Assembly: GCF_040907265.1 (NCBI RefSeq)
Contig: NZ_JBFOHP010000002.1
Location: 4,402,001-4,466,000, forward strand
DNA: 64,000 nt
Direction: 5' to 3'
Origin: Streptomyces sclerotialus
GTDB lineage: Bacteria; Actinomycetota; Actinomycetes; Streptomycetales; Streptomycetaceae
Shown here: positions 1 through 64,000 of the stretch, one piece after another
How the letters are laid out: each line of letters begins with the position of its first letter
Numbering within the stretch: the stretch's first letter is position 1
Program-made: the position numbers and the translations under genes
The notes under the pieces: generated by a model
What the model was told of the DNA's origin: nothing
The model's database searches: none
What the model saw: the letters and a program-made list of their open reading frames with translations, nothing else

Positions 1-3000
1 CTCGGCGAGGAACAGCACCGTCTCGCCCGACGCCAGCCGCGGAAGCTGCGCCGGGTCCATGCTGGCGGCGGTGTAGACGACCAGCGGGGTGCGGGTCAGC
101 AGCCCGTTCGCGCGGAGCCAGTCCACGATCCCGGCCCGCCGGCGGCGGACCTGCATCAGGTCCATCACCACGAGGTTGGGCCGGACCTGGGTGGCCAGGC
201 TGACCGCGTCCGCGTCCGCCCCGGCCCGCGCGACCTGCATGCCGCGCCGCTCCAGCGAGGCGGTGAGGGCGCCCGCGACGGCGTCGTTCTCCTCGATCAG
301 CAGCACCCGCGGCGGATGCTGCTCGCTGTCGCGCGGCGCGAGCGCCTTGAGCAGTACGGCCGGGTCGGCGCCGTACGCCGCCTCCCGGGTCGCCTGGCCC
401 AGGCCTGCCGTCACCAGGACGGGGACCTCGGCGGCGCCCGCCGCCTGCCGCAGCGACTGCAGCGCCTTGCGGGTGATCGGCCCGGTCAGCGGGTCGACGA
501 AGAGCGCGGCCGGGTACGCCGCGATCTGCGCGTCCACCTCCTCGCGGGAGTTGACGATCACCGGGCGGTAGCCGCGGTCGCTCAGCGCCTGCTGGGTCGA
601 GGGGTCCGGCGCCGGCCACACCAGCAGCCGGCGCGGGTTGTCCAGCGGCTCGGGCGGCAGCTCGTCGTCCATGGGTGGCGGCTGGTGGTCGACGACCTCT
701 ATGGCGCCGTTCGGGCCGTCCAGCGGCTCCGGGCCCTCCTGGCCCTCGTCCGGTGCGGAGATCGCGAACGCGCGGCCCTCGGTGGACTCCATCAGCGGCG
801 GCTGCGGCTGCGCGCCCTGCGGAGCGCGGGCGGCGGGGACCATCTCCGAGCCCGTACCCGTAGCCGTACCCGTGCCCGAGCCCGTACCGGAGCCCGTACC
901 GCGCTCGTCGTCCTGCGGCGGCGCGGCGAGCTTGCGGCGGCGGCCGGAACCGGCACCGCCCGCACCGCCGAGGGTGCCGTTGGCGCCGCTGGTGGCGTTC
1001 GGGTCACCGGGAGCGCCACCCGTCACCGCCCGGCCGCCCGTGGCGGACGGACCGCCAGCGCCGGGCTGGCCGTGGCGGCCCTGCTGGCCCTGCTGTCCGG
1101 GCTGTCCCTGCTGACCGGACTGCCCCGGCTGCCCCGGCTGCGCCTGCTGTCCGGGATGGCCGTTCGGCTGGTGCTGGTCGGCGATCTGCTGGGCGAAGGG
1201 AACGCCCTGTCCGAGCGTGCGCACGCTGAACGCCCGGCCGTGCGACTGCCCGGCCGCCGGTCCCGCTTCCTCCTCCGGTGCGGGCAGGGGGCGGCCCGCC
1301 GCGTCCGGCCGGCCGGGCACCTGCTCACCGGGCGCCGACCGGCGCGGCCCCGGTACGGACGGCACGTGCGCGCCGCCACCCTGGGGGCGGCCCTGGCCGG
1401 TGCCCTGCGCGGCCTCGCCCTGACGGCCGTCCTCGGCCGCCTGCACGGCGTGCGTCTGCGGGCCCTGCGCCTGTGCGGCGTGCGTACCGGGGGCCTGTGT
1501 CCCCGGCGCCTGTGTCCCCGGTGCCGGAGTCCCCTGCCCCTGGTGTCCCGGCCCCTGCGCCTCAAGGCCCTGGGCCTCCGGCGTGCGGGCTTCCTGGGCG
1601 GGCGGGGTGGCGGCCTCGGCGGGGCGGCCGCGGCGGCGGCCCGTGGGTGCGGCGGTCGCGGCCGCCGCGGGATCGTCCTCGGGGTGCGTGACCTGGCCCC
1701 CGGCGCCCACCACGAACGTACCGGTGGACTCGGAGTCGGCCATCGCGGCCGCGGCCCGCTCCTCGGCGGCGGCCCGGCGCGCCCGGCGGCGGCCGGTCGG
1801 CGCGTCCCACTCGCCACCGCCGGCCGGACCGGTCTGCCCGGCCGCGGCACCGCGCGCCGCGGGCAGCGCGCCACTGGGTACGGCGGAGCCGCCGGGCGCC
1901 CCAGCGGCCTCGGGGGTCTCCTCGGGGGCCCGGCGCGCACGGCGCCTGCCGGTCCCAGCGGGTACCGGGCCGTCAGGACCGGCGGGCCCGCCCGGTGCTG
2001 CCTGGTCGGGAAGGAGCGCGCCGGGGGCCTGCGTACCGGGCGCCTGCCCGGCCGCACGTGCATCCGACGGCTGCGCACCCGGGGCCTGGGCGCCCGCCGC
2101 CTGCGTGCCCGGAGCGGGCAGTGCGGGCAGCGGCTGCCCGCCGGGCTGCGGCTGGGCCGGGGCCTGCGGGCCCTGGGCGGGGTGCTGGTCGGCGGCGGCG
2201 GGCGGCAGGGCGAAGGGCGTACGCGGGCCCTGCTGCCCGGCGGGTGCGGCCGGAGCGCCGCCGGCGTGTGCGGGGCTGAGCCCGGCGGGACCCTGACCGC
2301 CGGGCCGCTCCTGGCCCGGACCGCCGTTCGGCTGCCCCGGAGCGGGGCGGCCCGGCCCGGCGGCCGGGGTCAGCGCGCTCGCGGACGACTGTGCGTGCTG
2401 CTGCTCGGGCCCGCCCTGCGTCGCCTGACGCGGCGCGCCCTGGCCCTGGCCCGGGGCGTGCGGCGGCAGCTGGCCGGGGAGCGCGTGTCCGGCGGTGTCG
2501 GAGAGCGCCCGGCGCGCCCGGCGGCCGCCCGGCTGCTGCCCCTGGCCCGGCTGTTCGCCGCCGGTACCGGGCGCGGCCGGCAGTGCGGGCAGCCCGCCGC
2601 CGGCGGACTCCGGCTCGGGGCGGCCCCGCCGCCGCCCGCCCGGCGGTACGGCCTCGGTGCCCGGTACGCCGGTCCTGCCCCGCGGGTCCACCGGGGTGCC
2701 GCCGGTGCTGTCGCCCGTACCGCGGCCGTCCGTACCGGCGCCCGGCGCACCGTCCGCGCCGCCCGGCGCGCCCGGCAGGGCACGCCGGCCCTGGCCCGCG
2801 CCCCCGGAAGTCCGGTCGCCCGCCTGGCCCGGCGCCGTGCCGGCGGCCGTCGCGTCGGCGCCGCTCGCGCCGCCACGGGCCCGTCGGCGGCCGCCCCCGG
2901 CCGTGCCGCCGTCCGTGCCGCCGGCCGGCGTCTCGGTCCCGGCGCCGCCGGAGGCAGGCATCTCGGCCGTCCCGTCGGTGCCGCCCGCCTGCTGCCCGGC

Positions 3001-4503
3001 CGGCACCGGCGAGCCGTCCGCCTTGACCGGCACCTCCAGCACGTACGCGCTGCCGCCCGCGCCGCCCGGCACCTCGTGCGTCTGCAGCACACCGCCGTGC
3101 AGCCGGACGATGCCGCGCACGATCGGGCCGTGCACGGGGTCGCCGCCGCTGTACGGGCCGCGCACCTCGATGCGTACGACCGAGCCGCGCTGGGCCGCGG
3201 CGACCACGATCGTGGAGTCGCCGACCGGTGCGGCGCCCGCGGGCGTGTTGCCCGTCGAGTCCACGCCCGCGACATCGGCGATCAGGTGCGACAGCGCCTG
3301 TGCCAGCCGGGCCGGGTCCACCTCGGCCTCGATCGGCGGCGCGTGCACCGCGAACTGCGCGCGGCCGGGTCCGATCAGCTCGACCGCGCCCTCCACGCCG
3401 GCGGCGACCACCGCGTCCAGCGAGACCTCGGTCCGCTGGAGCTTCTCCGTGCCCGCGTCGAGCTGCTGGTAGCTCAGGACGTTGTCCACCAGCGTCGTCA
3501 TCCGGCTGTACCCGGCCGTGAGGTGGTGCAGGACCTGGTTGGCCTCCGGCCAGAGCTGGCCCGCGGGGTCCGACGCCAGGGTGCCCAGCTCGGTACGGAG
3601 CTCCTCCAGCGGGCCGCGCAGCGACCGGTCCAGTACGGCGAGCAGCTGGCTCTGGCGGGCCGCCATGGCGTCCATGGGGCGCCGGTCGGTGAAGGTCATG
3701 ACGGCGCCGACGAGCTGGTCGCCGTCCCGTACGGGCGCGGTCGTCAGGTCGACGGAGACCGCGCGGCCGTCCTTGGCCCACAGCACCTGGGCGCGCACCC
3801 GGTGCTTGCGGCCGGACTTGAGCGTGTCGGCGAGCGGGGTCTCCGCCCAGGGCAGCGGGGTGCCGTCGGGGCGCGAGTGGTGGATGAGCGGGTGCAGCTC
3901 CTTGCCGCCCAGTTCGCTGGCGCGGTAGCCGAGGATCTGCGCGGCGGACGGGTTCACGAGGACGACCTTGCCCTCGGCGTCCACGCCGACGACGCCCTCG
4001 GCGGCGGCGCGCAGGATCATCTCCGTCTGGCGCTGCTGGCGGGCCAGTTCGCTCTCGATGTCCAGCTGCCCGGAGAGGTCGCGGACGACGAGCATCAGCA
4101 GCTCGTCGCCGGTGTAGCCGGTGCGGTGGTCCGCGTACGCCGCCTCGAAGGCCGACTCGTACGGGGTACGGCCGTCCTCCAGGTTGGCGCTGGTCACCTC
4201 GACCAGCATCTCCGTGCCGTCCGTGCGCCGCGCGACCATCCGCGTCGGCTTCTGCCGCCCGCCCTGGTGCGCGGCGTCGTCGGGGCGCCGCATGGAGCCG
4301 GGGATGCGCTTGGAGTCGAACGTCGGGAGCAGGTCCAGCAGACCGCGGCCCACGAGGGCCGTACCCGGCGCCTCGAAGGTCTCCAAGGCGATGGTGTTGG
4401 CGTTGACGACCGTGCCGTTGCAGTTGACCAGCAGCAACGCGTCGGGCAAGGCGTCGAGTATGGCTGCGAGGCGAGCAGCGCCTCGGGATGGCCTGCTGCT
4501 CAC
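1..4503 (-). CDS. PAS-receiver hybrid kinase-like protein, degenerate, C-terminus off the left edge
   Basis: Reading leftward from a GTG at 4503 (GGAGG 11 nt upstream) the frame stays open for 1501 codons to the window edge. Two PAS-like domains come first (about residues 5-115 and 150-265). A HisKA-like helix follows in which the usual SHELRTPL reads DRSLRGPL: Arg293 stands where the phospho-accepting His should be. The HATPase-like part (about 350-470) lacks a clear DxGxG and N-box. A linker of about 800 residues, rich in P, G, Q and A with repeated RRRARR or RRRGRP clusters, leads to a degenerate receiver-like segment (about 1290-1390). A true receiver then starts near 1397 with VVMDLM, putative phospho-Asp1448. 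It is a soluble protein with no membrane segment in the visible part. I infer a signalling scaffold or output receiver that does not autophosphorylate on His. The 3-prime end is missing, so total length is unknown. Confidence 0.85.
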   Translation of the reverse strand, partial: MSSRPSRGAARLAAILDALPDALLLVNCNGTVVNANTIALETFEAPGTALVGRGLLDLLPTFDSKRIPGSMRRPDDAAHQGGRQKPTRMVARRTDGTEMLVEVTSANLEDGRTPYESAFEAAYADHRTGYTGDELLMLVVRDLSGQLDIESELARQQRQTEMILRAAAEGVVGVDAEGKVVLVNPSAAQILGYRASELGGKELHPLIHHSRPDGTPLPWAETPLADTLKSGRKHRVRAQVLWAKDGRAVSVDLTTAPVRDGDQLVGAVMTFTDRRPMDAMAARQSQLLAVLDRSLRGPLEELRTELGTLASDPAGQLWPEANQVLHHLTAGYSRMTTLVDNVLSYQQLDAGTEKLQRTEVSLDAVVAAGVEGAVELIGPGRAQFAVHAPPIEAEVDPARLAQALSHLIADVAGVDSTGNTPAGAAPVGDSTIVVAAAQRGSVVRIEVRGPYSGGDPVHGPIVRGIVRLHGGVLQTHEVPGGAGGSAYVLEVPVKADGSPVPAGQQAGGTDGTAEMPASGGAGTETPAGGTDGGTAGGGRRRARGGASGADATAAGTAPGQAGDRTSGGAGQGRRALPGAPGGADGAPGAGTDGRGTGDSTGGTPVDPRGRTGVPGTEAVPPGGRRRGRPEPESAGGGLPALPAAPGTGGEQPGQGQQPGGRRARRALSDTAGHALPGQLPPHAPGQGQGAPRQATQGGPEQQHAQSSASALTPAAGPGRPAPGQPNGGPGQERPGGQGPAGLSPAHAGGAPAAPAGQQGPRTPFALPPAAADQHPAQGPQAPAQPQPGGQPLPALPAPGTQAAGAQAPGAQPSDARAAGQAPGTQAPGALLPDQAAPGGPAGPDGPVPAGTGRRRARRAPEETPEAAGAPGGSAVPSGALPAARGAAAGQTGPAGGGEWDAPTGRRRARRAAAEERAAAAMADSESTGTFVVGAGGQVTHPEDDPAAAATAAPTGRRRGRPAEAATPPAQEARTPEAQGLEAQGPGHQGQGTPAPGTQAPGTQAPGTHAAQAQGPQTHAVQAAEDGRQGEAAQGTGQGRPQGGGAHVPSVPGPRRSAPGEQVPGRPDAAGRPLPAPEEEAGPAAGQSHGRAFSVRTLGQGVPFAQQIADQHQPNGHPGQQAQPGQPGQSGQQGQPGQQGQQGRHGQPGAGGPSATGGRAVTGGAPGDPNATSGANGTLGGAGGAGSGRRRKLAAPPQDDERGTGSGTGSGTGTATGTGSEMVPAARAPQGAQPQPPLMESTEGRAFAISAPDEGQEGPEPLDGPNGAIEVVDHQPPPMDDELPPEPLDNPRRLLVWPAPDPSTQQALSDRGYRPVIVNSREEVDAQIAAYPAALFVDPLTGPITRKALQSLRQAAGAAEVPVLVTAGLGQATREAAYGADPAVLLKALAPRDSEQHPPRVLLIEENDAVAGALTASLERRGMQVARAGADADAVSLATQVRPNLVVMDLMQVRRRRAGIVDWLRANGLLTRTPLVVYTAASMDPAQLPRLASGETVLFLAE

Positions 4504-4817
4504 GACGACGCTTCCTCCCTGACGACCGCATCTTGCCGACACCCACCGGTGGTGTGTGACTGAAACCCACCGTGGCGTGTCACTGGAAGGGAGTCTACGG
4601 GCACCGGCAGGGGACGCGGAGGCGGATGACGAGGAGGTAATGCCACGGCCCTGTGCGACTCGGCGCACGCCCGACATGTGCCCCGCGTCCTGATCTGGCG
4701 CCCTACTTGGTCACGAAACCCGGCCGGTTTCCGCGGGAAGCGGACGCCGCTCTTCCGGCGCTCCCGGCTCCGCTTCCCGCCTCTGACGTCGCCTTCCGGC
4801 CTGCTCGCCGGAGCTCT
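4504..4817. other. intergenic region, no gene seen
   Basis: About 314 bases separate the large signalling gene from the protease inhibitor gene; both are on the minus strand, so this holds the promoter of the former and the 3-prime side of the latter. Around 4549-4580 the short elements GTGTGTGAC and CGTGTCAC form a loose inverted pair beside the likely promoter. No coding frame has convincing codon bias. Confidence 0.5.
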
Positions 4818-5285
4818 TCACGAAGCGGCGGAGGGGAGCAGGGGGACGAGCTTGTCCCAGCGGCCGATCTCACAGCCGTTGTCCCGCTTGAAGGTGGCGT
4901 CCACCGGACGGCCGGCCCAGCGGCCGGTGACGTGCGCGGTGACGGGGCCGCCGTACTGCATCGTGCAGGCGGTGCCGGACGGGACGGGCGCGAAGGGGTC
5001 CTTGCCCCAGCGCGTCACCTTGTCCAGCGCGCGGCAGGCGTCCTCCGCCTTGGGGTGGTCGCCGCCGGTGGGGTGGCACTTCAGTTCGTGGGTGCCGTCC
5101 AGCCCGGCGTCGCCGGACCCGGTGACGGTCACCCTCAGGTGGTCGCCGCCCTTCGACAGCGGGATCGGCGCCTGCCGGACCTGCTCCGAAGGGGTGACGG
5201 CGCCGGCCGCGGGCGCGGCGAGGCCCGGCGCGAGGGCGCAGGTGGCGGCGGACAGGACGAGAACGGCGATACGGCGCAGCGCCAT
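4818..5285 (-). CDS. secreted subtilisin-inhibitor-family (SSI) protein
   Basis: The 155-residue product starts at the ATG at 5285, preceded by GGAG 8 nt upstream. Residues 1 to about 30 form a signal peptide (MALRRIAVLVL followed by an Ala-rich cleavage zone). The mature part has the four cysteines of the SSI family at Cys70, Cys84, Cys107 and Cys138, spaced as two disulfides. The reactive loop reads CTMQYGG, so Met109-Gln110 would be the P1-P1prime scissile bond, fitting inhibition of subtilisin- or chymotrypsin-like serine proteases. SSI proteins are abundant secreted Streptomyces inhibitors that restrain extracellular proteases during aerial growth. The gene stands alone between the large signalling gene and a tRNA cluster. 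Confidence 0.93.
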   Translation of the reverse strand: MALRRIAVLVLSAATCALAPGLAAPAAGAVTPSEQVRQAPIPLSKGGDHLRVTVTGSGDAGLDGTHELKCHPTGGDHPKAEDACRALDKVTRWGKDPFAPVPSGTACTMQYGGPVTAHVTGRWAGRPVDATFKRDNGCEIGRWDKLVPLLPSAAS

Positions 5286-5551
5286 CGGACTCTCCAGGGC
5301 GTGGGGTGGTCGTGGGACGGGGGCGGCAAGGGACGGGCCCCTCGTCCCTCTTAACGCTCCACTCCGCCGTACGTTGCGCAACCGCACGACTCCGCTGCGT
5401 ACTGCCTGGTTCTCCGGGCCCTCGCCCGCGCCGGAAGCGCTTTGCCCAGCGGCCCACGCGCCTAGTACCGTAGGACCCGATTGGTGACAGCACGCTGAGC
5501 TGTGCCATCATCTGCACACACCACATCGCGTTCGCGCGGGTGGCGTTGCGT

Positions 5552-5642
5552 GGAGGCGTCGCCTAGTCCGGTCTATGGCGCCGCACTGCTAATGCGGTTT
5601 GGGTCTTAAAGCCCATCGAGGGTTCAAATCCCTCCGCCTCCG
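5552..5642 (+). tRNA. tRNA-Ser (anticodon GCT)
   Basis: A 91-nt class II tRNA with acceptor GGAGGCG pairing with CGCCTCC, a long variable arm, the T-arm GGTTCAAATC and an anticodon loop with GCT (reads AGC and AGT). No CCA is encoded. A 17-bp-arm terminator follows 8 nt downstream. Confidence 0.97.
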
Positions 5643-5650
5643 CCGTAAGG

Positions 5651-5689
5651 GACGAAGCCCCGACCTGCAGGTCGGGGCTTCGTCGTTTT
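5651..5689 (+). terminator. rho-independent terminator of tRNA-Ser(GCT)
   Basis: A perfect 34-nt palindrome (17-bp arms beginning GACGAAGCCCCGACCTG, positions 5651-5684) is followed by GTTTT. Confidence 0.9.
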
Positions 5690-5737
5690 CGCAGGTCAGG
5701 CGGGGTTCGGCTAATGGATTTCGCGCTGCGGCCCAGC

Positions 5738-5879
5738 TCATGTAATGTTGTTCCCGCAACGCCGACCGGTGGTCAAGACCGCCGGGAAGTCAAGCGCTCG
5801 TAGCTTAACGGATAGAGCATCTGACTACGGATCAGAAGGTTGCAGGTTCGAATCCTGCCGAGCGCACAGCATGACGAAG
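5738..5879 (+). repeat. first copy of tandem tRNA-Arg unit (promoter, leader and tRNA)
   Basis: This stretch is nearly identical to 5968-6108. The copy includes TCATGTAA, the leader CGCAACGCCGACCGGTGG, the whole tRNA-Arg and the first bases after it. The conserved TGTAATGT (TGTAAAGT in the second copy) is a plausible -10 region, so each tRNA probably has its own promoter. The terminator stems differ between copies. Confidence 0.85.
5794..5866 (+). tRNA. tRNA-Arg (anticodon ACG), copy 1
   Basis: A 73-nt tRNA with acceptor GCGCTCG/CGAGCGC, discriminator A and anticodon loop CTACGGA giving anticodon ACG. A34 is the substrate for tRNA adenosine deaminase, whose gene tadA lies at 29206-29754. The CCA is not encoded. 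Confidence 0.97.
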
Positions 5880-5909
5880 CCCCCGCCGGATACCCCGGAC
5901 GGGGGTTTT
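5880..5909 (+). terminator. terminator after tRNA-Arg copy 1
   Basis: The stem CCCCCG / CGGGGG encloses a 14-nt loop and is followed by TTTT at 5906-5909. Confidence 0.8.
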
Positions 5910-5967
5910 CTCGTGGCGTGATCACGAAAGTCGTGCGGCGGGCGCCCGGAGCGAGCTCCCGCGCAGG

Positions 5968-6108
5968 TCATGTAAAGTGGTCCCGCAACGCCGACCGGTG
6001 GTCAAGACCGCCGGGGAGCCGAGCGCTCGTAGCTTAACGGATAGAGCATCTGACTACGGATCAGAAGGTTGCAGGTTCGAATCCTGCCGAGCGCACAGCA
6101 TGACGAAG
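5968..6108 (+). repeat. second copy of tandem tRNA-Arg unit
   Basis: Matches 5738-5879 at an offset of 229-230 bases, with a single-base length difference in the leader (GTGGTCCC against GTTGTTCCC) and a few substitutions just before the tRNA. The tRNA sequences themselves are identical. Confidence 0.85.
6023..6095 (+). tRNA. tRNA-Arg (anticodon ACG), copy 2
   Basis: Identical in sequence to the tRNA at 5794-5866, including the ACG anticodon and unencoded CCA. It lies in the second half of the tandem duplication. Confidence 0.97.
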
Positions 6109-6136
6109 GCCCCGTCGAGAGATCGACGGGGCCTTC
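6105..6136. terminator. bidirectional terminator between tRNA-Arg and quinone reductase
   Basis: The arms GAAGGCCCCGTCGA and TCGACGGGGCCTTC form a 14-bp perfect stem with a 4-nt loop. It lies between the plus-strand tRNA and the 3-prime end of the convergent minus-strand gene, so it can serve both. Confidence 0.75.
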
Positions 6137-6159
6137 GGTGCGTTCGGGCGGCGCCGACG

Positions 6160-6927
6160 TCAGGGGTGCTGGTGGATGGTGAGGTCCGTGCGGTCCGGGG
6201 CCAGGCCGGGGCGTAGCACCAGGTCCTCGTCGTAGTCGCCGCCGTTCTGGGTGCGGTAGGGGAGCGGTGGGGTGGTGGCGAGGGTGCGGAGGCGGTCGCG
6301 GAGCCGGTCGGCGGCGGTGGCGTACTGGTCGTCGGAGACGCGGTTGGCCGCGGGGACGAGGAGCGGGGGCAGTACGGACATGCCGCTGTACCAGAGGGTG
6401 CCGTGCTGGAGGGGGAAGAGCACGGATTCCAGGCTGCCGTTGATGCCGCGGGGGCCGAGGGAGGGCTCGAAGGCGCCGGCGGTGAGGACGACCATGGCGC
6501 GCTTGCCGGCCAGCCGGCCCTCCCCGTAGCGCAGGGTCCGGCCGTCCTCGCCCTGGACTCCGTAGCCGAAGCCCTTCACGAAGACCCGGTCGAACCAGCC
6601 CTTGAGGATGGCGGGCATCCCGTACCACCACAGCGGGAACTGGACGATCATCGCGTCGGCCCAGAGGAGTTTCTCCTGCTCGGCGGCGATGTCGGGGGCC
6701 AGGCGGCCGGTCTCGTACGCCTCGTGGGAGCTGCGGGCGACGTCGAGGCGCTCGGTGCGGTCGTGGCCGTAGTCGTCGGCGTCGACGACCGGGTTCCACT
6801 TCATCGCGTACAGGTCGGAGACGCGTACCTCGTGGCCATCGGCCTTCAGTGCGCGGACGCCCTCGTCTTTCAAAGAGCCGTTGAGGGAGCGGGGTTCGGG
6901 GTGGGCGAAGAGCCAGAGAACCTTCAT
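6160..6927 (-). CDS. flavodoxin-fold NAD(P)H dehydrogenase (quinone)
   Basis: A 255-residue protein from the ATG at 6927. The N-terminus MKVLWLFAHPEPRSLNGSL is the FMN-phosphate loop of the NQO/KefF/MdaB flavodoxin-like family. QFPLWWYGMPAILKGWFDRV (about 100-120) is the family signature for the flavin and quinone pocket, and the LTAGA motif follows near 150. Such enzymes reduce quinones by two electrons with NAD(P)H, protecting against redox cycling. It is divergent, 71 bp away, from a DJ-1/AraC-type regulator that may control it. The stop is just before a bidirectional terminator. Confidence 0.9.
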   Translation of the reverse strand: MKVLWLFAHPEPRSLNGSLKDEGVRALKADGHEVRVSDLYAMKWNPVVDADDYGHDRTERLDVARSSHEAYETGRLAPDIAAEQEKLLWADAMIVQFPLWWYGMPAILKGWFDRVFVKGFGYGVQGEDGRTLRYGEGRLAGKRAMVVLTAGAFEPSLGPRGINGSLESVLFPLQHGTLWYSGMSVLPPLLVPAANRVSDDQYATAADRLRDRLRTLATTPPLPYRTQNGGDYDEDLVLRPGLAPDRTDLTIHQHP

Positions 6928-6998
6928 GAACACGATCTTCCGAGACCGGTTCCGCCGTATCGAGTGGCCTGATGGCCAGGGTGTGCAAGGATCGGGCC

Positions 6999-8021
6999 AT
7001 GGGTGTCTTCGCGGACGACGGGCGGCACCGGGTCGCCGTACTGGTGCGGCACGGCATGCTGCCGATCGAGCTGGGCATCGTCCACCGTGTCTTCGGGCAG
7101 GCCGCATCGGATGCGGGGGAACGGCTCTACGAGGTGGTGACCTGCGCCGTCGAACCCGGTGAGGTGCGGACGGACGCGGACTTCACGATCAACGTGGCGC
7201 ACGGCCCGGAGGCGCTGGCCGAGGCGCGGACGGTGGTCGTGCCGGCCGCGCACGAGGACTACACGCCGGAGGAGGGGCGGCTCGACACGCCGCTCGCCGC
7301 GGCGCTGGACCGCATCCGGCCCGGCACCCGGGTCGCCTCGATCTGCACGGGCGCCTTCGTGCTGGCGGCGGCGGGCCTGCTGGACGGACGGCGGGCCACC
7401 ACCCACTGGCGGTCGACGGAGGACTTCCGGCGGCTGTTCCCGGCCGTGCGCCTGGACCCGGAGGTGCTCTACACCGAGGACGGCCACGTGCTGACCTCGG
7501 CGGGTGTGGCGTCGGGGGTGGACCTGTGCCTGCACATGGTGCGGAGCGACTTCGGCTCGGGCGTGGCCAACGCGGTGGCGCGAAGCACGGTCGTCCCGCC
7601 GCACCGGGAGGGCGGGCAGGCCCAGTACATCCAGCGGCCGGTGCCCAGCCGGCAGTTCGCCACGACGGGCGCGGCGCGGGCCTGGGCGCTGGAGAACCTG
7701 CACCGCCCGCTCACCCTGCGCGAGCTGGCGGCGCGCGAGGCGATGAGCGTACGGACCTTCACCCGGCGCTTCCGGGAGGAGTCCGGGCTCTCGCCGCTGC
7801 AGTGGCTCACGCAGCAGCGCATCGAGCGGGCGCGGCAGCTCCTGGAGGACACGGACCTGTCGGTGGACCGGGTGGCGGCCGACGCCGGGTTCGGTACGGC
7901 CGCGTCGCTGCGGCAGCATCTCCAGGCGGCGCTGGGTGTCTCGCCGAGCCGGTACCGCAGCACGTTCCGGGGACCCGGCGCGGGCCCCGAAGGCGCGGAG
8001 AAGGCCGCGGCCATGGCGTGA
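6999..8021 (+). CDS. GlxA/FtrA-type AraC-family transcriptional regulator
   Basis: A 340-residue protein. I take the ATG at 6999 because AAGGA lies 7 nt upstream; an in-frame ATG at 6972 has no ribosome site. Residues about 8-170 form a DJ-1/PfpI (class I glutamine amidotransferase-like) domain with the elbow SICTGAFVLA around the conserved Cys. Residues about 220-315 hold two AraC helix-turn-helix motifs (LTLRELAAREAMSVRTFTRR and VDRVAADAGFGTAASLRQH). Members often sense small ligands and control the neighbouring operon. The divergent quinone reductase is the obvious candidate target. The following DUF2797 gene starts within 15 nt. Confidence 0.92.
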   Translation: MGVFADDGRHRVAVLVRHGMLPIELGIVHRVFGQAASDAGERLYEVVTCAVEPGEVRTDADFTINVAHGPEALAEARTVVVPAAHEDYTPEEGRLDTPLAAALDRIRPGTRVASICTGAFVLAAAGLLDGRRATTHWRSTEDFRRLFPAVRLDPEVLYTEDGHVLTSAGVASGVDLCLHMVRSDFGSGVANAVARSTVVPPHREGGQAQYIQRPVPSRQFATTGAARAWALENLHRPLTLRELAAREAMSVRTFTRRFREESGLSPLQWLTQQRIERARQLLEDTDLSVDRVAADAGFGTAASLRQHLQAALGVSPSRYRSTFRGPGAGPEGAEKAAAMA

Positions 8022-8035
8022 AGGGGGCGGGGACG

Positions 8036-8950
8036 ATGTGGCGGTGCACGGGACCGCGGTGGTCGGGCGGTGTCTTCGGGCTCGGCTGGTACCACCCGGA
8101 GCGGGGCGAGGAGCGGCGGAGCGCGCTGCCCGCCGGGAAGCCGCTGGCGTTCGCCGTCGAGGGCGAGCGGCGCTGTCTGGGTGTGCGGCGGGCCGGGCGG
8201 TGGATCCTCTGTCCGCACGCGGCGGTGCTCGACGGGGCGGGCGCGCGCGACCAGTGCGCCGACTGCGCGCGGCTGGACCGTTCCCGGTCGGTGGCCGCCG
8301 ACACGATGGCGGACGACCCGCGCCCGTACGGCGTCTACCTGGCGTACTTCGGGCCCGGCCTGCTGAAGGTGGGGATCACCGCTGCCGAACGGGGCGCGGC
8401 GCGGCTGCTGGAGCAGGGCGCGGTCGGGTACTCCTGGCTGGGGCGCGGGCCGCTGATGGCGGCGCGCCGGGCGGAGGCGCTGCTGGGGAGCGCGCTGGCG
8501 GTGCGGGACCGGTTCGGGAAGGCGGAGAAGCGGGCGGCTCGGCGGGCGCTGCCGCCGGCCGCCGAGCGGGCCGCCGCGCTGGCCGCGCTGCACGAGGAGG
8601 CCCGGTCGCTGCCGGGCTGGCCGGAGGCGTTGCGGGCCGCGCCGTACGCGTACGTGGACCACTCCGAGGTGTTCGGGCTGGACCGCATTCCGGCGGAGCC
8701 GGGGGCCGCGGGGGAGGTCCGTGCGCTGCGGGCGGGGGAGGAGATCGTGGGCCAGGTCGTGGCGGCGGCGGGCGCCGACCTGTATCTGGGGCAGGAGGGG
8801 CAGGGCGGGGAAGCGGTGCCGGTGGTGGTCGTGGACGCCCGGCTGCTGTCCGGACGGGTGCTGCGGGCTGCGGCCGGGAAGGTGACGACGGCGGACGTGG
8901 TCCGGGCGGGGAGCGCCGCGGACGAGGGACGGCAGGAGGGGTTGTTCTGA
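8036..8950 (+). CDS. DUF2797 domain protein
   Basis: A 304-residue protein starting at the ATG at 8036; an in-frame GTG at 8018 overlaps the preceding TGA and is an alternative start. Cysteines in WRCTG, RRCLG, ILCPHA and QCADCARLD suggest a small zinc-binding region in the first 90 residues. A segment YLAYFGPGLLKVGITAAERG (about 100-120) resembles a GIY-YIG-like nuclease core, which DUF2797 proteins are thought to share. The function is not established. It probably shares a transcript with the upstream AraC-type gene. Confidence 0.8.
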   Translation: MWRCTGPRWSGGVFGLGWYHPERGEERRSALPAGKPLAFAVEGERRCLGVRRAGRWILCPHAAVLDGAGARDQCADCARLDRSRSVAADTMADDPRPYGVYLAYFGPGLLKVGITAAERGAARLLEQGAVGYSWLGRGPLMAARRAEALLGSALAVRDRFGKAEKRAARRALPPAAERAAALAALHEEARSLPGWPEALRAAPYAYVDHSEVFGLDRIPAEPGAAGEVRALRAGEEIVGQVVAAAGADLYLGQEGQGGEAVPVVVVDARLLSGRVLRAAAGKVTTADVVRAGSAADEGRQEGLF

Positions 8951-8954
8951 AGGC

Positions 8955-9167
8955 GCCGGAGGGGCAGCCGAGCGGGCCGCGCCGTTCCCGCGGGAGGAGC
9001 GCGGACGGCTCGCGGACCTCGGCGACCGGATCCTCTTCGGCAGCGACTTCCCCGACATCCCCTACGGCTACGCGCATGCGCTGGAGGCACTGACGCGGGT
9101 GGAGCTGGGGGACGACTGGCTGCGCGGGGTCTGTCACGGCAACGCGGCCCGGCTGCTGGGTCTCTGA
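8955..9167 (+). pseudogene. C-terminal remnant of an amidohydrolase (TIM-barrel metal hydrolase)
   Basis: An open frame ending with the TGA at 9165-9167 encodes about 65 residues including RILFGSDFPDIPYGYAHAL and WLRGVCHGNAARLLGL. These are the metal-binding Asp strand and terminal helix of the amidohydrolase_2 family, in which the last motif reads GNAxRLLGL. No start codon or ribosome site fits, and nothing upstream in this frame resembles the rest of the barrel. The DUF2797 gene ends immediately before it, so the first 80 percent of the enzyme is gone. Confidence 0.75.
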
Positions 9168-9366
9168 GGGTGCCCGGCGCTCGCCCCCGTCGCGCGGGGC
9201 CGATTGTCAGTGGTGCCTGCCATGCTTTTCCCCGTGAGACCGGCTGGACCGCGCGGGGGGCGGCCCAGCCGGTCGGGCCCTGCCCTGCCCTGTCCACCTG
9301 CGTTTCTCAGGAATTTCACAGACTCCGGAAAGGGGGCTCTCAGAGGCCGCGGCCAGGCTTGCCGGT

Positions 9367-10119
9367 ATGACTGCCACTGCCGGATCGCCGCCCTCCGTGA
9401 AGAAGCAACCGGAACTGCTGCGCCCCGACGGGAGCCCGGTGCGCGTGCTCGTCGTCGACGACGAGGCGTCGCTCACCGACCTGCTCTCGATGGCGCTGCG
9501 GTACGAGGGATGGGACATCCGTTCCGCCGGGGACGGCGCGAGCGCGCTGCGGGCCGCGCGCGAGTGGCGGCCGGACGCGGTGCTCCTGGACGTCATGCTG
9601 CCCGACATGGACGGCCTGACCGTACTGGGCCGGCTCCGCCGCGACCTGCCCGACGTGCCGGTTCTCTTCCTCACGGCCAAGGACGCCGTGGAGGACCGCA
9701 TCGCCGGGCTGACCGCGGGCGGCGACGACTACGTCACCAAGCCGTTCAGCCTGGAGGAGGTGGTCGCCCGGCTGCGCGGACTGCTGCGCCGGGCCGGTGC
9801 CGCGGCCCTCCGGTCGGAGTCGGTGCTCACGGTGGGCGACCTGGTACTGGACGAGGACAGTCACGAGGTCTCGCGCGGCGGGGTGGACATCCACCTCACG
9901 GCGACCGAGTTCGAGCTGCTGCGGTACCTGATGCGCAATCCGCGCCGGGTGCTCAGCAAGACCCAGATCCTGGACCGGGTGTGGAGCTACGACTTCGGCG
10001 GCCAGGCCAACGTCGTCGAGCTCTACATCTCCTACCTCCGCCGGAAGATCGACGCGGGCCGCAGCCCGATGATCCACACCCGGCGCGGCGCGGGGTACCT
10101 CATCAAGCCGGGCGAGTAG
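9367..10119 (+). CDS. OmpR-family response regulator
   Basis: A 250-residue protein. The receiver (about 25-140) has the acidic pair Asp31-Asp32, phospho-Asp75 in VLLDVMLPD, the Thr in FLTAKD and the Lys in YVTKPF. A winged-helix Trans_reg_C domain follows (about 155-248, LTATEFELLRYL and GAGYLIKPGE). The histidine kinase starts 11 nt later, and two membrane glycosylation genes follow without a gap, so this system most likely controls or is made with them. The promoter should lie in 9168-9366, which has no other gene. Confidence 0.95.
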   Translation: MTATAGSPPSVKKQPELLRPDGSPVRVLVVDDEASLTDLLSMALRYEGWDIRSAGDGASALRAAREWRPDAVLLDVMLPDMDGLTVLGRLRRDLPDVPVLFLTAKDAVEDRIAGLTAGGDDYVTKPFSLEEVVARLRGLLRRAGAAALRSESVLTVGDLVLDEDSHEVSRGGVDIHLTATEFELLRYLMRNPRRVLSKTQILDRVWSYDFGGQANVVELYISYLRRKIDAGRSPMIHTRRGAGYLIKPGE

Positions 10120-10130
10120 GCGGACCCCTC

Positions 10131-11684
10131 ATGTCCCGTACCTCCGGCGGCAGTTCCGGCCGGCGCCCGTGGTCCCTGCGTACCCGGCTGGTGGTGGCAG
10201 CGGTCGCGCTGATCGCCGTGGTCGCGACCGTCATCGGCACGGTCACCACCATCGTGCTCCACTCCTACCTGCGGGGACAGCTGGACGACCAGCTGCAGGA
10301 GTCCGCCTGGCGCACCCAGGGCCCGGTCGCGAGGCACGACCCGATGCAGCAGCACAGCCTGGACTTCGTCGCCCTGCCGGGCCAGCCGATCGGCACCGTC
10401 GGCGGCCGGGTCACACCCGACGGCGGGATCGAGGACGGCGCGAAGAACAACGACTCCAAGAGCCGCGTGCCCGCCGAGCATCTCGACAAGCTGAACGGCG
10501 CGCAGCTCCAGGCGCTGGAGGACGTCCCCCGGGACGGCCGGCCGCACACCGCTACCCTGCCCGGCCTGGGCGACTACCGCGTCGAGTCCACCAAGGACGG
10601 CCAGGTGGTCATCGGCCTCCCGATGACCCAGGTCGAGGACACGGTCACCACGCTCATCCTGGTCGAGGTGTGTGTGACGGCCGCCGGGCTGGTCGCGGCG
10701 GGCATCGCGGGCGCCTCGATGGTCGGCCTCGCGCTGCGCCCGCTGCGCCGAGTCGCCGCCACCGCCACCCGGGTCTCCGAACTCCCCCTGCACCAGGGCG
10801 AGGTGGCGCTGCACGAGCGGGTGCCGGCCGCCGAGGCCGATCCGCGTACCGAGGTCGGCCAGGTCGGCGCGGCGCTCAACCGCATGCTGGGGCACGTCGG
10901 TTCGGCACTGGCCGCACGGCAGGAGAGCGAGACACGGGTACGCCAGTTCGTCGCCGACGCCAGCCACGAGCTGCGTACGCCGCTCGCCTCGATCCGCGGC
11001 TACGCCGAGCTGACCCGGCGCGGCCGCGAGCAGCCGGGCCCCGACACCCGGCACGCGCTGGGCCGCATCGAGTCCGAGGCGACCCGGATGACCGGGCTGG
11101 TGGAGGACCTGCTGCTGCTCGCGCGGCTGGACGCGGGACGCCCGCTGTCGTACGCGAGCACGGACCTGTCACCGCTGGTCGTGGACGCGGTCAGCGACGC
11201 ACGCGCGGCCGGCCCGGGACACCGCTGGCGGCTCGAACTCCCCGACTCCCCGGCACTGGTACGGGCCGACGCGGCCCGCCTGCAACAGGTGCTGGTGAAC
11301 CTCCTCGCCAACGCCCGTACGCACACGCCGGAGGGCACGACGGTCACCGCGAGGGTGGCCCGGCACGGCCCGTCCGTCCTGCTGGAGATCGCGGACGACG
11401 GGCCCGGCATCCCGGCGGCGACGCTGCCGCACGTCTTCGAGCGGTTCGCGCGGGGCGACGCCTCGCGGTCGCGGGCCGCCGGGAGCACGGGCCTGGGCCT
11501 GGCGATCGTGCGTGCCGTGGTGGCCGCGCACGGCGGCGACGTGGGCGTGGACAGCGCCCCGGGCCGGACCGTCTTCACGGTCCGGCTGCCTGCCGAAACA
11601 CCTGGTGCGGAGCCTGCCGTGGCCCAGGACACGGGCCCCGCCGAGGACTCACAGGCAGGGCACAGGCTCACCACACGGTGGTGA
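10131..11684 (+). CDS. sensor histidine kinase, partner of the upstream response regulator
   Basis: A 517-residue membrane kinase. TM1 spans about 19-43, an extracytoplasmic sensor loop runs to about 165, and TM2 is about 172-198. HAMP is at about 199-260. HisKA contains FVADASHELRTPLASIRGYAEL with His279 as the phospho-site. HATPase_c (about 385-490) shows N-box LVNLLANARTHTPEG, G1 DDGPGIP and G2 STGLGLAIV. All catalytic motifs are intact. The sensor loop is polar with no recognisable ligand domain. Confidence 0.95.
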   Translation: MSRTSGGSSGRRPWSLRTRLVVAAVALIAVVATVIGTVTTIVLHSYLRGQLDDQLQESAWRTQGPVARHDPMQQHSLDFVALPGQPIGTVGGRVTPDGGIEDGAKNNDSKSRVPAEHLDKLNGAQLQALEDVPRDGRPHTATLPGLGDYRVESTKDGQVVIGLPMTQVEDTVTTLILVEVCVTAAGLVAAGIAGASMVGLALRPLRRVAATATRVSELPLHQGEVALHERVPAAEADPRTEVGQVGAALNRMLGHVGSALAARQESETRVRQFVADASHELRTPLASIRGYAELTRRGREQPGPDTRHALGRIESEATRMTGLVEDLLLLARLDAGRPLSYASTDLSPLVVDAVSDARAAGPGHRWRLELPDSPALVRADAARLQQVLVNLLANARTHTPEGTTVTARVARHGPSVLLEIADDGPGIPAATLPHVFERFARGDASRSRAAGSTGLGLAIVRAVVAAHGGDVGVDSAPGRTVFTVRLPAETPGAEPAVAQDTGPAEDSQAGHRLTTRW

Positions 11685-11710
11685 CAGCGGGGCCGACGAA
11701 CGTCGTTCCC

Positions 11711-13063
11711 ATGACGACGACACAGCCGGCCCCGGGCTTCACTCCGGCCCCGGGCCACTCCCAGGCCCCCGCCCCAGGACCCGTACCGGCCCCCGTCCCG
11801 CTGGGCTCCCTGCCGCCGCGCGAGCACCTGCGCCCCGGCCGGACCACGACCGTCCTGGACGTCGTGATCCCGGTCTACAACGAGGAGCGCGACCTCGAAC
11901 CGTGCGTACGGCGGCTCCACGACTACCTGACCCGCACGTTCCCGTACGGCTTCCGGATCACCATCGCGGACAACGCGAGCACCGACGCGACGCCGGAGGT
12001 CTCGGCCCGGCTCGACGACGAGATCTCCGAGGTCACGGCGGTACGGCTGGAACAGAAGGGGCGCGGCCGGGCGCTGCGTACCGTCTGGTCGATGTCCAGC
12101 GCGCCGGTGCTCGCGTACATGGACGTGGACCTGTCCACCGACCTGAACGCGCTGCTGCCGCTGGTGGCGCCGCTGATCTCCGGCCACTCCGACCTCGCCA
12201 TCGGCTCCCGGCTGGCCCGCAGTTCGCGGGTGGTGCGCGGGCCCAAGCGGGAGTTCATCTCACGCAGCTACAACCTGATCCTGCGCGGCTCGCTGGCCGC
12301 CCGGTTCAGCGACGCACAGTGCGGGTTCAAGGCGATCCGCGGCGACGTGGCGCAGCGGCTGCTGCCGATGGTCGAGGACACCGGCTGGTTCTTCGACACG
12401 GAGATGCTGGTCCTCGCCGAGCGGGCCGGGCTGCGCATCCACGAGGTGCCGGTGGACTGGGTGGACGACCCGGACAGCACCGTGCACATCGTGAAGACCG
12501 CGACCGACGACCTCAAGGGCGTGTGGCGGGTGGGGCGCGCGCTGGCCACCGGAGCGCTGCCGCTGGACCGGCTGGCCCGGCCCTTCGGCGACGACCCGCG
12601 CGACCGGCAGCTGACCGGCGTACCGGGCGGGCTCGCCCGCCAGCTGGTCGGCTTCTGCGTCGTCGGCGCGCTCAGCACCGTCGCGTACCTCCTGCTGTAC
12701 TCGCTCTTCCGGCTCGGCGTCGGGCCGCAGGCCGCCAACGCGCTGGCCCTGCTGGTCTCCGCGTTCGGCAACACCGCCGCCAACCGGCGGCTCACCTTCG
12801 GCGTGCGGGGCCGCGACCGCGCGGTCCGCCACCAGGCGCAGGGCCTGGTCGTCTTCGCCATCGGCCTCGCGCTGACCAGCGGCTCACTGGCGGCCCTGAA
12901 CGCCGCGTCCGGCACCCCCTCGCACGGCACCGAGCTGGCCGTGCTGATCGCCGCGAACCTCGCGGCGACCGTCCTCCGCTTCCTCCTCTTCCGCGCCTGG
13001 GTCTTCCCGGGCACCACCACGCCCGCGCACGACGCCGGCACCGAATCCGGGAGCTCCCGATGA
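11711..13063 (+). CDS. GT2 glycosyltransferase fused to GtrA-like membrane domain
   Basis: A 450-residue protein. After a Pro-rich start (about 1-45), a dolichyl-phosphate-mannose-synthase-type GT2 domain (about 48-290) has VVIPVYNEERDLEP, the nucleotide-sugar motif DVDLSTD and the acceptor motif DAQCGFKA. A GtrA-like domain (about 308-435) adds four predicted membrane helices. The enzyme should load a sugar onto a polyprenyl phosphate and help move it across the membrane. ATG at 11711 is used; a GTG at 11681 overlapping the kinase stop would add 10 residues. It overlaps the next gene by ATGA, as in ykcC-ykcB-like pairs. Confidence 0.9.
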   Translation: MTTTQPAPGFTPAPGHSQAPAPGPVPAPVPLGSLPPREHLRPGRTTTVLDVVIPVYNEERDLEPCVRRLHDYLTRTFPYGFRITIADNASTDATPEVSARLDDEISEVTAVRLEQKGRGRALRTVWSMSSAPVLAYMDVDLSTDLNALLPLVAPLISGHSDLAIGSRLARSSRVVRGPKREFISRSYNLILRGSLAARFSDAQCGFKAIRGDVAQRLLPMVEDTGWFFDTEMLVLAERAGLRIHEVPVDWVDDPDSTVHIVKTATDDLKGVWRVGRALATGALPLDRLARPFGDDPRDRQLTGVPGGLARQLVGFCVVGALSTVAYLLLYSLFRLGVGPQAANALALLVSAFGNTAANRRLTFGVRGRDRAVRHQAQGLVVFAIGLALTSGSLAALNAASGTPSHGTELAVLIAANLAATVLRFLLFRAWVFPGTTTPAHDAGTESGSSR

Positions 13064-15177
13064 CCGCCTCATCCCTGTACGAGGCTCCGCGGACGGACGC
13101 GCCGCACGAGCCGCGTACCGACCAGGCCAGACGTGGCGACCCGCGCTGGGCCCGGCCCGGGCTGCTGCTCCTGCTGGCGGTCGCCGCCGTGCTCCACCTG
13201 TGGGACCTGGGCGCCTCCGGGTACGCCAACTCCTTCTACTCGGCGGCCGTCCAGGCCGGCAGCGAGAGCTGGAAGGCGTTCTTCTTCGGCTCCTCGGACG
13301 CCGCGAACGCCATCACCGTGGACAAGCCGCCGGCCGCGCTGTGGCCGATGGCCCTGTCGGTGAAGCTCTTCGGCCTCGGCGCCTGGCAGATCCTGGTGCC
13401 CGAGGCGCTGATGGGCGTCGCGACGGTCGGCGTGCTGTACGCGGCCGTACGCCGCCGCTTCGGCGCGGGCGCCGGGCTCCTCGCGGGCGGCGCGCTGGCG
13501 GTCACCCCGGTCGCCGCGCTGATGTTCCGCTTCAACAACCCCGACGCGCTGCTGTGCCTGCTGATGGTCTGCGCGATCGCCTGCGTGCTGCGCGCCCTGG
13601 AGGACGCGCGCACCAAGTGGCTGGTGCTGGCCGGGCTCTGCTTCGGCTTCGCCTTCCTCGTCAAGACGCTCCAGGCCTGGCTGATCCTGCCGCCGCTGGC
13701 GCTGGTGTACCTGCCCTGCGCGCCCACGACCGTCCGCAGGCGGATCGGCCAGACACTGCTGGCCGGGCTCGCGCTGGTCGTCTCCGCCGGCTGGTGGGTG
13801 GCGATCGTCGAGCTGTGGCCGGCGTCCTCCCGCCCGTACATCGGCGGCTCGCAGAACAACAGCTTCCTGGAGCTGACCTTCGGCTACAACGGCCTGGGCC
13901 GGATCAACGGCAACGAGACCGGCAGCGTCGGCGGTGGCGGCGGCCCCGGTGGCGGTGGCGGCTGGGGTGCGACCGGCATCGGCCGGCTCTTCTCCTCCGA
14001 CATGGGCGGCCAGATCTCCTGGCTGCTGCCCGCGGCGTTCCTGCTGCTGATCGCCGGGCTGGTCGTGCTGGGGAAGGCCCGTCGCGCGACGGACGACCTG
14101 GCCGCGCAGCAGCGGAACGCGTTCTGGGTCTGGGGCGGCGCCCTGCTGATGACCTTCGCGACCTTCAGCTTCATGTCCGGGATCTTCCACCAGTACTACA
14201 ACATCGCCCTGGCTCCGTACATCGCGGCGCTGGTGGGCATGGGCGCCGCGGTGCTGTGGCAGCGGCGGCACGCCCGGCCTGCCGGGGCCGCCACGTCGGT
14301 GCTCGCGCTGACGGCCGCGGTCACGGCGGTCTGGTCGTACGTCCTGCTCGACCGGTCGCCGGCCTGGCTGCCGTGGCTGCGCTGGACCGTCCTGATCGGC
14401 GGGCTGTTCGCGGCGGTGGCGCTGGCGGTCTTCGGCCGCGGGACGTCCGGCGCCGGCCGGCGGCTGGCGGTGGGCGCCGCGGGGCTGGGCCTCGTGACGT
14501 CGCTGGCCGGGCCGGTCGCGTACACGCTGAACACGGTGACGACCCCGCACACCGGCTCGATCATCACGGCCGGCCCGTCGGTCTCGGGCGGCATGGGCGG
14601 CCCGGGCGGCGGCCGCCCCGGCGGTGGCAAGGGCGGGCCTCCGGGGATGCCGGGCGGACAGGGCAACGCCAAGGCCGGGCCCGGCGGCCGGCAACCTGGT
14701 GGGCAGCAGCCCGGTGGCATGAAGCCGTTCCCCGGTGGCGCGAACCAGCGGCCCGGCCCCGGCGGCGCGGGCGGCGCCGAGCGCGGCCGCATGCAAGGCG
14801 GTGGCGGCATGGGCGGCCTGCTCAACGGCGCCCAGGTCAGCGCGGAGGTGGAGGCGAGGCTGCTGGCCGACGCCGACGAGTACACCTGGGTCGCCGCTTC
14901 CGTCGGCTCGCAGAACGCGGCGAGCTACCAGCTGGCGACCGAGAAGCCGGTCATGGCCGTCGGCGGGTTCAACGGCAGCGACCCGTCCCCGACGCTCGCG
15001 CAGTTCGAGCAGTACGTGAAGGAAGGGAAGATTCACTACTTCCTGGGCGGTGGCATGGGCGGCCCGGGCGGCAACTCCGGCACCTCCTCGAAGATCACCT
15101 CGTGGGTCGAGAAGAACTACGAGAAGGTCACCGTCGGCAGTACCACGCTGTACGACCTGACCAGCCCGAAGAAGTAA
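13060..15177 (+). CDS. GT39-like (ArnT/PMT-type) polyprenyl-phosphate-sugar glycosyltransferase
   Basis: A 705-residue multipass protein overlapping the GT2-GtrA stop by 4 nt. After about 25 residues the membrane part begins. The first outer loop has YANSFYSAAVQAGSESWKAF and VDKPPAALWPMA, where the DKPP block marks the YkcB-type GT39 family. About ten to twelve membrane helices run to about residue 500. The extracytoplasmic tail contains a long Gly/Pro-rich insert (GGMGGPGGGRPGG, about 510-590) and a folded end (TWVAASVGSQNAASYQLA, then YFLGGG). It probably transfers the lipid-linked sugar made by its partner to a surface acceptor. Confidence 0.9.
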   Translation: MTASSLYEAPRTDAPHEPRTDQARRGDPRWARPGLLLLLAVAAVLHLWDLGASGYANSFYSAAVQAGSESWKAFFFGSSDAANAITVDKPPAALWPMALSVKLFGLGAWQILVPEALMGVATVGVLYAAVRRRFGAGAGLLAGGALAVTPVAALMFRFNNPDALLCLLMVCAIACVLRALEDARTKWLVLAGLCFGFAFLVKTLQAWLILPPLALVYLPCAPTTVRRRIGQTLLAGLALVVSAGWWVAIVELWPASSRPYIGGSQNNSFLELTFGYNGLGRINGNETGSVGGGGGPGGGGGWGATGIGRLFSSDMGGQISWLLPAAFLLLIAGLVVLGKARRATDDLAAQQRNAFWVWGGALLMTFATFSFMSGIFHQYYNIALAPYIAALVGMGAAVLWQRRHARPAGAATSVLALTAAVTAVWSYVLLDRSPAWLPWLRWTVLIGGLFAAVALAVFGRGTSGAGRRLAVGAAGLGLVTSLAGPVAYTLNTVTTPHTGSIITAGPSVSGGMGGPGGGRPGGGKGGPPGMPGGQGNAKAGPGGRQPGGQQPGGMKPFPGGANQRPGPGGAGGAERGRMQGGGGMGGLLNGAQVSAEVEARLLADADEYTWVAASVGSQNAASYQLATEKPVMAVGGFNGSDPSPTLAQFEQYVKEGKIHYFLGGGMGGPGGNSGTSSKITSWVEKNYEKVTVGSTTLYDLTSPKK

Positions 15178-15243
15178 CGGCTGAGGGGCGGCCGGTGCTC
15201 CGGACCCGGCCGCCCGGACAGGAAATGTACGGCGTATAAGAGG

Positions 15244-15285
15244 TCCCTGTACGGTGTAAGCCACCCGCTCACATCCGTACAGGGA
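15244..15285 (+). promoter_or_regulatory. 11-bp inverted repeat enclosing the ribosome site of the MFS gene
   Basis: TCCCTGTACGG (15244-15254) and CCGTACAGGGA (15275-15285) are perfect complements separated by 20 nt. The right arm contains the AGGGA of the ribosome site for the ATG at 15292. A partial direct copy TGTACGGCGTA lies at 15226-15236. This could be an operator for the downstream TetR regulator, an RNA hairpin hiding the ribosome site, or both. Confidence 0.6.
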
Positions 15286-15291
15286 GCCTGC

Positions 15292-16920
15292 ATGTCCTCC
15301 GTGGCCTCCGCTGCCGCCACCGCCGAGAGCCCGCCGCGCCATCCCGCGCGCTGGATCATCCTCGGCGTCATCTGCCTCGCCCAGCTCACCGTCGTCCTCG
15401 ACAACACCGTCCTCAACGTCGCCGTCCCCTCCCTCAACAAGGAACTGGGCGCGACCACCGCCGACATCCAGTGGATGATCAACGCCTATTCGCTGGTCCA
15501 GTCCGGCCTGCTGCTCACGGCGGGCAACGCCGCCGACCGCTACGGCCGCAAGAAGATGCTCGCCGCAGGCCTGGTGCTCTTCGGCCTCGGCTCGGTCTGC
15601 GCGGGCTTCGCGCAGTCCGCGGGCCAGCTGATCGCCGCCCGGGCCGGCATGGGCATCGGCGGCGCGCTGCTGCTGACCACCACCCTCGCCGTCGTCGTCC
15701 AGATCTTCGACGACGAGGAGCGGCCCAAGGCGATCGGCATCTGGGGCGCGGTCAACTCCCTCGGCTTCGCCGCCGGGCCGCTCCTCGGCGGCTCGCTGCT
15801 GAACCACTTCTGGTGGGGCTCAATCTTCCTGATCAACCTCCCGGTCGCGGTGCTCGGCCTGATCGCCGTGCTGAAGCTGGTACCGGAGTCCAAGAACCCC
15901 TCCGGTGACCGCCCCGACCTGCCCGGCGCCCTGCTGTCCATGATCGGCATGGTCTGCGTGGTCTTCGCGATCATCTCCGGGCCCGACCACGGCTGGCTCT
16001 CCGCCCGCGTACTGGGCTCCGCCGTCATCGGCGTCCTCGCGCTCGCCGCCTTCGCCCGCTGGGAACTGCACACCCCGCACCCCATGCTGGACATGCACTT
16101 CTTCCGCGACCGCAAGTTCGTCGGCGCCGTCGCGGGCGGCATCCTCGTCGCGTTCGGCATGGGCGGCTCGATCTTCCTGCTCACCCAGCACCTCCAGCTG
16201 GTACTCGGGTACGAGCCGCTGGAGGCCGGGCTGCGTACCGCGCCGCTCGCCCTGACCGCCGTCGTCCTGAACTTCTCCGGCATCGCCGGGAAGCTGATGG
16301 TCAGGATGGGGACGCCGCGCACCATAGCCGTCGGCATGACGCTGCTCGCGGGCGGTCTCGCGGCCGTCTCGCTGCTGGGCGCCCACTCCTACTCCGGCAT
16401 GCTCGCCGGACTGATCGTCATGGGCATCGGCGTCGCGCTCTCGATGCCCGCCATGGCCAACGCCATCATGTCCGCGATCCCGCCCGCCAAGGCGGGCGTC
16501 GGCGCCGGCGTCAACGGCACGCTCATGGAGTGCGGCCAGGGGCTGGGCGTCGCCGTGCTCGGCGCGGTCCTCAACTCCCGCTTCACCGCGCTGCTCCCGG
16601 CGGTCGCGGCCGGTGCGGGCTCGCTGCCCGCCGCCCTTGCGGCAGCCCGTACGGATGCCGACCGCGCCGTCGTCCGCGACGCCTTCGCATCCGGCATCCA
16701 GACCAGCCAACTGGTCGGCGCCGTGGCCGTGTTCGCGGGCGGTGTGGTCGCCGGCGTCCTGCTCGGCCGTGCCGAGCGCGCCGAACGGGCCGCCGCGCAG
16801 CAGCCCATGACGCCGGACGCCACTGCCGCCCCGGTGGCCGGAGAGGCCGCGGTACCGGCTCCGGGTGCCGCGCCGGAGACCGGCGGACGCGCGGGGCGCC
16901 CCCGTGCCGAAGCGGAATAG
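15292..16920 (+). CDS. MFS drug-efflux transporter, DHA2 (14-TM) family
   Basis: A 542-residue protein with the DHA2 pattern: LTVVLDNTVLNVAVPSL in TM1 (motif D1), GNAADRYGRKKMLAAG as motif A between TM2 and TM3, and a motif-C-like GAVNSLGFAAGPLLGGSLL in TM5. Fourteen helices are predicted. The last 50 residues are a polar Ala/Pro tail. The family exports hydrophobic or cationic drugs with proton antiport. A TetR regulator follows 54 nt downstream on the same strand, and an inverted repeat lies over the start region, so self-contained control is likely. Confidence 0.93.
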   Translation: MSSVASAAATAESPPRHPARWIILGVICLAQLTVVLDNTVLNVAVPSLNKELGATTADIQWMINAYSLVQSGLLLTAGNAADRYGRKKMLAAGLVLFGLGSVCAGFAQSAGQLIAARAGMGIGGALLLTTTLAVVVQIFDDEERPKAIGIWGAVNSLGFAAGPLLGGSLLNHFWWGSIFLINLPVAVLGLIAVLKLVPESKNPSGDRPDLPGALLSMIGMVCVVFAIISGPDHGWLSARVLGSAVIGVLALAAFARWELHTPHPMLDMHFFRDRKFVGAVAGGILVAFGMGGSIFLLTQHLQLVLGYEPLEAGLRTAPLALTAVVLNFSGIAGKLMVRMGTPRTIAVGMTLLAGGLAAVSLLGAHSYSGMLAGLIVMGIGVALSMPAMANAIMSAIPPAKAGVGAGVNGTLMECGQGLGVAVLGAVLNSRFTALLPAVAAGAGSLPAALAAARTDADRAVVRDAFASGIQTSQLVGAVAVFAGGVVAGVLLGRAERAERAAAQQPMTPDATAAPVAGEAAVPAPGAAPETGGRAGRPRAEAE

Positions 16921-16974
16921 CATCGAGGCGGCAGGACCGCGCATGACCAGTTCAGCGAAGAGGGAGGGCGGGCC

Positions 16975-17748
16975 ATGGCAGCGACGGGCAAACGCGCCGG
17001 CAAGCCGCGTAAGAGTGTCTGGCTGACCGAACGTCCTCCGCTGAAGCGGAAGGCGGACCAGCCGGCCGGACTGGACCTGGACAAGATCGTTCAGACCACG
17101 GTCCGGCTGCTGGACGCGGAGGGGCTCGCGAAGTTCTCGATGCGCCGGCTGGCCGCCGCGCTCGGCGTCACGGCGATGTCGGTCTACTGGTACGTCGACA
17201 CCAAGGACGACCTGCTGGAGCTGGCCATCGACGCGGTGGCCGGCGAGATCGAGCTGCCGGACGAGAGCGACCCGGAGCGGGACTGGCGGGACCATCTGCG
17301 CCACCTCGCCGCCGAGTACCGCAAGGTGCTGGTCACCCACCGCTGGGCGCCGCGGCTGCTGGGGGAGTACCTGAACGTGGGCCCGCACGCGATCGCGTTC
17401 TCCAACGCGACGCTGCGGGTCATGCAGGGCAGCGGGCTGAGCCCGGAGCAGACCTCCGGCGCGCTGGGCGCGATCTTCCAGTTCGTCTACGGCTTCAGCA
17501 CGATCGAGGGGCTGCACGAGCAGCGCAGCCAGGAGACCGGCAAGACGCTGGACGAGCAGTTCCAGGAGGTCATCGGGGCGGTCCAGCACCGCCCCGAGTT
17601 CGCCGAGACCATGGAGATGTCCGCCAGGTCGCTGGAGCTGCAGCAGGGCGTCGGCGTACGCGAGATGCGCGAGCGCGACTTCGCCTTCGCGCTGGACGTG
17701 CAGATCGCCGGAATCGAGGCGATGCGCGACCGGGGCCGCACGCCCTGA
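16975..17748 (+). CDS. TetR-family regulator of the upstream MFS gene
   Basis: A 257-residue protein. After a basic N-terminus (about 1-38) the TetR_N helix-turn-helix is at about 40-85 (LDAEGLAKFSMRRLAAALGV, TAMSVYWYVDTKDDLLE). The C-terminal half resembles the TetR_C_1 ligand domain of tetracycline-repressor-type proteins. Together with the adjacent DHA2 pump this suggests drug-inducible derepression. The start is ATG with GGAGGGCGG upstream. The spacing allows a bicistronic transcript from 15292. Confidence 0.92.
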   Translation: MAATGKRAGKPRKSVWLTERPPLKRKADQPAGLDLDKIVQTTVRLLDAEGLAKFSMRRLAAALGVTAMSVYWYVDTKDDLLELAIDAVAGEIELPDESDPERDWRDHLRHLAAEYRKVLVTHRWAPRLLGEYLNVGPHAIAFSNATLRVMQGSGLSPEQTSGALGAIFQFVYGFSTIEGLHEQRSQETGKTLDEQFQEVIGAVQHRPEFAETMEMSARSLELQQGVGVREMRERDFAFALDVQIAGIEAMRDRGRTP

Positions 17749-17785
17749 CGGGGCCGTCTCTCAGGCGGCCCCGGCCGCATACGAA

Positions 17786-17852
17786 GGACCCCGTACAGGA
17801 AGGGCCCGCACAGGAAGGGCTCGTACAGGCTCGTACAGGAAGGGCCCGCACA
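17786..17852 (+). repeat. short tandem repeats, GTACAGGAAGGGC-type
   Basis: The motif CGTACAGGAAGGGCCCGCA recurs, complete or partial, several times here, once shortened to CTCGTACAGG. It lies after the TetR stop and before the terminator. I see no gene in it. Confidence 0.6.
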
Positions 17853-17857
17853 CGAAA

Positions 17858-17898
17858 GGGCGGCGGTCGCTCGCGAAGGAGCGGCCGCCGCCCGTTTT
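17858..17898. terminator. terminator between TetR and YceI genes
   Basis: The arms GGGCGGCGGTCGCTC and GAGCGGCCGCCGCCC pair over 15 bp with one G-U, with a 6-nt loop, followed by GTTTT. It separates the plus-strand TetR gene from the convergent minus-strand gene. Confidence 0.85.
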
Positions 17899-17962
17899 CC
17901 CCTGTTCGTACCCGGCCGGCCGTCGGGAGTGATCGACCGGCCGGAGCGGTGCGCGCGGGCGC

Positions 17963-18799
17963 TCAGCCCGCCATCGGCAGCGAGTCCCCCTGCACCGCCT
18001 GGATGTCCAGCTCCACCCGCAGGGTGGTGCCGATGGCGGCGATGCCCGCCGCGACGACCTGGTTGTAGTTCATCTTGAAGTCCTCGCGGTGCAGCTCGGC
18101 GGTGGCGCTGAACGCCGCCCGCGTGCCGCCCCACGGGTCCGGCCCCGTACCCAGGTACGAGAGGTTCAGGTCCACCGGCCGCGAGACGCCGTGCAGCGAG
18201 AGGTCGCCGTGCACGGTCCAGCGGTCCGGGCCGGCCGCCTCGAGACCCGTGGACCGGTAGGTCAGCTCCGGGTAGGTCTCCACGTCGAGGAAGTCGGAGT
18301 TGCGCAGGTGACTGTCGCGCATGCCGTTGCCGGTGTCGATCGACGAAGCCTTGATGACCGCCTCGACGCGCGACTTCTCGACGTCCTCCGCGATGTCGAT
18401 GCGGCCCGCGAACTCGGTGAACCGCCCGCGCACGCTGGAGATCCCCAGGTGCTGCGCGGCCGCGGCCACGGAGGAGTGCATCGGGTCGATCGTCCACGGT
18501 CCGGGCGGCGGCAGTTCGGCCCCGCCCTGGCGGGCCATCGTCACGTTGCCGACGTCCATCCGGCCGCTCGCCGTCACGATGGAGGTCGAGGCGACCGGCG
18601 CGTAGCCCACGGCCGTCACGATCACCGTGTACGGGCCGGGCTGGAGCGGCGTCGCGTCCCGCACGACGCCTTCCTCGTCGGCCGTGGCGCGCAGGACCTG
18701 CGTGCCCGTCATGTCCGTGACCGTCAGCACCGCGTGCTTGACCGCCCAGCCGTCGCGTGTCCGGACCTGTGCCCGAACGCCCGCGCCTGTCGAACTCAT
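17963..18799 (-). CDS. YceI-family protein with N-terminal carboxypeptidase-regulatory-like domain
   Basis: A 278-residue protein. ATG at 18799 is preferred because GGGAG lies 5 nt upstream; a GTG two codons earlier would collide with that site. Residues about 5-95 form a beta-sandwich like CarboxypepD_reg (HAVLTVTDMTGTQVLRATAD, PGPYTVIVTAVGYAPV). Residues about 97-275 are a YceI lipocalin-like barrel (WTIDPMHSSVAAAAQHLGIS, then GDLSLHGVSRPVDLNL), a family that binds polyisoprenoids. No signal peptide is visible. The same small domain occurs three times at the end of the MFS protein encoded upstream at 19000-21612, suggesting a shared function. Confidence 0.88.
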   Translation of the reverse strand: MSSTGAGVRAQVRTRDGWAVKHAVLTVTDMTGTQVLRATADEEGVVRDATPLQPGPYTVIVTAVGYAPVASTSIVTASGRMDVGNVTMARQGGAELPPPGPWTIDPMHSSVAAAAQHLGISSVRGRFTEFAGRIDIAEDVEKSRVEAVIKASSIDTGNGMRDSHLRNSDFLDVETYPELTYRSTGLEAAGPDRWTVHGDLSLHGVSRPVDLNLSYLGTGPDPWGGTRAAFSATAELHREDFKMNYNQVVAAGIAAIGTTLRVELDIQAVQGDSLPMAG

Positions 18800-18830
18800 A
18801 CCCACTCCCGATGTCGTGCTTGGTACATGT

Positions 18831-18893
18831 GGGCCCCGGCCGGCGGCGGGCAGGCCGTCCCCTGCCTTTGAATGCCCGCCGCCGCCGGGGCCC
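18831..18893 (-). terminator. long GC-rich hairpin between MFS and YceI genes
   Basis: GGGCCCCGGCCGGCGGCGGG and its near-perfect complement at 18874-18893 form arms of about 20 bp around a 22-nt loop. No T-run follows. It may end MFS transcription or act in the YceI leader. Confidence 0.45.
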
Positions 18894-18999
18894 GTGGTCC
18901 GGCCCGGGGCGCGTCTCCGCTCAACGCGCGCCCCCGGCCGGGGCTGTGCTCTCAGGGCGAGATGCCCCGGCCCCCGTTGGCTCTACCGCCGTAGCGGTG

Positions 19000-21612
19000 T
19001 CAGTCGCCCGGGTGGGCGAGCTCGACGTCGTAGCCGTCGATCCCGCTCGCGTCCACCGACAGCGCATTGGCCACCGGCGGGTACCCGCTGGCGATCACCG
19101 TGTAGTCGCCGGTGTCCAGGTCGGTGAAGGCGTACGCGCCGTCCTCACCGGTCGTGGAGGTGGCGATCACGTTGCCGGCCGCGTCGACCAGCGTGACCCG
19201 CGCGTCCGGCAGCGGACGGCGGTCCGCACCGGCCCGTACGACGCCCTGGACGCGGGCGCCGGACTGCAGTGCGATCTCGACGCGGGTGATGCCCTGGCCG
19301 CTGACCTCGACCGGCTGTGCGGTCGGCCGGAAGTCGGTGGCGTTCACCGCGACGGTGTACGTACCGGCGGCCAGCTCGTCGAAGGCGAAGGTGCCCTCGC
19401 CGCCGGTCTTGCCGGTCGCCAGCACCTCACCGCGGATGTCCGTGACCACGACCATCGCGCCGTCCACCGGCTCGCCGGTGACCACGCTGCGGACCTGGCC
19501 GCGCAGGCCGCTGGTGCCGCTGAGCAGGATGTCGTAGCCGAGCGGCTGGTCGCCGACGACGACCGTGGACGCCTGCGGCTGGTGGCCGTCGGCGGCCGCG
19601 ATCAGGACGTACGAGCCGGCGCCGGGGGCGTTCAGCACGTACGAGCCGTTGGCCTGGGCCACCGAGCGGCCCAGCTGACGACCGCTGAGCGAGATCAGCG
19701 TGACGGCGGAGCGCGCCACCGGCTGGCCGTCGGCGTTCCGGACGAAGCCGGTGATGGCCGGGCCCTCCGGGGTGCCGGTGCCACCGGCGGAGGCGTACGC
19801 AGCCAGCGGCTGGGCCTGGGCGGCCGCGGCCGGCTGGGCCTGGGCCCAGGACGGGGCGTGCTCGTCCGGGGCGACGGACGGGGCGCCGACCAGGGCCGGC
19901 TCCAGCTCCTCGGTCGAGGCGGCCGAAGCGGCGGCCGGGGCCGCGGCGGCGGCCGGCGTGGCGGCGGCCGTCGTGCTCTCGGGCGCCGAGGCGTCCGAGC
20001 CGTCGTCGGAGGACTGTGCCAGTCCACCCTTGGTCTTCAAGGCGACCTCCTTGATGAAAAGCGTCAGAAGGAAGGCGAGCAGCGCGCAGGGGGCGGCGAT
20101 CAGGAAGATGTCGGCGACAGCGTGCCCGTAGGCACTCTCCATGACCGTCCGGAGGGGCGCCGGGAGGGCGTCCAGGTCCGGGATGCCCCCGCCACCGGTA
20201 CCGCCCTGGGCCGCCGCCTTGGCGCCGGCCGGCCCGAGGTCGGCCAGGCCGTCCTTGACGTAGTGCGTGACTCGGGTTGCCAGCACCGCGCCGAGCGCCG
20301 AGACACCGACCGCACCGCCGAGGGAGCGGAAGAAGGTGACGACGGACGAGGCGGAGCCGAGGTCCTGCGGGGCCACCTGGTTCTGCGTGCAGAGGACCAG
20401 GTTCTGCATCATCATGCCGATGCCGAGACCCATCAGGGCCATGAAGATCGCGACGTGCCAGTACTCGGTGTCGTACCGGATCGTGCCCAGCAGGCCGAGA
20501 CCCGCGGTCACGAGCACGCCACCGGAGACCAGCCACGCCTTCCACTTGCCGGTCTTGGTGATGACCTGGCCCGACACGGTGGAGGAGATGAACAGACCCG
20601 CGATCATCGGGATGGTCATCACGCCGGACATCGTCGGCGACTTGCCGCGCGCCAGCTGGAAGTACTGGCTGAAGAACACGGTGCCGGAGAACATCGCGAT
20701 ACCGACGAACAGCGAGGCCAGCGAGGCCAGGGTGATCGTTTTGTTGCGGAACAGCCGCAGCGGGATGATCGGCTCGGCCGCCTTCGTCTCGACCAGGATG
20801 AAGATCAGCGCGAGTACGACGGCACCGCCGACCATGGCACCGGTCTGCCAGGACATCCAGTCGTACTTGTCACCGGCCAGGGTCACCCACACCAGCAGCA
20901 GGCAGACCGCCGCGCTGATGAAGAAGGCACCCGCCCAGTCGACCTTGACGCCCTCGCGCTTGATGACGGGGAGCTTCAGGGTCTTCTGCAGCACGATCAG
21001 CGCGATCACCGCGAAGGGCACGCCGACGTAGAAGCACCAGCGCCACCCGAGCCACGAGGTGTCGGTGATGACACCACCGAGCAGCGGCCCACCCACAGTG
21101 GCGACGGCGAAAACAGCCCCCAGGTAACCGCTGTACCGTCCCCGCTCACGCGGGGAGATCATCGCGGCCATCACGATCTGGGCCAGGGCGGACAGACCGC
21201 CCACGCCTATGCCCTGCACGACACGGCAGGCGATCAGCATGCCGCTGTTCTGCGAGAGACCGGCGACGACCGAGCCGCCGACGTAGATGATCAGCGAGAG
21301 CTGCACCAGCAGCTTCTTGCTGAACAGGTCGGACAGCTTGCCCCACAGCGGGGTGGTCGCCGTCATGGCCAGCAGCGAGGCCGTCACGACCCACGTGTAG
21401 GCACTCTGCCCGCCGTTCAGATCGTGGATGATCTGCGGCAGCGCGTTCGACACGATCGTCGAAGAAAGAATGGCGACGAACATACCGAGCAGCAGCCCGG
21501 ACAGCGCCTCCATGATCTGACGGTGCGTCATGGCGGCTCCGGCGGAGGCGTCCGCGCCGCCTCCGTGCTTGGCGTGGCCGCCCCGCACACCGGCTGGTGT
21601 GGTTGTAGCCAT
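19000..21612 (-). CDS. MFS transporter (DHA2) with three C-terminal carboxypeptidase-regulatory-like domains
   Basis: An 870-residue protein from the ATG at 21612 (AAGGA upstream). Residues about 30-560 are a 14-helix DHA2 pump (LSSTIVSNALPQII, LWGKLSDLFSKKLL, GFVxxP-like motifs replaced by GAVFAVATVGGPLLGG). An Ala/Ser-rich linker with AAAAAPAAA leads to three tandem beta-sandwich repeats. They begin at ITGFVRNADGQPVARSAVTL, LRGQVRSVVTGEPVDGAMVV and VQGVVRAGADRRPLPDARVT, each ending in an aromatic-Thr/Val-Val block (SYVLIAAADG, TYTVAVNATD, DYTVIASGYP). The ordinary family is about 480-550 residues. MarR starts 11 nt upstream, so the pair is a self-regulated operon. Confidence 0.92.
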   Translation of the reverse strand: MATTTPAGVRGGHAKHGGGADASAGAAMTHRQIMEALSGLLLGMFVAILSSTIVSNALPQIIHDLNGGQSAYTWVVTASLLAMTATTPLWGKLSDLFSKKLLVQLSLIIYVGGSVVAGLSQNSGMLIACRVVQGIGVGGLSALAQIVMAAMISPRERGRYSGYLGAVFAVATVGGPLLGGVITDTSWLGWRWCFYVGVPFAVIALIVLQKTLKLPVIKREGVKVDWAGAFFISAAVCLLLVWVTLAGDKYDWMSWQTGAMVGGAVVLALIFILVETKAAEPIIPLRLFRNKTITLASLASLFVGIAMFSGTVFFSQYFQLARGKSPTMSGVMTIPMIAGLFISSTVSGQVITKTGKWKAWLVSGGVLVTAGLGLLGTIRYDTEYWHVAIFMALMGLGIGMMMQNLVLCTQNQVAPQDLGSASSVVTFFRSLGGAVGVSALGAVLATRVTHYVKDGLADLGPAGAKAAAQGGTGGGGIPDLDALPAPLRTVMESAYGHAVADIFLIAAPCALLAFLLTLFIKEVALKTKGGLAQSSDDGSDASAPESTTAAATPAAAAAPAAASAASTEELEPALVGAPSVAPDEHAPSWAQAQPAAAAQAQPLAAYASAGGTGTPEGPAITGFVRNADGQPVARSAVTLISLSGRQLGRSVAQANGSYVLNAPGAGSYVLIAAADGHQPQASTVVVGDQPLGYDILLSGTSGLRGQVRSVVTGEPVDGAMVVVTDIRGEVLATGKTGGEGTFAFDELAAGTYTVAVNATDFRPTAQPVEVSGQGITRVEIALQSGARVQGVVRAGADRRPLPDARVTLVDAAGNVIATSTTGEDGAYAFTDLDTGDYTVIASGYPPVANALSVDASGIDGYDVELAHPGD

Positions 21613-21623
21613 GTAATTCCTTC

Positions 21624-22097
21624 TCATCCTGCTGATGTACGGGTGGTGTGGTCGTGTCCCGCCCGGGTGCGGCAGTCGCCGAAGCTCTCGTGCAACTTCG
21701 CGAGCAGCTCGTTCAGCCGGCCGACGTCGTCGTCGGACCAGTCGTCGAGGTACCGGGCGAGGGAGTCTGTGTAGCGGACGGCCAGCTCGGCGAGGAGCTC
21801 CCGTCCACGGGGTGTCAGTCGCAGCAGCCTGGAGCGCTTGTCCAGGGGGTCGGGCTCCCGCTCGATCCAGCCGCGCTCCGCGATGTGGGCGACGTGCCGG
21901 CTGGTCACCGACATGTCGATCATCAACAGCTCGGCCAGCTTGCTCATCCGCATCTCGCCGTACCGGTCGAGGATCGTGAGCACGCCTACCGAGGCGGGCG
22001 GGCAGTCGTGAGGCAGGATGCGCCCGAGTTCGCGTTTCACAGCGCCGATGGCGGTGAGTTGCCTGGCCAGCTCCTGGTACTGACCCTGCGCTGCCAT
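21624..22097 (-). CDS. MarR-family regulator of the MFS operon
   Basis: A 157-residue protein from ATG 22097 with a strong site, GGAGG 6 nt upstream. The winged helix spans about 35-110 (MRMSKLAELLMIDMSVTSRHVAHIAERG, DPLDKRSRLLRLTPRG, the wing with the conserved D-x-R-S/R). The DR-wing and the dimerisation helices at both ends fit typical MarR proteins that release DNA on binding small phenolic ligands. It is first in the operon with the fused MFS pump, and two copies of a 13-bp palindrome lie 23-64 nt upstream of its start. Confidence 0.93.
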   Translation of the reverse strand: MAAQGQYQELARQLTAIGAVKRELGRILPHDCPPASVGVLTILDRYGEMRMSKLAELLMIDMSVTSRHVAHIAERGWIEREPDPLDKRSRLLRLTPRGRELLAELAVRYTDSLARYLDDWSDDDVGRLNELLAKLHESFGDCRTRAGHDHTTRTSAG

Positions 22098-22119
22098 GGG
22101 CACCTCCACACATCTTTTG

Positions 22120-22161
22120 TTGCTTGAGGCAACCATAGGATCATTTGGTTGCCACAGGCAA
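22120..22161. promoter_or_regulatory. paired 13-bp palindromes, probable MarR operator
   Basis: TTGCTTGAGGCAA (22120-22132) and TTGCCACAGGCAA (22149-22161) share the form TTGCYNNNGGCAA and are 29 bp apart centre to centre. Between them GGCAACC and GGTTGCC form a further 7-bp inverted repeat. They lie just upstream of the MarR gene. Confidence 0.75.
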
Positions 22162-22377
22162 ACGAATCTGGGGTTCACGGGGTAAAGGAAACCAAAAAGA
22201 TGTACCGTGCACGAGTCAAGGATGCGGCTATGGCGGGCAAAAGCGCAGGTCAGACGGGTGTGCGGGCACCTTCGCAAGGGCATACGCGCCCCCTCGCGCC
22301 CCCGCGGGGGCTCTGCGGCGCTCCGACCGGCTGCCCCTCGCCGTCCGCCGCCCCGAGGACACCAGTGCCTCCTGAAC

Positions 22378-22398
22378 GGTAGGGGGTGACCCCCTACC
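22378..22398 (+). promoter_or_regulatory. 9-bp inverted repeat upstream of the small membrane protein gene
   Basis: GGTAGGGGG and CCCCCTACC are perfect complements around TGA, ending 25 nt before the ATG at 22424. This is operator-sized; it lacks a T-run. Confidence 0.45.
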
Positions 22399-22423
22399 CG
22401 CCGGTTCGCTAGGGTCTCGCCCT

Positions 22424-22642
22424 ATGGCGAACAACCCGCAGACGCCCGACGGCAACGGCAACTACGACCCGGCCGGCAGCACCCAGATGTTCCGCGCCTT
22501 CGTCGACGAGGGCGCCCCCCAGTCCCGCCGCGCCGCCGCGGCCGCCCAGCAGTCCTCCTCGGGTCCCCGCGCGGGCATCATCATCGGCGTGGTCGTCGCC
22601 ATCGTGATCGTCGCAGCCGCGGCGTGGCTGGCCCTGGGCTGA
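22424..22642 (+). CDS. small single-pass membrane protein
   Basis: A 72-residue protein. The first 48 residues are polar (MANNPQTPDGNGNYDPAGST, then a run of Ala and Gln). Residues about 50-70 are one membrane helix (AGIIIGVVVAIVIVAAAAWL). Orientation is probably N-in with almost no outer tail. I know no function. The reading frame is supported by third-position G/C bias, by a start shortly after an AGGG site and by a terminator 13 nt after the stop. Confidence 0.75.
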   Translation: MANNPQTPDGNGNYDPAGSTQMFRAFVDEGAPQSRRAAAAAQQSSSGPRAGIIIGVVVAIVIVAAAAWLALG

Positions 22643-22654
22643 GGCCCTCCTCTC

Positions 22655-22673
22655 GAGGGGGCACGGCCCCCTC
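22655..22673 (+). terminator. GC hairpin after the small membrane protein gene
   Basis: GAGGGGGC and GCCCCCTC pair around a 3-nt loop. There is no T-run. Confidence 0.55.
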
Positions 22674-22704
22674 GCCCCGTCCCCTCTCCGCTCCCGTACG
22701 ACTC

Positions 22705-22758
22705 AGGGCTTCTCCCGGACGCCTGCCGGCCACCGGCACCTGCTCCGGGAGAAGCCCT
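22705..22758. terminator. 15-bp-arm hairpin between convergent genes
   Basis: AGGGCTTCTCCCGGA and TCCGGGAGAAGCCCT are perfect complements separated by 24 nt; TCTTC follows. It lies between the plus-strand small gene and the minus-strand gene ending at 22788. Confidence 0.6.
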
Positions 22759-22787
22759 TCTTCAATCCCCTCGGAACGCTGGTGTGG

Positions 22788-23093
22788 TCACGGGGCTCCG
22801 CGCCCACCCCGGCTCTCCGCGATCCGCAACGCATCCCGCAGCGCCTCCCTGAGCGCGTACGCAAGCGCTCGCACCTCGCCGGGGCGCACCTCGGGCCGGA
22901 CGGCGGAACCAGGCTCCCCGAGCAACTCCTCGGCCCGCTCCGTCAGCCGCATCCCGACCCTGAGCTGCACGGCCTCCATCTCATCGGCCAGCCGCGCCAC
23001 GTACCCACTGCGATCCGCCGCGCCCGCCAGATAACAGGGCTGCCCGTCGGCCCCGGCCCACGGCAACAGCCGCAATCGCTCCGGCGCGCTCAT
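22788..23093 (-). CDS. small Streptomyces-type hypothetical protein, coupled to its upstream neighbour
   Basis: A 101-residue protein from the ATG at 23093, which overlaps the preceding stop by ATGA. It contains LPWAGADGQPCYLAG and a helical segment VARLADEMEAVQLRVGMRL followed by REALRDALRIAE. Short proteins of this kind occur beside HTH-only GntR regulators in streptomycete genomes; their role is unknown. No membrane helix or signal peptide is seen. Confidence 0.72.
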   Translation of the reverse strand: MSAPERLRLLPWAGADGQPCYLAGAADRSGYVARLADEMEAVQLRVGMRLTERAEELLGEPGSAVRPEVRPGEVRALAYALREALRDALRIAESRGGRGAP

Positions 23094-23365
23094 GACGCGT
23101 ACACCGAGAAGCCGCCATCGACTGCGAAGAGGCGCGAGGCCCGCTCCCGAGCGTGCCACTCACAGGCCACGAGATACGGCCGCACGAGCCGGGACTCGTC
23201 CCCGTCGATGACCTCATCGAGCGGGCGAGGTGGGGGCGACGGTCGGGGAGGGGTGCTGGTCGTTCCTCCGCTACGGGAAGCCGTACGGGAGTGGCTGGCC
23301 GCCGTAACGGGCCGGGAGAACAGTTCTCCCAGCCACGCGACGGCCCGGACGATACGGTGACGCAT
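23090..23365 (-). CDS. small Streptomyces-type hypothetical protein
   Basis: A 91-residue protein with a basic start (MRHRIVRAVAWLGELF), a Pro/Ser-rich middle and the segment DGDESRLVRPYLVACEW near residue 55-70. The (V)RPYLVA block recurs in short proteins encoded next to GntR regulators in Streptomyces. It overlaps the following gene by 4 nt and is divergent from the GntR array. Function unknown. Confidence 0.72.
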   Translation of the reverse strand: MRHRIVRAVAWLGELFSRPVTAASHSRTASRSGGTTSTPPRPSPPPRPLDEVIDGDESRLVRPYLVACEWHARERASRLFAVDGGFSVYAS

Positions 23366-23463
23366 GTCGGCGCTCCTCTTCAGGGGTGGCGTTGACCACG
23401 CCCCGGGGTCGTTGCCGCGACCGCCGGGGCTTTGAGTGCTCAGCTCTAGTGCAGTCTGCTACC

Positions 23464-23478
23464 CCTAGGTTGCCTAGG
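23464..23478. promoter_or_regulatory. double CCTAGG site upstream of the GntR array
   Basis: Two copies of the palindrome CCTAGG are separated by TTG, 54 nt before the first GntR start and in the divergent promoter region. It is a plausible binding site for the HTH-only regulators. Confidence 0.4.
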
Positions 23479-23531
23479 CACCGTAGCTACGTATCGCGTG
23501 GTATGGCGCGACTGCTTACCTTGGTCCGGTG

Positions 23532-23795
23532 ATGGAGTTTGCACCGGACGAGCCGCGATGGCGCCAAGTGGCAAGGATCATCCGCGCGCGCATAGAGGAC
23601 GGCACCTACCCACCCGGTACGCGAGTGCCGTCAGTGGCCGAGATGCTGGGGGAATTCGGCATCGCCACGTCCACCGGCCAGAAGGTCCACCGCGGACTGC
23701 GTGCGGAGGGGCTGATCCAGACACAGGTCGGCATGGGCTCCTTCGTGACGAAGGACGCGAAGGAGAAGCTGGCCAAGAGTCCCCACGACGGGTGA
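23532..23795 (+). CDS. HTH-only GntR-family regulator, array copy 1
   Basis: An 87-residue protein made of a single GntR winged helix: PRWRQVARIIRARIEDGTYP, GTRVPSVAEMLGEFGIATST and LRAEGLIQTQVGMGSFVTK. There is no effector domain, as in the YtrA-like short form, though shorter still. ATG 23532 is used; a GTG immediately before it is possible. No Shine-Dalgarno site is obvious. It is about 60 percent identical by eye to the next gene, so the two are tandem duplicates. Confidence 0.85.
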   Translation: MEFAPDEPRWRQVARIIRARIEDGTYPPGTRVPSVAEMLGEFGIATSTGQKVHRGLRAEGLIQTQVGMGSFVTKDAKEKLAKSPHDG

Positions 23796-23851
23796 AGGTC
23801 GCTCTGAAGAAACGCTTCCGTGCACCTTGAAGAAGTACCGTCCAGCCCGTG

Positions 23852-24115
23852 ATGGACTTCGCACCGGACCGCCCCCGCTGGCGGCAGGTCGCCGATGTGA
23901 TCCGCCGACGCATCGCGGACGGCGCTTACGCCCCCGGCACACGCGTGCCATCCGTACTCGACCTGTCGGCGGAGTTCGGCATCGCCACCACCACCTCGCG
24001 GAAGGTGCACCGAGGCCTACGAGCCGAGGGGCTGATCCACACACGGCACGGTGCGGGCTCCTTCGTCTCGCAGCCCCTCCCGGAAGACCTCACGGGCGAG
24101 CCGACGAACGTGTGA
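23852..24115 (+). CDS. HTH-only GntR-family regulator, array copy 2
   Basis: An 87-residue single winged helix nearly collinear with copy 1 (PRWRQVADVIRRRIADGAYA, GTRVPSVLDLSAEFGIATTT, LRAEGLIHTRHGAGSFVS). The upstream bases (GTGATG, then GGACTTCGCACCGGAC) also resemble those of copy 1, so the duplication includes the start region. The stop at 24113-24115 overlaps a GTG that would have started the degenerate third copy. Confidence 0.85.
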   Translation: MDFAPDRPRWRQVADVIRRRIADGAYAPGTRVPSVLDLSAEFGIATTTSRKVHRGLRAEGLIHTRHGAGSFVSQPLPEDLTGEPTNV

Positions 24116-24382
24116 CCACCCCCACCCCAGTTCGACCCGACCCGCCCCGAGTGGGTACAGATCACCGAAGCGCTACGACAGCGGATCACCAGCGGTCAGT
24201 ACCCGCATCACTACCGCATCTCCTAGGTCCAACTGGAGCGAGAGTTCGGCATCGCCCGGGTAACCGTCCGCTAGGTCACCGCAGCTCTGCGCGCCGAGGC
24301 CCTCATCGTCACAACGCCCGGCATGGGCTCCTTCGTAGCCAAGAACTGGTGCGAGGAGGGCAGGCCCGCCGCCCGTGAGTAA
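24112..24382 (+). pseudogene. third GntR copy inactivated by two amber codons and a start frameshift
   Basis: The frame ending at TAA 24380-24382 translates as a GntR domain (RPEWVQITEALRQRITSGQY, VQLEREFGIARVTVR, ALRAEALIVTTPGMGSFVAK). It is broken by TAG at 24224-24226 and TAG at 24272-24274. Both fall where related proteins carry Glu and Lys, each one base change from TAG. The likely ancestral GTG start at 24112 (VTTPTP) is in another frame, so a frameshift near the start is needed too. Confidence 0.85.
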
Positions 24383-24529
24383 CCGCCATCTGAGCCGGGA
24401 CGCCACCGTGCCGGCGCACCGTCCGAGGGGCAAGCCGTGCGCGCCTCGGCTCGTCGGTGTTCCGCTCCAGGCCCGGGCCGCCGGCCCGACCGCTAACGTA
24501 TGGACGCACCCGCCGCACTGGAGGACACC

Positions 24530-24877
24530 GTGAGCGCGCAGCCCGACGGCCCGCACGGGCCGCTGATCCCGATGCCTGACCTCACGCCCGACGCTCTGCG
24601 GGCCGCCGTGTCCCGCATCGCGCCGAGCAGGGTGCCTGCCCTCACCCAGCACCTCTTCGAGGCGACGACGAACGCTCAGCAGGCGCAGAGCCTCGCCCCT
24701 CTCCGCGCCTTCGTCCACTCCTGGGCCGTCTTCATCGCGATCGAGCGGTACCCCGAACGTGCCGCCCGTCTCCGTGATCTGGAGCGGATCGTCGATGCGG
24801 GGGATCAGGACCCCACAGAGGCCATCGCCGAGATCCACCGGATCCGCGAGGCGGCGGAGAAAGAGGCCGGGCTATGA
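24530..24877 (+). CDS. DUF6247-like protein, possible antitoxin
   Basis: A 115-residue protein. I take GTG 24530 because GGAGG lies 5 nt upstream; an in-frame ATG at 24500 has no such site. The body has MPDLTPDALRAAVSRIAPSR, a helical core (LTQHLFEATTNAQQAQSLAP, LRAFVHSWAVFIAIERYPER) and ends in a charged helix (IAEIHRIREAAEKEAGL). It resembles the DUF6247 family of actinobacterial small proteins. The next gene overlaps it by ATGA, the arrangement of type II antitoxin-toxin operons. The role is inferred from layout only. Confidence 0.72.
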   Translation: MSAQPDGPHGPLIPMPDLTPDALRAAVSRIAPSRVPALTQHLFEATTNAQQAQSLAPLRAFVHSWAVFIAIERYPERAARLRDLERIVDAGDQDPTEAIAEIHRIREAAEKEAGL

Positions 24878-25140
24878 CCCACGGCGACTGGACGTGGGAC
24901 TACAACCCGAGCAAGGACTACGTCGCCGGAGGACTGCCGCTCGCTGCGACAGCGGAGGTGGAGCGCCTGGCGACTGAACTAGCCGCGCTGGGGCGCGACG
25001 CGGTCAAGGTAGGCAGGCCGATCGACCGCGAGGGCGGCTTGCGGGAGTTCGACATCCTGGGTGGCCGCGGTTTCATCAGCTTCCTCGCCGTACCCCGCCA
25101 CGAGTGCATCTACATCTGCAACATCACCTGGTACGGCTGA
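24874..25140 (+). CDS. small protein, possible RelE-like toxin partner
   Basis: An 88-residue protein overlapping the preceding gene by 4 nt. It has a helix VERLATELAALGRDAVKVGR and ends in alternating hydrophobic strands (GRGFISFLAVPRHECIYICNITWYG), a pattern reminiscent of the C-terminal strands of RelE/ParE toxins. The length fits that fold, but no catalytic signature is convincing. Identification as a toxin is inference from pairing. Confidence 0.68.
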   Translation: MTHGDWTWDYNPSKDYVAGGLPLAATAEVERLATELAALGRDAVKVGRPIDREGGLREFDILGGRGFISFLAVPRHECIYICNITWYG

Positions 25141-25215
25141 CACCCCGCTGCTGCCACACGCACAGCGGATACGAGCGCACCAGCGGAGCGCTCGTCAACC
25201 GCCCCTACTCGACCG

Positions 25216-25497
25216 TCATTCGGTCCGGCCGAGCCGCTTGCCCCCACGCGTACTCGAACTCCCCGCGCTCGATGACCTCCGCAGCGAACTCACGCGGGCG
25301 GTGGTGCCGTCCGAGGGGTGTCCAAGGGGGGCAGCGGGACGTCGCCGGTGGGGGTACGGCTTCGTCGGGGAGTCGTGGCCGTCCGCCGGGCCCGTTGTGA
25401 CGTAGCCCTGGGCGTCATCGTGGCCGCCGCCGGTGGCCACCAGGGCTCCCGGTAACAGCAACATGCCCGCCGACGCGCCCCATGTCGTCCGTCGCAT
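25216..25497 (-). CDS. small secreted protein, probably frameshifted in a G5 tract
   Basis: The frame gives 93 residues starting MRRTTWGASAGMLLLPGALV, a signal peptide, then GGGHDDAQGYVTTGPADGH. After SPTKPYP the codon bias falls. One extra G in the run at 25350-25354 would switch to a frame reading PTGDVPLPPLDTP, with better codon bias, ending at a nearby stop after about 80 residues. Either a one-base deletion truncated the original product or the sequence has a homopolymer error. It lies just downstream of sigF on the same strand, separated by about 120 nt. Confidence 0.6.
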   Translation of the reverse strand: MRRTTWGASAGMLLLPGALVATGGGHDDAQGYVTTGPADGHDSPTKPYPHRRRPAAPLGHPSDGTTARVSSLRRSSSAGSSSTRGGKRLGRTE

Positions 25498-25619
25498 CGG
25501 GCCAGTGTGGCTGACGGGGCGTCGGGTGGGATGGGGTGCGGCCGTTCCTGGGAGGGTGTGCGGGCATGTCTGTGCCCCGGGCCGGGACGGGTCCCTGGTG
25601 CCCGGGGGGCGTCGCGTCT

Positions 25620-26447
25620 TCAGTCCGTGGTCAGGCCGTCGCGGAGTTGGGCGAGGGTGCGGGTGAGGAGGCGGGAGACGTGCATCTGGGAGATGCCGAC
25701 CTCTTCGCCGATCTGGGACTGCGTCATGTTCGCGAAGAAGCGGAGCATGATGATCTGGCGTTCCCGCGGCGGGAGTTTGGCCAGGAGGGGCTTGAGGGAC
25801 TCGCGGTACTCGACGCCCTCCAGGGCGCTGTCCTCGTAGCCGAGGCGGTCCGCGAGGGAGCCCTCGGTGCCGTCGTCCTCGGGGGACGGCGAGTCGAGCG
25901 AGGAGGCGGTGTAGGCGTTGCCCACCGCGAGGCCGTCGACGACGTCCTCCTCCGATACGCCGAGGCAGGCGGCCAGTTCGGCGACGGTGGGGGAGCGGTC
26001 GAGCTTCTGGGACAGCTCGTCGCTGGCCTTCGTGAGGGCCAGGCGCAGCTCCTGGAGGCGGCGCGGGACCCGTACCGACCAGGACGTGTCACGGAAGAAG
26101 CGCTTGATCTCGCCGACGACGGTGGGCATGGCGAACGTCGGGAACTCCACGCCCCGTTCGCAGTCGAACCGGTCGATCGCCTTGATCAGGCCGATGGTGC
26201 CGACCTGGACGATGTCCTCCATGGGTTCGTTACGGCTGCGGAAGCGGGCAGCCGCGTAGCGCACCAGCGGGAGGTTCAGCTCGATGAGCGTGTCGCGGAC
26301 GTACGTACGCTCCACGCTGTCCTTGTCGAGTGTGGCAAGCCGCAGGAAGAGGGAGCGGGAAAGCGTACGGGTGTTGAGGGCGTCGTCGTCATGCACTTCC
26401 GGTGCTGGTGCGGGGAGCACCTTCGAGCTGCCCAGTTCTACGGACAT
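25620..26447 (-). CDS. sigF: RNA polymerase sigma factor, SigB/SigF family
   Basis: A 275-residue sigma factor of the SigB/F/G group with region 2 ([33 protein letters not shown]), region 3 (VPRRLQELRLALTKASDELS) and region 4 ([34 protein letters not shown]). The first 45 residues are variable. AAGGGGG precedes the ATG by 5 nt. In Streptomyces SigF acts late in spore maturation. It follows the paralog at 26660-27463 by 212 nt; no anti-sigma gene is adjacent. The name rests on family and on neighbours resembling the conserved sigN-sigF order. Confidence 0.9.
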   Translation of the reverse strand: MSVELGSSKVLPAPAPEVHDDDALNTRTLSRSLFLRLATLDKDSVERTYVRDTLIELNLPLVRYAAARFRSRNEPMEDIVQVGTIGLIKAIDRFDCERGVEFPTFAMPTVVGEIKRFFRDTSWSVRVPRRLQELRLALTKASDELSQKLDRSPTVAELAACLGVSEEDVVDGLAVGNAYTASSLDSPSPEDDGTEGSLADRLGYEDSALEGVEYRESLKPLLAKLPPRERQIIMLRFFANMTQSQIGEEVGISQMHVSRLLTRTLAQLRDGLTTD

Positions 26448-26659
26448 GCCACCCCCTTGAGGTCGCGGTCGGGTCGCCGCTGCGCCTCCTCTGCCCCATG
26501 CGGAGCGAAGAGTTCAGCCTCCACCTGAATACCGGAGGCGGCGCCACGGCAAACGCGGTTCCTGCAGAATGTCACATGTCGGCAACACGCTGTAGCGCCA
26601 TGTCGACATATCCCTGCAGGAAGGAGTGGTGCTGCCGGGGTGACCGTACCTCGTCCTGG

Positions 26660-27463
26660 TTAGGCGTCGATCCTGTTTGCGGATCTCAACCGGGCGAAGC
26701 TCCGGGAGAGCAGCCGGGAGACGTGCATCTGGGACACGCCCAGTTCCGCACTGATCTGCGACTGGGTGAGGTTGCTGTAGTAGCGCAGCAGGAGGATGCG
26801 CTGCTCGCGTTCCGGAAGCTGGACCAGGAGGTGGCGTACGAGGTCGCGGTGTTCCACGCCGGCCAGCTCCGGGTCCTCGTATCCGAGGCGGTCGAGGAGG
26901 CCGGGGAGCCCGTCGCCCTCCTGGGCGGCTTCGAGGGACGTCGCGTGGTACGAGCGGCCCGCCTCCAGGCATGCCAGGACCTCCTCCTCGCCGATCTTCA
27001 GGCGCTCGGCGATCTCGGCGGTGGTGGGGGACCGGCCGTGCAGCACGGTCAGGTCCTCGGTGGCGCCGTTCACCTGTACCCACAGCTCGTGCAGGCGGCG
27101 CGGTACGTGGACCGTGCGGACGTTGTCCCGGAAGTACCGCTTGATCTCGCCGACGACGGTCGGCATGGCGAAGGTGGGGAACTGTACGCCGCGGTCCGGG
27201 TCGAACCGGTCGATCGCGTTGATGAGCCCGATGGTGCCGACCTGGACCACGTCCTCCATGGGTTCGTTACGGCTGCGGAAGCGCGCGGCCGCGTAACGGA
27301 CCAGGGGGAGGTTGGCCTCGATCAGTGCGTCCCGCACCCGGGCGTGCTCGGGGGTGCCCGGCTCCAGCCCGGCCAGCTCGGCGAAGAGGACTTGCGTGAG
27401 CGCCCGGGTGTCCGCACTCCTGCTCTGGCGGGATGGCGCCTTCGGCGCAGTACGGGCCGTCAC
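26660..27463 (-). CDS. sigN: RNA polymerase sigma factor, SigB/SigF family, paralog
   Basis: A 267-residue protein sharing long blocks with its neighbour, for example [20 protein letters not shown] and [15 protein letters not shown]. Region 4 is [14 protein letters not shown] and [20 protein letters not shown]. Its N-terminus is short and Ser/Arg-rich. Position upstream of sigF on the same strand matches the streptomycete sigN-sigF pair, and SigN is known to act in aerial and spore development. The promoter should lie in 27464-27885. Confidence 0.85.
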
Positions 27464-27885
27464 GGTTCACGCCTCCCCTTGGCAGGACTGGGCTTGTGTC
27501 GGACTGGGCTCTGGGCTTTGCGGTAACGGACTCATCCGGCAAAAGCGGTCATAGCATCACAAGACATGTGCACTGTGTGCAAGCACCGCATATCGCCGTG
27601 TTGGGCGGCAGTTGGCGGGGCGTGCGGTCGGTGAGCGGGGGACGGTCGGGTGGTGCGTTGACGGCGGGCGGGGCGGTACGGGGCGCCCACCGGCCTCCTG
27701 CCGGGGCCCTCGGTGGGAGGCCGGGCATGAAGAAACCCCCCGCCTGTAAGGACGAGGGGCGCTGTCGGGCCGGAGCGGGGCGCGGGAGACGCCACCGGGG
27801 CTCCGGCCCTGCGGTGTCGCGGTCCGGGTGTCTCCGGGCCGCTGCGGGCGGCTCCGGGCGTCTCCGGGACGCTTCGGGCCGGGGG
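27464..27885. other. intergenic region upstream of sigN, no gene seen
   Basis: About 420 bases between sigN and the Dabb gene, both on the minus strand. The part near sigN is locally AT-rich (GCATAGCATCACAAGACATG-like sequence around 27552) and likely holds its promoter. The remainder is G-rich with repeated CTCCGGG elements around 27830-27880. Confidence 0.45.
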
Positions 27886-28179
27886 TCAGATTTCGTAGTC
27901 GGCGATCACCCAGGTGGCGAACTCCGCCCACTGGCGGACACCCGCCTGGTGGGCGGGGTGCTCCAGATAGCGCGTGAGGGCGTCCTTGTCGGCGACGGCC
28001 GAGTTGATCGCGAAGTCGTACGCGATCGGGCGGTCGGTGACGTTCCAGCCGCACTCCCAGAACTCCAGGTCGGGGATGAGGTCACCGAGCTCCTGGAAGG
28101 CCTTCACGCCGGCCGCGACCCGCGGCTCGTCGCGCTCGACACCTTCGTTGAGCTTGAACAGGACCAGGTGGCGGATCAT
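27886..28179 (-). CDS. Dabb (stress-responsive alpha-beta barrel) protein
   Basis: A 97-residue protein. ATG 28179 has GGAGG 7 nt upstream. MIRHLVLFKLNEGVERDEPR is the Dabb start, followed by ELGDLIPDLEFWECGWN and YDFAINSAVADKDALTRYLE, then HPAHQAGVRQWAEFATWVIA. The family forms dimeric ferredoxin-like barrels; plant and bacterial members are stress-linked or act as small cyclases. The substrate is not known. Confidence 0.88.
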   Translation of the reverse strand: MIRHLVLFKLNEGVERDEPRVAAGVKAFQELGDLIPDLEFWECGWNVTDRPIAYDFAINSAVADKDALTRYLEHPAHQAGVRQWAEFATWVIADYEI

Positions 28180-28343
28180 GGGCGGACCTCCGTGGGTGCG
28201 TCGTACGGGCGTGCGGGCCATGCTGCGGCGCGCGGGCGTGCGGGGCGTGTGCGGGCAGAGGGGGAGCTCCGGGGGCGGCGGAGTACCGCGGGCGCTGCGG
28301 AGCGCCGGACGGGGCCCCGAGGGCCGCTGGGTCGTTCCTGCCG

Positions 28344-28404
28344 GCTGACTGCCAGCTGACTGCCGGCTGACTGCCGACTGGCTGTGGGGTGCGGGCTGCG
28401 GGGG
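28344..28404. repeat. CTGACTGCC tandem repeats followed by a long G-tract
   Basis: GGCTGACTGCC-type 11-nt units recur three times and then decay (28344-28381). A run of about ten G follows near 28401-28410. These lie between two minus-strand genes and hold no ORF with codon bias. Confidence 0.6.
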
Positions 28405-28435
28405 GGGGGGGCTGCGGCCTGCGTCCGTAGGCCGG

Positions 28436-28600
28436 CTACTGGATCAGTGAGGTCATGAACTGGCCGACGCCCTGGGCGGCGTCCGAGATGCCCTCGAACC
28501 CTATCTGGACGAGATCGGCGGCCCGGGTGGGGGACGTGACGATCGTGTACAGGACGAAGACGACGACCACATACAGCGCGATCTTCTTCGTTTCCACCAT
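28436..28600 (-). CDS. small membrane protein
   Basis: A 54-residue protein from ATG 28600 (GGGGAGACGGGACGA upstream). MVETKKIALYVVVVFVLYTI is a single N-terminal membrane helix; the outer or amphipathic tail reads SPTRAADLVQIGFEGISDAA, then GVGQFMTSLIQ. The amphipathic C-terminal helix recalls small streptomycete membrane peptides of unknown role. No partner is evident. Confidence 0.75.
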   Translation of the reverse strand: MVETKKIALYVVVVFVLYTIVTSPTRAADLVQIGFEGISDAAQGVGQFMTSLIQ

Positions 28601-28930
28601 TCGTCCCGTCTCCCCTACGGCTTTCACCGGCGGTTCCCGCCCGGTGCGGTCGGGCGAGTTTAACCACACCGGCCCCACGGCAGCAGCCGTGTCCAGGCCA
28701 CCTCCGCTCCCTCAGGGGCGGCCCCGCGGGATCCTGCGGGTGGCGTCAGGGACGAAAGTCCTCCCGATCGGGGCCGTTCGGCGGCCCGTTGAGCGGGGGC
28801 GCGGCCGCAGGCTGGACGGTGAAGCCCGGCGGATCTGGCAGGAGTCCGCGGGGTGGGGACCGGGCCCCGCTGCGGGGTTCGCACCGCGCTCCTCCCGGCA
28901 GCGGTGCGGGCCATGGGGCCCGGAAACGGC
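28601..28930. other. intergenic region, no gene seen
   Basis: About 330 bases between the small membrane protein gene and the terminator of tRNA-Ser(CGA). Several frames are open by base composition only; none has a ribosome site with matching codon bias. Confidence 0.4.
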
Positions 28931-28961
28931 GAAGGGCCCGACTCCGAGAGTCGGGCCCTTC
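28931..28961 (-). terminator. terminator of tRNA-Ser(CGA)
   Basis: GAAGGGCCCGACTC and GAGTCGGGCCCTTC are perfect complements with a 3-nt loop, lying 7 nt after the tRNA on the minus strand and followed by GCCGTTTCC. Confidence 0.85.
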
Positions 28962-28968
28962 GTGCGAG

Positions 28969-29055
28969 CGGTAGCGGTGGGATTTGAACCCACGGAGGAG
29001 TTGCCCCCTCACGCGCTTTCGAGGCGCGCTCCTTCGGCCGCTCGGACACGCTACC
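28969..29055 (-). tRNA. tRNA-Ser (anticodon CGA)
   Basis: An 87-nt class II tRNA on the minus strand: acceptor GGTAGCG/CGCTACC, anticodon stem-loop CGCGCCTCGAAAGCGCG with anticodon CGA (reads TCG), long variable arm, T-loop GTTCAAATC. The CCA is not encoded. Confidence 0.97.
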
Positions 29056-29157
29056 GAGGCAGAGCCTAGCCCATGAGGGGCCGTGCGCCGAAATCGGTTC
29101 GGGGTGGCGGGGGTGCAGCCCCGGAGAATCGCGCTCCACGGGGGCGTGGTCACGCTC

Positions 29158-29217
29158 TCAGCGGCGCCCTCAGTGGCGCTATCAGTGGCGTCCTCAGCGG
29201 CGCCCTCAGCGGTGCCG
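29158..29217 (-). repeat. five 12-bp repeats carrying serial in-frame stop codons after tadA
   Basis: On the plus strand the units read TCAGCGGCGCCC, TCAGTGGCGCTA, TCAGTGGCGTCC, TCAGCGGCGCCC and TCAGCGGTGCCG. Each TCA is TGA on the coding strand, spaced 12 nt apart, so all are in frame. The tadA stop itself is the TGA of the last unit. Confidence 0.8.
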
Positions 29218-29754
29218 GAAGAAGTCGGTGAGGAGCGCCGCGCAGTCGTCGGCCAGGACGTCGGTGATCACTTCGGGGCGGTGGTTGAGGCGCCGGTCAC
29301 GTACCACGTCCCAGAGGGAGCCGGCCGCGCCCGCCTTCTCGTCGCGGGCGCCGTAGACCACCCGGTCGACCCGGGACAGCACGATCGCGCCCGCGCACAT
29401 CGTGCACGGCTCGAGCGTGACCACGAGGGTGCAGCCGGTCAGCCGCCAGTCGGTACCGCGGCGCCCCTCGCCGGTACCGGCCGCGCGCGCCTCCTCCTGG
29501 AGCGTGCGGGCCGCTGCCCGGATGGCGAGTACCTCGGCATGGGCCGTCGGGTCGCCGGTGGCCTCGCGTGCGTTGTGGCCGGTACCGATCACCCGGCCGT
29601 CAGCGGACAGCACGACGGCGCCCACCGGGACGTCTCCGGTCCCGGGGGCGAGCGCGGCCTCGCCCAGGGCCTGCCGCATGGGCGCGGCCCACGGGTCGCG
29701 CAACGGATCGGGTGCGGGGGCCACCGGGGCCGGGGCGGGCTGTGCGTCGGTCAT
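29206..29754 (-). CDS. tadA: tRNA adenosine(34) deaminase
   Basis: The enzyme converts A34 to inosine in tRNA-Arg(ACG), two copies of which lie at 5794 and 6023. Zinc-deaminase motifs are intact: AHAEVLAIRAA with the catalytic His and Glu, and LEPCTMCAGAIV with both Cys ligands. ATG 29754 gives 182 residues; ATG 29775 would add seven. Neither has a strong ribosome site. The first 25 residues are Pro/Ala-rich and outside the family core. The TadA-associated protein gene lies upstream on the same strand. Confidence 0.93.
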   Translation of the reverse strand: MTDAQPAPAPVAPAPDPLRDPWAAPMRQALGEAALAPGTGDVPVGAVVLSADGRVIGTGHNAREATGDPTAHAEVLAIRAAARTLQEEARAAGTGEGRRGTDWRLTGCTLVVTLEPCTMCAGAIVLSRVDRVVYGARDEKAGAAGSLWDVVRDRRLNHRPEVITDVLADDCAALLTDFFRHR

Positions 29755-29940
29755 GACAACAGTGTCGGTGACCATGCCGGAGTCGGTGCCGGTGCCGGCA
29801 CCCGCACCGGGGGTAGGCGGAGGCCGGCCCGGGGCGGAGGGACACAGGGCCGGCGGGCTCAGGGCAGGCGGGCACAGGCCCGCGACGGCCCCGCGGTGGG
29901 TGGACGGGGGAGCGGCCCGTGGTGCGCCGCTCCCCGGTCG

Positions 29941-30474
29941 TCACCGCACCGCCTCGAGCACGTCCGTGCAGCCCAGCGCGTCGGCGATCTCGCCCAGCGC
30001 GTCACCGTTGCTGTCGAAGGTGAGCAGGTCCTTGCCGGTGACGCCGAGGTCGTCGAGGAGGTCGACGTCGCCGAGCGGCCCGGCGGGTACCGGGTCGTCG
30101 GCGGCGGCCTCCGTGTCGTCCTCGGCGCCCTCGGGCTCACCGTCTTCCGTACCGTCCAGGTTGGTCAGATCGTCGAGGTCCTCCGGGGCTTCCTCGTCGC
30201 TGCCGGTCAGCTCGTCGGTCAGCATGGCGCCGTACGAGCTGCGGGACGCGGCGGCGGCGTTCGACACGAAGACGCGCGGGTCTTCCTCGCCGTCCACCCG
30301 GACGACGCCGAACCACGCGCCCTCCTGCTCGATGAACGCCACCACCGTGTCGTCGTCGACCGCCGCTTGCCGGGCCAGGTCGGCCAGGTCGGCAAGCGTC
30401 TCCACATCGTCGAGCTCTGTATCGCTCGCTTCCCACCCGTCTTCGGTGCGCGCGAGCAGTGCGGCGAAGTACAC
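29941..30474 (-). CDS. TadA-associated acidic protein
   Basis: A 177-residue protein from GTG 30474 (GGGAG upstream). It starts VYFAALLARTEDGWEASDTE, then VETLADLADLARQAA and FIEQEGAWFGVVRVDGEEDP. A very acidic low-complexity stretch follows (DLDDLTNLDGTEDGEPEG) before the end DLGVTGKDLLTFDSNGDALG. The protein is conserved next to tadA in Actinobacteria and annotated as tRNA adenosine deaminase-associated; its mechanism is unknown. A 186-nt gap separates the two reading frames. Confidence 0.85.
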   Translation of the reverse strand: MYFAALLARTEDGWEASDTELDDVETLADLADLARQAAVDDDTVVAFIEQEGAWFGVVRVDGEEDPRVFVSNAAAASRSSYGAMLTDELTGSDEEAPEDLDDLTNLDGTEDGEPEGAEDDTEAAADDPVPAGPLGDVDLLDDLGVTGKDLLTFDSNGDALGEIADALGCTDVLEAVR

Positions 30475-30992
30475 CGTGACTCTCCCACTGGTCAGAGGCG
30501 TATCCGGGCCGGGCGAGGGCGGACGCGCATGCGCCCGGGGTCCCCGCCCCATCGGAATCGTGGCAGAAACAACGCGTTCGCGCGGGGTCTTCGACGCTGC
30601 GTCGTGGCCTGGTTCTGCGAGATCCGGTCCGTACGGGGGCCGTACGGGTGCCGCCGCGGGACCGGATCTGCCTCCTACGGGCCGTGTACGGGGCGGGCGC
30701 GGGGGTCAGGGGCCGATCGGTACGGGGCCGCGGGCGCGGTGTCTGCGCGGCCCGGGACGCCGGTGTGCGCGTGGCCCGAATGCAGTCCCTAAGTGGCCCG
30801 TATGCGGCACGTACGGAGCATGTGCGGGGCACGGCGCGCCGCGCAGACAGGCCGGTGACCGGGCCGGACGGCGGGCGGATGAGCGCGCCGGACGGTGAGC
30901 CGAAGGCCGCGGAACGGGCGGTGGCGCACGCTGAGGTGAAGCGTGCGGAAGGGCGCGGCCGTGATCCGTAAGGCGCCGCCCGCGCGATTGCG
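30475..30992. other. intergenic region, no gene seen
   Basis: About 520 bases between the end of one minus-strand gene and the start of another. It is rich in GTACGGGGCC-like short elements around 30620-30830. Open frames exist on the plus strand but show neither codon bias nor a ribosome site. The promoter of the TadA-associated gene must lie at the left end. Confidence 0.45.
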
Positions 30993-31499
30993 CTACCAGC
31001 GGAACGTGCGCATGCGCATCGCCTGCCGCATCCGGGCGGCACGGGCGCGGCGCGGCTGTACGCGGTCGCGCAGCTCCTTGGCCTCGTTCAGCTCGCGGAG
31101 GAACTGCGCACGCCGGCGGCGGCGCGCCGCGTCCGGTTCGGCCTCCCCGCCGGCCGTCCGCGCGTCCATGGCCACCTTCTGCGCCGTGTCGTCGAGGCGG
31201 GGTTCCGTGGTGTCCGCCGGGTTCTCAGGGGCCTCCGGGTCCCCCGCCCCGCCCGGCGGTCCGGTCTCCCGGCCGCCGCCCGTGGCCCGCCCCGCGGGAC
31301 GGTCGGGTCTGGTGCCGCCGCCCTCGCCTCTCGCCGCGCCGCGCGCGGCTCCGGGCCTGCGTGCGGCCGGGCGTGGGGGGCGGGAGGAGCCCCCGGGAGG
31401 GCTGGACGGGGCCGTGGTGCCTTCGGGCCGTGCGTCCTGGCGGGGCTGACGGGGCTGACGGTTCTGCCGTACGTCCTGACGGTTCTTCTGGTCGGGCAT
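30993..31499 (-). CDS. conserved actinobacterial protein with basic C-terminal helix
   Basis: A 168-residue protein from ATG 31499. The first 105 residues are Pro/Arg/Gly-rich and look disordered. The conserved part is the end: RRRRRAQFLRELNEAKELRD, then RVQPRRARAARMRQAMRMRT and FRW. That helix is highly basic and may bind RNA or DNA. It is divergent from upp across about 250 nt. No function is known to me. Confidence 0.72.
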   Translation of the reverse strand: MPDQKNRQDVRQNRQPRQPRQDARPEGTTAPSSPPGGSSRPPRPAARRPGAARGAARGEGGGTRPDRPAGRATGGGRETGPPGGAGDPEAPENPADTTEPRLDDTAQKVAMDARTAGGEAEPDAARRRRRAQFLRELNEAKELRDRVQPRRARAARMRQAMRMRTFRW

Positions 31500-31749
31500 G
31501 AGCGACACCGCCTCGGGCCGAGGTCCTCGCCCGGAGGCCGGCCGGCGATCCGGGCGTCTGTGCCCACTTTCCCCCGAAGTGGTGGGTTGATGCGAATCGT
31601 TTGACGTTGGCCGAGGGGCCGGCCGTGGCCGGCCGATCTTCGTACGGTGATCCGTCCGGGTCCGTACGAGCTCCCGGAGCACGGTGCGTCCGGTGCCGAG
31701 CGGCCACCGGCGGGCGCCCGGGGGCCTGGCCTCGGTTAGTGTCGATGTC

Positions 31750-32385
31750 ATGCGGATCCACGTCGTCGACCACCCGCTGGTGGCGCACAAACTCACCACT
31801 CTGCGCGACAAGCGCACCGATTCCCCCACTTTCCGGCGTCTCGCCGACGAGCTGGTCACCCTGCTCGCGTACGAGGCGACCCGCGATGTGCGCACCGAAC
31901 AGGTCGACATCGAGACCCCGGTGACGGCGACCACCGGCGTCCGGCTCTCCCATCCCCGCCCGATGGTGGTGCCGATCCTGCGGGCCGGGCTCGGCATGCT
32001 GGACGGCATGGTGCGGCTGCTGCCGACGGCCGAGGTCGGCTTCATGGGCATGGTCCGCAACGAGGAGACGTACGAGGCGCAGACGTACGCCACCCGTATG
32101 CCGGAGGACCTCTCCGGCCGGCAGATCTACGTCGTGGACCCGATGCTCGCCACCGGCGGCACGCTGGTCGCGGCGATCAAGGAGCTGATCCAGCGCGGTG
32201 CCGACGACGTGACCGCGCTGTGCCTGCTGGCCGCGCCCGAGGGCGTCGAGGTCATGGAGCGGGAGCTGGCCGGTACGCCGGTGACGCTGGTCACGGCCGC
32301 GGTCGACGAGCGGCTGAACGAGGACCGCTACATCGTCCCGGGCCTGGGCGACGCGGGCGACCGCATGTACGGAACGGCCGGCTGA
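31750..32385 (+). CDS. upp: uracil phosphoribosyltransferase
   Basis: A 211-residue cytosolic enzyme that makes UMP from uracil and [24 protein letters not shown] is the usual start, [20 protein letters not shown] the uracil-site region, and [20 protein letters not shown] the PRPP-binding loop. The C-terminal [20 protein letters not shown] binds uracil. All family motifs are present and length is normal. Two 16-bp repeats directly follow the stop. Confidence 0.97.
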
Positions 32386-32465
32386 GCGTACGACGCGCTG
32401 AGCGTACGACGCGCTGACCTATGAACGCGCTGGTTGTACGAACGGGTTGGTCGTACGAACGGGCC
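32386..32465 (+). repeat. short tandem repeats after upp
   Basis: GCGTACGACGCGCTGA occurs twice in tandem (32386-32417). Two 17-nt units of the type TTGTACGAACGGG follow (32434-32465). No hairpin with a T-run is seen. Confidence 0.65.
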
Positions 32466-32570
32466 GGTCCCGACGGGGCGGTCGACCTGCTGATCCCGGC
32501 GGGGCAGTCGTCCCGCTGAGCCCGCTGAGCCCGCCGGCCCCGAAGGGGCAGGCGGCCGAGCCGCCCGCGC

Positions 32571-33215
32571 TCAGCACTTGGGCGTCCCCGGCTTCTCCTT
32601 CGGCGGGGCGGTCAGTGCGGCGAGCGCGGCCTTGGCGTCCTTCTCCTTCGCCAGGGCCTTGAACTTGTCGCCGATGATCAGGTCGATCTCGCCGCCCTTA
32701 CGGGTGTCGGTCTTCCGCTCGACCCCGGCCACCTGCGTGCCCAGCACCTTGAAGGAGCTGTCCGTGGCGGCCGGGGCGCCGAGCAGTACGCCGGTGCCCT
32801 TGACCTTCTTGTCGTAGGCGGCGGGCGCGTTGCCCACGTCGCCGATCGTGAAGCTGCGCTTCTTGAGCGCGTCGGCGGTGCTCTTGGCGAGCCCGCTGCG
32901 GGTCGTCGCGTTGAGCACGTTGACCTTGACGGCCTTGGGCTCGGGCAGCGGCTTCGCGGTGCTCCGCGGCTTGCCGCCGTCCTGGCCGGGCGGGCACTTC
33001 GGCTTCTCCTGGGCGGCCTGCGCGCTGGCGCTGTTGCCGGTGAAGACGTCGATGAGCTGCACGGCACCCCAGGCGCCGACGCCCAGCACGCAGGTCGAGG
33101 CCACGACCGCCATAACGATCCTGCGATCACGACGGGGACGGCGCATCCTCGGATACCTGTCGCCCGTGATGCGGTACTTCTTACCGCCCATGCCGGGGGG
33201 CGTCAGCATGCTCAT
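32571..33215 (-). CDS. membrane-anchored protein with LytR C-terminal domain
   Basis: A 214-residue protein from ATG 33215 (ATG 33209 also possible). A basic cytoplasmic head (YRITGDRYPRMRRPRRDRR) precedes one membrane helix (IVMAVVASTCVLGVGAWGAV, about 35-57). The outer part has a Pro/Lys linker and a LytR_C domain (about 100-195) with VKVNVLNATTRSGLAKSTAD and the later VLLGAPAATDSSFKVLG. LytR_C domains accompany cell-wall enzymes in Actinobacteria. It is convergent with upp. Confidence 0.88.
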   Translation of the reverse strand: MSMLTPPGMGGKKYRITGDRYPRMRRPRRDRRIVMAVVASTCVLGVGAWGAVQLIDVFTGNSASAQAAQEKPKCPPGQDGGKPRSTAKPLPEPKAVKVNVLNATTRSGLAKSTADALKKRSFTIGDVGNAPAAYDKKVKGTGVLLGAPAATDSSFKVLGTQVAGVERKTDTRKGGEIDLIIGDKFKALAKEKDAKAALAALTAPPKEKPGTPKC

Positions 33216-33410
33216 GGCCGCAGCGTAGTGCGGCCATGGCGCTCTGCCTATTAAATGATCTGTTCGTGGCGCGAGAGCTGACCCGAAAGGGCTAATACCG
33301 GGCGCCGATGCCACGCACCGTAAGGCTCAGGGCCGAGGTCGGCGCCGATTGCCGAGGCCGTCCGTCCGGATCGCGGACAGGCCCGTCGGGGCGGTGCTGA
33401 GAACGGGCCG

Positions 33411-33707
33411 TCAGTCCAGTTCGAGGACGCGGGCGTGCAGCACCTGGCGCTGCTGGAGCGCCGCCCGTACCGCGCGGTGCAGCCCGTCCTCCAGGTACAG
33501 ATCGCCCTGCCACTTCACGACGTGCGCGAACAGGTCGCCGTAGAAGGTCGAGTCCTCCGCGAGCAGCGTCTCCAGGTCGAGCTGCTGCTTGGTGGTGACC
33601 AACTGGTCAAGGCGTACCGGGCGCGGGGCCACATCCGCCCACTGGCGGGTGCTCTCCCGGCCGTGATCGGGGTACGGCCGCCCATTTCCGATGCGCTTGA
33701 AGATCAC
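33411..33707 (-). CDS. VapB-annotated small protein, no toxin beside it
   Basis: A 98-residue protein starting MIFKRIGNGRPYPDHGREST. It continues VRLDQLVTTKQQLDLETLLA, then STFYGDLFAHVVKWQGDLYL and EDGLHRAVRAALQQRQVLHA. It is highly conserved in streptomycetes and usually labelled a VapB-type antitoxin. No VapC/PIN gene lies within the neighbouring kilobase, so a housekeeping role is at least as likely. Confidence 0.8.
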   Translation of the reverse strand: MIFKRIGNGRPYPDHGRESTRQWADVAPRPVRLDQLVTTKQQLDLETLLAEDSTFYGDLFAHVVKWQGDLYLEDGLHRAVRAALQQRQVLHARVLELD

Positions 33708-33906
33708 ACGGAAAGCCTACCGGTCACCCGGCCTCGGGCGCAGCCATGTCGCACGGGTACGAACCAGTCTTAACCGGCGCCAGGGGACCAAAGCCCCGGT
33801 GTCACCCGAGTGCGGCGGAGCGGGACCCGCCGCGAACCGGGCCGCCGGGGCGCGGTGTTACGGGGTCCGGCCGGGGATCGGGGGAGGTTCCCCGGCCGGG
33901 AGGGCG

Positions 33907-34437
33907 TCACCAGACCAGGGCGTCGGCCGGGTTGTCCTGCCAGTACGTCACCTGGGCGACGGCGGGCTGGATGAACACCGGGCCACCCTTGACGGTGACG
34001 GGCTCGAGGGCGGTGTCCTTGGCCACGGCAACCTCGATCCTGCCGGTCTTGAAGCCCTTCTCCGGCGAGTCGGCGGCGGAGAGCGTGAGACCCGCGTAGG
34101 CCTTCTCGCCAGGGGCGAGGGTGACCACGGCCTGCGGCTGGGAGTCCTCGACGACCGGCGTGACCGCCTGCTGGTCCTTGTGGAGCCGCAGGAGCGGGTA
34201 GGTCTCGGCGGAGAAGTCGCAGGTCTTCTTCGAGGTGTTGGTGGCCGTGATCAGGACGTGGTTGATCGGACGGCTGACCGTGCCGGCCTCCAGCTTCAGC
34301 GCCGACGCGGTGCAGGGCGCGATCCTGGCGGCGGGCGCCGGGCGGGCGGTCTGCGCCAGGGCCGGGCCGGCGGCCGCTGCCAGGGCGCCGACGGCGAGGA
34401 GCGAGGCGACGGCGGCCTTGACGGTCTTCTTCGGCAT
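33907..34437 (-). CDS. secreted DUF4232 protein
   Basis: A 176-residue protein from ATG 34437 (GGGGGAA upstream). Signal peptide at about 1-30 (KKTVKAAVASLLAVGALAAA, cleaved near ALAQT). The mature domain has IAPCTASALKLEAG and KKTCDFSAETYPLLRL, whose two Cys probably pair, and ends FIQPAVAQVTYWQDNPADAL. DUF4232 proteins are common secreted streptomycete proteins with an immunoglobulin-like fold. Function unknown. Confidence 0.87.
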   Translation of the reverse strand: MPKKTVKAAVASLLAVGALAAAAGPALAQTARPAPAARIAPCTASALKLEAGTVSRPINHVLITATNTSKKTCDFSAETYPLLRLHKDQQAVTPVVEDSQPQAVVTLAPGEKAYAGLTLSAADSPEKGFKTGRIEVAVAKDTALEPVTVKGGPVFIQPAVAQVTYWQDNPADALVW

Positions 34438-34591
34438 GGTGATTCCCCCGTGTTCGGTGTCTGCGGTACCTGATGGGTGGCTGTGGTGCTGCGTACCGGG
34501 CCGGTCCGCCCGGTACGACATCCACTCTGTCCGGTGGCGCTATTGGTCCGCTAACGTCCGGCTAACGCCTCCTATCCACCCCCAAATGCGA

Positions 34592-34624
34592 CGAAGCCGG
34601 GCAGCTGTCGAGCAGCCACCCGGC
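34592..34624 (-). terminator. possible terminator after the alcohol dehydrogenase gene
   Basis: AGCCGGG and CCCGGCT form the outer arms and CAGCTG/CAGC the inner part of an imperfect hairpin. CATTTG rather than a clear T-run follows on the minus strand. Confidence 0.4.
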
Positions 34625-34684
34625 TCCGTACGTACGCGGCGGTCGCGGCGGACACGGCGGACACGGCGGGCCGGACGCGAGCAC

Positions 34685-34740
34685 CCGGTCACCGATCGGT
34701 CACCGATCGCCGGTCACCGGTTACCAGTCGCCGGTCACCA
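34685..34740. repeat. CGGTCACC short repeats
   Basis: CGGTCACCGAT and the related CGCCGGTCACC recur about five times, at the 3-prime side of the alcohol dehydrogenase gene. It is low-complexity and holds no gene. Confidence 0.55.
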
Positions 34741-34752
34741 GGCCCCGGCGGG

Positions 34753-35805
34753 TCACATCGTCGAGACGTCGATCACGAAGCGGTAGCGGACGTCGCTCGC
34801 CTGCACCCGCCGGTAGGCGTCGTTGATCTCCTCGGCGGAGATCACCTCGATCTGCGCGCCGATGCCGTGCGCCGCGCAGAAGTCCAGCATCTCCTGGGTC
34901 TCGGGGATACCGCCGATGGACGAGCCGGCCATCGCCCGGTTGTTCTGGATCAGCGAGAAGGGCGGTACGCGGAGCGGCTGCTCGGGCGCGCCGACCTGGA
35001 CCAGCGTGCCGTTCGTGCGGAGCAGGCCCAGGTAGGCGCCCAGGTCCAGGTCCGCCGAGACGGTGTTGATGATCAGGTCGAAGCTGTTGGCCAGCTCCTC
35101 GAAGGTGGCCGCGTCGGAGGTGGCGCGGTAGTCGGAGGCGCCCAGCTTCAGGCCGTCCTCCTTCTTGCGCAGCGACTGGCTGAGGACGGTCACCTCGGCG
35201 CCCTTGGCGCGGGCGATCTGCACGGCCATGTGGCCGAGGCCGCCGAGCCCGACGACCGCGACCTTCTTGCCGGGGGCCGCGCCCCAGCGGGCGAGCGGCG
35301 AGTACACGGTGATGCCGGCGCACAGCAGGGGCGCGGCCACGTCCAGCGCGAGGCCGTCGGGGATGCGGACGGCGAAGTCCTCGGTGACCACCACGTGGGT
35401 GGAGTAGCCGCCGTAGGTGGGCTCGCCGTCGCGGCCCGTGGCGTTGTACGTCATCACGGGGCCGAGCGCGCCGGTGCAGTGCTGCTCGAATCCGGCCTTG
35501 CAGTTGTCGCACTCCCGGCAGGAGTCGACCATGCAGCCGACGCCGACCCGGTCGCCCACCTGGTGGCGGGTGACCTCCGGGCCGACCGCGGCGACCACGC
35601 CGGCGATCTCGTGGCCCGGGACCATCGGGAAGGTGCCCGGACCCCAGTCCGAGTCGACCTGGTGGATGTCGGAGTGGCAGATCCCCGCGTACTTGATCTC
35701 GATGAGGATGTCGTGCGCGCCGAGCTCACGGCGCGGAATGGTGGTGCGCTCCAGGGGTGCCTTGGGCGCGGGTGCTGCATACGCGGTGACAGAGGTGTGT
35801 GTCAT
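34753..35805 (-). CDS. zinc-dependent NAD(P) alcohol dehydrogenase (CAD-type MDR)
   Basis: A 350-residue enzyme from ATG 35805. Catalytic zinc ligands lie in [10 protein letters not shown] and the GHE motif at [10 protein letters not shown]. The structural zinc site is the four-Cys cluster in [16 protein letters not shown]. The Rossmann loop is [12 protein letters not shown] (about 180-190). Close relatives (YahK/AdhA type) reduce aldehydes with NADPH. It is divergent from an XRE regulator across about 158 nt. Some relatives answer to electrophile stress, which would fit that pairing. Confidence 0.93.
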
Positions 35806-35963
35806 GACATCGAGCCTGCGTGAGGAGCAGAAGCGGAGCCAGACCCCCCGTTTACGTACGAACGCCGTTGGTACCAATGGCAGTGTCACCTTCGCGACCT
35901 GCGGTTTCGCAGAGTTGTCCACAGGCCACCACGGGTTGTCGGCCGGACGCGGATACTGGCCAT

Positions 35964-36860
35964 ATGGACCAGCGCACCGAATTGAGCGAGTTTCTGCGCA
36001 CCCGCCGCGCACGCCTGCAGCCCGAGGACGTGGGACTGCCGCGGCACGGCGGGCGGCGCCGGGTGCCGGGGCTGCGGAGGGAGGAGCTGGCGCAGCTGGC
36101 TGGAGTGAGCGTGGCGTACTACGTACGCCTGGAGCAGGGCCACGGGGAGAACGTCTCCACCGCCGTCCTCGACGCCATATCCGGCGCGCTCCGGCTCAAC
36201 AGCGCGGAGCGGGCGCACCTCAACCACCTGGTCAAGCCGAAGGCCAAGCGCTCGCGCGGCGCCGGGCGCCCGCAGCGGGTGCGGCCCGCGCTGCAGCAGC
36301 TGCTGGACGCGATGGAGGGCATACCGGCGTACGTCGCGGGCCGCCGCCTGGACGTCATCGGGTGGAACCGCATGGCGTGCGCGCTGCTCGGGGACTACGC
36401 CGCGATGCCGCCGGAGCGGCGCAACATCGCCCGGCAGGTCTTCCTGGACCCCGAGTCCCGGGACCTCTTCGTCGACTGGGACAGCAAGGCCGCCGACATC
36501 GTCGCCTTTCTGCGGATGGACGCGGGCTGTCACCCCGACGATCCTCAGCTCGCCTCGCTGATCGGGGAGCTGTCGGTCAAGAGCGAGGAGTTCCGGCAGC
36601 TCTGGGCCGCGCACGACGTGCAGGACAAGGGGTTCGGTGTGAAGCGGCTGCACCACCCGGTGGTCGGCCCGCTGACGCTGTCGTACGAGACGCTGCGGCT
36701 GCCCGCCGACCCGGACCAGCAGCTGATCGTCTACAACGCGGAGCCCGGTTCGGCCTCGGCGGAGTCGCTGCGGCTGCTCGGGAGCTGGGCAGCGGAGGGG
36801 CCGGCGGACCGGGCCCCGGTGAGCGAGGACACCGCCGAGCGACAGGACGCGGGGGGCTGA
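35964..36860 (+). CDS. XRE-family regulator with MmyB-like ligand domain
   Basis: A 298-residue protein from ATG 35964. The HTH_31 domain is at about 10-85: [35 protein letters not shown] and [12 protein letters not shown]. The MmyB-like PAS-related domain follows (about 110-275): [20 protein letters not shown] and [20 protein letters not shown]. Members regulate a neighbouring oxidoreductase and may bind fatty acids. The divergent alcohol dehydrogenase is the likely target. Confidence 0.9.
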
Positions 36861-36876
36861 GCCGGGCACGCAGCGC

Positions 36877-36912
36877 GGGGAGGGCGGGGGTGGGGGGTGG
36901 GGGGGAAGGGGG
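36877..36912 (+). other. G-run tract, quadruplex-capable
   Basis: Six runs of 3-7 G separated by one or two bases lie between the XRE stop and the cobalamin riboswitch. Four or more closely spaced G-runs could fold as a G-quadruplex. I see no other signal. Confidence 0.5.
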
Positions 36913-36944
36913 CCCCCGGAGAACAGCGGGGTTAGAGTGACCCG

Positions 36945-37180
36945 GCCGTGGTGTTCGGGAAGACCGGTGAAGACCTTCGGGTCCGATTCCGGAGCGGCCC
37001 TCGCCACTGTGATCGGGGAGTTTCCGACCCTTCCCGCGCGCCGGGTGACCTGTGCGCGTGGGGGCCACTGTCCGCCGGGCGCGGACGGGAAGGCCGGGCC
37101 GGACGCGCCCTCCTCCGGCTCTCGGCGAGAAGCGTCTCGACGAGCACGGAGGTACCCCGTAAGCCAGGAGACCGGCCACG
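36945..37180 (+). promoter_or_regulatory. cobalamin (B12) riboswitch
   Basis: The leader of the Ni/Co transporter shows the conserved aptamer parts in order: GGTGAAGACC, TCCGATTCCGGAGCGG, then GCCACTGTGA at 37003-37012 and the B12 box AAGCCAGGAGACCGGCC at 37161-37177. The start codon follows 50 nt later, leaving room for a translation-controlling expression platform. Adenosylcobalamin would be expected to shut off cobalt uptake. Confidence 0.92.
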
Positions 37181-37226
37181 GCATCTCACGAACGGATTCC
37201 ACGAGGTGCTGGAGCGTGACGGCCGC

Positions 37227-38351
37227 ATGACCGTGCCCACTCATACCCCCACAACCCCCACGCCCCCCGAGCTGCGGCAGTTCCGCTGGCAGCGGCGGGA
37301 CACGGTCCGCACGGCCGGTCTGCTGGCCGTCATAGCCGGCTTGCACGTCATCGCCTTCGGCGTGCTGCTCCTGCTGGTGGTGCCGAACCACTACACGATC
37401 GGCACCCAGGTCTACGGCGTCGGCCTCGGCGTCACCGCGTACACCCTCGGCATGCGGCACGCCTTCGACGCCGATCACATCGCCGCGATCGACAACACCA
37501 CCCGCAAGCTCATGGCCGACGGGAAGCGGCCGGTGTCGGTGGGCTTCTGGTTCGCGCTGGGGCACTCCAGCGTGGTCGTCGTGATGGCCGCCCTGGTGGC
37601 GGGCGGCGCGGCGATCGCGGGGACGCTGCTGGACGACGGTTCCCGCACGCACCAGGTGCTCGGCACGGTCGGCACCACCGTCTCCGGCGGGTTCCTGTAC
37701 CTCATCGCGGCCCTGAACCTCGTCGCGCTGGCCGGCATCTGGCGGGTGTTCCGGTCCATGCGGGCCGGGACGTACGACGAGGCCGAGCTGGAGCGGCAGC
37801 TGGACTCGCGCGGCTTCATGAACCGCGTACTGGGCCGCTTCACCAAGTCGATCTCCCGCCCGGGGCAGATGTACCCGCTCGGCTTCCTCTTCGGCCTCGG
37901 CTTCGACACCGCGACCGAGGTCACGCTGATGGTGATGGCCGGCAGCGGGGCCGCAACAGGTCTGCCCTGGTACGCGATCCTGTGCCTGCCACTGCTGTTC
38001 GCGGCCGGCATGAGCCTGTTCGACACGCTCGACGGCACGTTCATGAACTTCGCCTACCAGTGGGCGTTCGCCAACCCGGTGCGCAAGGTCTACTACAACC
38101 TCACCATCACCGGGCTGTCGATCGTGGTGGCCTTCTTCATCGGCACCATCGAGCTGGTGAGCGTGCTGCACGACAAGCTCGGGCTCACGGACGCGGTCAC
38201 CGACTGGATCTCCGGGCTGAACCTGGACAACGTCGGTTATCTCATCGTCGGCATCTTCGTCGTCGTCTGGGCGGCGGCGATCGCCTACTGGCGGCTGTCC
38301 GGGGTCGAGCAGCGCTGGGCGGCCCGGGCGGCGGCCACCCCCGAAGCCTGA
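37227..38351 (+). CDS. nickel/cobalt transporter, NiCoT (HoxN/NixA) family
   Basis: A 374-residue eight-helix permease. TM2 carries the signature RHAFDADHIAAIDN, the metal-selective H-x4-D-H. Further signatures are FALGHSSVVV, LGFDTATEV and LFDTLDG. The B12 riboswitch directly upstream argues that cobalt for cobalamin is the main substrate. It stands alone; no corrin synthesis genes are in the window. Confidence 0.94.
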   Translation: MTVPTHTPTTPTPPELRQFRWQRRDTVRTAGLLAVIAGLHVIAFGVLLLLVVPNHYTIGTQVYGVGLGVTAYTLGMRHAFDADHIAAIDNTTRKLMADGKRPVSVGFWFALGHSSVVVVMAALVAGGAAIAGTLLDDGSRTHQVLGTVGTTVSGGFLYLIAALNLVALAGIWRVFRSMRAGTYDEAELERQLDSRGFMNRVLGRFTKSISRPGQMYPLGFLFGLGFDTATEVTLMVMAGSGAATGLPWYAILCLPLLFAAGMSLFDTLDGTFMNFAYQWAFANPVRKVYYNLTITGLSIVVAFFIGTIELVSVLHDKLGLTDAVTDWISGLNLDNVGYLIVGIFVVVWAAAIAYWRLSGVEQRWAARAAATPEA

Positions 38352-38392
38352 ACCGCGGCCGGCCCCAGGCCCGCCGGCCCCCGGGCGGCCGG

Positions 38393-38980
38393 CTACTTGC
38401 CGGCCGCCTTCTTGGCCGCCCGCTTCATCTCCTGCTTGTAGGCGCGGACCTCGGCGAGGGATGCGGGGCCCGTGATGTCGGCCACCGAGCGGCGGGCGTC
38501 CTCCTCGCCGTACGGGCCGGCTGCCTCGCGCCAGCCCTCGGGGCGCACGCCGAACTGCTTGCCGAGGAGGGCCAGGAAGATCTGGGCCTTCTGCTTGCCG
38601 AAGCCGGGCAGCTCGTTGAGGCGTTTCAGCAGCTCGGCGCCGCTCCCGGCGTCCCGCCAGACCGCTTCCGCGTCGCCGTCGTAGTGCTCGACGAGGTACT
38701 GGCACAGCTGCTGCACCCGTTTGGCCATGGACCGCGGGTAGCGGTGCACGGCCGGCTTGCGGGCCAGCAGCTCCTCGAAAGCCTCCGGGTCCTGGGCCGC
38801 GATCGCGTGCGCGTCCAGGTCGTCGCCGTCCATCCGCCGGGCGATGGTGTACGGGCCGGTGAACGCCCACTCCATCGGGACCTGCTGGTCCAGCAGCATG
38901 CCCACCAGAGCGGCGAGCGGACTGCGACCGAGCAGTTCGTCGGCTTCCTCCTGCTGCGCGACCCGCATCCTCACGTTCAT
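38393..38980 (-). CDS. HhH-GPD-type DNA glycosylase-like protein
   Basis: A 195-residue protein from ATG 38980 (AAGGGAT upstream). The helix-hairpin-helix is LNELPGFGKQKAQIFLALLG (about 125-145). The N-terminal helices contain LAALVGMLLDQQVPMEWAFT, typical of short Mag/EndoIII relatives, and the C-terminus is Lys-rich. It is convergent with the Ni/Co transporter and only 70 nt from the divergent PTS gene. Substrate unknown. Confidence 0.85.
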   Translation of the reverse strand: MNVRMRVAQQEEADELLGRSPLAALVGMLLDQQVPMEWAFTGPYTIARRMDGDDLDAHAIAAQDPEAFEELLARKPAVHRYPRSMAKRVQQLCQYLVEHYDGDAEAVWRDAGSGAELLKRLNELPGFGKQKAQIFLALLGKQFGVRPEGWREAAGPYGEEDARRSVADITGPASLAEVRAYKQEMKRAAKKAAGK

Positions 38981-39050
38981 GTTCCGATGATCCCTTCCGG
39001 CGCCGTGCACCGCATATCCGGGCAAGCGTTTTCGTGCGACGATCCCGTCC

Positions 39051-39956
39051 ATGCCGACACTGAGCGAACTGATCCCTGCCGATGCCGTGCGGCTGGACGT
39101 GACGGTGGCGGACTGGCGGGAGGCGGTGCGGGCGGCCGGTGACCTGATGGTCGCGACGGGTGCCGCCACCGGCGAGTACACCACGGAAATGATCGAGAAC
39201 GTCGAGGAGAACGGGCCGTACATCGTCATCGCTCCCGGTTTCGCCTTCGCGCACGCCCGCCCCTCGCCTGCGGTACTGGAGACCGGTATGTCGTGGGTGC
39301 GGCTGGCCGAGCCGGTGGAGTTCGGTCACGAGTCGAACGATCCGGTGAGCCTGGTCGTCGGGCTCGCGGCGCGGGACTCCGGGGCGCACACCGAGGCGAT
39401 GGCCGCGCTGGCGAGGTTGCTGGGTGACCCGGAGACCGAGCGGGCGCTGCGCGCGGCGCGGACACCGGAGGCGCTGCGCGCGGTACTGGCAGGACCGGAA
39501 ACCCCCGAGCGGCCCTCGCCGTCAGCGGAGACGCCGGAGTACGAGGCGGAGCCCGGACGGTCGCCGGGGCCCGGACGGTCGCAGGAGCCCGGACGGTCGC
39601 AGGGACCCGGACGGTCGGCGGAGACCGGCCAGTCGCCGGAGCGGCAGTCGGCCGGCGGCAGCACCTCCGTGCACAAGATCCTCACCGTCTGCGGCAACGG
39701 CCTGGGCACCAGCCTCTTCCTGAAGAACACCCTGGAGCAGGTGCTCGACCGCTGGGGCTGGTCGAAGTACGTCAGCGTCGAGGCGACCGACACCATCTCC
39801 GCGAAGGGCAAGGCGGGCGAGGCCGTCGCCATCCTCACCTCGGGCGAGATCGCCAGGACGCTCGGCGATGTCGGCGTCCCCGTGAAGGTCGTCGAGAACT
39901 TCACCAGTACGGGTGAGGTCGACCGCATCCTCCGCGACACCTACGACGTCCAGTAA
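39051..39956 (+). CDS. fused PTS IIA-IIB, ascorbate/galactitol type
   Basis: A 301-residue cytosolic phosphotransfer protein. The IIA type-2 domain (about 3-148) has the phospho-His68 in APGFAFAHARPSP. The linker (about 150-205) has four hexapeptide repeats GRSPGP, GRSQEP, GRSQGP, GRSAET encoded by an 18-bp tandem array at 39552-39623. The IIB domain (about 207-300) has phospho-Cys214 in KILTVCGNGLGTSL. IIA and IIB are separate proteins in E. coli Ula. The IIC permease follows 17 nt downstream. Confidence 0.92.
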   Translation: MPTLSELIPADAVRLDVTVADWREAVRAAGDLMVATGAATGEYTTEMIENVEENGPYIVIAPGFAFAHARPSPAVLETGMSWVRLAEPVEFGHESNDPVSLVVGLAARDSGAHTEAMAALARLLGDPETERALRAARTPEALRAVLAGPETPERPSPSAETPEYEAEPGRSPGPGRSQEPGRSQGPGRSAETGQSPERQSAGGSTSVHKILTVCGNGLGTSLFLKNTLEQVLDRWGWSKYVSVEATDTISAKGKAGEAVAILTSGEIARTLGDVGVPVKVVENFTSTGEVDRILRDTYDVQ

Positions 39957-39973
39957 CGAAGGGTGCTTCTTTC

Positions 39974-41533
39974 ATGCACTGGCTCGTGTCGATCGCCGAG
40001 TTCCTCGTCAACGAGGTCCTCAGCCAGCCGGCGTATCTGGTCGGCCTGATCACGGCCACCGGCCTGATCGCCCTGAAGAAGTCCGCCGGGCAGATCGTCG
40101 GCGGCGCCATCAAGGCCACGCTGGGCTTCCTGCTGATCGGGGCCGGCGCCGACCTGGTCGTCGCGGCCCTCGCTCCGCTGGGCGAGATGATCCAGGGCGC
40201 GACCGGCGCGCACGGCGTGATCCCGACCAACGAGGCGATCGTCGGCATCGCACAGGCGCAGTTCGGCGCCCGGGTGGCCTGGCTGATGATCGTCGGCTTC
40301 GGGGTCAGTCTGCTGCTGGCCCGTTTCACCCCGCTCCGGTACGTCTTCCTGACCGGCCACCACATGCTGTTCATGGCCACCCTGCTGACGGTGGTGCTGG
40401 CCACCGCGAAGCAGTCCTCCGTGGTGGTGGTGCTGGTCGGCGGCGTGCTGCTCGGCATCCTGCTGGTCGCCATGCCGGCCTTCGCGCACCCGTGGACCAA
40501 GCGCGTCACCGGTGACAACACCATCGCCGTCGGCCACTTCGGCACCGCCGGGTACATCGCGGCGGGCGCGACCGGGCAGCTGGTCGGCAGGCGCAGCCGC
40601 AGCACGGAGGACATGAAGCTGCCCGAGGGGCTGCGCTTCCTGCGTGACTCGATGGTGGCCACGGCGCTGTCCATGGTCCTGATCTACGTGATCCTGGCGG
40701 TCCTCTTCCTGGCCAAGGCGGGCCGGGTCACCGCGTTCAAGGCCTTCGCGACCGACGGCGGGGCGGTGGCCACCGGCCTCGGCAACTACCTCATGCAGTC
40801 CGTCATGCAGGGCCTGCAGTTCGGCATCGCGGTCGCGGTCATCCTGTTCGGCGTGCGGACGATCCTCGGCGAGCTGGTCCCGGCGTTCCAGGGCATCGCC
40901 AAGAAGGTCGTGCCCGGTGCGGTGCCCTCCCTGGACGCGCCGATCGTCTTCCCGTACGCCCAGAACGCCGTCCTCATCGGCTTCCTCTGCAGCTTCCTCG
41001 GCGGTCTGGTCAGCCTCGGGCTGCTCTCCGCGCTCTTCCACCCGTGGTTCGGCCTGGCGCTGGTCCTGCCGGGGCTGGTGCCGCACTTCTTCACCGGTGG
41101 CGCGGCCGGCGTGTACGGGAACGCGACGGGCGGCCGGCGCGGCGCGGCCCTCGGTGCCTTCGTCAACGGTGTCCTGATCACTTTCCTGCCCGCGCTGCTC
41201 CTGAAGGTGCTCGGCGCGTTCGGCGAGGAGAACACCACCTTCGGCGACGCCGACTTCGGCTGGTTCGGCGCGTTGATCGGCAACGCGGCCGAGGTGGGCG
41301 GTGCCGGTGCCGTCGTGCTGATGCTGGCCGTCGGTGCGGTGGTGCTGGCCGGTGCCGTGCTGGTGCAGAGGCGGGTGGTGGAGACCGGCTGGGACCCGGG
41401 CGCCCGCCGGGACGCCGTGCTGCCCCGTGCCGCGGTGCCCGCCGAGGCGGCTCCGGTCGCCACGGCCGGTTACCCGAAGATCGCCCCGCCGGCCGGGGCG
41501 CCCACTCCGCCCCCGCCGCCGGAGACCGGCTGA
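39974..41533 (+). CDS. PTS IIC, UlaA (ascorbate)-family permease
   Basis: A 519-residue membrane protein with about eleven helices. Family features include GLIALKKSAGQIVGGAIKAT near the start, PTNEAIVGIAQ, TGHHMLFMATLL and PHFFTGGAAGVYGNATGGRR. The C-terminal 50 residues are a Pro-rich tail ending in PPPPPETG. Substrate could be L-ascorbate or a related sugar acid. No ulaDEF-type catabolic gene is near, so it is an orphan transporter. Confidence 0.92.
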   Translation: MHWLVSIAEFLVNEVLSQPAYLVGLITATGLIALKKSAGQIVGGAIKATLGFLLIGAGADLVVAALAPLGEMIQGATGAHGVIPTNEAIVGIAQAQFGARVAWLMIVGFGVSLLLARFTPLRYVFLTGHHMLFMATLLTVVLATAKQSSVVVVLVGGVLLGILLVAMPAFAHPWTKRVTGDNTIAVGHFGTAGYIAAGATGQLVGRRSRSTEDMKLPEGLRFLRDSMVATALSMVLIYVILAVLFLAKAGRVTAFKAFATDGGAVATGLGNYLMQSVMQGLQFGIAVAVILFGVRTILGELVPAFQGIAKKVVPGAVPSLDAPIVFPYAQNAVLIGFLCSFLGGLVSLGLLSALFHPWFGLALVLPGLVPHFFTGGAAGVYGNATGGRRGAALGAFVNGVLITFLPALLLKVLGAFGEENTTFGDADFGWFGALIGNAAEVGGAGAVVLMLAVGAVVLAGAVLVQRRVVETGWDPGARRDAVLPRAAVPAEAAPVATAGYPKIAPPAGAPTPPPPPETG

Positions 41534-41583
41534 CCGTGCCCGGCCGGGGCGCCCGCCCCGCACCGCCGCCGGAGACCGGCTGA
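41490..41583 (+). repeat. tandem duplication of the IIC 3-prime end
   Basis: About 45 bases covering the last codons and stop of the IIC gene are repeated immediately downstream at an offset of 50 bp, including CCGCCGGAGACCGGCTGA at both ends. The second copy is outside the coding frame. Confidence 0.75.
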
Positions 41584-41611
41584 TGCGCGCCGGGAGGCCG
41601 GTGCCCGTGAC

Positions 41612-42721
41612 TCACGCGGAGGGCTGCCGGTTCGGTGGCCGGATGAGGAGCATCATCGCGTCGTCGCGGGAGCCGGTGTCCCGGTAGCGCGCCAGGTCGG
41701 CTTCGAGGGCGTCCAGGACGACGGTCGGCTCGCGGCCGCAGAGGGACGTGAGGCGTTCGGCGAGCGGATAGAACTCGCCGTCCGGGTTGCGGCATTCGGC
41801 CACCCCGTCCGTGCACAGCAGCAGCCAGTCGCCGGGCGCCGGGTGGACGACCGCGGTGGGGCACCGGTCCTCCACCATCCGCATCAGCCCCAGCGGGGCC
41901 GTCGCGTCCAGCCCGGAGAGCCAGGAAGCGCGGCCGCCGCGTACCAGGAGGGGCGGCGGATGGCCGCAGCTGAGCAGCTCGACCCGGCCGTCGTCGTACA
42001 CGTTGATCAGCAGCGCGGTGACGAAGCCGTCGTGGTGGTGGATGCGGGTGACGGAGGTGTCCATGCGCAGCGCGATGCCCGCCAGGCTGGCCTCGTGGTG
42101 CGCGAGCTCCCGCCAGATGTGCAGGGTCTCGGCTGCCGTCGCGACCACGTCCAGCCCTTTGCCCGACACGTCGCCGATGAGCAGCCGTACGCCGAAGGGG
42201 GTGCGCTCGGCGCCGCAGATGTCCCCGCCGACCGTGGCGCCGGGGGTGGCCGCCAGATACCGCGCGTCCAGCCGGACCCCGCCCACCGACTCGGGCGGCC
42301 GGGGCAGCACCGCCGCCTGGGTCACCTGGGCGAGCCGGCCGAGCCGGGCGATCTTGGTCTCCTGGCGGCGGCTGCGGCGGGCGGCGGTACGGACCAGCGC
42401 GGTCACCGCCAGCACGCCGGCCAGCGCCGCGACCACGTTCACCGGTCGGGCTCCCCAGCCCAGCACCCCGACGCCCGCGAGCGCGGCGGCCCCGGCGGCC
42501 GGCACGGCGCGCATGCTCGGCCGGCCGATCGCGGGCAGTGCGGCGACGGCGGGCATCAGGGGGAGGAGGAACAGTTCGAGGTCCAGCGTCCGTCCCAGCG
42601 TGGCGCACAGGGCGGCCAGCAACAGCGGAAACGTTCCTCGAAGCAGCCTCAGGCGTGTGCCGGGCGGTGGTGCGGCCGGTACGCCGGTGTGGGCGCGTCC
42701 GGCCGGAGGAAGCTTCGGCAT
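41612..42721 (-). CDS. membrane-anchored SpoIIE-type PP2C phosphatase
   Basis: A 369-residue protein. Three or four short membrane helices occupy about 25-112 (LLLAALCATLGRTLDLELFL, AVAALPAIG, AALAGVGVLGW, NVVAALAGVLAVTALVR). The catalytic domain (about 135-365) has VGGDICGAERTPFGVRLLIG, GDVSGKGLDVV, SCGHPPPLLV, LCTDGVAECR and DDAMMLLI, including the metal-binding Asp residues. Such phosphatases usually act on anti-anti-sigma factors. The sigma factors SigF/SigN are 15 kb away; no STAS gene is adjacent. Confidence 0.92.
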   Translation of the reverse strand: MPKLPPAGRAHTGVPAAPPPGTRLRLLRGTFPLLLAALCATLGRTLDLELFLLPLMPAVAALPAIGRPSMRAVPAAGAAALAGVGVLGWGARPVNVVAALAGVLAVTALVRTAARRSRRQETKIARLGRLAQVTQAAVLPRPPESVGGVRLDARYLAATPGATVGGDICGAERTPFGVRLLIGDVSGKGLDVVATAAETLHIWRELAHHEASLAGIALRMDTSVTRIHHHDGFVTALLINVYDDGRVELLSCGHPPPLLVRGGRASWLSGLDATAPLGLMRMVEDRCPTAVVHPAPGDWLLLCTDGVAECRNPDGEFYPLAERLTSLCGREPTVVLDALEADLARYRDTGSRDDAMMLLIRPPNRQPSA

Positions 42722-42774
42722 GACAAGGCCTGCCCGCTGGCTGCGCTGAAGTCGAACAGCCTAGTGACCGGACG

Positions 42775-42791
42775 ATGCACAGGGTGTGCAT
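42775..42791. promoter_or_regulatory. ATGCAC-N5-GTGCAT inverted repeat
   Basis: A 6-bp inverted repeat with a 5-nt spacer, 54 nt upstream of the phosphatase start and followed by AT-rich bases (ATCGCGAATTCTC). Operator-like, but not matched to a known regulator. Confidence 0.35.
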
Positions 42792-42884
42792 ATCGCGAAT
42801 TCTCTCGGAAAGAAGCACGTCGCAGAAGTGCACCGGTGATCAGGAACTGGACACTCCGGAAGCTCCGCGGGCCGCGCGGCCGGC

Positions 42885-43931
42885 TCAGGAATGGCGCAGC
42901 GACCATGTCAGGAAGCGGTTCACGAACTCGCGTTCCTCGCCCGACCGGCCCAGCTGCTGCCGCCCGTACGCCCGGGTGGCGCGCGGCATCCGGAAGGCGG
43001 TGCCCCCGGTTTCCGGCACCGGCTCGATCAGCGACTGCCGCGACAGTCCGGTGAGGGCCCCGGCGAGCGGGCCGGCCGGCAGCAGGCCGTCGCCGCACAC
43101 CTCCAGTACGTGCGCGAGCTCGAAGCCGCCGGGGAAGACGCTGCACCGTGCCCAGAGCAGCCGCTCGTCGGCGGTGCAGAGCCGGCGGCTCCAGCTGAGC
43201 GAGTCGCGCAGCGTCCGGTGGCGGCCGGGCAGACCGGGGACGGTGGCGGGCAGGTCGAGGATGTTCTCGGCCCGGGCGAAGCAGGAGAGGACGTCGTCGG
43301 CCGGGGAGTGGGCCAGGCGGCCCGCCGCGATCAGTACGGCGAGCGGCAGGCCGTCCAGCAGCGCGCAGATGCGCCGGACCGTGCCGGGCGCCGTCTCCCC
43401 CCGGGCGCCCAGCTGCCGGGCGTACGCGGTGAACAGCCCGGCCGCGACTTCCGGCGGGACGGGGGGCAGCGGGTACCGTCCGGGAGTCTCCAGCGGGATG
43501 CGGCTGGTGGCCAGTACGTGCAGGCCGGGGCAGGCGTCGACCAGTTCGGCGAAGATCTCGGTGCACGGTCCGGCCAGGCGTTCGCAGGTGTCCACGACCA
43601 GCAGCGCCAGGCCGTCGCCCAGCGACTCGGCCAGCGCCGCGAGCTGCGGCTTCCCGGGGTGGCCGTCGCGTCGCAGCGCGCGGGCCAGCCAGTGCGGCAG
43701 CAGTTCGGGACCGTCGAGCGCCGTCAGGTCGGTACGGCCCACGACCGCCTCCGGGACGAGCGCCGAGCGCCGTGCCAGCGCCCCGGCGAGTGCGCTCTTC
43801 CCCACGCCGCCCGGGCCTGTCACGGTCACCAGTCGTGTGCGGCGCAGCAGTGCGTCGACCTCTGTCAGCGCCGCGTGCCGCCCGGTGAGCGTGTCCGGCC
43901 CGCTGTACTCCGAGTACTCCGACTCCCGCAT
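42885..43931 (-). CDS. NB-ARC/AAA ATPase, AfsR-like core without a DNA-binding domain
   Basis: A 348-residue protein. ATG 43931 has GGAGG 8 nt upstream; an in-frame ATG at 44084 is weaker. It has Walker A TGPGGVGKSALAGALARR (about 40-55), Walker B LALLVVDTCERL (about 110-120), the LATSRIPLETPGRYPLPPVP sensor block and GLPLAVLIAAGRLAHSP. These are the middle module of SARP/AfsR and LuxR-type STAND regulators. The usual HTH or SARP head and TPR tail are absent. Confidence 0.85.
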   Translation of the reverse strand: MRESEYSEYSGPDTLTGRHAALTEVDALLRRTRLVTVTGPGGVGKSALAGALARRSALVPEAVVGRTDLTALDGPELLPHWLARALRRDGHPGKPQLAALAESLGDGLALLVVDTCERLAGPCTEIFAELVDACPGLHVLATSRIPLETPGRYPLPPVPPEVAAGLFTAYARQLGARGETAPGTVRRICALLDGLPLAVLIAAGRLAHSPADDVLSCFARAENILDLPATVPGLPGRHRTLRDSLSWSRRLCTADERLLWARCSVFPGGFELAHVLEVCGDGLLPAGPLAGALTGLSRQSLIEPVPETGGTAFRMPRATRAYGRQQLGRSGEEREFVNRFLTWSLRHS

Positions 43932-44233
43932 GAGCCCCGCCTCCGAAGTGGACCTCCGGGGCCTCGCCTCCGGAGGCCGCCGGCCTGCCCCGCGGGGCGG
44001 GGTACGGGCATCGGTGACCGGCCGGTGCAGGTACACCTGACTCCACCGCTCCGGCCCTGGCCCACGGTACCGGCCGGTCGGCATTCCCCGGAGAAGCGGC
44101 GGCAACCGACCGGGATTGGTCAACTCCAGTGCACACTGCACCACTTGTCTGTCCAACGGACGCCGGTTTCGCCCCCTCCCGACCGCCCCGGACCGGAGCC
44201 GGCGGGCGACACGGGAGGGGAAGCGGGAGGGCG

Positions 44234-44833
44234 TCAGCCTTCGGCGGTCACCGGCGTCCGGGCCGGCATCGGGATCTCGAAGTGGACCGTCTCGACACCC
44301 GGCCCGTGCTCGCCCGTCGCGCGGGCGTCGAAGACCTCGTCCGCCAGGCTGCGCCAGAAGGCGCCGCTGCCCTCGACCTTGACGTTGGTGTGCAGGTAGA
44401 TACGGGCGTATCCGGGGGTGTCGGCCACGAAGGCGCAGGCCTGCCGGACCATGGTGCGGGCCAGTCCGTGCCGCCGGTGGGCCGGGTCGACGTAGACGCG
44501 GACGAGCTGGGCGGTGGAGCCGGACGGGTAGCGGTCGGCGAGCCAGCGGGGGTGCGGCGGATGGGCGGGGCCCGCCGACCGGATGCCGGTGGTGCCGACC
44601 ACCTCGCCCTCGTGCACGGCGACGAGCAGCAGGTGGCGCGGGTCGTCGAGGTAGGTCGCGTGGATGTCGACGATGTCGTGGTGCCACTGGGGCACGTAGC
44701 CGTAGTCGAATTCCCGGTAGAGCGTGTCGAGCATGACGCGGCGGGCGCCCGCGACATCGGCGGGGGTGGCGGCCCGGATGGTGTACGGGGAGGCGCCGGG
44801 CGCCGCGGCGCGCCGGTTGTCGGTGACAGTCAT
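44234..44833 (-). CDS. GNAT-family N-acetyltransferase
   Basis: A 199-residue protein from ATG 44833. The GNAT core shows YTIRAATPADVAGARRVMLD, LLLVAVHEGEVVGTTGI, and the acetyl-CoA loop VRVYVDPAHRRHGLARTMVR. The end (YARIYLHTNVKVEGSGAFWR) is motif B. It lies 22 nt after the secreted peptidase gene on the same strand, so it is probably in the same metal-responsive transcript. Substrate unknown. Confidence 0.9.
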   Translation of the reverse strand: MTVTDNRRAAAPGASPYTIRAATPADVAGARRVMLDTLYREFDYGYVPQWHHDIVDIHATYLDDPRHLLLVAVHEGEVVGTTGIRSAGPAHPPHPRWLADRYPSGSTAQLVRVYVDPAHRRHGLARTMVRQACAFVADTPGYARIYLHTNVKVEGSGAFWRSLADEVFDARATGEHGPGVETVHFEIPMPARTPVTAEG

Positions 44834-44855
44834 GAGTTTCCGTGCTTTCCGGGGG

Positions 44856-46349
44856 TCAGGGCGTCGGGAGGCCGGGGCCGGTGCAGTGCACGTCGGCCGA
44901 CGGTACGGTCCCGGCCACCAGGTACGCGGCAGCCGCGCCGTCCACGCAGGCGTTGCCCCGGCTGGCGAACACCCCATGGGAGTAGTCGTCGTGCAGGGTG
45001 ACCAGCCGGGAGCCGGGCAGCCGCCGCTGCATCGCGCGGGCGCCCGCGATCGGCGTGACGGGGTCGTGCTCGGAGGCGACCAGGAGGACGGGCGGTGCCG
45101 CGGGGCTGCCGAGCGCGGTGCGGTGGGTGGGCCGGTGGTGCCAGTACGCGCACACCGGTGCCTCCATTCCGGTGAGTACCGGCTGCGGGTCCAGCCGCCG
45201 CATCCGGCGCAGGTCGGTGAGCACGCGCGCGGGCGTGGGCCCGGGGCCGTCGGCGCACTTGACGGTGCGGTTGGCGGCCTCGTAGGTGCGTGAGTCGGCG
45301 CCGTCGAAGGGTTCGGCCGGGCGGAGCGCCTCGACGTCCCCGTCCCGCAGGTAGCCGCGGATGCCGTCGGCGAGGCCCGCCCAGCGTTCGGTACGGCCGA
45401 GCGCCCGGTACACGGCCCGGTCGAACTCCGCGGCGCCGAAGCCGGCCACGGGGCGGGCGGCGAGGCCGTCGCGGGCGCGCTGGTAGGCGGCGCGTACCTC
45501 GGTGGCGCTGCCGCCCAGTCCGAAGCGCTTGCCGTGTCCGGCGGCCCAGCCGAAGAAGGTGTCGCGCTGCCGCAGCAGGGCCCGGCTCTGCCGGAGGTCG
45601 AAGTCGTACCAGTCCTCGGGTCCGACGACGCTGTCGAGCACCATCCGGCCGACCCGGTGCGGGAATCGGGCGGCATAGGCGGCGCCGAGGTACGTCCCGT
45701 AGGACACGCCCAGGTAGCCGATCTTCCGCTTGCCGAGGGCCGCGCGGATCGCGTCCATGTCGCGGGCGGTCTCGGTGGTCGAGAGGTGCGGGAGGGCGTC
45801 GCCGACCCCGGTGGCGCAGTCGCCGGCGGTGCGCCGGAGGGAGTCGAGGTAGCCGCGCTCGGCGGCCGGGTCCGTCGGCACCGGGTCCTGGCCGGGCGCG
45901 TCGAAGAGACCGCCCATCGGGCCGCAGTCGGCGGGCGCGCTGCGCCCCGTGCCGCGCGGGTCGAATCCGATCACGTCGTACGAACGGCGCACGCTCTCGG
46001 GGAGCTTGGCGCGCTTGGTGACGGCGTACGGGAGGCCGGAGCCGCCCGGGCCGCCCGGGTTCACCAGCAGGACGCCACGCCGCTCGGCGGCCGGGCCTGA
46101 GGCCGGTACGCGCGAGACGGCGATGCGTATGTGCCGGCCCTCGGGGTGGTCGTGGTCCAGCGGCACGCTCAGCTCGCCGCACTCGACGCGGTCGGGGGCC
46201 GGCGGGTCCGGTACGGAGTCGGGGCAGGCGCCGAAGTGCAGGCCGGGCGGCCGGGGCGGGGCGGCATGCGCGGGGGCGGCGGGCAGGACCGCGGCGGCGG
46301 TGGCCGCGAGGGCGCACAGCAGGCCGGATCGGCGGACGACGGTGGTCAC
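44856..46349 (-). CDS. secreted alpha/beta-hydrolase, tripeptidyl-aminopeptidase type
   Basis: A 497-residue protein from GTG 46349; TTG 46388 is an alternative 13 codons upstream. The signal peptide is VTTVVRRSGLLCALAATAAA to APAHA (about 1-30). LLVNPGGPGGSG is the oxyanion region, GYLGVSYGTYLGAAYA the nucleophile elbow, and VASEHDPVTP plus HDDYSHGVF supply the Asp and His. The TAP C-terminal domain is present. It belongs to the Streptomyces Tap/SlpD-E group that removes short N-terminal peptides. It is divergent from the candidate metallophore operon, sharing its palindrome. Confidence 0.9.
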   Translation of the reverse strand: MTTVVRRSGLLCALAATAAAVLPAAPAHAAPPRPPGLHFGACPDSVPDPPAPDRVECGELSVPLDHDHPEGRHIRIAVSRVPASGPAAERRGVLLVNPGGPGGSGLPYAVTKRAKLPESVRRSYDVIGFDPRGTGRSAPADCGPMGGLFDAPGQDPVPTDPAAERGYLDSLRRTAGDCATGVGDALPHLSTTETARDMDAIRAALGKRKIGYLGVSYGTYLGAAYAARFPHRVGRMVLDSVVGPEDWYDFDLRQSRALLRQRDTFFGWAAGHGKRFGLGGSATEVRAAYQRARDGLAARPVAGFGAAEFDRAVYRALGRTERWAGLADGIRGYLRDGDVEALRPAEPFDGADSRTYEAANRTVKCADGPGPTPARVLTDLRRMRRLDPQPVLTGMEAPVCAYWHHRPTHRTALGSPAAPPVLLVASEHDPVTPIAGARAMQRRLPGSRLVTLHDDYSHGVFASRGNACVDGAAAAYLVAGTVPSADVHCTGPGLPTP

Positions 46350-46398
46350 AGATCTCGCATTCAGGGCAGTGGCGGGGACACCGCGCAATCGGGTGACT

Positions 46399-46419
46399 TG
46401 AAAACGATTATCGTTTACA
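46399..46419. promoter_or_regulatory. 21-bp Zur-like palindrome between divergent operons
   Basis: The arms TG-x-AAACGAT and ATCGTTT-x-CA match around the central T at 46409, with 9 of 10 arm positions complementary. The left part differs from the published S. coelicolor Zur consensus (TGAAAATGATTTTCA) at three of 15 bases. It overlaps the minus-strand -10 element. Confidence 0.75.
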
Positions 46420-46434
46420 GTGTGGGGCGGTCAA
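46407..46434 (-). promoter_or_regulatory. candidate promoter of the secreted peptidase-GNAT operon
   Basis: On the minus strand TTGACC (46429-46434) and GATAAT (46407-46412) are 16 nt apart, close to the vegetative consensus. The -10 lies inside the palindrome, so a bound repressor would block it. Confidence 0.6.
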
Positions 46435-46507
46435 GCCGGACGGCTCTTCCGAGCACGGGGGTCCGGCACGGCCGACGACCGCAACTCACCGCTGGAAAAG
46501 GGGAATC

Positions 46508-47764
46508 GTGGCTCATCTGCTGATGGTCGAGAGCTGGGTCGGAGCGATGAGCAGGCTGTTGCCGCGCGCGATCCGCGAGGGCGGGCACGAGTTCACCTTC
46601 CTCACCCGCGACCTGCACCACTACCTGCGCAGCGCGCCCGAGGGCACCGCCCACCCGCTGCTCGGCGCCCGCAACGTGCTGACCGCCGACACCAACGACC
46701 TGGACACGCTGCTGCCGTACGCCGAGCGGCTGCACGCCGCGCTGGGCTTCGACGGCGTGATCACGTCCTGCGACTACTACCTGCCGACCGTCGCCCGGAT
46801 CGCCGGCCATCTCGGCCTGCCGGGTCCGGCCCCGGAAGCGGTCGAGAACGCCTGCCGCAAGGACGCCACCCGCCGCGTGCTCGCGGAGGCCGGACTGCCC
46901 CAGCCGCGGTTCGCGGTCTGCGCCGACCGGACCGAAGCGGCCGCCGCCGCGGCGGACATCGGCTACCCGCTGGTGCTCAAGCCCGTGGACCTGTGCGCCG
47001 GGATGCTCGTACGCCAGGTTGCGGACGAGGCGGAGCTGCAGCGCGCCTACCGCGCGGTCGAGGACTTCCCCGTCAACGCGCGCGGCCAGCGCCGGGCACC
47101 CGTCGTCCTGCTCGAAGAGCTGCTGACCGGTCCCGAAGTCAGCGTGGAGACCGTGACGCACGGCGGCAGCACGCACGTCGTCGGGGTCACGGACAAGAGC
47201 GTGGGCGGCGCGCCGGCCTTCATCGAGACCGGGCACATGTTCCCCGCTGCGCTCTCCGCCGCCGACGCGGAGGCGGCGGCCGACACGGCCGTGCAGGCGC
47301 TCAAGGCCCTCGGTCTGGACGGCGTCGTCGGGCACACCGAGATCAAGCTGACGCCCGGCGGCCCGCGCGTCGTCGAGGTCAACCCGCGCCCGGCCGGCAA
47401 CCGCATCACCGAACTGATCCGCCATGTCTCCGGCATCGACGTGGCCGCGGCCTGCGTGGACGTCGCGCTCGGTGACCGGCCCGACCTGACCGTACGGGAC
47501 ACCGGACTGCGCAGCGCCGCGATCGGCTTCCTCGTACCGGAGGAAGCGGGCGTGCTGGACGGTGTCGACGGCGGCGACGCCGTACGGGAGGCGGACGGCG
47601 TGCTGGAACTCCAGCTCGCCGAGCCGGGGAAGGCCGTGAAGGCGGCGGGCAGCAACAACGAGTACCTGGGCCACGTCATGGCCGGGGACCCGGACGGGCC
47701 GGGCGCCCGTGCCCGCGTCGAGGAGCTGCTCTCCGGGCTGCGCCCGCGGGTGGCGGCCCGATGA
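46508..47764 (+). CDS. ATP-grasp ligase, amino-acid ligase type
   Basis: A 418-residue protein from GTG 46508 (AAGGGG 5 nt upstream). The pre-ATP-grasp part has MAHLLMVESWVGAMSRLLPR. The ATP-grasp fold (about 105-310) has GYPLVLKPVDLCAGMLV, VLLEELLTGPEVSVETV, and the metal-binding end VVEVNPRPAGNRITELI. The family (L-amino-acid ligases such as BacD, and carnosine-synthase-like enzymes) makes a peptide bond via an acyl phosphate. As first gene of the operon it would join the amino acids of the proposed metallophore. Confidence 0.9.
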   Translation: MAHLLMVESWVGAMSRLLPRAIREGGHEFTFLTRDLHHYLRSAPEGTAHPLLGARNVLTADTNDLDTLLPYAERLHAALGFDGVITSCDYYLPTVARIAGHLGLPGPAPEAVENACRKDATRRVLAEAGLPQPRFAVCADRTEAAAAAADIGYPLVLKPVDLCAGMLVRQVADEAELQRAYRAVEDFPVNARGQRRAPVVLLEELLTGPEVSVETVTHGGSTHVVGVTDKSVGGAPAFIETGHMFPAALSAADAEAAADTAVQALKALGLDGVVGHTEIKLTPGGPRVVEVNPRPAGNRITELIRHVSGIDVAAACVDVALGDRPDLTVRDTGLRSAAIGFLVPEEAGVLDGVDGGDAVREADGVLELQLAEPGKAVKAAGSNNEYLGHVMAGDPDGPGARARVEELLSGLRPRVAAR

Positions 47765-48636
47765 GCCCCGCGGCCGACGGTCCCTGTACCGCCGCCTCCT
47801 ACGACGACCTGGTGGCCGGTGTCCTGGCCGGTGCGTACGGGCCCGACCCCGCAGGCCTGCGGATCTCCGTGGCCTTCAGCACCCGGCAGGCCGTACGCCA
47901 CGCCGGGCGCAGCGGCGGCTACCGCAACGAGGTGCTCAGCCTCCGGCTGGGCGCGGCGGTCGGCTCCTGCGCGGTGGAGCCCGGCGCGCTGACCGACGCG
48001 GCCGTCGAGGCCTGCGTCGGCGCCGACGTGGCCACGCTGCTGGGCCACGAGCTGCTGCCCGTACGGGTGGCGGCGCTGGACGCGTACCTGATGCACGTCC
48101 TGCCGCACGAGTCCGCGAGCGGCGCCCGGCCCTTCCCGCTGCCCGCCGGCAGCTCGCTGGAGAAGTCCCGGGCCCGGGCGCGGGCCGTCGTCGAGCTGAT
48201 CGACGCGCCGCCCGGCGCGCGCGTCCTGGTCGTCGGCGTCGTCAACTCGCTGCTGGAGGCGCTGCGCGAGCGCGGCCTGGCGTACGTGCCGTGCGACCTC
48301 AAGGGCGGGACGACGGAGTGGGGCGAGCCGGTCGTCACCGACGCGCTCGCCGAGCTGGACCGCTGCGACGCGGTGCTCGCGTCCGGCATGACGCTGGGCA
48401 ACGGCAGTTTCGAGGCGCTGCGCGCGCACGCCGCCGCGCACGGCACACCGCTCGTGATGTTCGCGCAGACCGGAAGTGCCGTACTGCCGCGGTTCCTCGG
48501 GGCCGGGGTGAGTGCGGTGTGCGCCGAGCCGTACCCGTTCTTCTGGCTGGACGGCGGGCCGGGGACCGTCCACCGGTACGCCGGCACGACGGCCGCCGCC
48601 GACCGCCGCGCCGCCGCCTCCGGAGCCGCCGCATGA
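47761..48636 (+). CDS. DUF364-type putative heavy-metal-chelation protein
   Basis: A 291-residue protein overlapping the ligase stop by ATGA. The N-terminal part (about 10-110) resembles DUF4213 (GLRISVAFSTRQAVRHAG, LGHELLPVRVAALDAYLMHV). The C-terminal part (about 150-270) is the Rossmann-like DUF364 (ARVLVVGVVNSLLEALRERG, DAVLASGMTLGNGSFEALRA, GTPLVMFAQTGSAVLPRFL). Such proteins are often encoded with metal or molybdate transport genes. The actual activity is unknown; here it could bind metal or the chelator. Confidence 0.82.
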   Translation: MSPAADGPCTAASYDDLVAGVLAGAYGPDPAGLRISVAFSTRQAVRHAGRSGGYRNEVLSLRLGAAVGSCAVEPGALTDAAVEACVGADVATLLGHELLPVRVAALDAYLMHVLPHESASGARPFPLPAGSSLEKSRARARAVVELIDAPPGARVLVVGVVNSLLEALRERGLAYVPCDLKGGTTEWGEPVVTDALAELDRCDAVLASGMTLGNGSFEALRAHAAAHGTPLVMFAQTGSAVLPRFLGAGVSAVCAEPYPFFWLDGGPGTVHRYAGTTAAADRRAAASGAAA

Positions 48637-49748
48637 CCACGGCCGTCCTGCCCACCACCGCCAACCCGCACCTGCTCGGCCTGCTCGGCCGCTCCCCGCT
48701 CGCCCGGATCACCACCGGCCTGCCCTGCCCGCACCCCGGCTTCTGGGCCAAGCTCGAAGGGCTCGCCGCGGGCGGCATGAAGGCGCGCGCCGCCGTGTCG
48801 ATGCTGCTGGGCGCCAAGGAGCGCGGCGAACTCCGGCCCGGCGCCCCGGTCGTGGAGTCCACCTCCGGCACCCTCGGCATCGGCCTGGCCTTCGCGGGAC
48901 AGGCCCTCGGTCACCCCGTCGTCCTGGTCGGGGACACCGAACTGGAGCCGTCGATGCGGCAGTTGCTGCGTACGTACGGCGTCCGGCTGGAGCTGGTGGA
49001 CCGCCCGGCGGCCGAGGGCGGCTGGCAGGCCGCGCGGCTGGACCGGCTGCGTGCCCTGCGGGCCGAACTGCCCGACGCGTACTGGCCCGACCAGTACAAC
49101 AACCCCGACAACGTCGCCGGGTACGCCTCGCTGGCCGCCGAGATCGCCGCCGACCTGGACCATCTCGACGTCCTGGTGTGCAGCGTCGGCACCGGCGGCC
49201 ACAGCGCGGGCATCGTCGGCCCGCTGCGCCGGCACTGGCCGGACCTGCGGCTGATCGGCGTGGACGCCACCGGCTCCACGATCTTCGGACAGCCCGCCAG
49301 GCCCCGCCTGATGCGCGGCCTCGGCAGCAGCATCCACCCGCGCAACGTCGCCTACGACGCGTTCGACGAAGTGCACTGGGTCGGCCCGGCCGAGTCCGCC
49401 GACGCCTGCCGCCGGCTGGCCGCCGGCAACTTCGTCAGCGGCGGCTGGAGCACCGGCGCGGTCGCCCTGGTCGCCGCCTGGGCGGCGCGCGTCCACCCGG
49501 GCGCGGTCGTCGCCACCGTCTTCCCCGACGGGCCGCAGCGCTATCTCGGCACCGTCTACGACGACGACTTCGCCACCGCGCACGGACTCGACCTGGCCAC
49601 CGCCGCCACCCGCCCCGTCGAGATCCCGCACCCGCGGGCCGCCGAGGCCACCGGATGGACGCGCTGCCGGACGGTCACCGACCCGCTCGCCGCCCCGTCC
49701 CCCGCCCCGACCCCCACCCGCACCACCCCCTGGGAAGGGACCCCGTGA
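48633..49748 (+). CDS. cysteine-synthase-like PLP enzyme
   Basis: A 371-residue fold-type II PLP protein overlapping its neighbours by 4 nt at both ends. Schiff-base Lys50 lies in AAGGMKARAAVSML; VESTSGTLGIGLAFAGQ is the substrate loop and VGTGGHSAGIVG the phosphate cup. The substrate loop differs from ordinary CysK (TSGNTG) and recalls SbnA, which makes a 2,3-diaminopropionate precursor. I infer that it makes a beta-substituted alanine for the operon product. The last 30 residues are a Pro/Thr tail. Confidence 0.9.
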   Translation: MTTAVLPTTANPHLLGLLGRSPLARITTGLPCPHPGFWAKLEGLAAGGMKARAAVSMLLGAKERGELRPGAPVVESTSGTLGIGLAFAGQALGHPVVLVGDTELEPSMRQLLRTYGVRLELVDRPAAEGGWQAARLDRLRALRAELPDAYWPDQYNNPDNVAGYASLAAEIAADLDHLDVLVCSVGTGGHSAGIVGPLRRHWPDLRLIGVDATGSTIFGQPARPRLMRGLGSSIHPRNVAYDAFDEVHWVGPAESADACRRLAAGNFVSGGWSTGAVALVAAWAARVHPGAVVATVFPDGPQRYLGTVYDDDFATAHGLDLATAATRPVEIPHPRAAEATGWTRCRTVTDPLAAPSPAPTPTRTTPWEGTP

Positions 49749-50845
49749 AGCTCAGCCAGCGCACCGTACGGCTCCGGCTCACCGAGCCGCTGCGCATCTC
49801 CCGCTCGACGATGGCGGCCCGCGACGCCGTCTGGCTCGCCGTCGAACACCAAGGACAGCGCGGCTACGGCGAGGCCGTGGCCAGCGTCTACTACGGCCTG
49901 GACGCCGACACCATCGGCCGGCTGCTCAGCGAGACCGCGCTGGAGCTCGCCCGCTTCGACGGCCCAGAAGCGGCGCTCGACGCGCTCCGCGCCGGGGAGC
50001 TGCCGGCCCCGGGCACCCCGCCCGCCGTGACCGCCGCCGTCGAGTCGGCCCTGCTGGACCTCGTCGGCAAGCGCGCCGACACCCCCGTGCACCGGCTCCT
50101 CGGCACCCACGAAGCGCCGCGGGCCGCGACCGCGCGCACCATCGGCATCGGCTCCCGCCGCGCCGCCGGGGAGGAGGCCGGCCGGCTGGCCCGGCACGGC
50201 TTCTCCGTCATCAAGGTCAAGGCCGGTTCGCCCGACCCCGAGGACGACCTGGAGCGCGTGCGCGCGGTGCGCGAAGCCGCGCCGTACGCCCGGCTGCTGC
50301 TCGACCCCAACGGCGCCTGGACCACCGCACAAGCCACCGCGCTGCTGCCCCGGTACGCCGAGCTGGGTGTCGAGGCCGTCGAGCAGCCGCTCGCGCCCGG
50401 CGACCCGGAGGCGCTGGCCCGGCTCGCCGAGCGCTCCCCGCTGCCGGTCGTCGCCGATGAGGACGCGGTCGGCTTCGAGGACGCCCGGCGGCTGGCCGGG
50501 CGGGTGCACGGCATCAACGTCAAGCTCGCCAAGTGCGGCGGCGTGCACGCCGCCCTGCGCATCGCCGGACTGCTCGCGGGCAGCGGCACCGACCTGATGC
50601 TGGGCTGCCTGACCGCCAGCTCGCTCGGGCTCGCCCCCGCCGTCCACCTCGCCGACCGCGCCCGCTGGGCCGACCTCGACGGCCACCTGCTGCTCGCCCA
50701 CGACCCCTGGACCGGCATCGGCGGCACCGACGGCACCGTACGGGCCGGCCGCGGACCGGGCCTGGGCGTACGCCCGGTACCCGGCGCCGACCTGCCGCAC
50801 CCGGCACCCGACCCGGCCGGTCCCGCCGCGGAGGTGCCCCGGTGA
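49745..50845 (+). CDS. enolase-superfamily dipeptide epimerase-like enzyme
   Basis: A 366-residue protein from GTG 49745. Lys157-Val-Lys159 (FSVIKVKAG), metal ligands Asp187 (LLLDPNGAW), Glu213 (VEQPLAP) and Asp238 (VADEDAV), and the second acid/base Lys in INVKLAKCGG (260-263) are all present. This is the muconate-lactonizing subgroup containing L-Ala-D/L-Glu epimerases. In this operon it may invert a residue of the ATP-grasp product, or act as an N-succinyl-amino-acid racemase. Confidence 0.9.
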   Translation: MKLSQRTVRLRLTEPLRISRSTMAARDAVWLAVEHQGQRGYGEAVASVYYGLDADTIGRLLSETALELARFDGPEAALDALRAGELPAPGTPPAVTAAVESALLDLVGKRADTPVHRLLGTHEAPRAATARTIGIGSRRAAGEEAGRLARHGFSVIKVKAGSPDPEDDLERVRAVREAAPYARLLLDPNGAWTTAQATALLPRYAELGVEAVEQPLAPGDPEALARLAERSPLPVVADEDAVGFEDARRLAGRVHGINVKLAKCGGVHAALRIAGLLAGSGTDLMLGCLTASSLGLAPAVHLADRARWADLDGHLLLAHDPWTGIGGTDGTVRAGRGPGLGVRPVPGADLPHPAPDPAGPAAEVPR

Positions 50846-52110
50846 CGAAGATCTGGCACGAGATGCGCGGCTTCCCGCTCGCCATCCGCCTCCTGCTGGT
50901 CAACCAGCTCGGCGTCAACACCGGCTTCTACCTGCTCATCCCGTACCTCGCCGTGCACCTGGGCGAGGACCTGGGGATGTCGGCGGCGGTCGTCGGCATC
51001 GTCCTCGGCGTCCGCAACCTCAGCCAGCAGGGCCTGTTCCTCATCGGCGGCTCGGCCGCCGACCGGCTCGGCGCCCGCGGCGTCATCATCGCGGGCTGCG
51101 CCCTGCGCACCGTCGGCTTCGCGCTCTTCGCGCTCGGCGACGGACTGGCCGTCCTGCTCGCCGCCTCCGTCCTCAGCGGACTGGCGGGTGCGCTGTTCAA
51201 CCCGGCCGTACGGGCCTACCTCGCGCAGGAGGCGGGGGAGCGGAAGGCCGAGGCGTTCGCGCTGTTCAACGTCTTCGCGACCACCGGCGCGCTGGTCGGC
51301 CCGCTGCTCGGCAGCGCCCTGCTGCTGGTCGACTTCCGGGCCTCCGCGCTCACCGCCGCCGCGATCTTCGCCGTACTGACCGCGGCCCAGGCCGCCGTGC
51401 TGCCCGCCCGCTCCGTCGTGCCCACGAAGAACTCCGTCCTCGGTGACTGGCGCGAGGTCGTCGGCAACCGTGTCTTCCTGGCCTTCGCGCTGGCCATGGT
51501 CGGGATGTTCACCATGGAGAACCAGCTGTACCTGCTGCTGCCCGACGGCGCCCGCCGGGCCACCGGCTTCGACGGCGCGGCCGGCCTCGTCTTCCTCGTC
51601 GGCACCGTCGCCAACCTCACCCTCCAGCTGCGCCTGACCCGCGCCCTGAAGGCGCGTGGCAGCCGGGCCCGCTGGGTCGCCGCCGGACTCGGCCTGATGG
51701 GTCTGGCGTTCGTCCCGCCGATGGCCGTCGCGGGCCTGACCGGGCCGCCGGGGAGCGTAGGCGTCGCCGTGCTGCGCGCACTGCCCGTACTGGCCGGGGC
51801 GCTGCTGCTCTACCTCGGCGTCATGATCGCCCAGCCGTTCGTGATGGAACTGATCCCCGACTTCGGCCGCGCCGAGCTGACCGGTACCTATTTCGGCCTC
51901 TTCTACGTCGTCTCGGGCATCGCCGCCGCCGTCGGCAACACCGTCGTCGGCTGGGCCATGGACACCGGCGGGCACACCGGCGCCGCCTGGCTGCCGTGGG
52001 CGTGCTGCCTGGCGTTCGGGCTGCTGTCCGCCGCGGGGGTGGCCTGGCTGCACCGGCTGCGCGGACTGCCGGACCGTACGCCCGCCGGAGCCGTGGGGGT
52101 GGCGGCGTGA
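50842..52110 (+). CDS. MFS exporter, DHA1 (12-TM) family
   Basis: A 422-residue permease from GTG 50842, overlapping both neighbours by 4 nt. It has LVNQLGVNTGFYLLIPYLAV in TM1, GGSAADRLGARGVIIAG as motif A, and ATTGALVGPLLGSALLL in TM5. Relatives include MdtH-like exporters. Placed between the biosynthesis genes and the importer, it most likely exports the product, as CntE does for staphylopine. Confidence 0.9.
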   Translation: MTKIWHEMRGFPLAIRLLLVNQLGVNTGFYLLIPYLAVHLGEDLGMSAAVVGIVLGVRNLSQQGLFLIGGSAADRLGARGVIIAGCALRTVGFALFALGDGLAVLLAASVLSGLAGALFNPAVRAYLAQEAGERKAEAFALFNVFATTGALVGPLLGSALLLVDFRASALTAAAIFAVLTAAQAAVLPARSVVPTKNSVLGDWREVVGNRVFLAFALAMVGMFTMENQLYLLLPDGARRATGFDGAAGLVFLVGTVANLTLQLRLTRALKARGSRARWVAAGLGLMGLAFVPPMAVAGLTGPPGSVGVAVLRALPVLAGALLLYLGVMIAQPFVMELIPDFGRAELTGTYFGLFYVVSGIAAAVGNTVVGWAMDTGGHTGAAWLPWACCLAFGLLSAAGVAWLHRLRGLPDRTPAGAVGVAA

Positions 52111-52952
52111 CGCTCATGAGAGGAACCGCCGTGCACAGCGGCACCCGACCGGTCGACGACCCGTCGGCCCGCAACCTCCTGACCGACAACCCCGAGCTGT
52201 ACGAGGCCCGGTTCCCCGACGACGAACGGCTGGCCGGCCGCTGGGCCGAGGACTGCCTGCTCCGCCACGGCGCCGGGCCGCGCGTCCTGGACATCGGCTG
52301 CGGCACCGGGCGGGACGCCGCGTACCTGTACCGCGTGGGCCGTTCCGTCGTCGGCGCCGACCTCTCCGAAGCGATGCTGGCGTACGCGCGCACGCACCAC
52401 CCCGGGCCCTCGTACGTACGGGCCGACCTGCGCCGCTTCCGCTTCCCCGAGCGGTCCTTCGACGCCGTCGTCTGCCTGGACAGCGCCCTGCTGTACTGCC
52501 ACACCAACGACGACCTCGACGGCTTCCTCGCGTCCTGCCGGCGGAGCCTCACACCGGGCGGACTGCTCGTCGCGGAGATGCGCAACGGCGCGTTCTTCCT
52601 CGGCCGTACCGAACTCCTCGACGCGCCGACCACCAGCGGCTTCACCTGGCAGGGCACCACCTGGACCGCGACCACCACCCTCACCGTCGACCGCGCCGCG
52701 CAGCTGCTGCGCCGTACCCGCGTGTGGACCGCAGACGACGGCACCCCGCCGCACGAGCAGCGCTCCGCGTGGCGGCTGCTCTTCCCCCAGGAGCTGCGCC
52801 ACGTCCTCGCCGCGCACGGCTTCGAGGTACTGGACCTGCACGACGGACCGGGACCGCGCACGGAGCCCGCCTGGCAGGAGGGCGACGACCCCGGGAGGTG
52901 CCTGGACGCCGACCGGCTGCACGTCGTCGCCCGGCTGACGCACACCGCCTGA
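52107..52952 (+). CDS. class I SAM-dependent methyltransferase
   Basis: A 281-residue protein from GTG 52107. Motif I is RVLDIGCGTGRDAAYLY (about 55-70); VVGADLSEAMLAYAR and DAVVCLDSALLYCHTNDDLD follow, and the C-terminal lid is typical of small-molecule N- or O-methyltransferases (Methyltransf_25/11). The last gene of the coupled biosynthetic block; the importer starts 45 nt later. It could methylate the proposed chelator. Confidence 0.9.
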   Translation: MTLMRGTAVHSGTRPVDDPSARNLLTDNPELYEARFPDDERLAGRWAEDCLLRHGAGPRVLDIGCGTGRDAAYLYRVGRSVVGADLSEAMLAYARTHHPGPSYVRADLRRFRFPERSFDAVVCLDSALLYCHTNDDLDGFLASCRRSLTPGGLLVAEMRNGAFFLGRTELLDAPTTSGFTWQGTTWTATTTLTVDRAAQLLRRTRVWTADDGTPPHEQRSAWRLLFPQELRHVLAAHGFEVLDLHDGPGPRTEPAWQEGDDPGRCLDADRLHVVARLTHTA

Positions 52953-52997
52953 CCGAACCCGTTCGTACCGCGTACCCCGTACCCGAAGGACACCGCC

Positions 52998-54587
52998 ATG
53001 CCCCCTGCTCCCCTCGACGACTCCCGCTTCCCCGGCCTGCGCCGCCGGGGATTCCTCGCAGCCGCCGGCGGCGTGGCCGGGCTCGGCGCGCTCGCGCTGG
53101 CCGGCTGCGGCGGCCCCGGCGGCTCCGGTGCCGCCGCGGGCGGCGGCAGGCCCCGGCGCGGCGGCACGCTGCGGGCCGCGTTCGCCGGCGGCGGCGCGAG
53201 CGAGACCCTCGACCCGCACCGCACCAACCTCTTCGCCGACGCCGCCAGAGCCAAGGCCCTCTTCGACAAGCTCGCCGACTACGGGAACGACCTCTCGGCG
53301 CAGCCCCGGCTGGCCGCCTCCTGGGAGCCCGACGACGGCCTGAGCCGCTGGCGGGTGAAGCTGCGCAAGGCCACCTTCCACGACGGGAAGCCGGTGACCG
53401 CCGCCGACGTCCTCTACAGCTACCGCCGCATCGCCGACCCCAAGGAGGGTTTCCGCGCCAAGGCGTCCCTGGAACCCATCGACCTCAAGGCCAGCCGGGC
53501 CGTCGACGACCGCACGGTCGAGTTCGTCCTGAAGCGCCCCACCGCCGAATTCCCCAACGTGATGGCGGCGTTCGGCGCGTACATCGTCCCCGAGGGCGCG
53601 CGTGAGTTCGACAAGAAGCCGGTGGGCAGCGGCCCGTTCCGCTTCGTCTCCTTCAAGCCCGGCCGCTCCACCGTCGTCGAGCGGTACGACGACCACTGGG
53701 ACGGCGCGCCGTACCTGGACCGCCTGGAGTTCGTGGTCGCCAACGAAGAGTCGGCCCGCGTCAACTCCCTCCTCGGCGGCCAGGTCGAGTACGCACACGA
53801 ACTGACCCCGACCACCGCCCGCGCCCATGAGGGCAAGGGGCAGATAGAGATCGTCCGGCTGCGCAACAGCGCCATGCAGGCGTTCGCCATGAAGACCGAC
53901 CGGGCGCCGTTCGACGACGAGCGGGTCCGCGAGGCGTTCTTCCTCATCGCCGACCGCAAGGAGCTGGTCGAGGGCGCCCTGTCCGGCGCCGGCGAGATCG
54001 GCAACGACCTGTTCGGCAAGGGCTACGAGTACTACGCCGACGGCCTGCCGCAGCGCACCCAGGACCTGGACAAGGCCCGCCACCTGCTGAAGAAGGCGGG
54101 TGCCGACGGCCTGAAGGTCACCCTGGACACCTCCGACGTCGCCGCCGGCTTCACCGAAGCCGCGTCCATCTTCCGCGACCAGGCGGCCAAGGCCGGGGTG
54201 CACGTGAAGGTGCGGACGGGCAGCAAGGACACCTACTGGGCCGACACCCTGGACTCCGGGACGCTCGCCAGCTACCGCTCCGGCGCCATGCCCATCGAGT
54301 CCCACATCTCCCAGCGCCTCCTCACCGACTCCACCACCAACGCCACCCAGTGGCACCACAAGGACTTCGACGCCCTCTACCAGCAGGCCCAGTCGACCAA
54401 GGACAAGAAGGAGCGGGCCGCCGTCTACGAGCGGATGCAGCGCCGCCTGTACGCCGAGGGCGGCTTCCTGGTCTGGGGCTTCGCCGACTGGATCCTCGGC
54501 ACGGCCAGGAACGTCCGCGGCGTCACGCACCAGGCCCCCGCCAACACCCTGCACTGGGCCCGCTTCGACAAGGTGTGGCTGGCGTGA
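52998..54587 (+). CDS. ABC importer lipoprotein, SBP family 5 (Opp/Dpp/Nik)
   Basis: A 529-residue protein. The signal has twin Arg (LRRRGFLAAAGGVAG) and lipobox LALAGC with Cys37, so export may use Tat and the mature protein is lipid-anchored. The SBP_bac_5 body has LDPHRTNLFADAA, WRVKLRKATFHDGKPVTAAD and DKKPVGSGPFRFVSFKPG. This family binds peptides, nickel or metal-opine complexes such as CntA. It heads a complete transporter set with GTGA overlaps. Confidence 0.93.
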   Translation: MPPAPLDDSRFPGLRRRGFLAAAGGVAGLGALALAGCGGPGGSGAAAGGGRPRRGGTLRAAFAGGGASETLDPHRTNLFADAARAKALFDKLADYGNDLSAQPRLAASWEPDDGLSRWRVKLRKATFHDGKPVTAADVLYSYRRIADPKEGFRAKASLEPIDLKASRAVDDRTVEFVLKRPTAEFPNVMAAFGAYIVPEGAREFDKKPVGSGPFRFVSFKPGRSTVVERYDDHWDGAPYLDRLEFVVANEESARVNSLLGGQVEYAHELTPTTARAHEGKGQIEIVRLRNSAMQAFAMKTDRAPFDDERVREAFFLIADRKELVEGALSGAGEIGNDLFGKGYEYYADGLPQRTQDLDKARHLLKKAGADGLKVTLDTSDVAAGFTEAASIFRDQAAKAGVHVKVRTGSKDTYWADTLDSGTLASYRSGAMPIESHISQRLLTDSTTNATQWHHKDFDALYQQAQSTKDKKERAAVYERMQRRLYAEGGFLVWGFADWILGTARNVRGVTHQAPANTLHWARFDKVWLA

Positions 54588-55588
54588 CCGCCGTCGGAGC
54601 CCCCGAAGCCGCGCGCGCCCTCAAGGGCGCGCGCGGCACCGGCCTGCGGTCCTGGGTGGTCCGCAGGCTGCTGCTCGGCGCCGGCCAGACCGTGGCCGTC
54701 GTCCTGCTGGTCTTCGCCCTCACCGAGGCGCTGCCGGGCGACGCCGCCGTCGCCCTCGCCGGCGACCAGCCCGACCCGGCGCGCATCGCGGCGATCCGCG
54801 AGGCCCTGCACCTGGACCGGCCGGCCCACGAACGCCTCGCCGCCTGGGCGGGCGGCCTCCTCCACGGCGACCTCGGCACCTCCCTCACCTCAGGGCGCCC
54901 CGTCGTCACGTACCTCGCGAACGGCGTCGGTCCGACCGTGCTGCTCGCCGCCCTCACCGTCGCCCTGCTCGTACCGGTCTCCGTCGGCCTCGGCGTCCTC
55001 GCCGCGCGCCACGAGGGCCGGTTCGCCGACCGCCTCGTCAGCTCGGTGACGCTGGGCGTCTACGCGGTACCGGAGTTCGCCTTCGGCGTCCTCCTCGTCA
55101 CGGTCTTCGCGCTGCGCCTGGGCTGGCTGCCGCCGACCGCCGTCGGCTACGGCAGCGACCTGCTCGCGCACCCCGAGGCGCTGGTCCTGCCGGTCCTGGT
55201 GCTGCTCGCCCGGCCGGTCTGCTCGCTGGCCCGGCTGGTGCGCGCCGGCATGATCGACGCGCTGGCGTCCCCGTACGCCGCACAGGCCCGCCGGTACGGC
55301 ATCGCAGGCGCCCGCATCCGGTACCTGCACGCCCTTCCCAACGCCGTCGCGCCCGCCGCCCAGCAGCTCGCGCGCACCATCGACTGGCTGCTGTGCGGCG
55401 TCATCGTCGTGGAGGCCCTCTTCGTGATACCCGGCCTGGGCACGGTCCTGATGAACGCCGTCGCGGAGCGCGACGTCCCCGTCATCCAGGGCCTGGCGGT
55501 GGTCTTCGGTCTCACCGCCGTCGTCCTGAACCTCGCCGCCGACCTGGTGGCCCGCCGCTTCGCCCCGCGCGCGGGGGTGGCCGCGTGA
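54584..55588 (+). CDS. ABC importer permease, DppB/NikB type
   Basis: A 334-residue permease from GTG 54584, overlapping the lipoprotein stop by 4 nt. Six helices are predicted. The start has RRLLLGAGQTVAVVLLVFAL with TEALPGDAA; the EAA-loop region is IDALASPYAAQARRYGIAGA and the end is VVEALFVIPGLGTVLMNAVA, as in the BPD_transp_1 Dpp/Nik family. It pairs with the next gene. Confidence 0.93.
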   Translation: MTAVGAPEAARALKGARGTGLRSWVVRRLLLGAGQTVAVVLLVFALTEALPGDAAVALAGDQPDPARIAAIREALHLDRPAHERLAAWAGGLLHGDLGTSLTSGRPVVTYLANGVGPTVLLAALTVALLVPVSVGLGVLAARHEGRFADRLVSSVTLGVYAVPEFAFGVLLVTVFALRLGWLPPTAVGYGSDLLAHPEALVLPVLVLLARPVCSLARLVRAGMIDALASPYAAQARRYGIAGARIRYLHALPNAVAPAAQQLARTIDWLLCGVIVVEALFVIPGLGTVLMNAVAERDVPVIQGLAVVFGLTAVVLNLAADLVARRFAPRAGVAA

Positions 55589-56472
55589 GTTCCTCCGTAC
55601 GTACACCGGCTCCCGCCCGGCGCCTCGCGCGCGTGCCCCGCCCGGGGCGGTTCCTCCTCGGCCTCCTCCTTGTCGCCGTCCCCCTGCTGATCGCCCTCCT
55701 CGGTCCGCTGGTCGCGGGTGAACCGGGCCCCCGCGCCGCCTCCTTCACCCTCGGCGGCGGGCACTGGGCCGGCACCGACTTCGTCGGCCGGGACGTCTGG
55801 CGGCAGGTACTGCTCGGCGGCCGCACCGTCGTCCTCACCGCGCTCTCCGCGACGGCCCTGGCGTACGCGGTGGCCCTGCCGCTCGGCCTGATCAGCGCGC
55901 TGACCCACCGCGGCTGGCTCGAAGACCTCCTGATGCGCCCCCTGGACGTGCTCCTCGCGATCCCGTCCCTGCTGCTCATCCTCCTCGTCGCGGCCGTCTT
56001 CGCACCGGGTGCCGTGGGGCTCGCGCTGCTCGTCGCCCTGGTCAACATCCCGGACGCGGCACGCATCATCCGCGCCACCGCGGCCGAGGCGGCGGCCCGC
56101 CCCGCCGTCGAGGCGCTGCGGATGCAGGGCGAGACGTGGTGGCGGATGGCCGTGGGCTACGTCGGCCGCTCGGCCCTGCGCACCCTCGCCGCCGACGCCG
56201 GTACCCGGCTGACCGGCGTCCTGTACCTCGTCGCCACCGCCGCCTTCCTCGGCGTCGGCGTGGCCCCGGACGCCGCCGACTGGGCGGTCATGGTCGACCG
56301 CAACCGCACGGGCCTCTTCGTCCAGCCCTGGGCCGTCGTCCTGCCCGCCCTCCTGATCGTCGCCCTGACCATGGGCGGCAACCTGCTCTTCGACGCGGCA
56401 CTGACCGGACGGGCGCGTGGCACGGCGGCCCGCCGCAGACGGTGGCCGGCACGGAAGGAGAACCGCTCGTGA
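55585..56472 (+). CDS. ABC importer permease, DppC/NikC type
   Basis: A 295-residue permease from GTG 55585, overlapping the preceding gene by 4 nt. FLLGLLLVAVPLLIALLGPL is the first helix. HWAGTDFVGRDVWRQVLLGG is the conserved GTDxxGRD loop of DppC-type subunits; PSLLLILLVAAVF and EALRMQGETWWRMAVG mark the coupling-loop region. Its GTGA stop overlaps the first ATPase gene. Confidence 0.93.
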   Translation: MSSSVRTPAPARRLARVPRPGRFLLGLLLVAVPLLIALLGPLVAGEPGPRAASFTLGGGHWAGTDFVGRDVWRQVLLGGRTVVLTALSATALAYAVALPLGLISALTHRGWLEDLLMRPLDVLLAIPSLLLILLVAAVFAPGAVGLALLVALVNIPDAARIIRATAAEAAARPAVEALRMQGETWWRMAVGYVGRSALRTLAADAGTRLTGVLYLVATAAFLGVGVAPDAADWAVMVDRNRTGLFVQPWAVVLPALLIVALTMGGNLLFDAALTGRARGTAARRRRWPARKENRS

Positions 56473-57584
56473 ACGGCGCCACGCCCACCTCGCTGTACGC
56501 CGCGGACGCACCGGTCGCGGAGATCGTGGACCTGCGGGTGGTGATCGACGACCCGGGGAACGGAACCGGTGCGGACGGCACCGGCCGCCCCCTCGTCGAC
56601 GGCGTCAGCCTCCGCCTCCACCCCGGCCGGATCACCGCACTCGTCGGCGCCTCCGGCAGCGGCAAGACGACCACCGGGCTGGCGCTGCTGGGCGAGTATC
56701 CGCAGGGAGCCCGGGTGACCGGCGAGGTACGCGTACCGGACGGCCTCGTCGGCTACGTCCCCCAGCACCCCGCCGCGGCCCTCAACCCCGCCCGCCGCGT
56801 CGACGCCCTCCTCCGCGACATCGCCCGCGCACAGGTACGCGACCTGCCCCGCAGGGACCGCCGCACGGCCGTCACCGAACGCATCCTGCGCGCCTGCGCC
56901 GATGCCCAGCTCGGTGACGCCGAGACCCTGCTGCGCCGGTACCCGCACCAGCTCTCCGGCGGTCAGCAGCAGCGTTTCGTCCTCGCCCAGGCCCTCCTGA
57001 CCGGGGCCCGGGTGGTGGTCGCCGACGAACCGACCACCGGCCAGGACGCGCTCACCAAGCGCCGCATCGTCGAACAGCTCGCCGCGCTGGCCCGCCAGGG
57101 CATCGCCGTTCTCCTCCTCAGCCACGACCTGGACGTCGTCCGCGCCCTCGCCGACGACATCCACGTCATGCGCGCCGGCCGCGTCCTGGAATCCGGCCCG
57201 GCGGACCAGCTCCGCCTCGCACCCCAGCACCCCTGGATCCGCGACCTTTTCACGTCCGAAGCACCGCCCCCGGAGAGCACACCCGCGGCTGTCAGTACCC
57301 CCGACGATGATTCCGCAGCCCGGCAAGCCGCCGAGGGCCCCCTGCCCCCCGACGCCCCCCCTCCTCCGCATCCGCTCCCTGACCGCCCGCCACCACCGCA
57401 CCCCCGTCCTCCACCTCCCCGGCCTCACCCTCAGCGCCGGCGAGTGCCTGGCCGTGGTCGGCCGGTCGGGCAGCGGCAAGACGACCCTCGGCCGCTGCGT
57501 GGCCGGCCTCCACCGGGCCTACGACGGCGAGATACTGCTCGACGGCACGGCCCTCCCGCGCAGCCTCCGGGCCCGCACCCGTGA
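56469..57584 (+). CDS. ABC importer ATPase, domain 1 (DppD-like), frame runs on into the next gene
   Basis: The nucleotide-binding domain (about 15-260) has Walker A GASGSGKTTTG, Q-loop YVPQHPAAALNP, signature LSGGQQQRFVLAQALL, Walker B VVVADEPTTGQD and the switch His in LLSHDLD. The normal domain ends near 57290. The frame stays open to 57584, over 278 nt of the next ATPase gene, with Pro/Arg-rich residues that read as a shadow. Deleting one C in the C7 tract at 57355-57361 would join the two domains as one two-domain ATPase. Confidence 0.85.
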   Translation: MNGATPTSLYAADAPVAEIVDLRVVIDDPGNGTGADGTGRPLVDGVSLRLHPGRITALVGASGSGKTTTGLALLGEYPQGARVTGEVRVPDGLVGYVPQHPAAALNPARRVDALLRDIARAQVRDLPRRDRRTAVTERILRACADAQLGDAETLLRRYPHQLSGGQQQRFVLAQALLTGARVVVADEPTTGQDALTKRRIVEQLAALARQGIAVLLLSHDLDVVRALADDIHVMRAGRVLESGPADQLRLAPQHPWIRDLFTSEAPPPESTPAAVSTPDDDSAARQAAEGPLPPDAPPPPHPLPDRPPPPHPRPPPPRPHPQRRRVPGRGRPVGQRQDDPRPLRGRPPPGLRRRDTARRHGPPAQPPGPHP

Positions 57585-58134
57585 GCAACTGGCCGCCGTC
57601 CAGTACGTCTTCCAGGACGCCCGCGCCGCCTTCGACGAACACCGGCCCGTCCTGGACCAGGTGGCCCGTACCGCCGTCCGGCTGCGCGGCCTACCCACCG
57701 CGGCGGCCCGCACCGAGGCGGAGCACACCCTCGCGACGCTCGGCCTCCCCGCCGCACTCGTACGCCGCCACCCCCAGCAGCTCTCCGGTGGCGAACTCCA
57801 GCGCGCGGCCCTGGCCCGCGCCCTCCTCGCCCACCCCCGCGTACTGATCTGCGACGAGATCACCTCAGGCCTGGACACCCTCACCCGCCGGGCCCTCCTC
57901 ACCCTCCTCACCGACCTCCTCCGCACCCGCCCCGACCTGGCCCTGATCCTGATCACCCACGACCGCGACACCGCAGCCCTCGCCACCCACACCGCCGTCC
58001 TGGACACCGGCCGCCTCGCGGAACAAGGCCCCACGGAACAGCTCCTCACCGCCCCTCAGCACCCGGTGACGGCGGCACTCCTGCAATCACCCGAGGCGGC
58101 GGGGGCGAAGGCGGTGGCCTTGAAGAACGTGTAG
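57307..58134 (+). CDS. ABC importer ATPase, domain 2 (DppF-like)
   Basis: From ATG 57307 (no clear ribosome site) 275 residues follow. The domain begins LLRIRSLTARHHRTPVLHL and has Walker A GRSGSGKTTLGRCVAGL, Q-loop YVFQDARAAFDEHRPVL, signature LSGGELQRAALARALL, Walker B VLICDEITSGLD and the switch His in LITHDRD. All ATPase motifs are intact. It is in the +1 frame relative to domain 1 and may once have been its C-terminal half. The 3-prime end overlaps a gene on the other strand. Confidence 0.88.
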   Translation: MIPQPGKPPRAPCPPTPPLLRIRSLTARHHRTPVLHLPGLTLSAGECLAVVGRSGSGKTTLGRCVAGLHRAYDGEILLDGTALPRSLRARTREQLAAVQYVFQDARAAFDEHRPVLDQVARTAVRLRGLPTAAARTEAEHTLATLGLPAALVRRHPQQLSGGELQRAALARALLAHPRVLICDEITSGLDTLTRRALLTLLTDLLRTRPDLALILITHDRDTAALATHTAVLDTGRLAEQGPTEQLLTAPQHPVTAALLQSPEAAGAKAVALKNV

Positions 58135-58919
58135 AGCAGGCTGCCGCCGTCGTCCGCGACCCGGCGCAGGTCGGCCATGGCCCGGTCCCATTCCTCGGCC
58201 GTGCTGAGCCCGGTGGCCACCGCCTGGTCACGTGCGGCGTCGAACAGCGCGATGAAGGTGTTGCGGGTGAACCCCTCCACGAGGGCGGGACGCGTGTGGT
58301 CCGCGTAGACCGTACGAGGCTCGACGTCGATGCCCTCGTACCCGGACGCCGCCAGCAGTGCGGCCAGCTGACGGCCGATCAGCGCGTTGCCGCCGGCTAT
58401 GGCCTGGAGCCGTGCCTGCTGGTCGATCGCCGCGCGGGCACGCGGGCTGTCGGGGTGGAGGACCGCGGAGCCGTGGTCCCCCTCGATCACGGTGAGCGTG
58501 CCGCCGGGACGCAGCACGCGGCGCAGCCCGGCCAGCACGCGCGCCGGGTCGGCCAGGTGCTCCAGCACGAAGCAGACGAAGACGTGGTCGAAGGCGCCGT
58601 CGGCGAACGGAAGGCGGTGCAGGTCGGCGCGCCGCCACTGCACCGCCGCCGTCGGTGCCCGGGCCGCGAGGCGGGCCCGGGCCTGGGCGAGGGAGTCAGC
58701 GGACCGGTCGACGGCGACGATGCGGGCCCCCGGACTGTGGGTGACCAGGTGCACGGTCTGCGCGCCGGTACCGCAGCCGGCCTCCAGCACCCGGCTGCCC
58801 GCCGGATACGCCGTCCCGTGGTGCAGCAGGGCCGCCAGCACCTCCGCCTGGTCGGTCAGCCGCCGGGCCTCGCGCTCCGAGTACCCGTGGACGTAAGCGC
58901 GTTCCTCGACCGTGGTCAC
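58056..58919 (-). CDS. SAM-dependent methyltransferase, UbiE/Methyltransf_11 type
   Basis: A 287-residue protein from GTG 58919 (GGAGG 6 nt upstream). It starts VTTVEERAYVHGYSEREARR; motif I is RVLEAGCGTGAQTVHLV, motif II IVAVDRSADSLAQA, motif III PFADGAFDHVFVCFVLEHLA. The body resembles small-molecule methyltransferases widespread in Actinobacteria. Its last 26 codons overlap the last 79 nt of the convergent ABC ATPase gene. It is divergent from the MocR gene, about 100 nt away. Confidence 0.87.
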   Translation of the reverse strand: MTTVEERAYVHGYSEREARRLTDQAEVLAALLHHGTAYPAGSRVLEAGCGTGAQTVHLVTHSPGARIVAVDRSADSLAQARARLAARAPTAAVQWRRADLHRLPFADGAFDHVFVCFVLEHLADPARVLAGLRRVLRPGGTLTVIEGDHGSAVLHPDSPRARAAIDQQARLQAIAGGNALIGRQLAALLAASGYEGIDVEPRTVYADHTRPALVEGFTRNTFIALFDAARDQAVATGLSTAEEWDRAMADLRRVADDGGSLLYTFFKATAFAPAASGDCRSAAVTGC

Positions 58920-58953
58920 GGTCCGCCTCCTTCTCCGTGGCATCCGTCATCAG

Positions 58954-58988
58954 TCATCCGTGATCTGTGATCTGTGATCCGTGATCCG
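58954..58988. repeat. five 7-bp direct repeats in the MocR promoter
   Basis: TCATCCG, TGATCTG, TGATCTG, TGATCCG and TGATCCG lie head to tail immediately upstream of a TTGACG -35-like element at 58989. The array lies between the divergent methyltransferase and MocR genes, where MocR regulators typically bind direct repeats. Confidence 0.75.
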
Positions 58989-59021
58989 TTGACGTCCTCA
59001 CCCTCGTCGGACAATGGACCG

Positions 59022-60728
59022 ATGCACAGGTCCAATGGGGGAGTACCTGACCGGTCCGTAACGGGCGATGGCGCAGCCCGCGAACCCGGGCGTCCGGGCG
59101 CCGACTTCCTGCAGCTCGACATCGGCGAGGCGCCGCCCGGCGGGCTGTCGGAGTGGCTGGCCGGGCGGCTGCGGCAGGCCGTGGCCGACGGCCGGCTGCC
59201 GGTGGGCTGCAGACTCCCCGCCACCCGCGTACTCGCCGCCGACCTGCGGGTCTCCCGGGGCGTGGTCACGGAGGCGTACCGACGGCTGAGCGAGGACGGG
59301 CACGTCGAGGGACGGGGGCGCGGCGGCACGGTCGTGGTGGCGGCCCCGGTGGGCGTCCAGCCCGCCACGACGCCCTCATCCGCGGCGCCCTCGTCCGCGG
59401 CTCCCTTCCCTGCTGACCGGGCTTCGGGCAGCTCGTCGACGGGTGACCCGACTGCCGGCAGTACGGCCACCGGCAGTACGGCCACCGGCAGTTCGTACCC
59501 CGCCGGCTTGTTCACCGACGCCCCCGGTGCGGACGTCTTCGACGCGCTGCGCGGGGCTCCGGCGCGCGTCGACCTCACGCCCGGCCTGCCGGACCTGACC
59601 GCGTTCCCCCGCGCGGCGTGGCTGCGCGCCGAGCGGTCCGTGCTGAGCGGTCTCTCCGCCGCGGCCTTCGGATACGGCGATCCGCGCGGCACCCCGGCCC
59701 TGCGCCGGGCCGTCGCGGACTGGCTGGCCCGCAACCGCGGCATCCGTGCCGACCCCGGCGACGTCCTCGTCGTCGCGGGCACCGCCCAGGCGTTCGGCCT
59801 GCTCCGGCAGGTGCTCCGCGACGACGGCAGCCACGAGGTGGCGGTGGAGGACCCCGGCTCGCTCGGGGCCCGCCAGCACCTGCGGGACGGCCGGCTGGCG
59901 ACGCCGCCCGTCCCGGTCGACGCCGACGGCATCCGCGTCGACGCGCTCCGCGCCACCGGCGCCCGGGCGGTACTGCTGACCCCGGCGCACCAGTTCCCGA
60001 CCGGAGTGGTGCTCGGCGGCGAGCGGCGCCGGGAACTCATGAGCTGGGCCACCGAAGGCGGGCTGATCATCGAGGACGACTACGACGCCGAGCACCGTTA
60101 CGACCGGCCTCCGGCACCCGCGCTGCGGGCGATGCTCCCGGAACACGTCTGCTACGCCGGGAGCGTGTCCAAACTGCTGGCACCCGCACTGCGGGTCGGC
60201 TGGATGCTCGCGCCGACGCGGTACCGGGACGCGCTGGTGGACGCCAAGCGGTTCGCCGACCTCGGCAACGCCGCACTGCCGCAACTGGTACTGGCCCGGC
60301 TGATGGAGTCGGGCGAACTGGAACGGCACCTGCGGCTGCTGCGCAGACGCCACCGCCGCCGCCGGGACGCGATGATCGAGGCGATCAGGTCACGGCTGCC
60401 GGGCGCGGTCGTACACGGCGCGGCGGCGGGCCTGCACCTGATGGTCACCTTCGACGGCGGCCCGGACTTCAGGGACACCGACCTCGCCGCCGCCGCGCTC
60501 GCCCGTGGCGTCAAGGTCCACCCCCTGTCCTGGCACCGGCAACGCGCGTACCGCCCCGGGCTGGTGATGGGATACGCCGCCGCCACCACGTCCGCCCTCA
60601 CCGAAGGCATCACACTCCTCGGCGACGCGCTACGCGACGTACGGCCGAACGGCACGCCGACCGACGCGAATTCCGGGAGGCCGGAGGATGTTCGGAGGAC
60701 TGGCGACAGAAGGCGGAAGCGTGCGTGA
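59022..60728 (+). CDS. MocR/PdxR-family regulator (GntR HTH fused to aminotransferase)
   Basis: A 568-residue protein from ATG 59022; it may be leaderless, as TTGACG and ACAATG elements lie close upstream. The GntR HTH is at about 35-105 (LSEWLAGRLRQAVADGRLPV, TRVLAADLRVSRGVVTEAYR). A Ser/Thr/Ala linker with repeated GSTATG follows. The fold-type I aminotransferase domain (about 170-540) has FGYGDPRGTPALRRAVADWL, EDDYDAEHRYDR and the PLP Lys in GSVSKLLAPALRVGW. Such proteins sense PLP or a PLP-aminated ligand. The target may be the divergent methyltransferase gene. Confidence 0.92.
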   Translation: MHRSNGGVPDRSVTGDGAAREPGRPGADFLQLDIGEAPPGGLSEWLAGRLRQAVADGRLPVGCRLPATRVLAADLRVSRGVVTEAYRRLSEDGHVEGRGRGGTVVVAAPVGVQPATTPSSAAPSSAAPFPADRASGSSSTGDPTAGSTATGSTATGSSYPAGLFTDAPGADVFDALRGAPARVDLTPGLPDLTAFPRAAWLRAERSVLSGLSAAAFGYGDPRGTPALRRAVADWLARNRGIRADPGDVLVVAGTAQAFGLLRQVLRDDGSHEVAVEDPGSLGARQHLRDGRLATPPVPVDADGIRVDALRATGARAVLLTPAHQFPTGVVLGGERRRELMSWATEGGLIIEDDYDAEHRYDRPPAPALRAMLPEHVCYAGSVSKLLAPALRVGWMLAPTRYRDALVDAKRFADLGNAALPQLVLARLMESGELERHLRLLRRRHRRRRDAMIEAIRSRLPGAVVHGAAAGLHLMVTFDGGPDFRDTDLAAAALARGVKVHPLSWHRQRAYRPGLVMGYAAATTSALTEGITLLGDALRDVRPNGTPTDANSGRPEDVRRTGDRRRKRA

Positions 60729-60861
60729 ATAAAGCCACTGCTTCGAAAAAGGCGGACATCGCCGGGCATGCGAGTGGAGCTGCTTTTCGCCGTCTTCAGC
60801 GCGCTGTTGCTGCGGCGGTCGTCACCGCAGCGCATGCACGCAATGGTGCCAGGAAAGCGCG

Positions 60862-60898
60862 GAAGCCGGGACCCGCACCTCGGTGCGGTCCCGGCTTC
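60862..60898 (-). terminator. terminator of the cold-shock gene
   Basis: GAAGCCGGGACC pairs with GGTCCCGGCTTC, extended by CGCACC/GGTGCG with a small bulge. It lies 17 nt after the stop of the minus-strand cold-shock gene. Confidence 0.8.
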
Positions 60899-60914
60899 GC
60901 CGTGCGCGTCGGCG

Positions 60915-61118
60915 TCAGGCGGGGAGGATGTTCTCCGCCTGCAGGCCCTTCTGGCCCTGCGTGACGTCGAAGGTCACCTGCTGGCCTTCCTGCAGCTCGC
61001 GGAAGCCCTGGGTGGCGATGTTCGAGTAGTGGGCGAAGACGTCGGCGCCGCCGCCGTCCTGCTGGATGAAGCCGAAGCCCTTCTCCGCGTTGAACCACTT
61101 CACGGTACCGGTGGCCAT
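60915..61118 (-). CDS. cold-shock protein, CspA family
   Basis: A 67-residue single-stranded nucleic acid-binding protein from ATG 61118, with AAGGAG 7 nt upstream. [20 protein letters not shown] carries RNP1 (KGFGFI); DVFAHYSNI is RNP2. It ends [11 protein letters not shown] long inverted repeat lies 91-143 nt upstream of the start. Family length is normal. The many Streptomyces paralogs make a finer name unsafe. Confidence 0.96.
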
Positions 61119-61208
61119 GTCATATCTCCTTCGGGTGCAGTGCCCGGAGCCCACACTGCGCGGGCTCCGCGTCGCCGCGATGATGCCCCGCCCGGAAACA
61201 TGCCGGAG

Positions 61209-61261
61209 AAATACAAAAGTGCTCCCGCCGTACTGGGACGGCGAGGGCACTTGAAGTATTT
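61209..61261 (-). promoter_or_regulatory. 53-nt imperfect inverted repeat in the cold-shock leader
   Basis: AAATAC pairs with GTATTT at the outside, AAGTGC with GCACTT next, and CGCCGT with ACGGCG at the centre, with small bulges. It lies 91-143 nt upstream of the cold-shock start. It may be a temperature-responsive leader structure, an attenuator, or a terminator of the upstream gene. Confidence 0.5.
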
Positions 61262-61406
61262 GGGAACCACAACTGCAACTGCCGGCAACCGTAGCACGGG
61301 GGTTCCGCCGGAGCCCGGAAATATTGCCGGAATTCTCGGCGGCAGGCTCGAAATCCCGGCCGCCGCGTCGAACATTTCTGCCCCCGTGCTGCTTTCCGGG
61401 AAGCGG

Positions 61407-61697
61407 TCAGCCCGGCTGCTCCTCGGGCCTGGCGGGCTGCTCCTCGGGTGTACTGCGTCGGGCGCCCGCCTCGCCGGCCGGCCCGTCCGGCAGGGACCGG
61501 AGCATGTGGGCCATCGCCTCGAGGCTCTGTGCGGCGCCCGCACCGCCACAGGTCAGGGAGGCGATGAGGTTGCCGAGCAGACCTGACCGGTCAGCGACGA
61601 TCCGGACTCGGCCGACCTCGACGACGAGTCCCAGCAGATCCAGCCGCAGACCCTGCGGAATGTCGAGTACGACACAATCTCCAGGCGGTGTTGTCAT
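61407..61697 (-). CDS. small protein with the LDLLGL-LLGNL motif
   Basis: A 96-residue protein from ATG 61697 (AGGGGGAA upstream). The core is LRLDLLGLVVEVGRVRIVAD followed by SGLLGNLIASLTC. This motif occurs at the C-terminus of many secreted proteins of unknown role in actinobacteria and archaea, where it reads LLGNLLC. The remainder is helical and charged (AAQSLEAMAHMLRSLPDG, then Pro/Glu-rich). There is no signal peptide. Function unknown. Confidence 0.7.
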   Translation of the reverse strand: MTTPPGDCVVLDIPQGLRLDLLGLVVEVGRVRIVADRSGLLGNLIASLTCGGAGAAQSLEAMAHMLRSLPDGPAGEAGARRSTPEEQPARPEEQPG

Positions 61698-62312
61698 CCT
61701 GAGTTCCCCCTCTGAACGACCGACCGGGCCCCGGTTCGCCCGGGGTGTGTGCCCCATACCCGCCCGGAAGCGCGCAAGCCCACGCCGCTCCGAAGACGCA
61801 GACTGCCTTCCGGTAGCGGCTTCCGGGACGGGCGGCGTCGCCCGTTCCCTGCGGCGTGCCCGTGTGCCGGTACCTCTCTTCGGGCCCGGCGCCGCTCACC
61901 AGCGGGTTCGGCGGCCTGCCCGCTGCCGGCGCGCCCGCTGACCCCGGAACGACGCGCACGAACGACCGCATCTTCTTCGGGCCGCAGCGTCCACACCGGA
62001 GTACAGCGCCCTGCCCGGTGCCCCTGGTGCGGTGTCGGCTCTCTCGTGGGACGGCGGTCCGGGGAGACGGTGCGGACACGTGCCCGGTGCACGGACGGCA
62101 CCGGGCCGAGGGCCGTGCTGCCGTGCGCGGTCCGCTGCGGCGGCACCGGGTAGCTGTCGGCTCAACCACCCGGCGCCTACATTTCGGTGGTTCTGCAGCA
62201 TCACCGAAACGCCCTGGCTGCGTGCCCCGGGAGCAACGCGCCAAACGCCACTTCGGGAGCGGACCGGCGGGCCGGGAACATCGCGGCGGGCCGGGAACGT
62301 CGCCATGAACGT
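61698..62312. other. intergenic region, no gene seen
   Basis: About 615 bases between the small LLGNL protein gene and the terminator of tRNA-Ser(GGA). Open frames occur on both strands, but all have poor codon bias and no credible start signal. It could hold a small RNA or decayed gene; nothing specific is visible. Confidence 0.45.
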
Positions 62313-62346
62313 CGAAGGGCCCCACCGCGAACGGTGGGGCCCTTCG
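62313..62346 (-). terminator. terminator of tRNA-Ser(GGA)
   Basis: CGAAGGGCCCCACCG and CGGTGGGGCCCTTCG are perfect 15-bp arms with a 4-nt loop, lying 20 nt after the tRNA on the minus strand. Confidence 0.82.
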
Positions 62347-62366
62347 ATGCGTGCCCGGTGAGGCAC

Positions 62367-62454
62367 TGGCGGAGGATACGAGATTCGAACTCGTGAGGGG
62401 TTGCCCCCAACACGCTTTCCAAGCGTGCGCCCTAGGCCTCTAGGCGAATCCTCC
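62367..62454 (-). tRNA. tRNA-Ser (anticodon GGA)
   Basis: A class II tRNA on the minus strand: acceptor GGAGGAT/ATCCTCC, anticodon loop TTGGAAA with GGA (reads TCC and TCT), long variable arm, T-loop GTTCGAATC. CCA is encoded (62367-62369), unlike the other tRNAs of this window. Confidence 0.97.
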
Positions 62455-62577
62455 GCGGAAGACATTACATGACGTGGGGGAGTGCTCGCGAACTCGATCC
62501 CCGGGTGGTGATCGGCCGGGGGTCCGGGTGGGGGGTGAGGGTCGTTTCCGGGGTGCCGGATCAGGTACTGTGGGCGC

Positions 62578-62664
62578 AGCCCCTCACGTGGCGCTATCTG
62601 ACTGAACTCCCCCAGGGCCGGAAGGCAGCAAGGGTAGGTCGGCTCTGGCGGGTGCGTGGGGGGC
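62578..62664 (+). ncRNA. ffs: signal recognition particle RNA (4.5S-like, small type)
   Basis: The conserved domain IV appears as GGCCGGAAGGCAGCAAGGG and TAGGTCGGCTCTGG, with the outer helix formed by CCCCTCACG and CGTGGGGGG. A -10-like TACTGT lies at 62569-62574 ahead of the likely 5-prime end; both ends are estimates within a few bases. It lies directly upstream of dnaX, as in other streptomycetes. Confidence 0.93.
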
Positions 62665-62750
62665 GTTCGCGTTTCCGGGGCGGCTGGTCCCTGCCCGCCG
62701 GGTTCCGTCGGCGGGGCCCGTTGTCGGTGCGGGCCGATATCGTCGTATGC

Positions 62751-64000
62751 GTGTCATCCCTTGCGCTGTACCGCCGCTACCGCCCCGAGACCTTCGCCGA
62801 GGTCATCGGGCAAGAGCACGTGACCGACCCGCTGCAGCAGGCCCTGCGGAACAACCGCGTCAACCACGCGTATCTCTTCAGCGGACCGCGCGGCTGCGGC
62901 AAGACGACCAGCGCGCGGATCCTGGCGCGCTGCCTCAACTGTGAGCAAGGTCCCACTCCGACGCCGTGCGGGGAGTGCCAGAGCTGTGTCGATCTCGCCC
63001 GTAACGGGCGGGGGTCGATCGATGTCATCGAGATCGACGCCGCGTCGCACGGTGGTGTGGACGACGCGCGTGAGCTGCGCGAGAAGGCCTTCTTCGGGCC
63101 CGCGAGCAGCCGGTACAAGATCTACATCATCGACGAGGCCCACATGGTCACCTCGGCGGGCTTCAACGCCCTGCTGAAGGTGGTCGAGGAGCCGCCGGAG
63201 CATCTGAAGTTCATCTTCGCGACCACCGAGCCCGAGAAGGTCATCGGGACGATCCGGTCGCGTACGCACCACTACCCGTTCCGGCTGGTGCCGCCGGGGA
63301 CGCTGCGGGACTACCTGGGCGAGGTGTGCGGCCGGGAGGACATCCCGGTCGAGGAGGGTGTGCTCCCGCTGGTCGTGCGGGCCGGTGCCGGGTCGGTGCG
63401 TGACTCGATGTCGGTGATGGACCAGCTGCTGGCGGGGGCCGGTGCCGACGGTGTGACATACGCCATGGCCACGGCTCTGCTCGGCTATACGGACGGGTCG
63501 CTGCTCGACTCGATCGTGGAGGCGTTCGCCTCGGGCGACGGGGCGGCGGCCTTCGAGGTCGTCGACCGGGTGATCGAGGGCGGGAACGATCCGCGGCGGT
63601 TCGTTGCCGACCTGCTGGAGCGGCTGCGCGACCTGGTGATCCTGGCGGCGGTGCCGGACGCGGCGGAGAAGGGGCTGATCGACGCCCCGGCCGATGTCGT
63701 GGAGCGGATGGAGGCCCAGGCGTCCGTCTTCGGCGCGGCGGAGCTCAGCCGCGCGGCCGATCTGGTCAATTCCGGGCTGACGGAGATGCGCGGGGCGACC
63801 TCGCCGCGGCTCCAGCTGGAGCTGATCTGTGCGCGGGTGCTGCTGCCCGCCGCGTACGACGACGAGCGTTCGGTGCAGGCGCGGCTGGACCGCCTGGAGC
63901 GCGGCGTCGGGGTGGCGGCGCTCGGCGGCGGCATGCCGGATGGCGCTCCCGGAGCGGCCGGAATGCCGGTCGTGCAGTCCGGCGGCGAGCCCGCTGCGGG
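62751..64000 (+). CDS. dnaX: DNA polymerase III subunit gamma/tau, C-terminus off the right edge
   Basis: Clamp-loader ATPase; 416 codons are visible from GTG 62751, which has no ribosome site and may be near-leaderless. ALYRRYRPETFAEVIGQEHV is the DnaX start, Walker A GPRGCGKTTSARIL (about 45-57), zinc Cys cluster CLNCEQGPTPTPCGECQSC, Walker B IYIIDEAHM, and the SRT Arg finger in GTIRSRTHHYPF. AAA domain II and domain III (RRFVADLLERLRDLVILAAV) follow. The Pro/Gly-rich tau extension begins near the edge. Confidence 0.97.
   Translation, partial: MSSLALYRRYRPETFAEVIGQEHVTDPLQQALRNNRVNHAYLFSGPRGCGKTTSARILARCLNCEQGPTPTPCGECQSCVDLARNGRGSIDVIEIDAASHGGVDDARELREKAFFGPASSRYKIYIIDEAHMVTSAGFNALLKVVEEPPEHLKFIFATTEPEKVIGTIRSRTHHYPFRLVPPGTLRDYLGEVCGREDIPVEEGVLPLVVRAGAGSVRDSMSVMDQLLAGAGADGVTYAMATALLGYTDGSLLDSIVEAFASGDGAAAFEVVDRVIEGGNDPRRFVADLLERLRDLVILAAVPDAAEKGLIDAPADVVERMEAQASVFGAAELSRAADLVNSGLTEMRGATSPRLQLELICARVLLPAAYDDERSVQARLDRLERGVGVAALGGGMPDGAPGAAGMPVVQSGGEPAA

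Follow-up and report, generated by a model that had tools for sequence, protein, structure and literature searches.

Staphylopine (cnt) systems are under metal control; coelibactin is NRPS-made and EDDS is NRPS-free. The Zur-controlled metallophores given as known in one review are coelibactin, EDDS and pseudopaline, of which it names coelibactin and EDDS for actinomycetes (PMC6103462). Coelibactin of Streptomyces coelicolor is described as a Zur-controlled zincophore (PMC5472717, PMC6103462), and [S,S]-EDDS of Amycolatopsis japonicum as an actinomycete zinc chelator under the same control (PMC9252823, PMC6103462), whose genes were found by way of Zur sites (PMC12161575).

Here we describe an operon of Streptomyces sclerotialus, delimited by Pfam and NCBIfam domains, coordinates and gene overlaps to positions 46508-58134 on the forward strand of the window, the 64,000-nucleotide stretch of DNA analysed, which spans 4402001-4466000 of its contig. 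We consider it likely that this operon serves to make, export and re-import a small zinc-binding molecule independently of any NRPS. It is best read as a zincophore system whose biosynthesis is of a new type: its gene content, gene order, conservation and Zur-type box are observed here, and from them we infer the reactions, the product, the metal and the directions of transport.

Like the cnt locus (PMC7438024), ours combines a small chelator gene set with a putative MFS exporter and an Opp-class importer. Unlike that of staphylopine, the set consists of a ligase, an epimerase-like enzyme, a DUF364 protein and a CysK2-type enzyme, with neither NAS/CntL nor an opine dehydrogenase. An earlier note on this DNA had proposed staphylopine-like transport in the absence of CntL, CntM and NRPS genes. 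The absence was borne out for the ten operon proteins scanned with Pfam, among which no CntL-type NAS, opine dehydrogenase or NRPS domain was found, and NAS (PF03059) had no match in the genome of the strain. The likeness in transport held as a gene set for making, exporting and importing a compound. The MFS protein matched no CntE model in NCBIfam and the substrate-binding protein scored only 52.9 bits against the CntA model (cut-off 800), so that the resemblance to staphylopine is one of logic and not of shown descent.

We rejected an opine zincophore of the staphylopine type on the missing NAS and CntM domains together with that CntA score. An NRPS metallophore of the coelibactin type was rejected as well; the operon differs from coelibactin in that none of its ten scanned proteins contains an NRPS module. 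It differs from the SbnA/staphyloferrin B system in having no SbnB-type domain among its scanned proteins, and its predicted Zur control would be a trait in common with EDDS. Judged by its domains, the enzyme set fits the defining features of no metallophore kind tested, and we found no report of this operon among the open-licence papers listed; on these two grounds we take it to be a probable new variant among Zur-controlled metallophores.

Gene content and extent of the operon

The first gene encodes an ATP-grasp ligase of the L-amino-acid-ligase type (46508-47764; Pfam ATP-grasp_4 and LAL_C2). It is followed on the same strand by genes for a DUF364 protein (47761-48636; PF04016), a PLP beta-replacement enzyme that is SbnA-like and placed in the CysK2 clade (48633-49748; Pfam, NCBIfam and tree), an enolase-superfamily, dipeptide-epimerase-like enzyme (49745-50845; Pfam, NCBIfam and residues), an MFS transporter as the putative exporter (50842-52110; Pfam and NCBIfam), and a class I SAM-dependent methyltransferase (52107-52952; Pfam). 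Overlaps of 4 nt join all of these genes, from the ligase through the methyltransferase. Next comes the SBP_bac_5 substrate-binding protein, SBP5 (52998-54587; Pfam and NCBIfam, with a lipobox recognized by eye), to which 4-nt overlaps again connect the Opp/Nik-class permeases B (54584-55588) and C (55585-56472), both assigned by Pfam and NCBIfam, and the first half of a double ATPase (56469-57584; Pfam match from 56505, the frame extending beyond the homologous part). The second ATPase half occupies 57307-58134. The genes named in the earlier note, from ligase, DUF364, PLP enzyme, epimerase-like enzyme, MFS and methyltransferase to the SBP5/Opp importer, are all present by Pfam and NCBIfam. 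The uninterrupted run of 4-nt overlaps that it described applies to most junctions, the exceptions being the SBP5 gene, which follows a gap of 45 nt, and the two ATPase frames, whose overlap is long.

The edges of the operon required correction. The earlier note had placed the left edge at 44234, whereas the operon starts at 46508; the interval 44234-46388 was rejected as a part of it because two genes lie there on the opposite strand, one of the GNAT type (44234-44833) and one for a TAP-like alpha/beta hydrolase (44856-46388). These two were divergent neighbours in 26 and 38, respectively, of the 74 named loci whose upstream sequence exceeds 3 kb. On the other side, a methyltransferase gene (58056-58943) and a MocR-type gene (58974-60728) were likewise excluded, being found downstream in none of 14 loci; most loci end near the ATPase, and the count rests on these 14.

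Both halves of the double ATPase share one frame in all 29 orthologous loci where this could be read. One of these is L056, the counterpart of L194 from S. violens NRRL ISP-5597. In the window they lie in different frames, hence the importer of this assembly is either broken or carries a sequence error, and the broken frame counts against the zincophore reading of this copy. A sequence search with SBP5 returned many Opp-class proteins with no clear nearest function, and the confidence of its structure model was low (mean pLDDT 47.4).

The Zur-type box

Ahead of the operon, a 10-1-10 palindrome with one mismatch, TGAAAACGATTATCGTTTACA (46399-46419, forward strand), begins 109 nt 5' of the ligase start and is predicted to be a Zur-type box; TGAAAAYGATTNTCG occurs at about the same distance in most orthologous promoters. 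A 15-base pattern that we derived from these orthologous promoters had 30 matches in the strain's own genome, against 2 for the reversed pattern. Two matches were free of mismatches, namely the operon box and a site 67 nt 5' of another SBP5 gene. Further matches precede znuA, fall in a block with a CobW gene and paralogues of ribosomal proteins S14, L28 and L31, and precede another CobW gene and two genes for Fur-family regulators. The neighbours were read for part of the 30 matches, and some matches stand beside no gene resembling a Zur target. Described targets of Zur in S. coelicolor include znuABC, yciC, rpmE2, rpmB2 and rpsN2, among others (PMC6103462, PMC5472717).

The box overlaps a TTGAAA hexamer resembling a -35 element, and TTGAAAA persists in promoters in which the box has decayed. 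We nevertheless rejected the explanation that the palindrome is merely a conserved -35 element, because Zur-type targets in this genome bear the same pattern.

A 15-mer published for S. coelicolor Zur, tGaNNatSatNNtCa (PMC5472717), is independent of this operon. When up to two mismatches were allowed, a site was present in 34 of 39 operon promoters, the window's included, compared with 16 of 538 other upstream windows from the same loci. The promoters of znuA, a known target, had the site in 28 of 29 cases (one of 30 loci was dropped as it had no gene call). In the set of named genomes, the site was found in 77/80 operon promoters versus 43/1194 control windows; the 39- and 80-locus sets have some genomes in common (L056/L194, L103/L249, L060/L250). 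The palindrome noticed earlier as Zur-like is thus upheld as a Zur-type site.

Some loci count against the zincophore reading. Only weak sites were found in five of the 39 and three of the 80 promoters (L066, L095, L097, L101, L102, L253, L257 and L267), and three or four of the seven blocks from other samples and genera (L145-L151) had no good site. Within these seven, a clear box was not found at L149 or L150, while a changed copy of the block in another genus (L147) has a perfect 7-1-7 palindrome upstream with two mismatches to the published 15-mer; a similar palindrome at L151 differs from it at four positions and lends weak support.

By its sequence and its company, the palindrome looks like a Zur box, and the site points to zinc as the metal. 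Zur bound to the box over the promoter in the presence of zinc would, to judge from the site and the regulon, keep the operon off, and loss of zinc would free the promoter.

Conservation and a second Zur-boxed family

DUF364 relatives were present in 67 of 150 sampled Streptomyces genomes, 66 of which contain one of two forms, group A or B, and one a remote match only. Group A, to which the window belongs (DUF364 identity 69-100%), was found in 40 genomes and group B (39-47%) in 27. The two groups shared a single genome, where 7.2 of the 150 would be expected to harbour both (P 0.001, with shared ancestry ignored). In a sample of 396 genomes from the phylum, DUF364 occurred in seven, six of them of the same genus and including the window's own. 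The block also extends to four further genera of this family (g240, g244, g249 and g250; loci L145-L151), and the best relatives in named genomes were all Streptomyces, plus one Wenjunlia.

According to gene calls from a custom GC-frame caller, the genes from the ligase to the first ATPase half keep their order and strand in 35 of 38 group A loci (41 less the window and two loci on short contigs, G147 and G139). The importer is missing from three Streptomyces loci (L060, L102 and L103), which counts against the zincophore reading. Among the named genomes, ligase to importer ATPase occurred in order in 72 of 80 loci, these being the best 80 of 210 ligase relatives; of the eight misses, six are truncated at the end of a contig or locus and two are true losses (L249 and L250). 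Also against our reading, nothing of the block after the epimerase, exporter and importer included, was found in the DNA read at L149 and L150. The earlier note had named a block mostly devoid of its importer as the finding that would speak against it; with the importer kept in such proportions of both sets, this is not what the loci contain.

The retention of the importer also bears on the idea that the operon produces a zinc-triggered peptide antibiotic or signal, in which case a Zur-controlled dipeptide would target competitors or carry a signal, to be recovered or sensed through the importer. ATP-grasp ligases do build small antibiotic dipeptides, the alanine-anticapsin ligase BacD being among the relatives of ours, and relatives of the ligase at about 40% accompany PLP enzymes in loci that have no Zur-pattern site, including one beside an NRPS. 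Yet the importer stays with the enzymes in most loci, and a second family with Zur-type boxes mostly has a FecBCD-type importer, a class for metal complexes. We therefore regard an antibiotic or signal as unlikely.

That second family, group B, comprises 28 loci (one from the phylum sample), whose contents were counted within the stretch fetched for each locus. Of these, 27 encode a PLP enzyme that resembles ours at about 30% (26 under another filter), 27 encode an MFS protein, and 21 a GHMP-type kinase. The permease of the importer is of the FecBCD type in 24 loci and of the Opp type, about 50% like ours, in two (L036 and L038). Zur-pattern sites are present in 25 of the 28 loci, amounting to 40 sites as against none with the reversed pattern, and 23 loci have one or more of them no farther than 400 nt from a called gene start. 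In three loci there is also a Fur-family gene resembling the one at L039.

The fetched stretches of group B yielded no counterpart of our ligase, epimerase or methyltransferase, and therefore the products of the two families must differ. What two such differently built loci have in common, a DUF364 protein, a PLP enzyme, an MFS protein and an importer along with Zur-type sites, would then be a core making something related to zinc. We argue from this shared core that its product concerns zinc.

Enzymes and proposed pathway

The ligase belongs with the L-amino acid ligases: its LAL_C2 domain scored 59.5 bits (Pfam cut-off 29.4), and its closest PDB chain by sequence is the L-amino acid ligase BL00235 (3vot). 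DUF364 proteins have long been guessed to serve metal chelation. Both domain score and two-domain fold place ours in DUF364, and a sequence search of the PDB gave no match to it. In the epimerase-like enzyme, K157/K159, D187, E213, D238, K260/K263 and D310/D312 are present in 38 of 38 aligned rows. They provide the catalytic lysines, the residues that we take to be metal ligands, and the DxD motif, presumably a mark of the dipeptide-epimerase family; NCBIfam epimerase models scored below their cut-offs.

In both NCBIfam and the PDB, the PLP enzyme matches SbnA best. However, the score against the SbnA model TIGR03945 was 242.8 bits, below the cut-off of 349.95, and the tree places the enzyme apart from SbnA, so that a true SbnA was rejected. 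In the tree, the enzyme is sister to a third set of proteins, group C, with support of 100/99, several long branches lying elsewhere. It clusters with proteins named CysK2 rather than with SbnA or with the remaining cysteine-synthase-like proteins of the genome, and it stands apart from the two proteins of the genome that do pass the SbnA cut-off. Its closest relatives are the group C CysK2 proteins, at 55-62% identity; their names, CysK2 and O-phosphoserine-dependent S-sulfocysteine synthase, were read from the relatives of a single group C protein. Of the O-phosphoserine site of SbnA, Arg132 and Tyr152 are kept in 66/66 rows. Arg135 and Tyr155 are found in all 66 group A and B rows as well as in those of group C in the tree, and the position of SbnA Ser185 is Gly throughout the 66. 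On this evidence the enzyme is closest to mycobacterial CysK2 and is not a true SbnA, and the conserved residues, together with CysK2, lead us to infer O-phosphoserine as its donor. Given this placement in the CysK2 clade, the product may be either a C-N amino acid of the diaminopropionate type or a C-S amino acid of the cysteine type.

S-sulfo-L-cysteine is the product ascribed to CysK2 (PMC11361707), and this role in sulfur metabolism rather than in chelation counts against the zincophore reading. Along with the position of our enzyme as sister to the CysK2 group, it favours a zinc-sparing sulfur or amino-acid metabolism, with a CysK2-type product going into a thiol buffer or an intracellular peptide. 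We think that there is very little chance of this, as the transporters belong to the same conserved block and Pfam detected no sulfur-transfer domain in the scanned proteins of the operon.

Group C, the CysK2-MFS pairs of mycobacteria and other Actinobacteria, was represented by 20 fetched loci (G377:C100, G887 and G784, at 42%, were left out). In 18 of the 20, an MFS protein 42-47% like ours is encoded on the same strand 3' of the CysK2-type gene, as the next gene in ten such loci listed. None of the 20 had a match to our ligase, DUF364, epimerase or SBP5. A Zur-type site before the PLP gene was not found in them either, which, for the closest relatives of our PLP enzyme and MFS protein, counts against the zincophore reading.

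In M. tuberculosis the CysK2-MFS pair belongs to the copper (RicR) regulon. Some PLP-MFS pairs elsewhere lie near genes for P-type ATPases or SCO1, and the importer parts of our operon score best against nickel-type NCBIfam models, all below cut-off. The latter two observations would suit a metallophore for nickel, cobalt or copper, with Zur acting as a general starvation switch. We give it little credence, since the Zur-type box is common to znuA and the ribosomal-protein paralogues.

For the zincophore that we favour, the genes suggest the following pathway. The PLP enzyme would combine O-phosphoserine with a nucleophile into an unusual amino acid, which the ATP-grasp ligase would join with another amino acid. 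In the resulting dipeptide, one alpha-carbon would be inverted by the enolase-type enzyme, and DUF364, perhaps by a condensation, and the methyltransferase would complete the ligand. The MFS protein would then export the ligand, and SBP5 with the Opp-class ABC transporter would import its zinc complex. The gene set is consistent with a short, epimerised and methylated peptide as the product.

In conclusion, a compact, NRPS-free set of genes with its own exporter and importer and a Zur-type box is kept in many soil bacteria. We tentatively raise the possibility that DUF364 and a CysK2/SbnA-like PLP enzyme lie at the heart of an entire class of dedicated zinc-chelator pathways, which 66 of the 150 sampled Streptomyces genomes would contain in one of two alternative forms and of which the mycobacterial CysK2-MFS pair may be a form stripped down for making a metal ligand. 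If this is true, DUF364 would gain its first pathway, and the mycobacterial pair would make and export a metal ligand, a role beyond that of making only S-sulfocysteine.

Zur-pattern sites across the genome

A gene for a TAP-like alpha/beta hydrolase (44856-46388, minus strand) diverges from the operon out of a shared, Zur-boxed intergenic region, and a TAP-like gene lies divergently beside the operon in 38 of the 74 loci from named genomes for which upstream sequence extends beyond 3 kb. Like the operon, the hydrolase gene may be under Zur control.

Besides that of the operon, only one other site in the S. sclerotialus genome matches without mismatch the Zur-pattern, the 15-base pattern drawn from orthologous operon promoters. 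It belongs to a second SBP5/Opp-like importer (locus L135, 6554-12700; G000:C2:7154554-7160700), none of whose neighbours, listed over 20 kb and judged by eye, resembled the biosynthesis genes of the operon. Zur-pattern sites also precede two extra Fur-family regulators (L136, 9443-9913; L137, 5723-6136), additional to which is a zur-like gene located 3' of znuBC (L138, 6363-6764).

Reading frame of the importer ATPase

At 56469-58134 in the window, the two halves of the ATPase sit in separate frames; a single frame accommodates both in all 29 readable orthologous loci. In this assembly, the split reflects either a broken frame or a mistake in the sequence.

Related enzymes in other settings

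A remote third type of DUF364 protein, with about 30% identity, was seen in two Streptomyces (L083, L084), near genes that by eye appear to encode NRPSs. Fusions of a PLP enzyme with an ATP-grasp ligase, each of about 755 aa, occur in three loci (L152, 9656-11923; L154, 9682-11949; L155, 9445-11706), the domains having been checked in L152 only. A GHMP-type kinase and a lyase adjoin all three fusions, and an NRPS adjoins that of L152.

The nearest relatives of the operon PLP enzyme are the CysK2-MFS pairs of mycobacteria and other Actinobacteria. Since genes for a P-type ATPase, SCO1 or a BlaI-type protein lie near such pairs in some genomes of the latter (L286, L297 and other loci of this group), a metal role is hinted at for CysK2.
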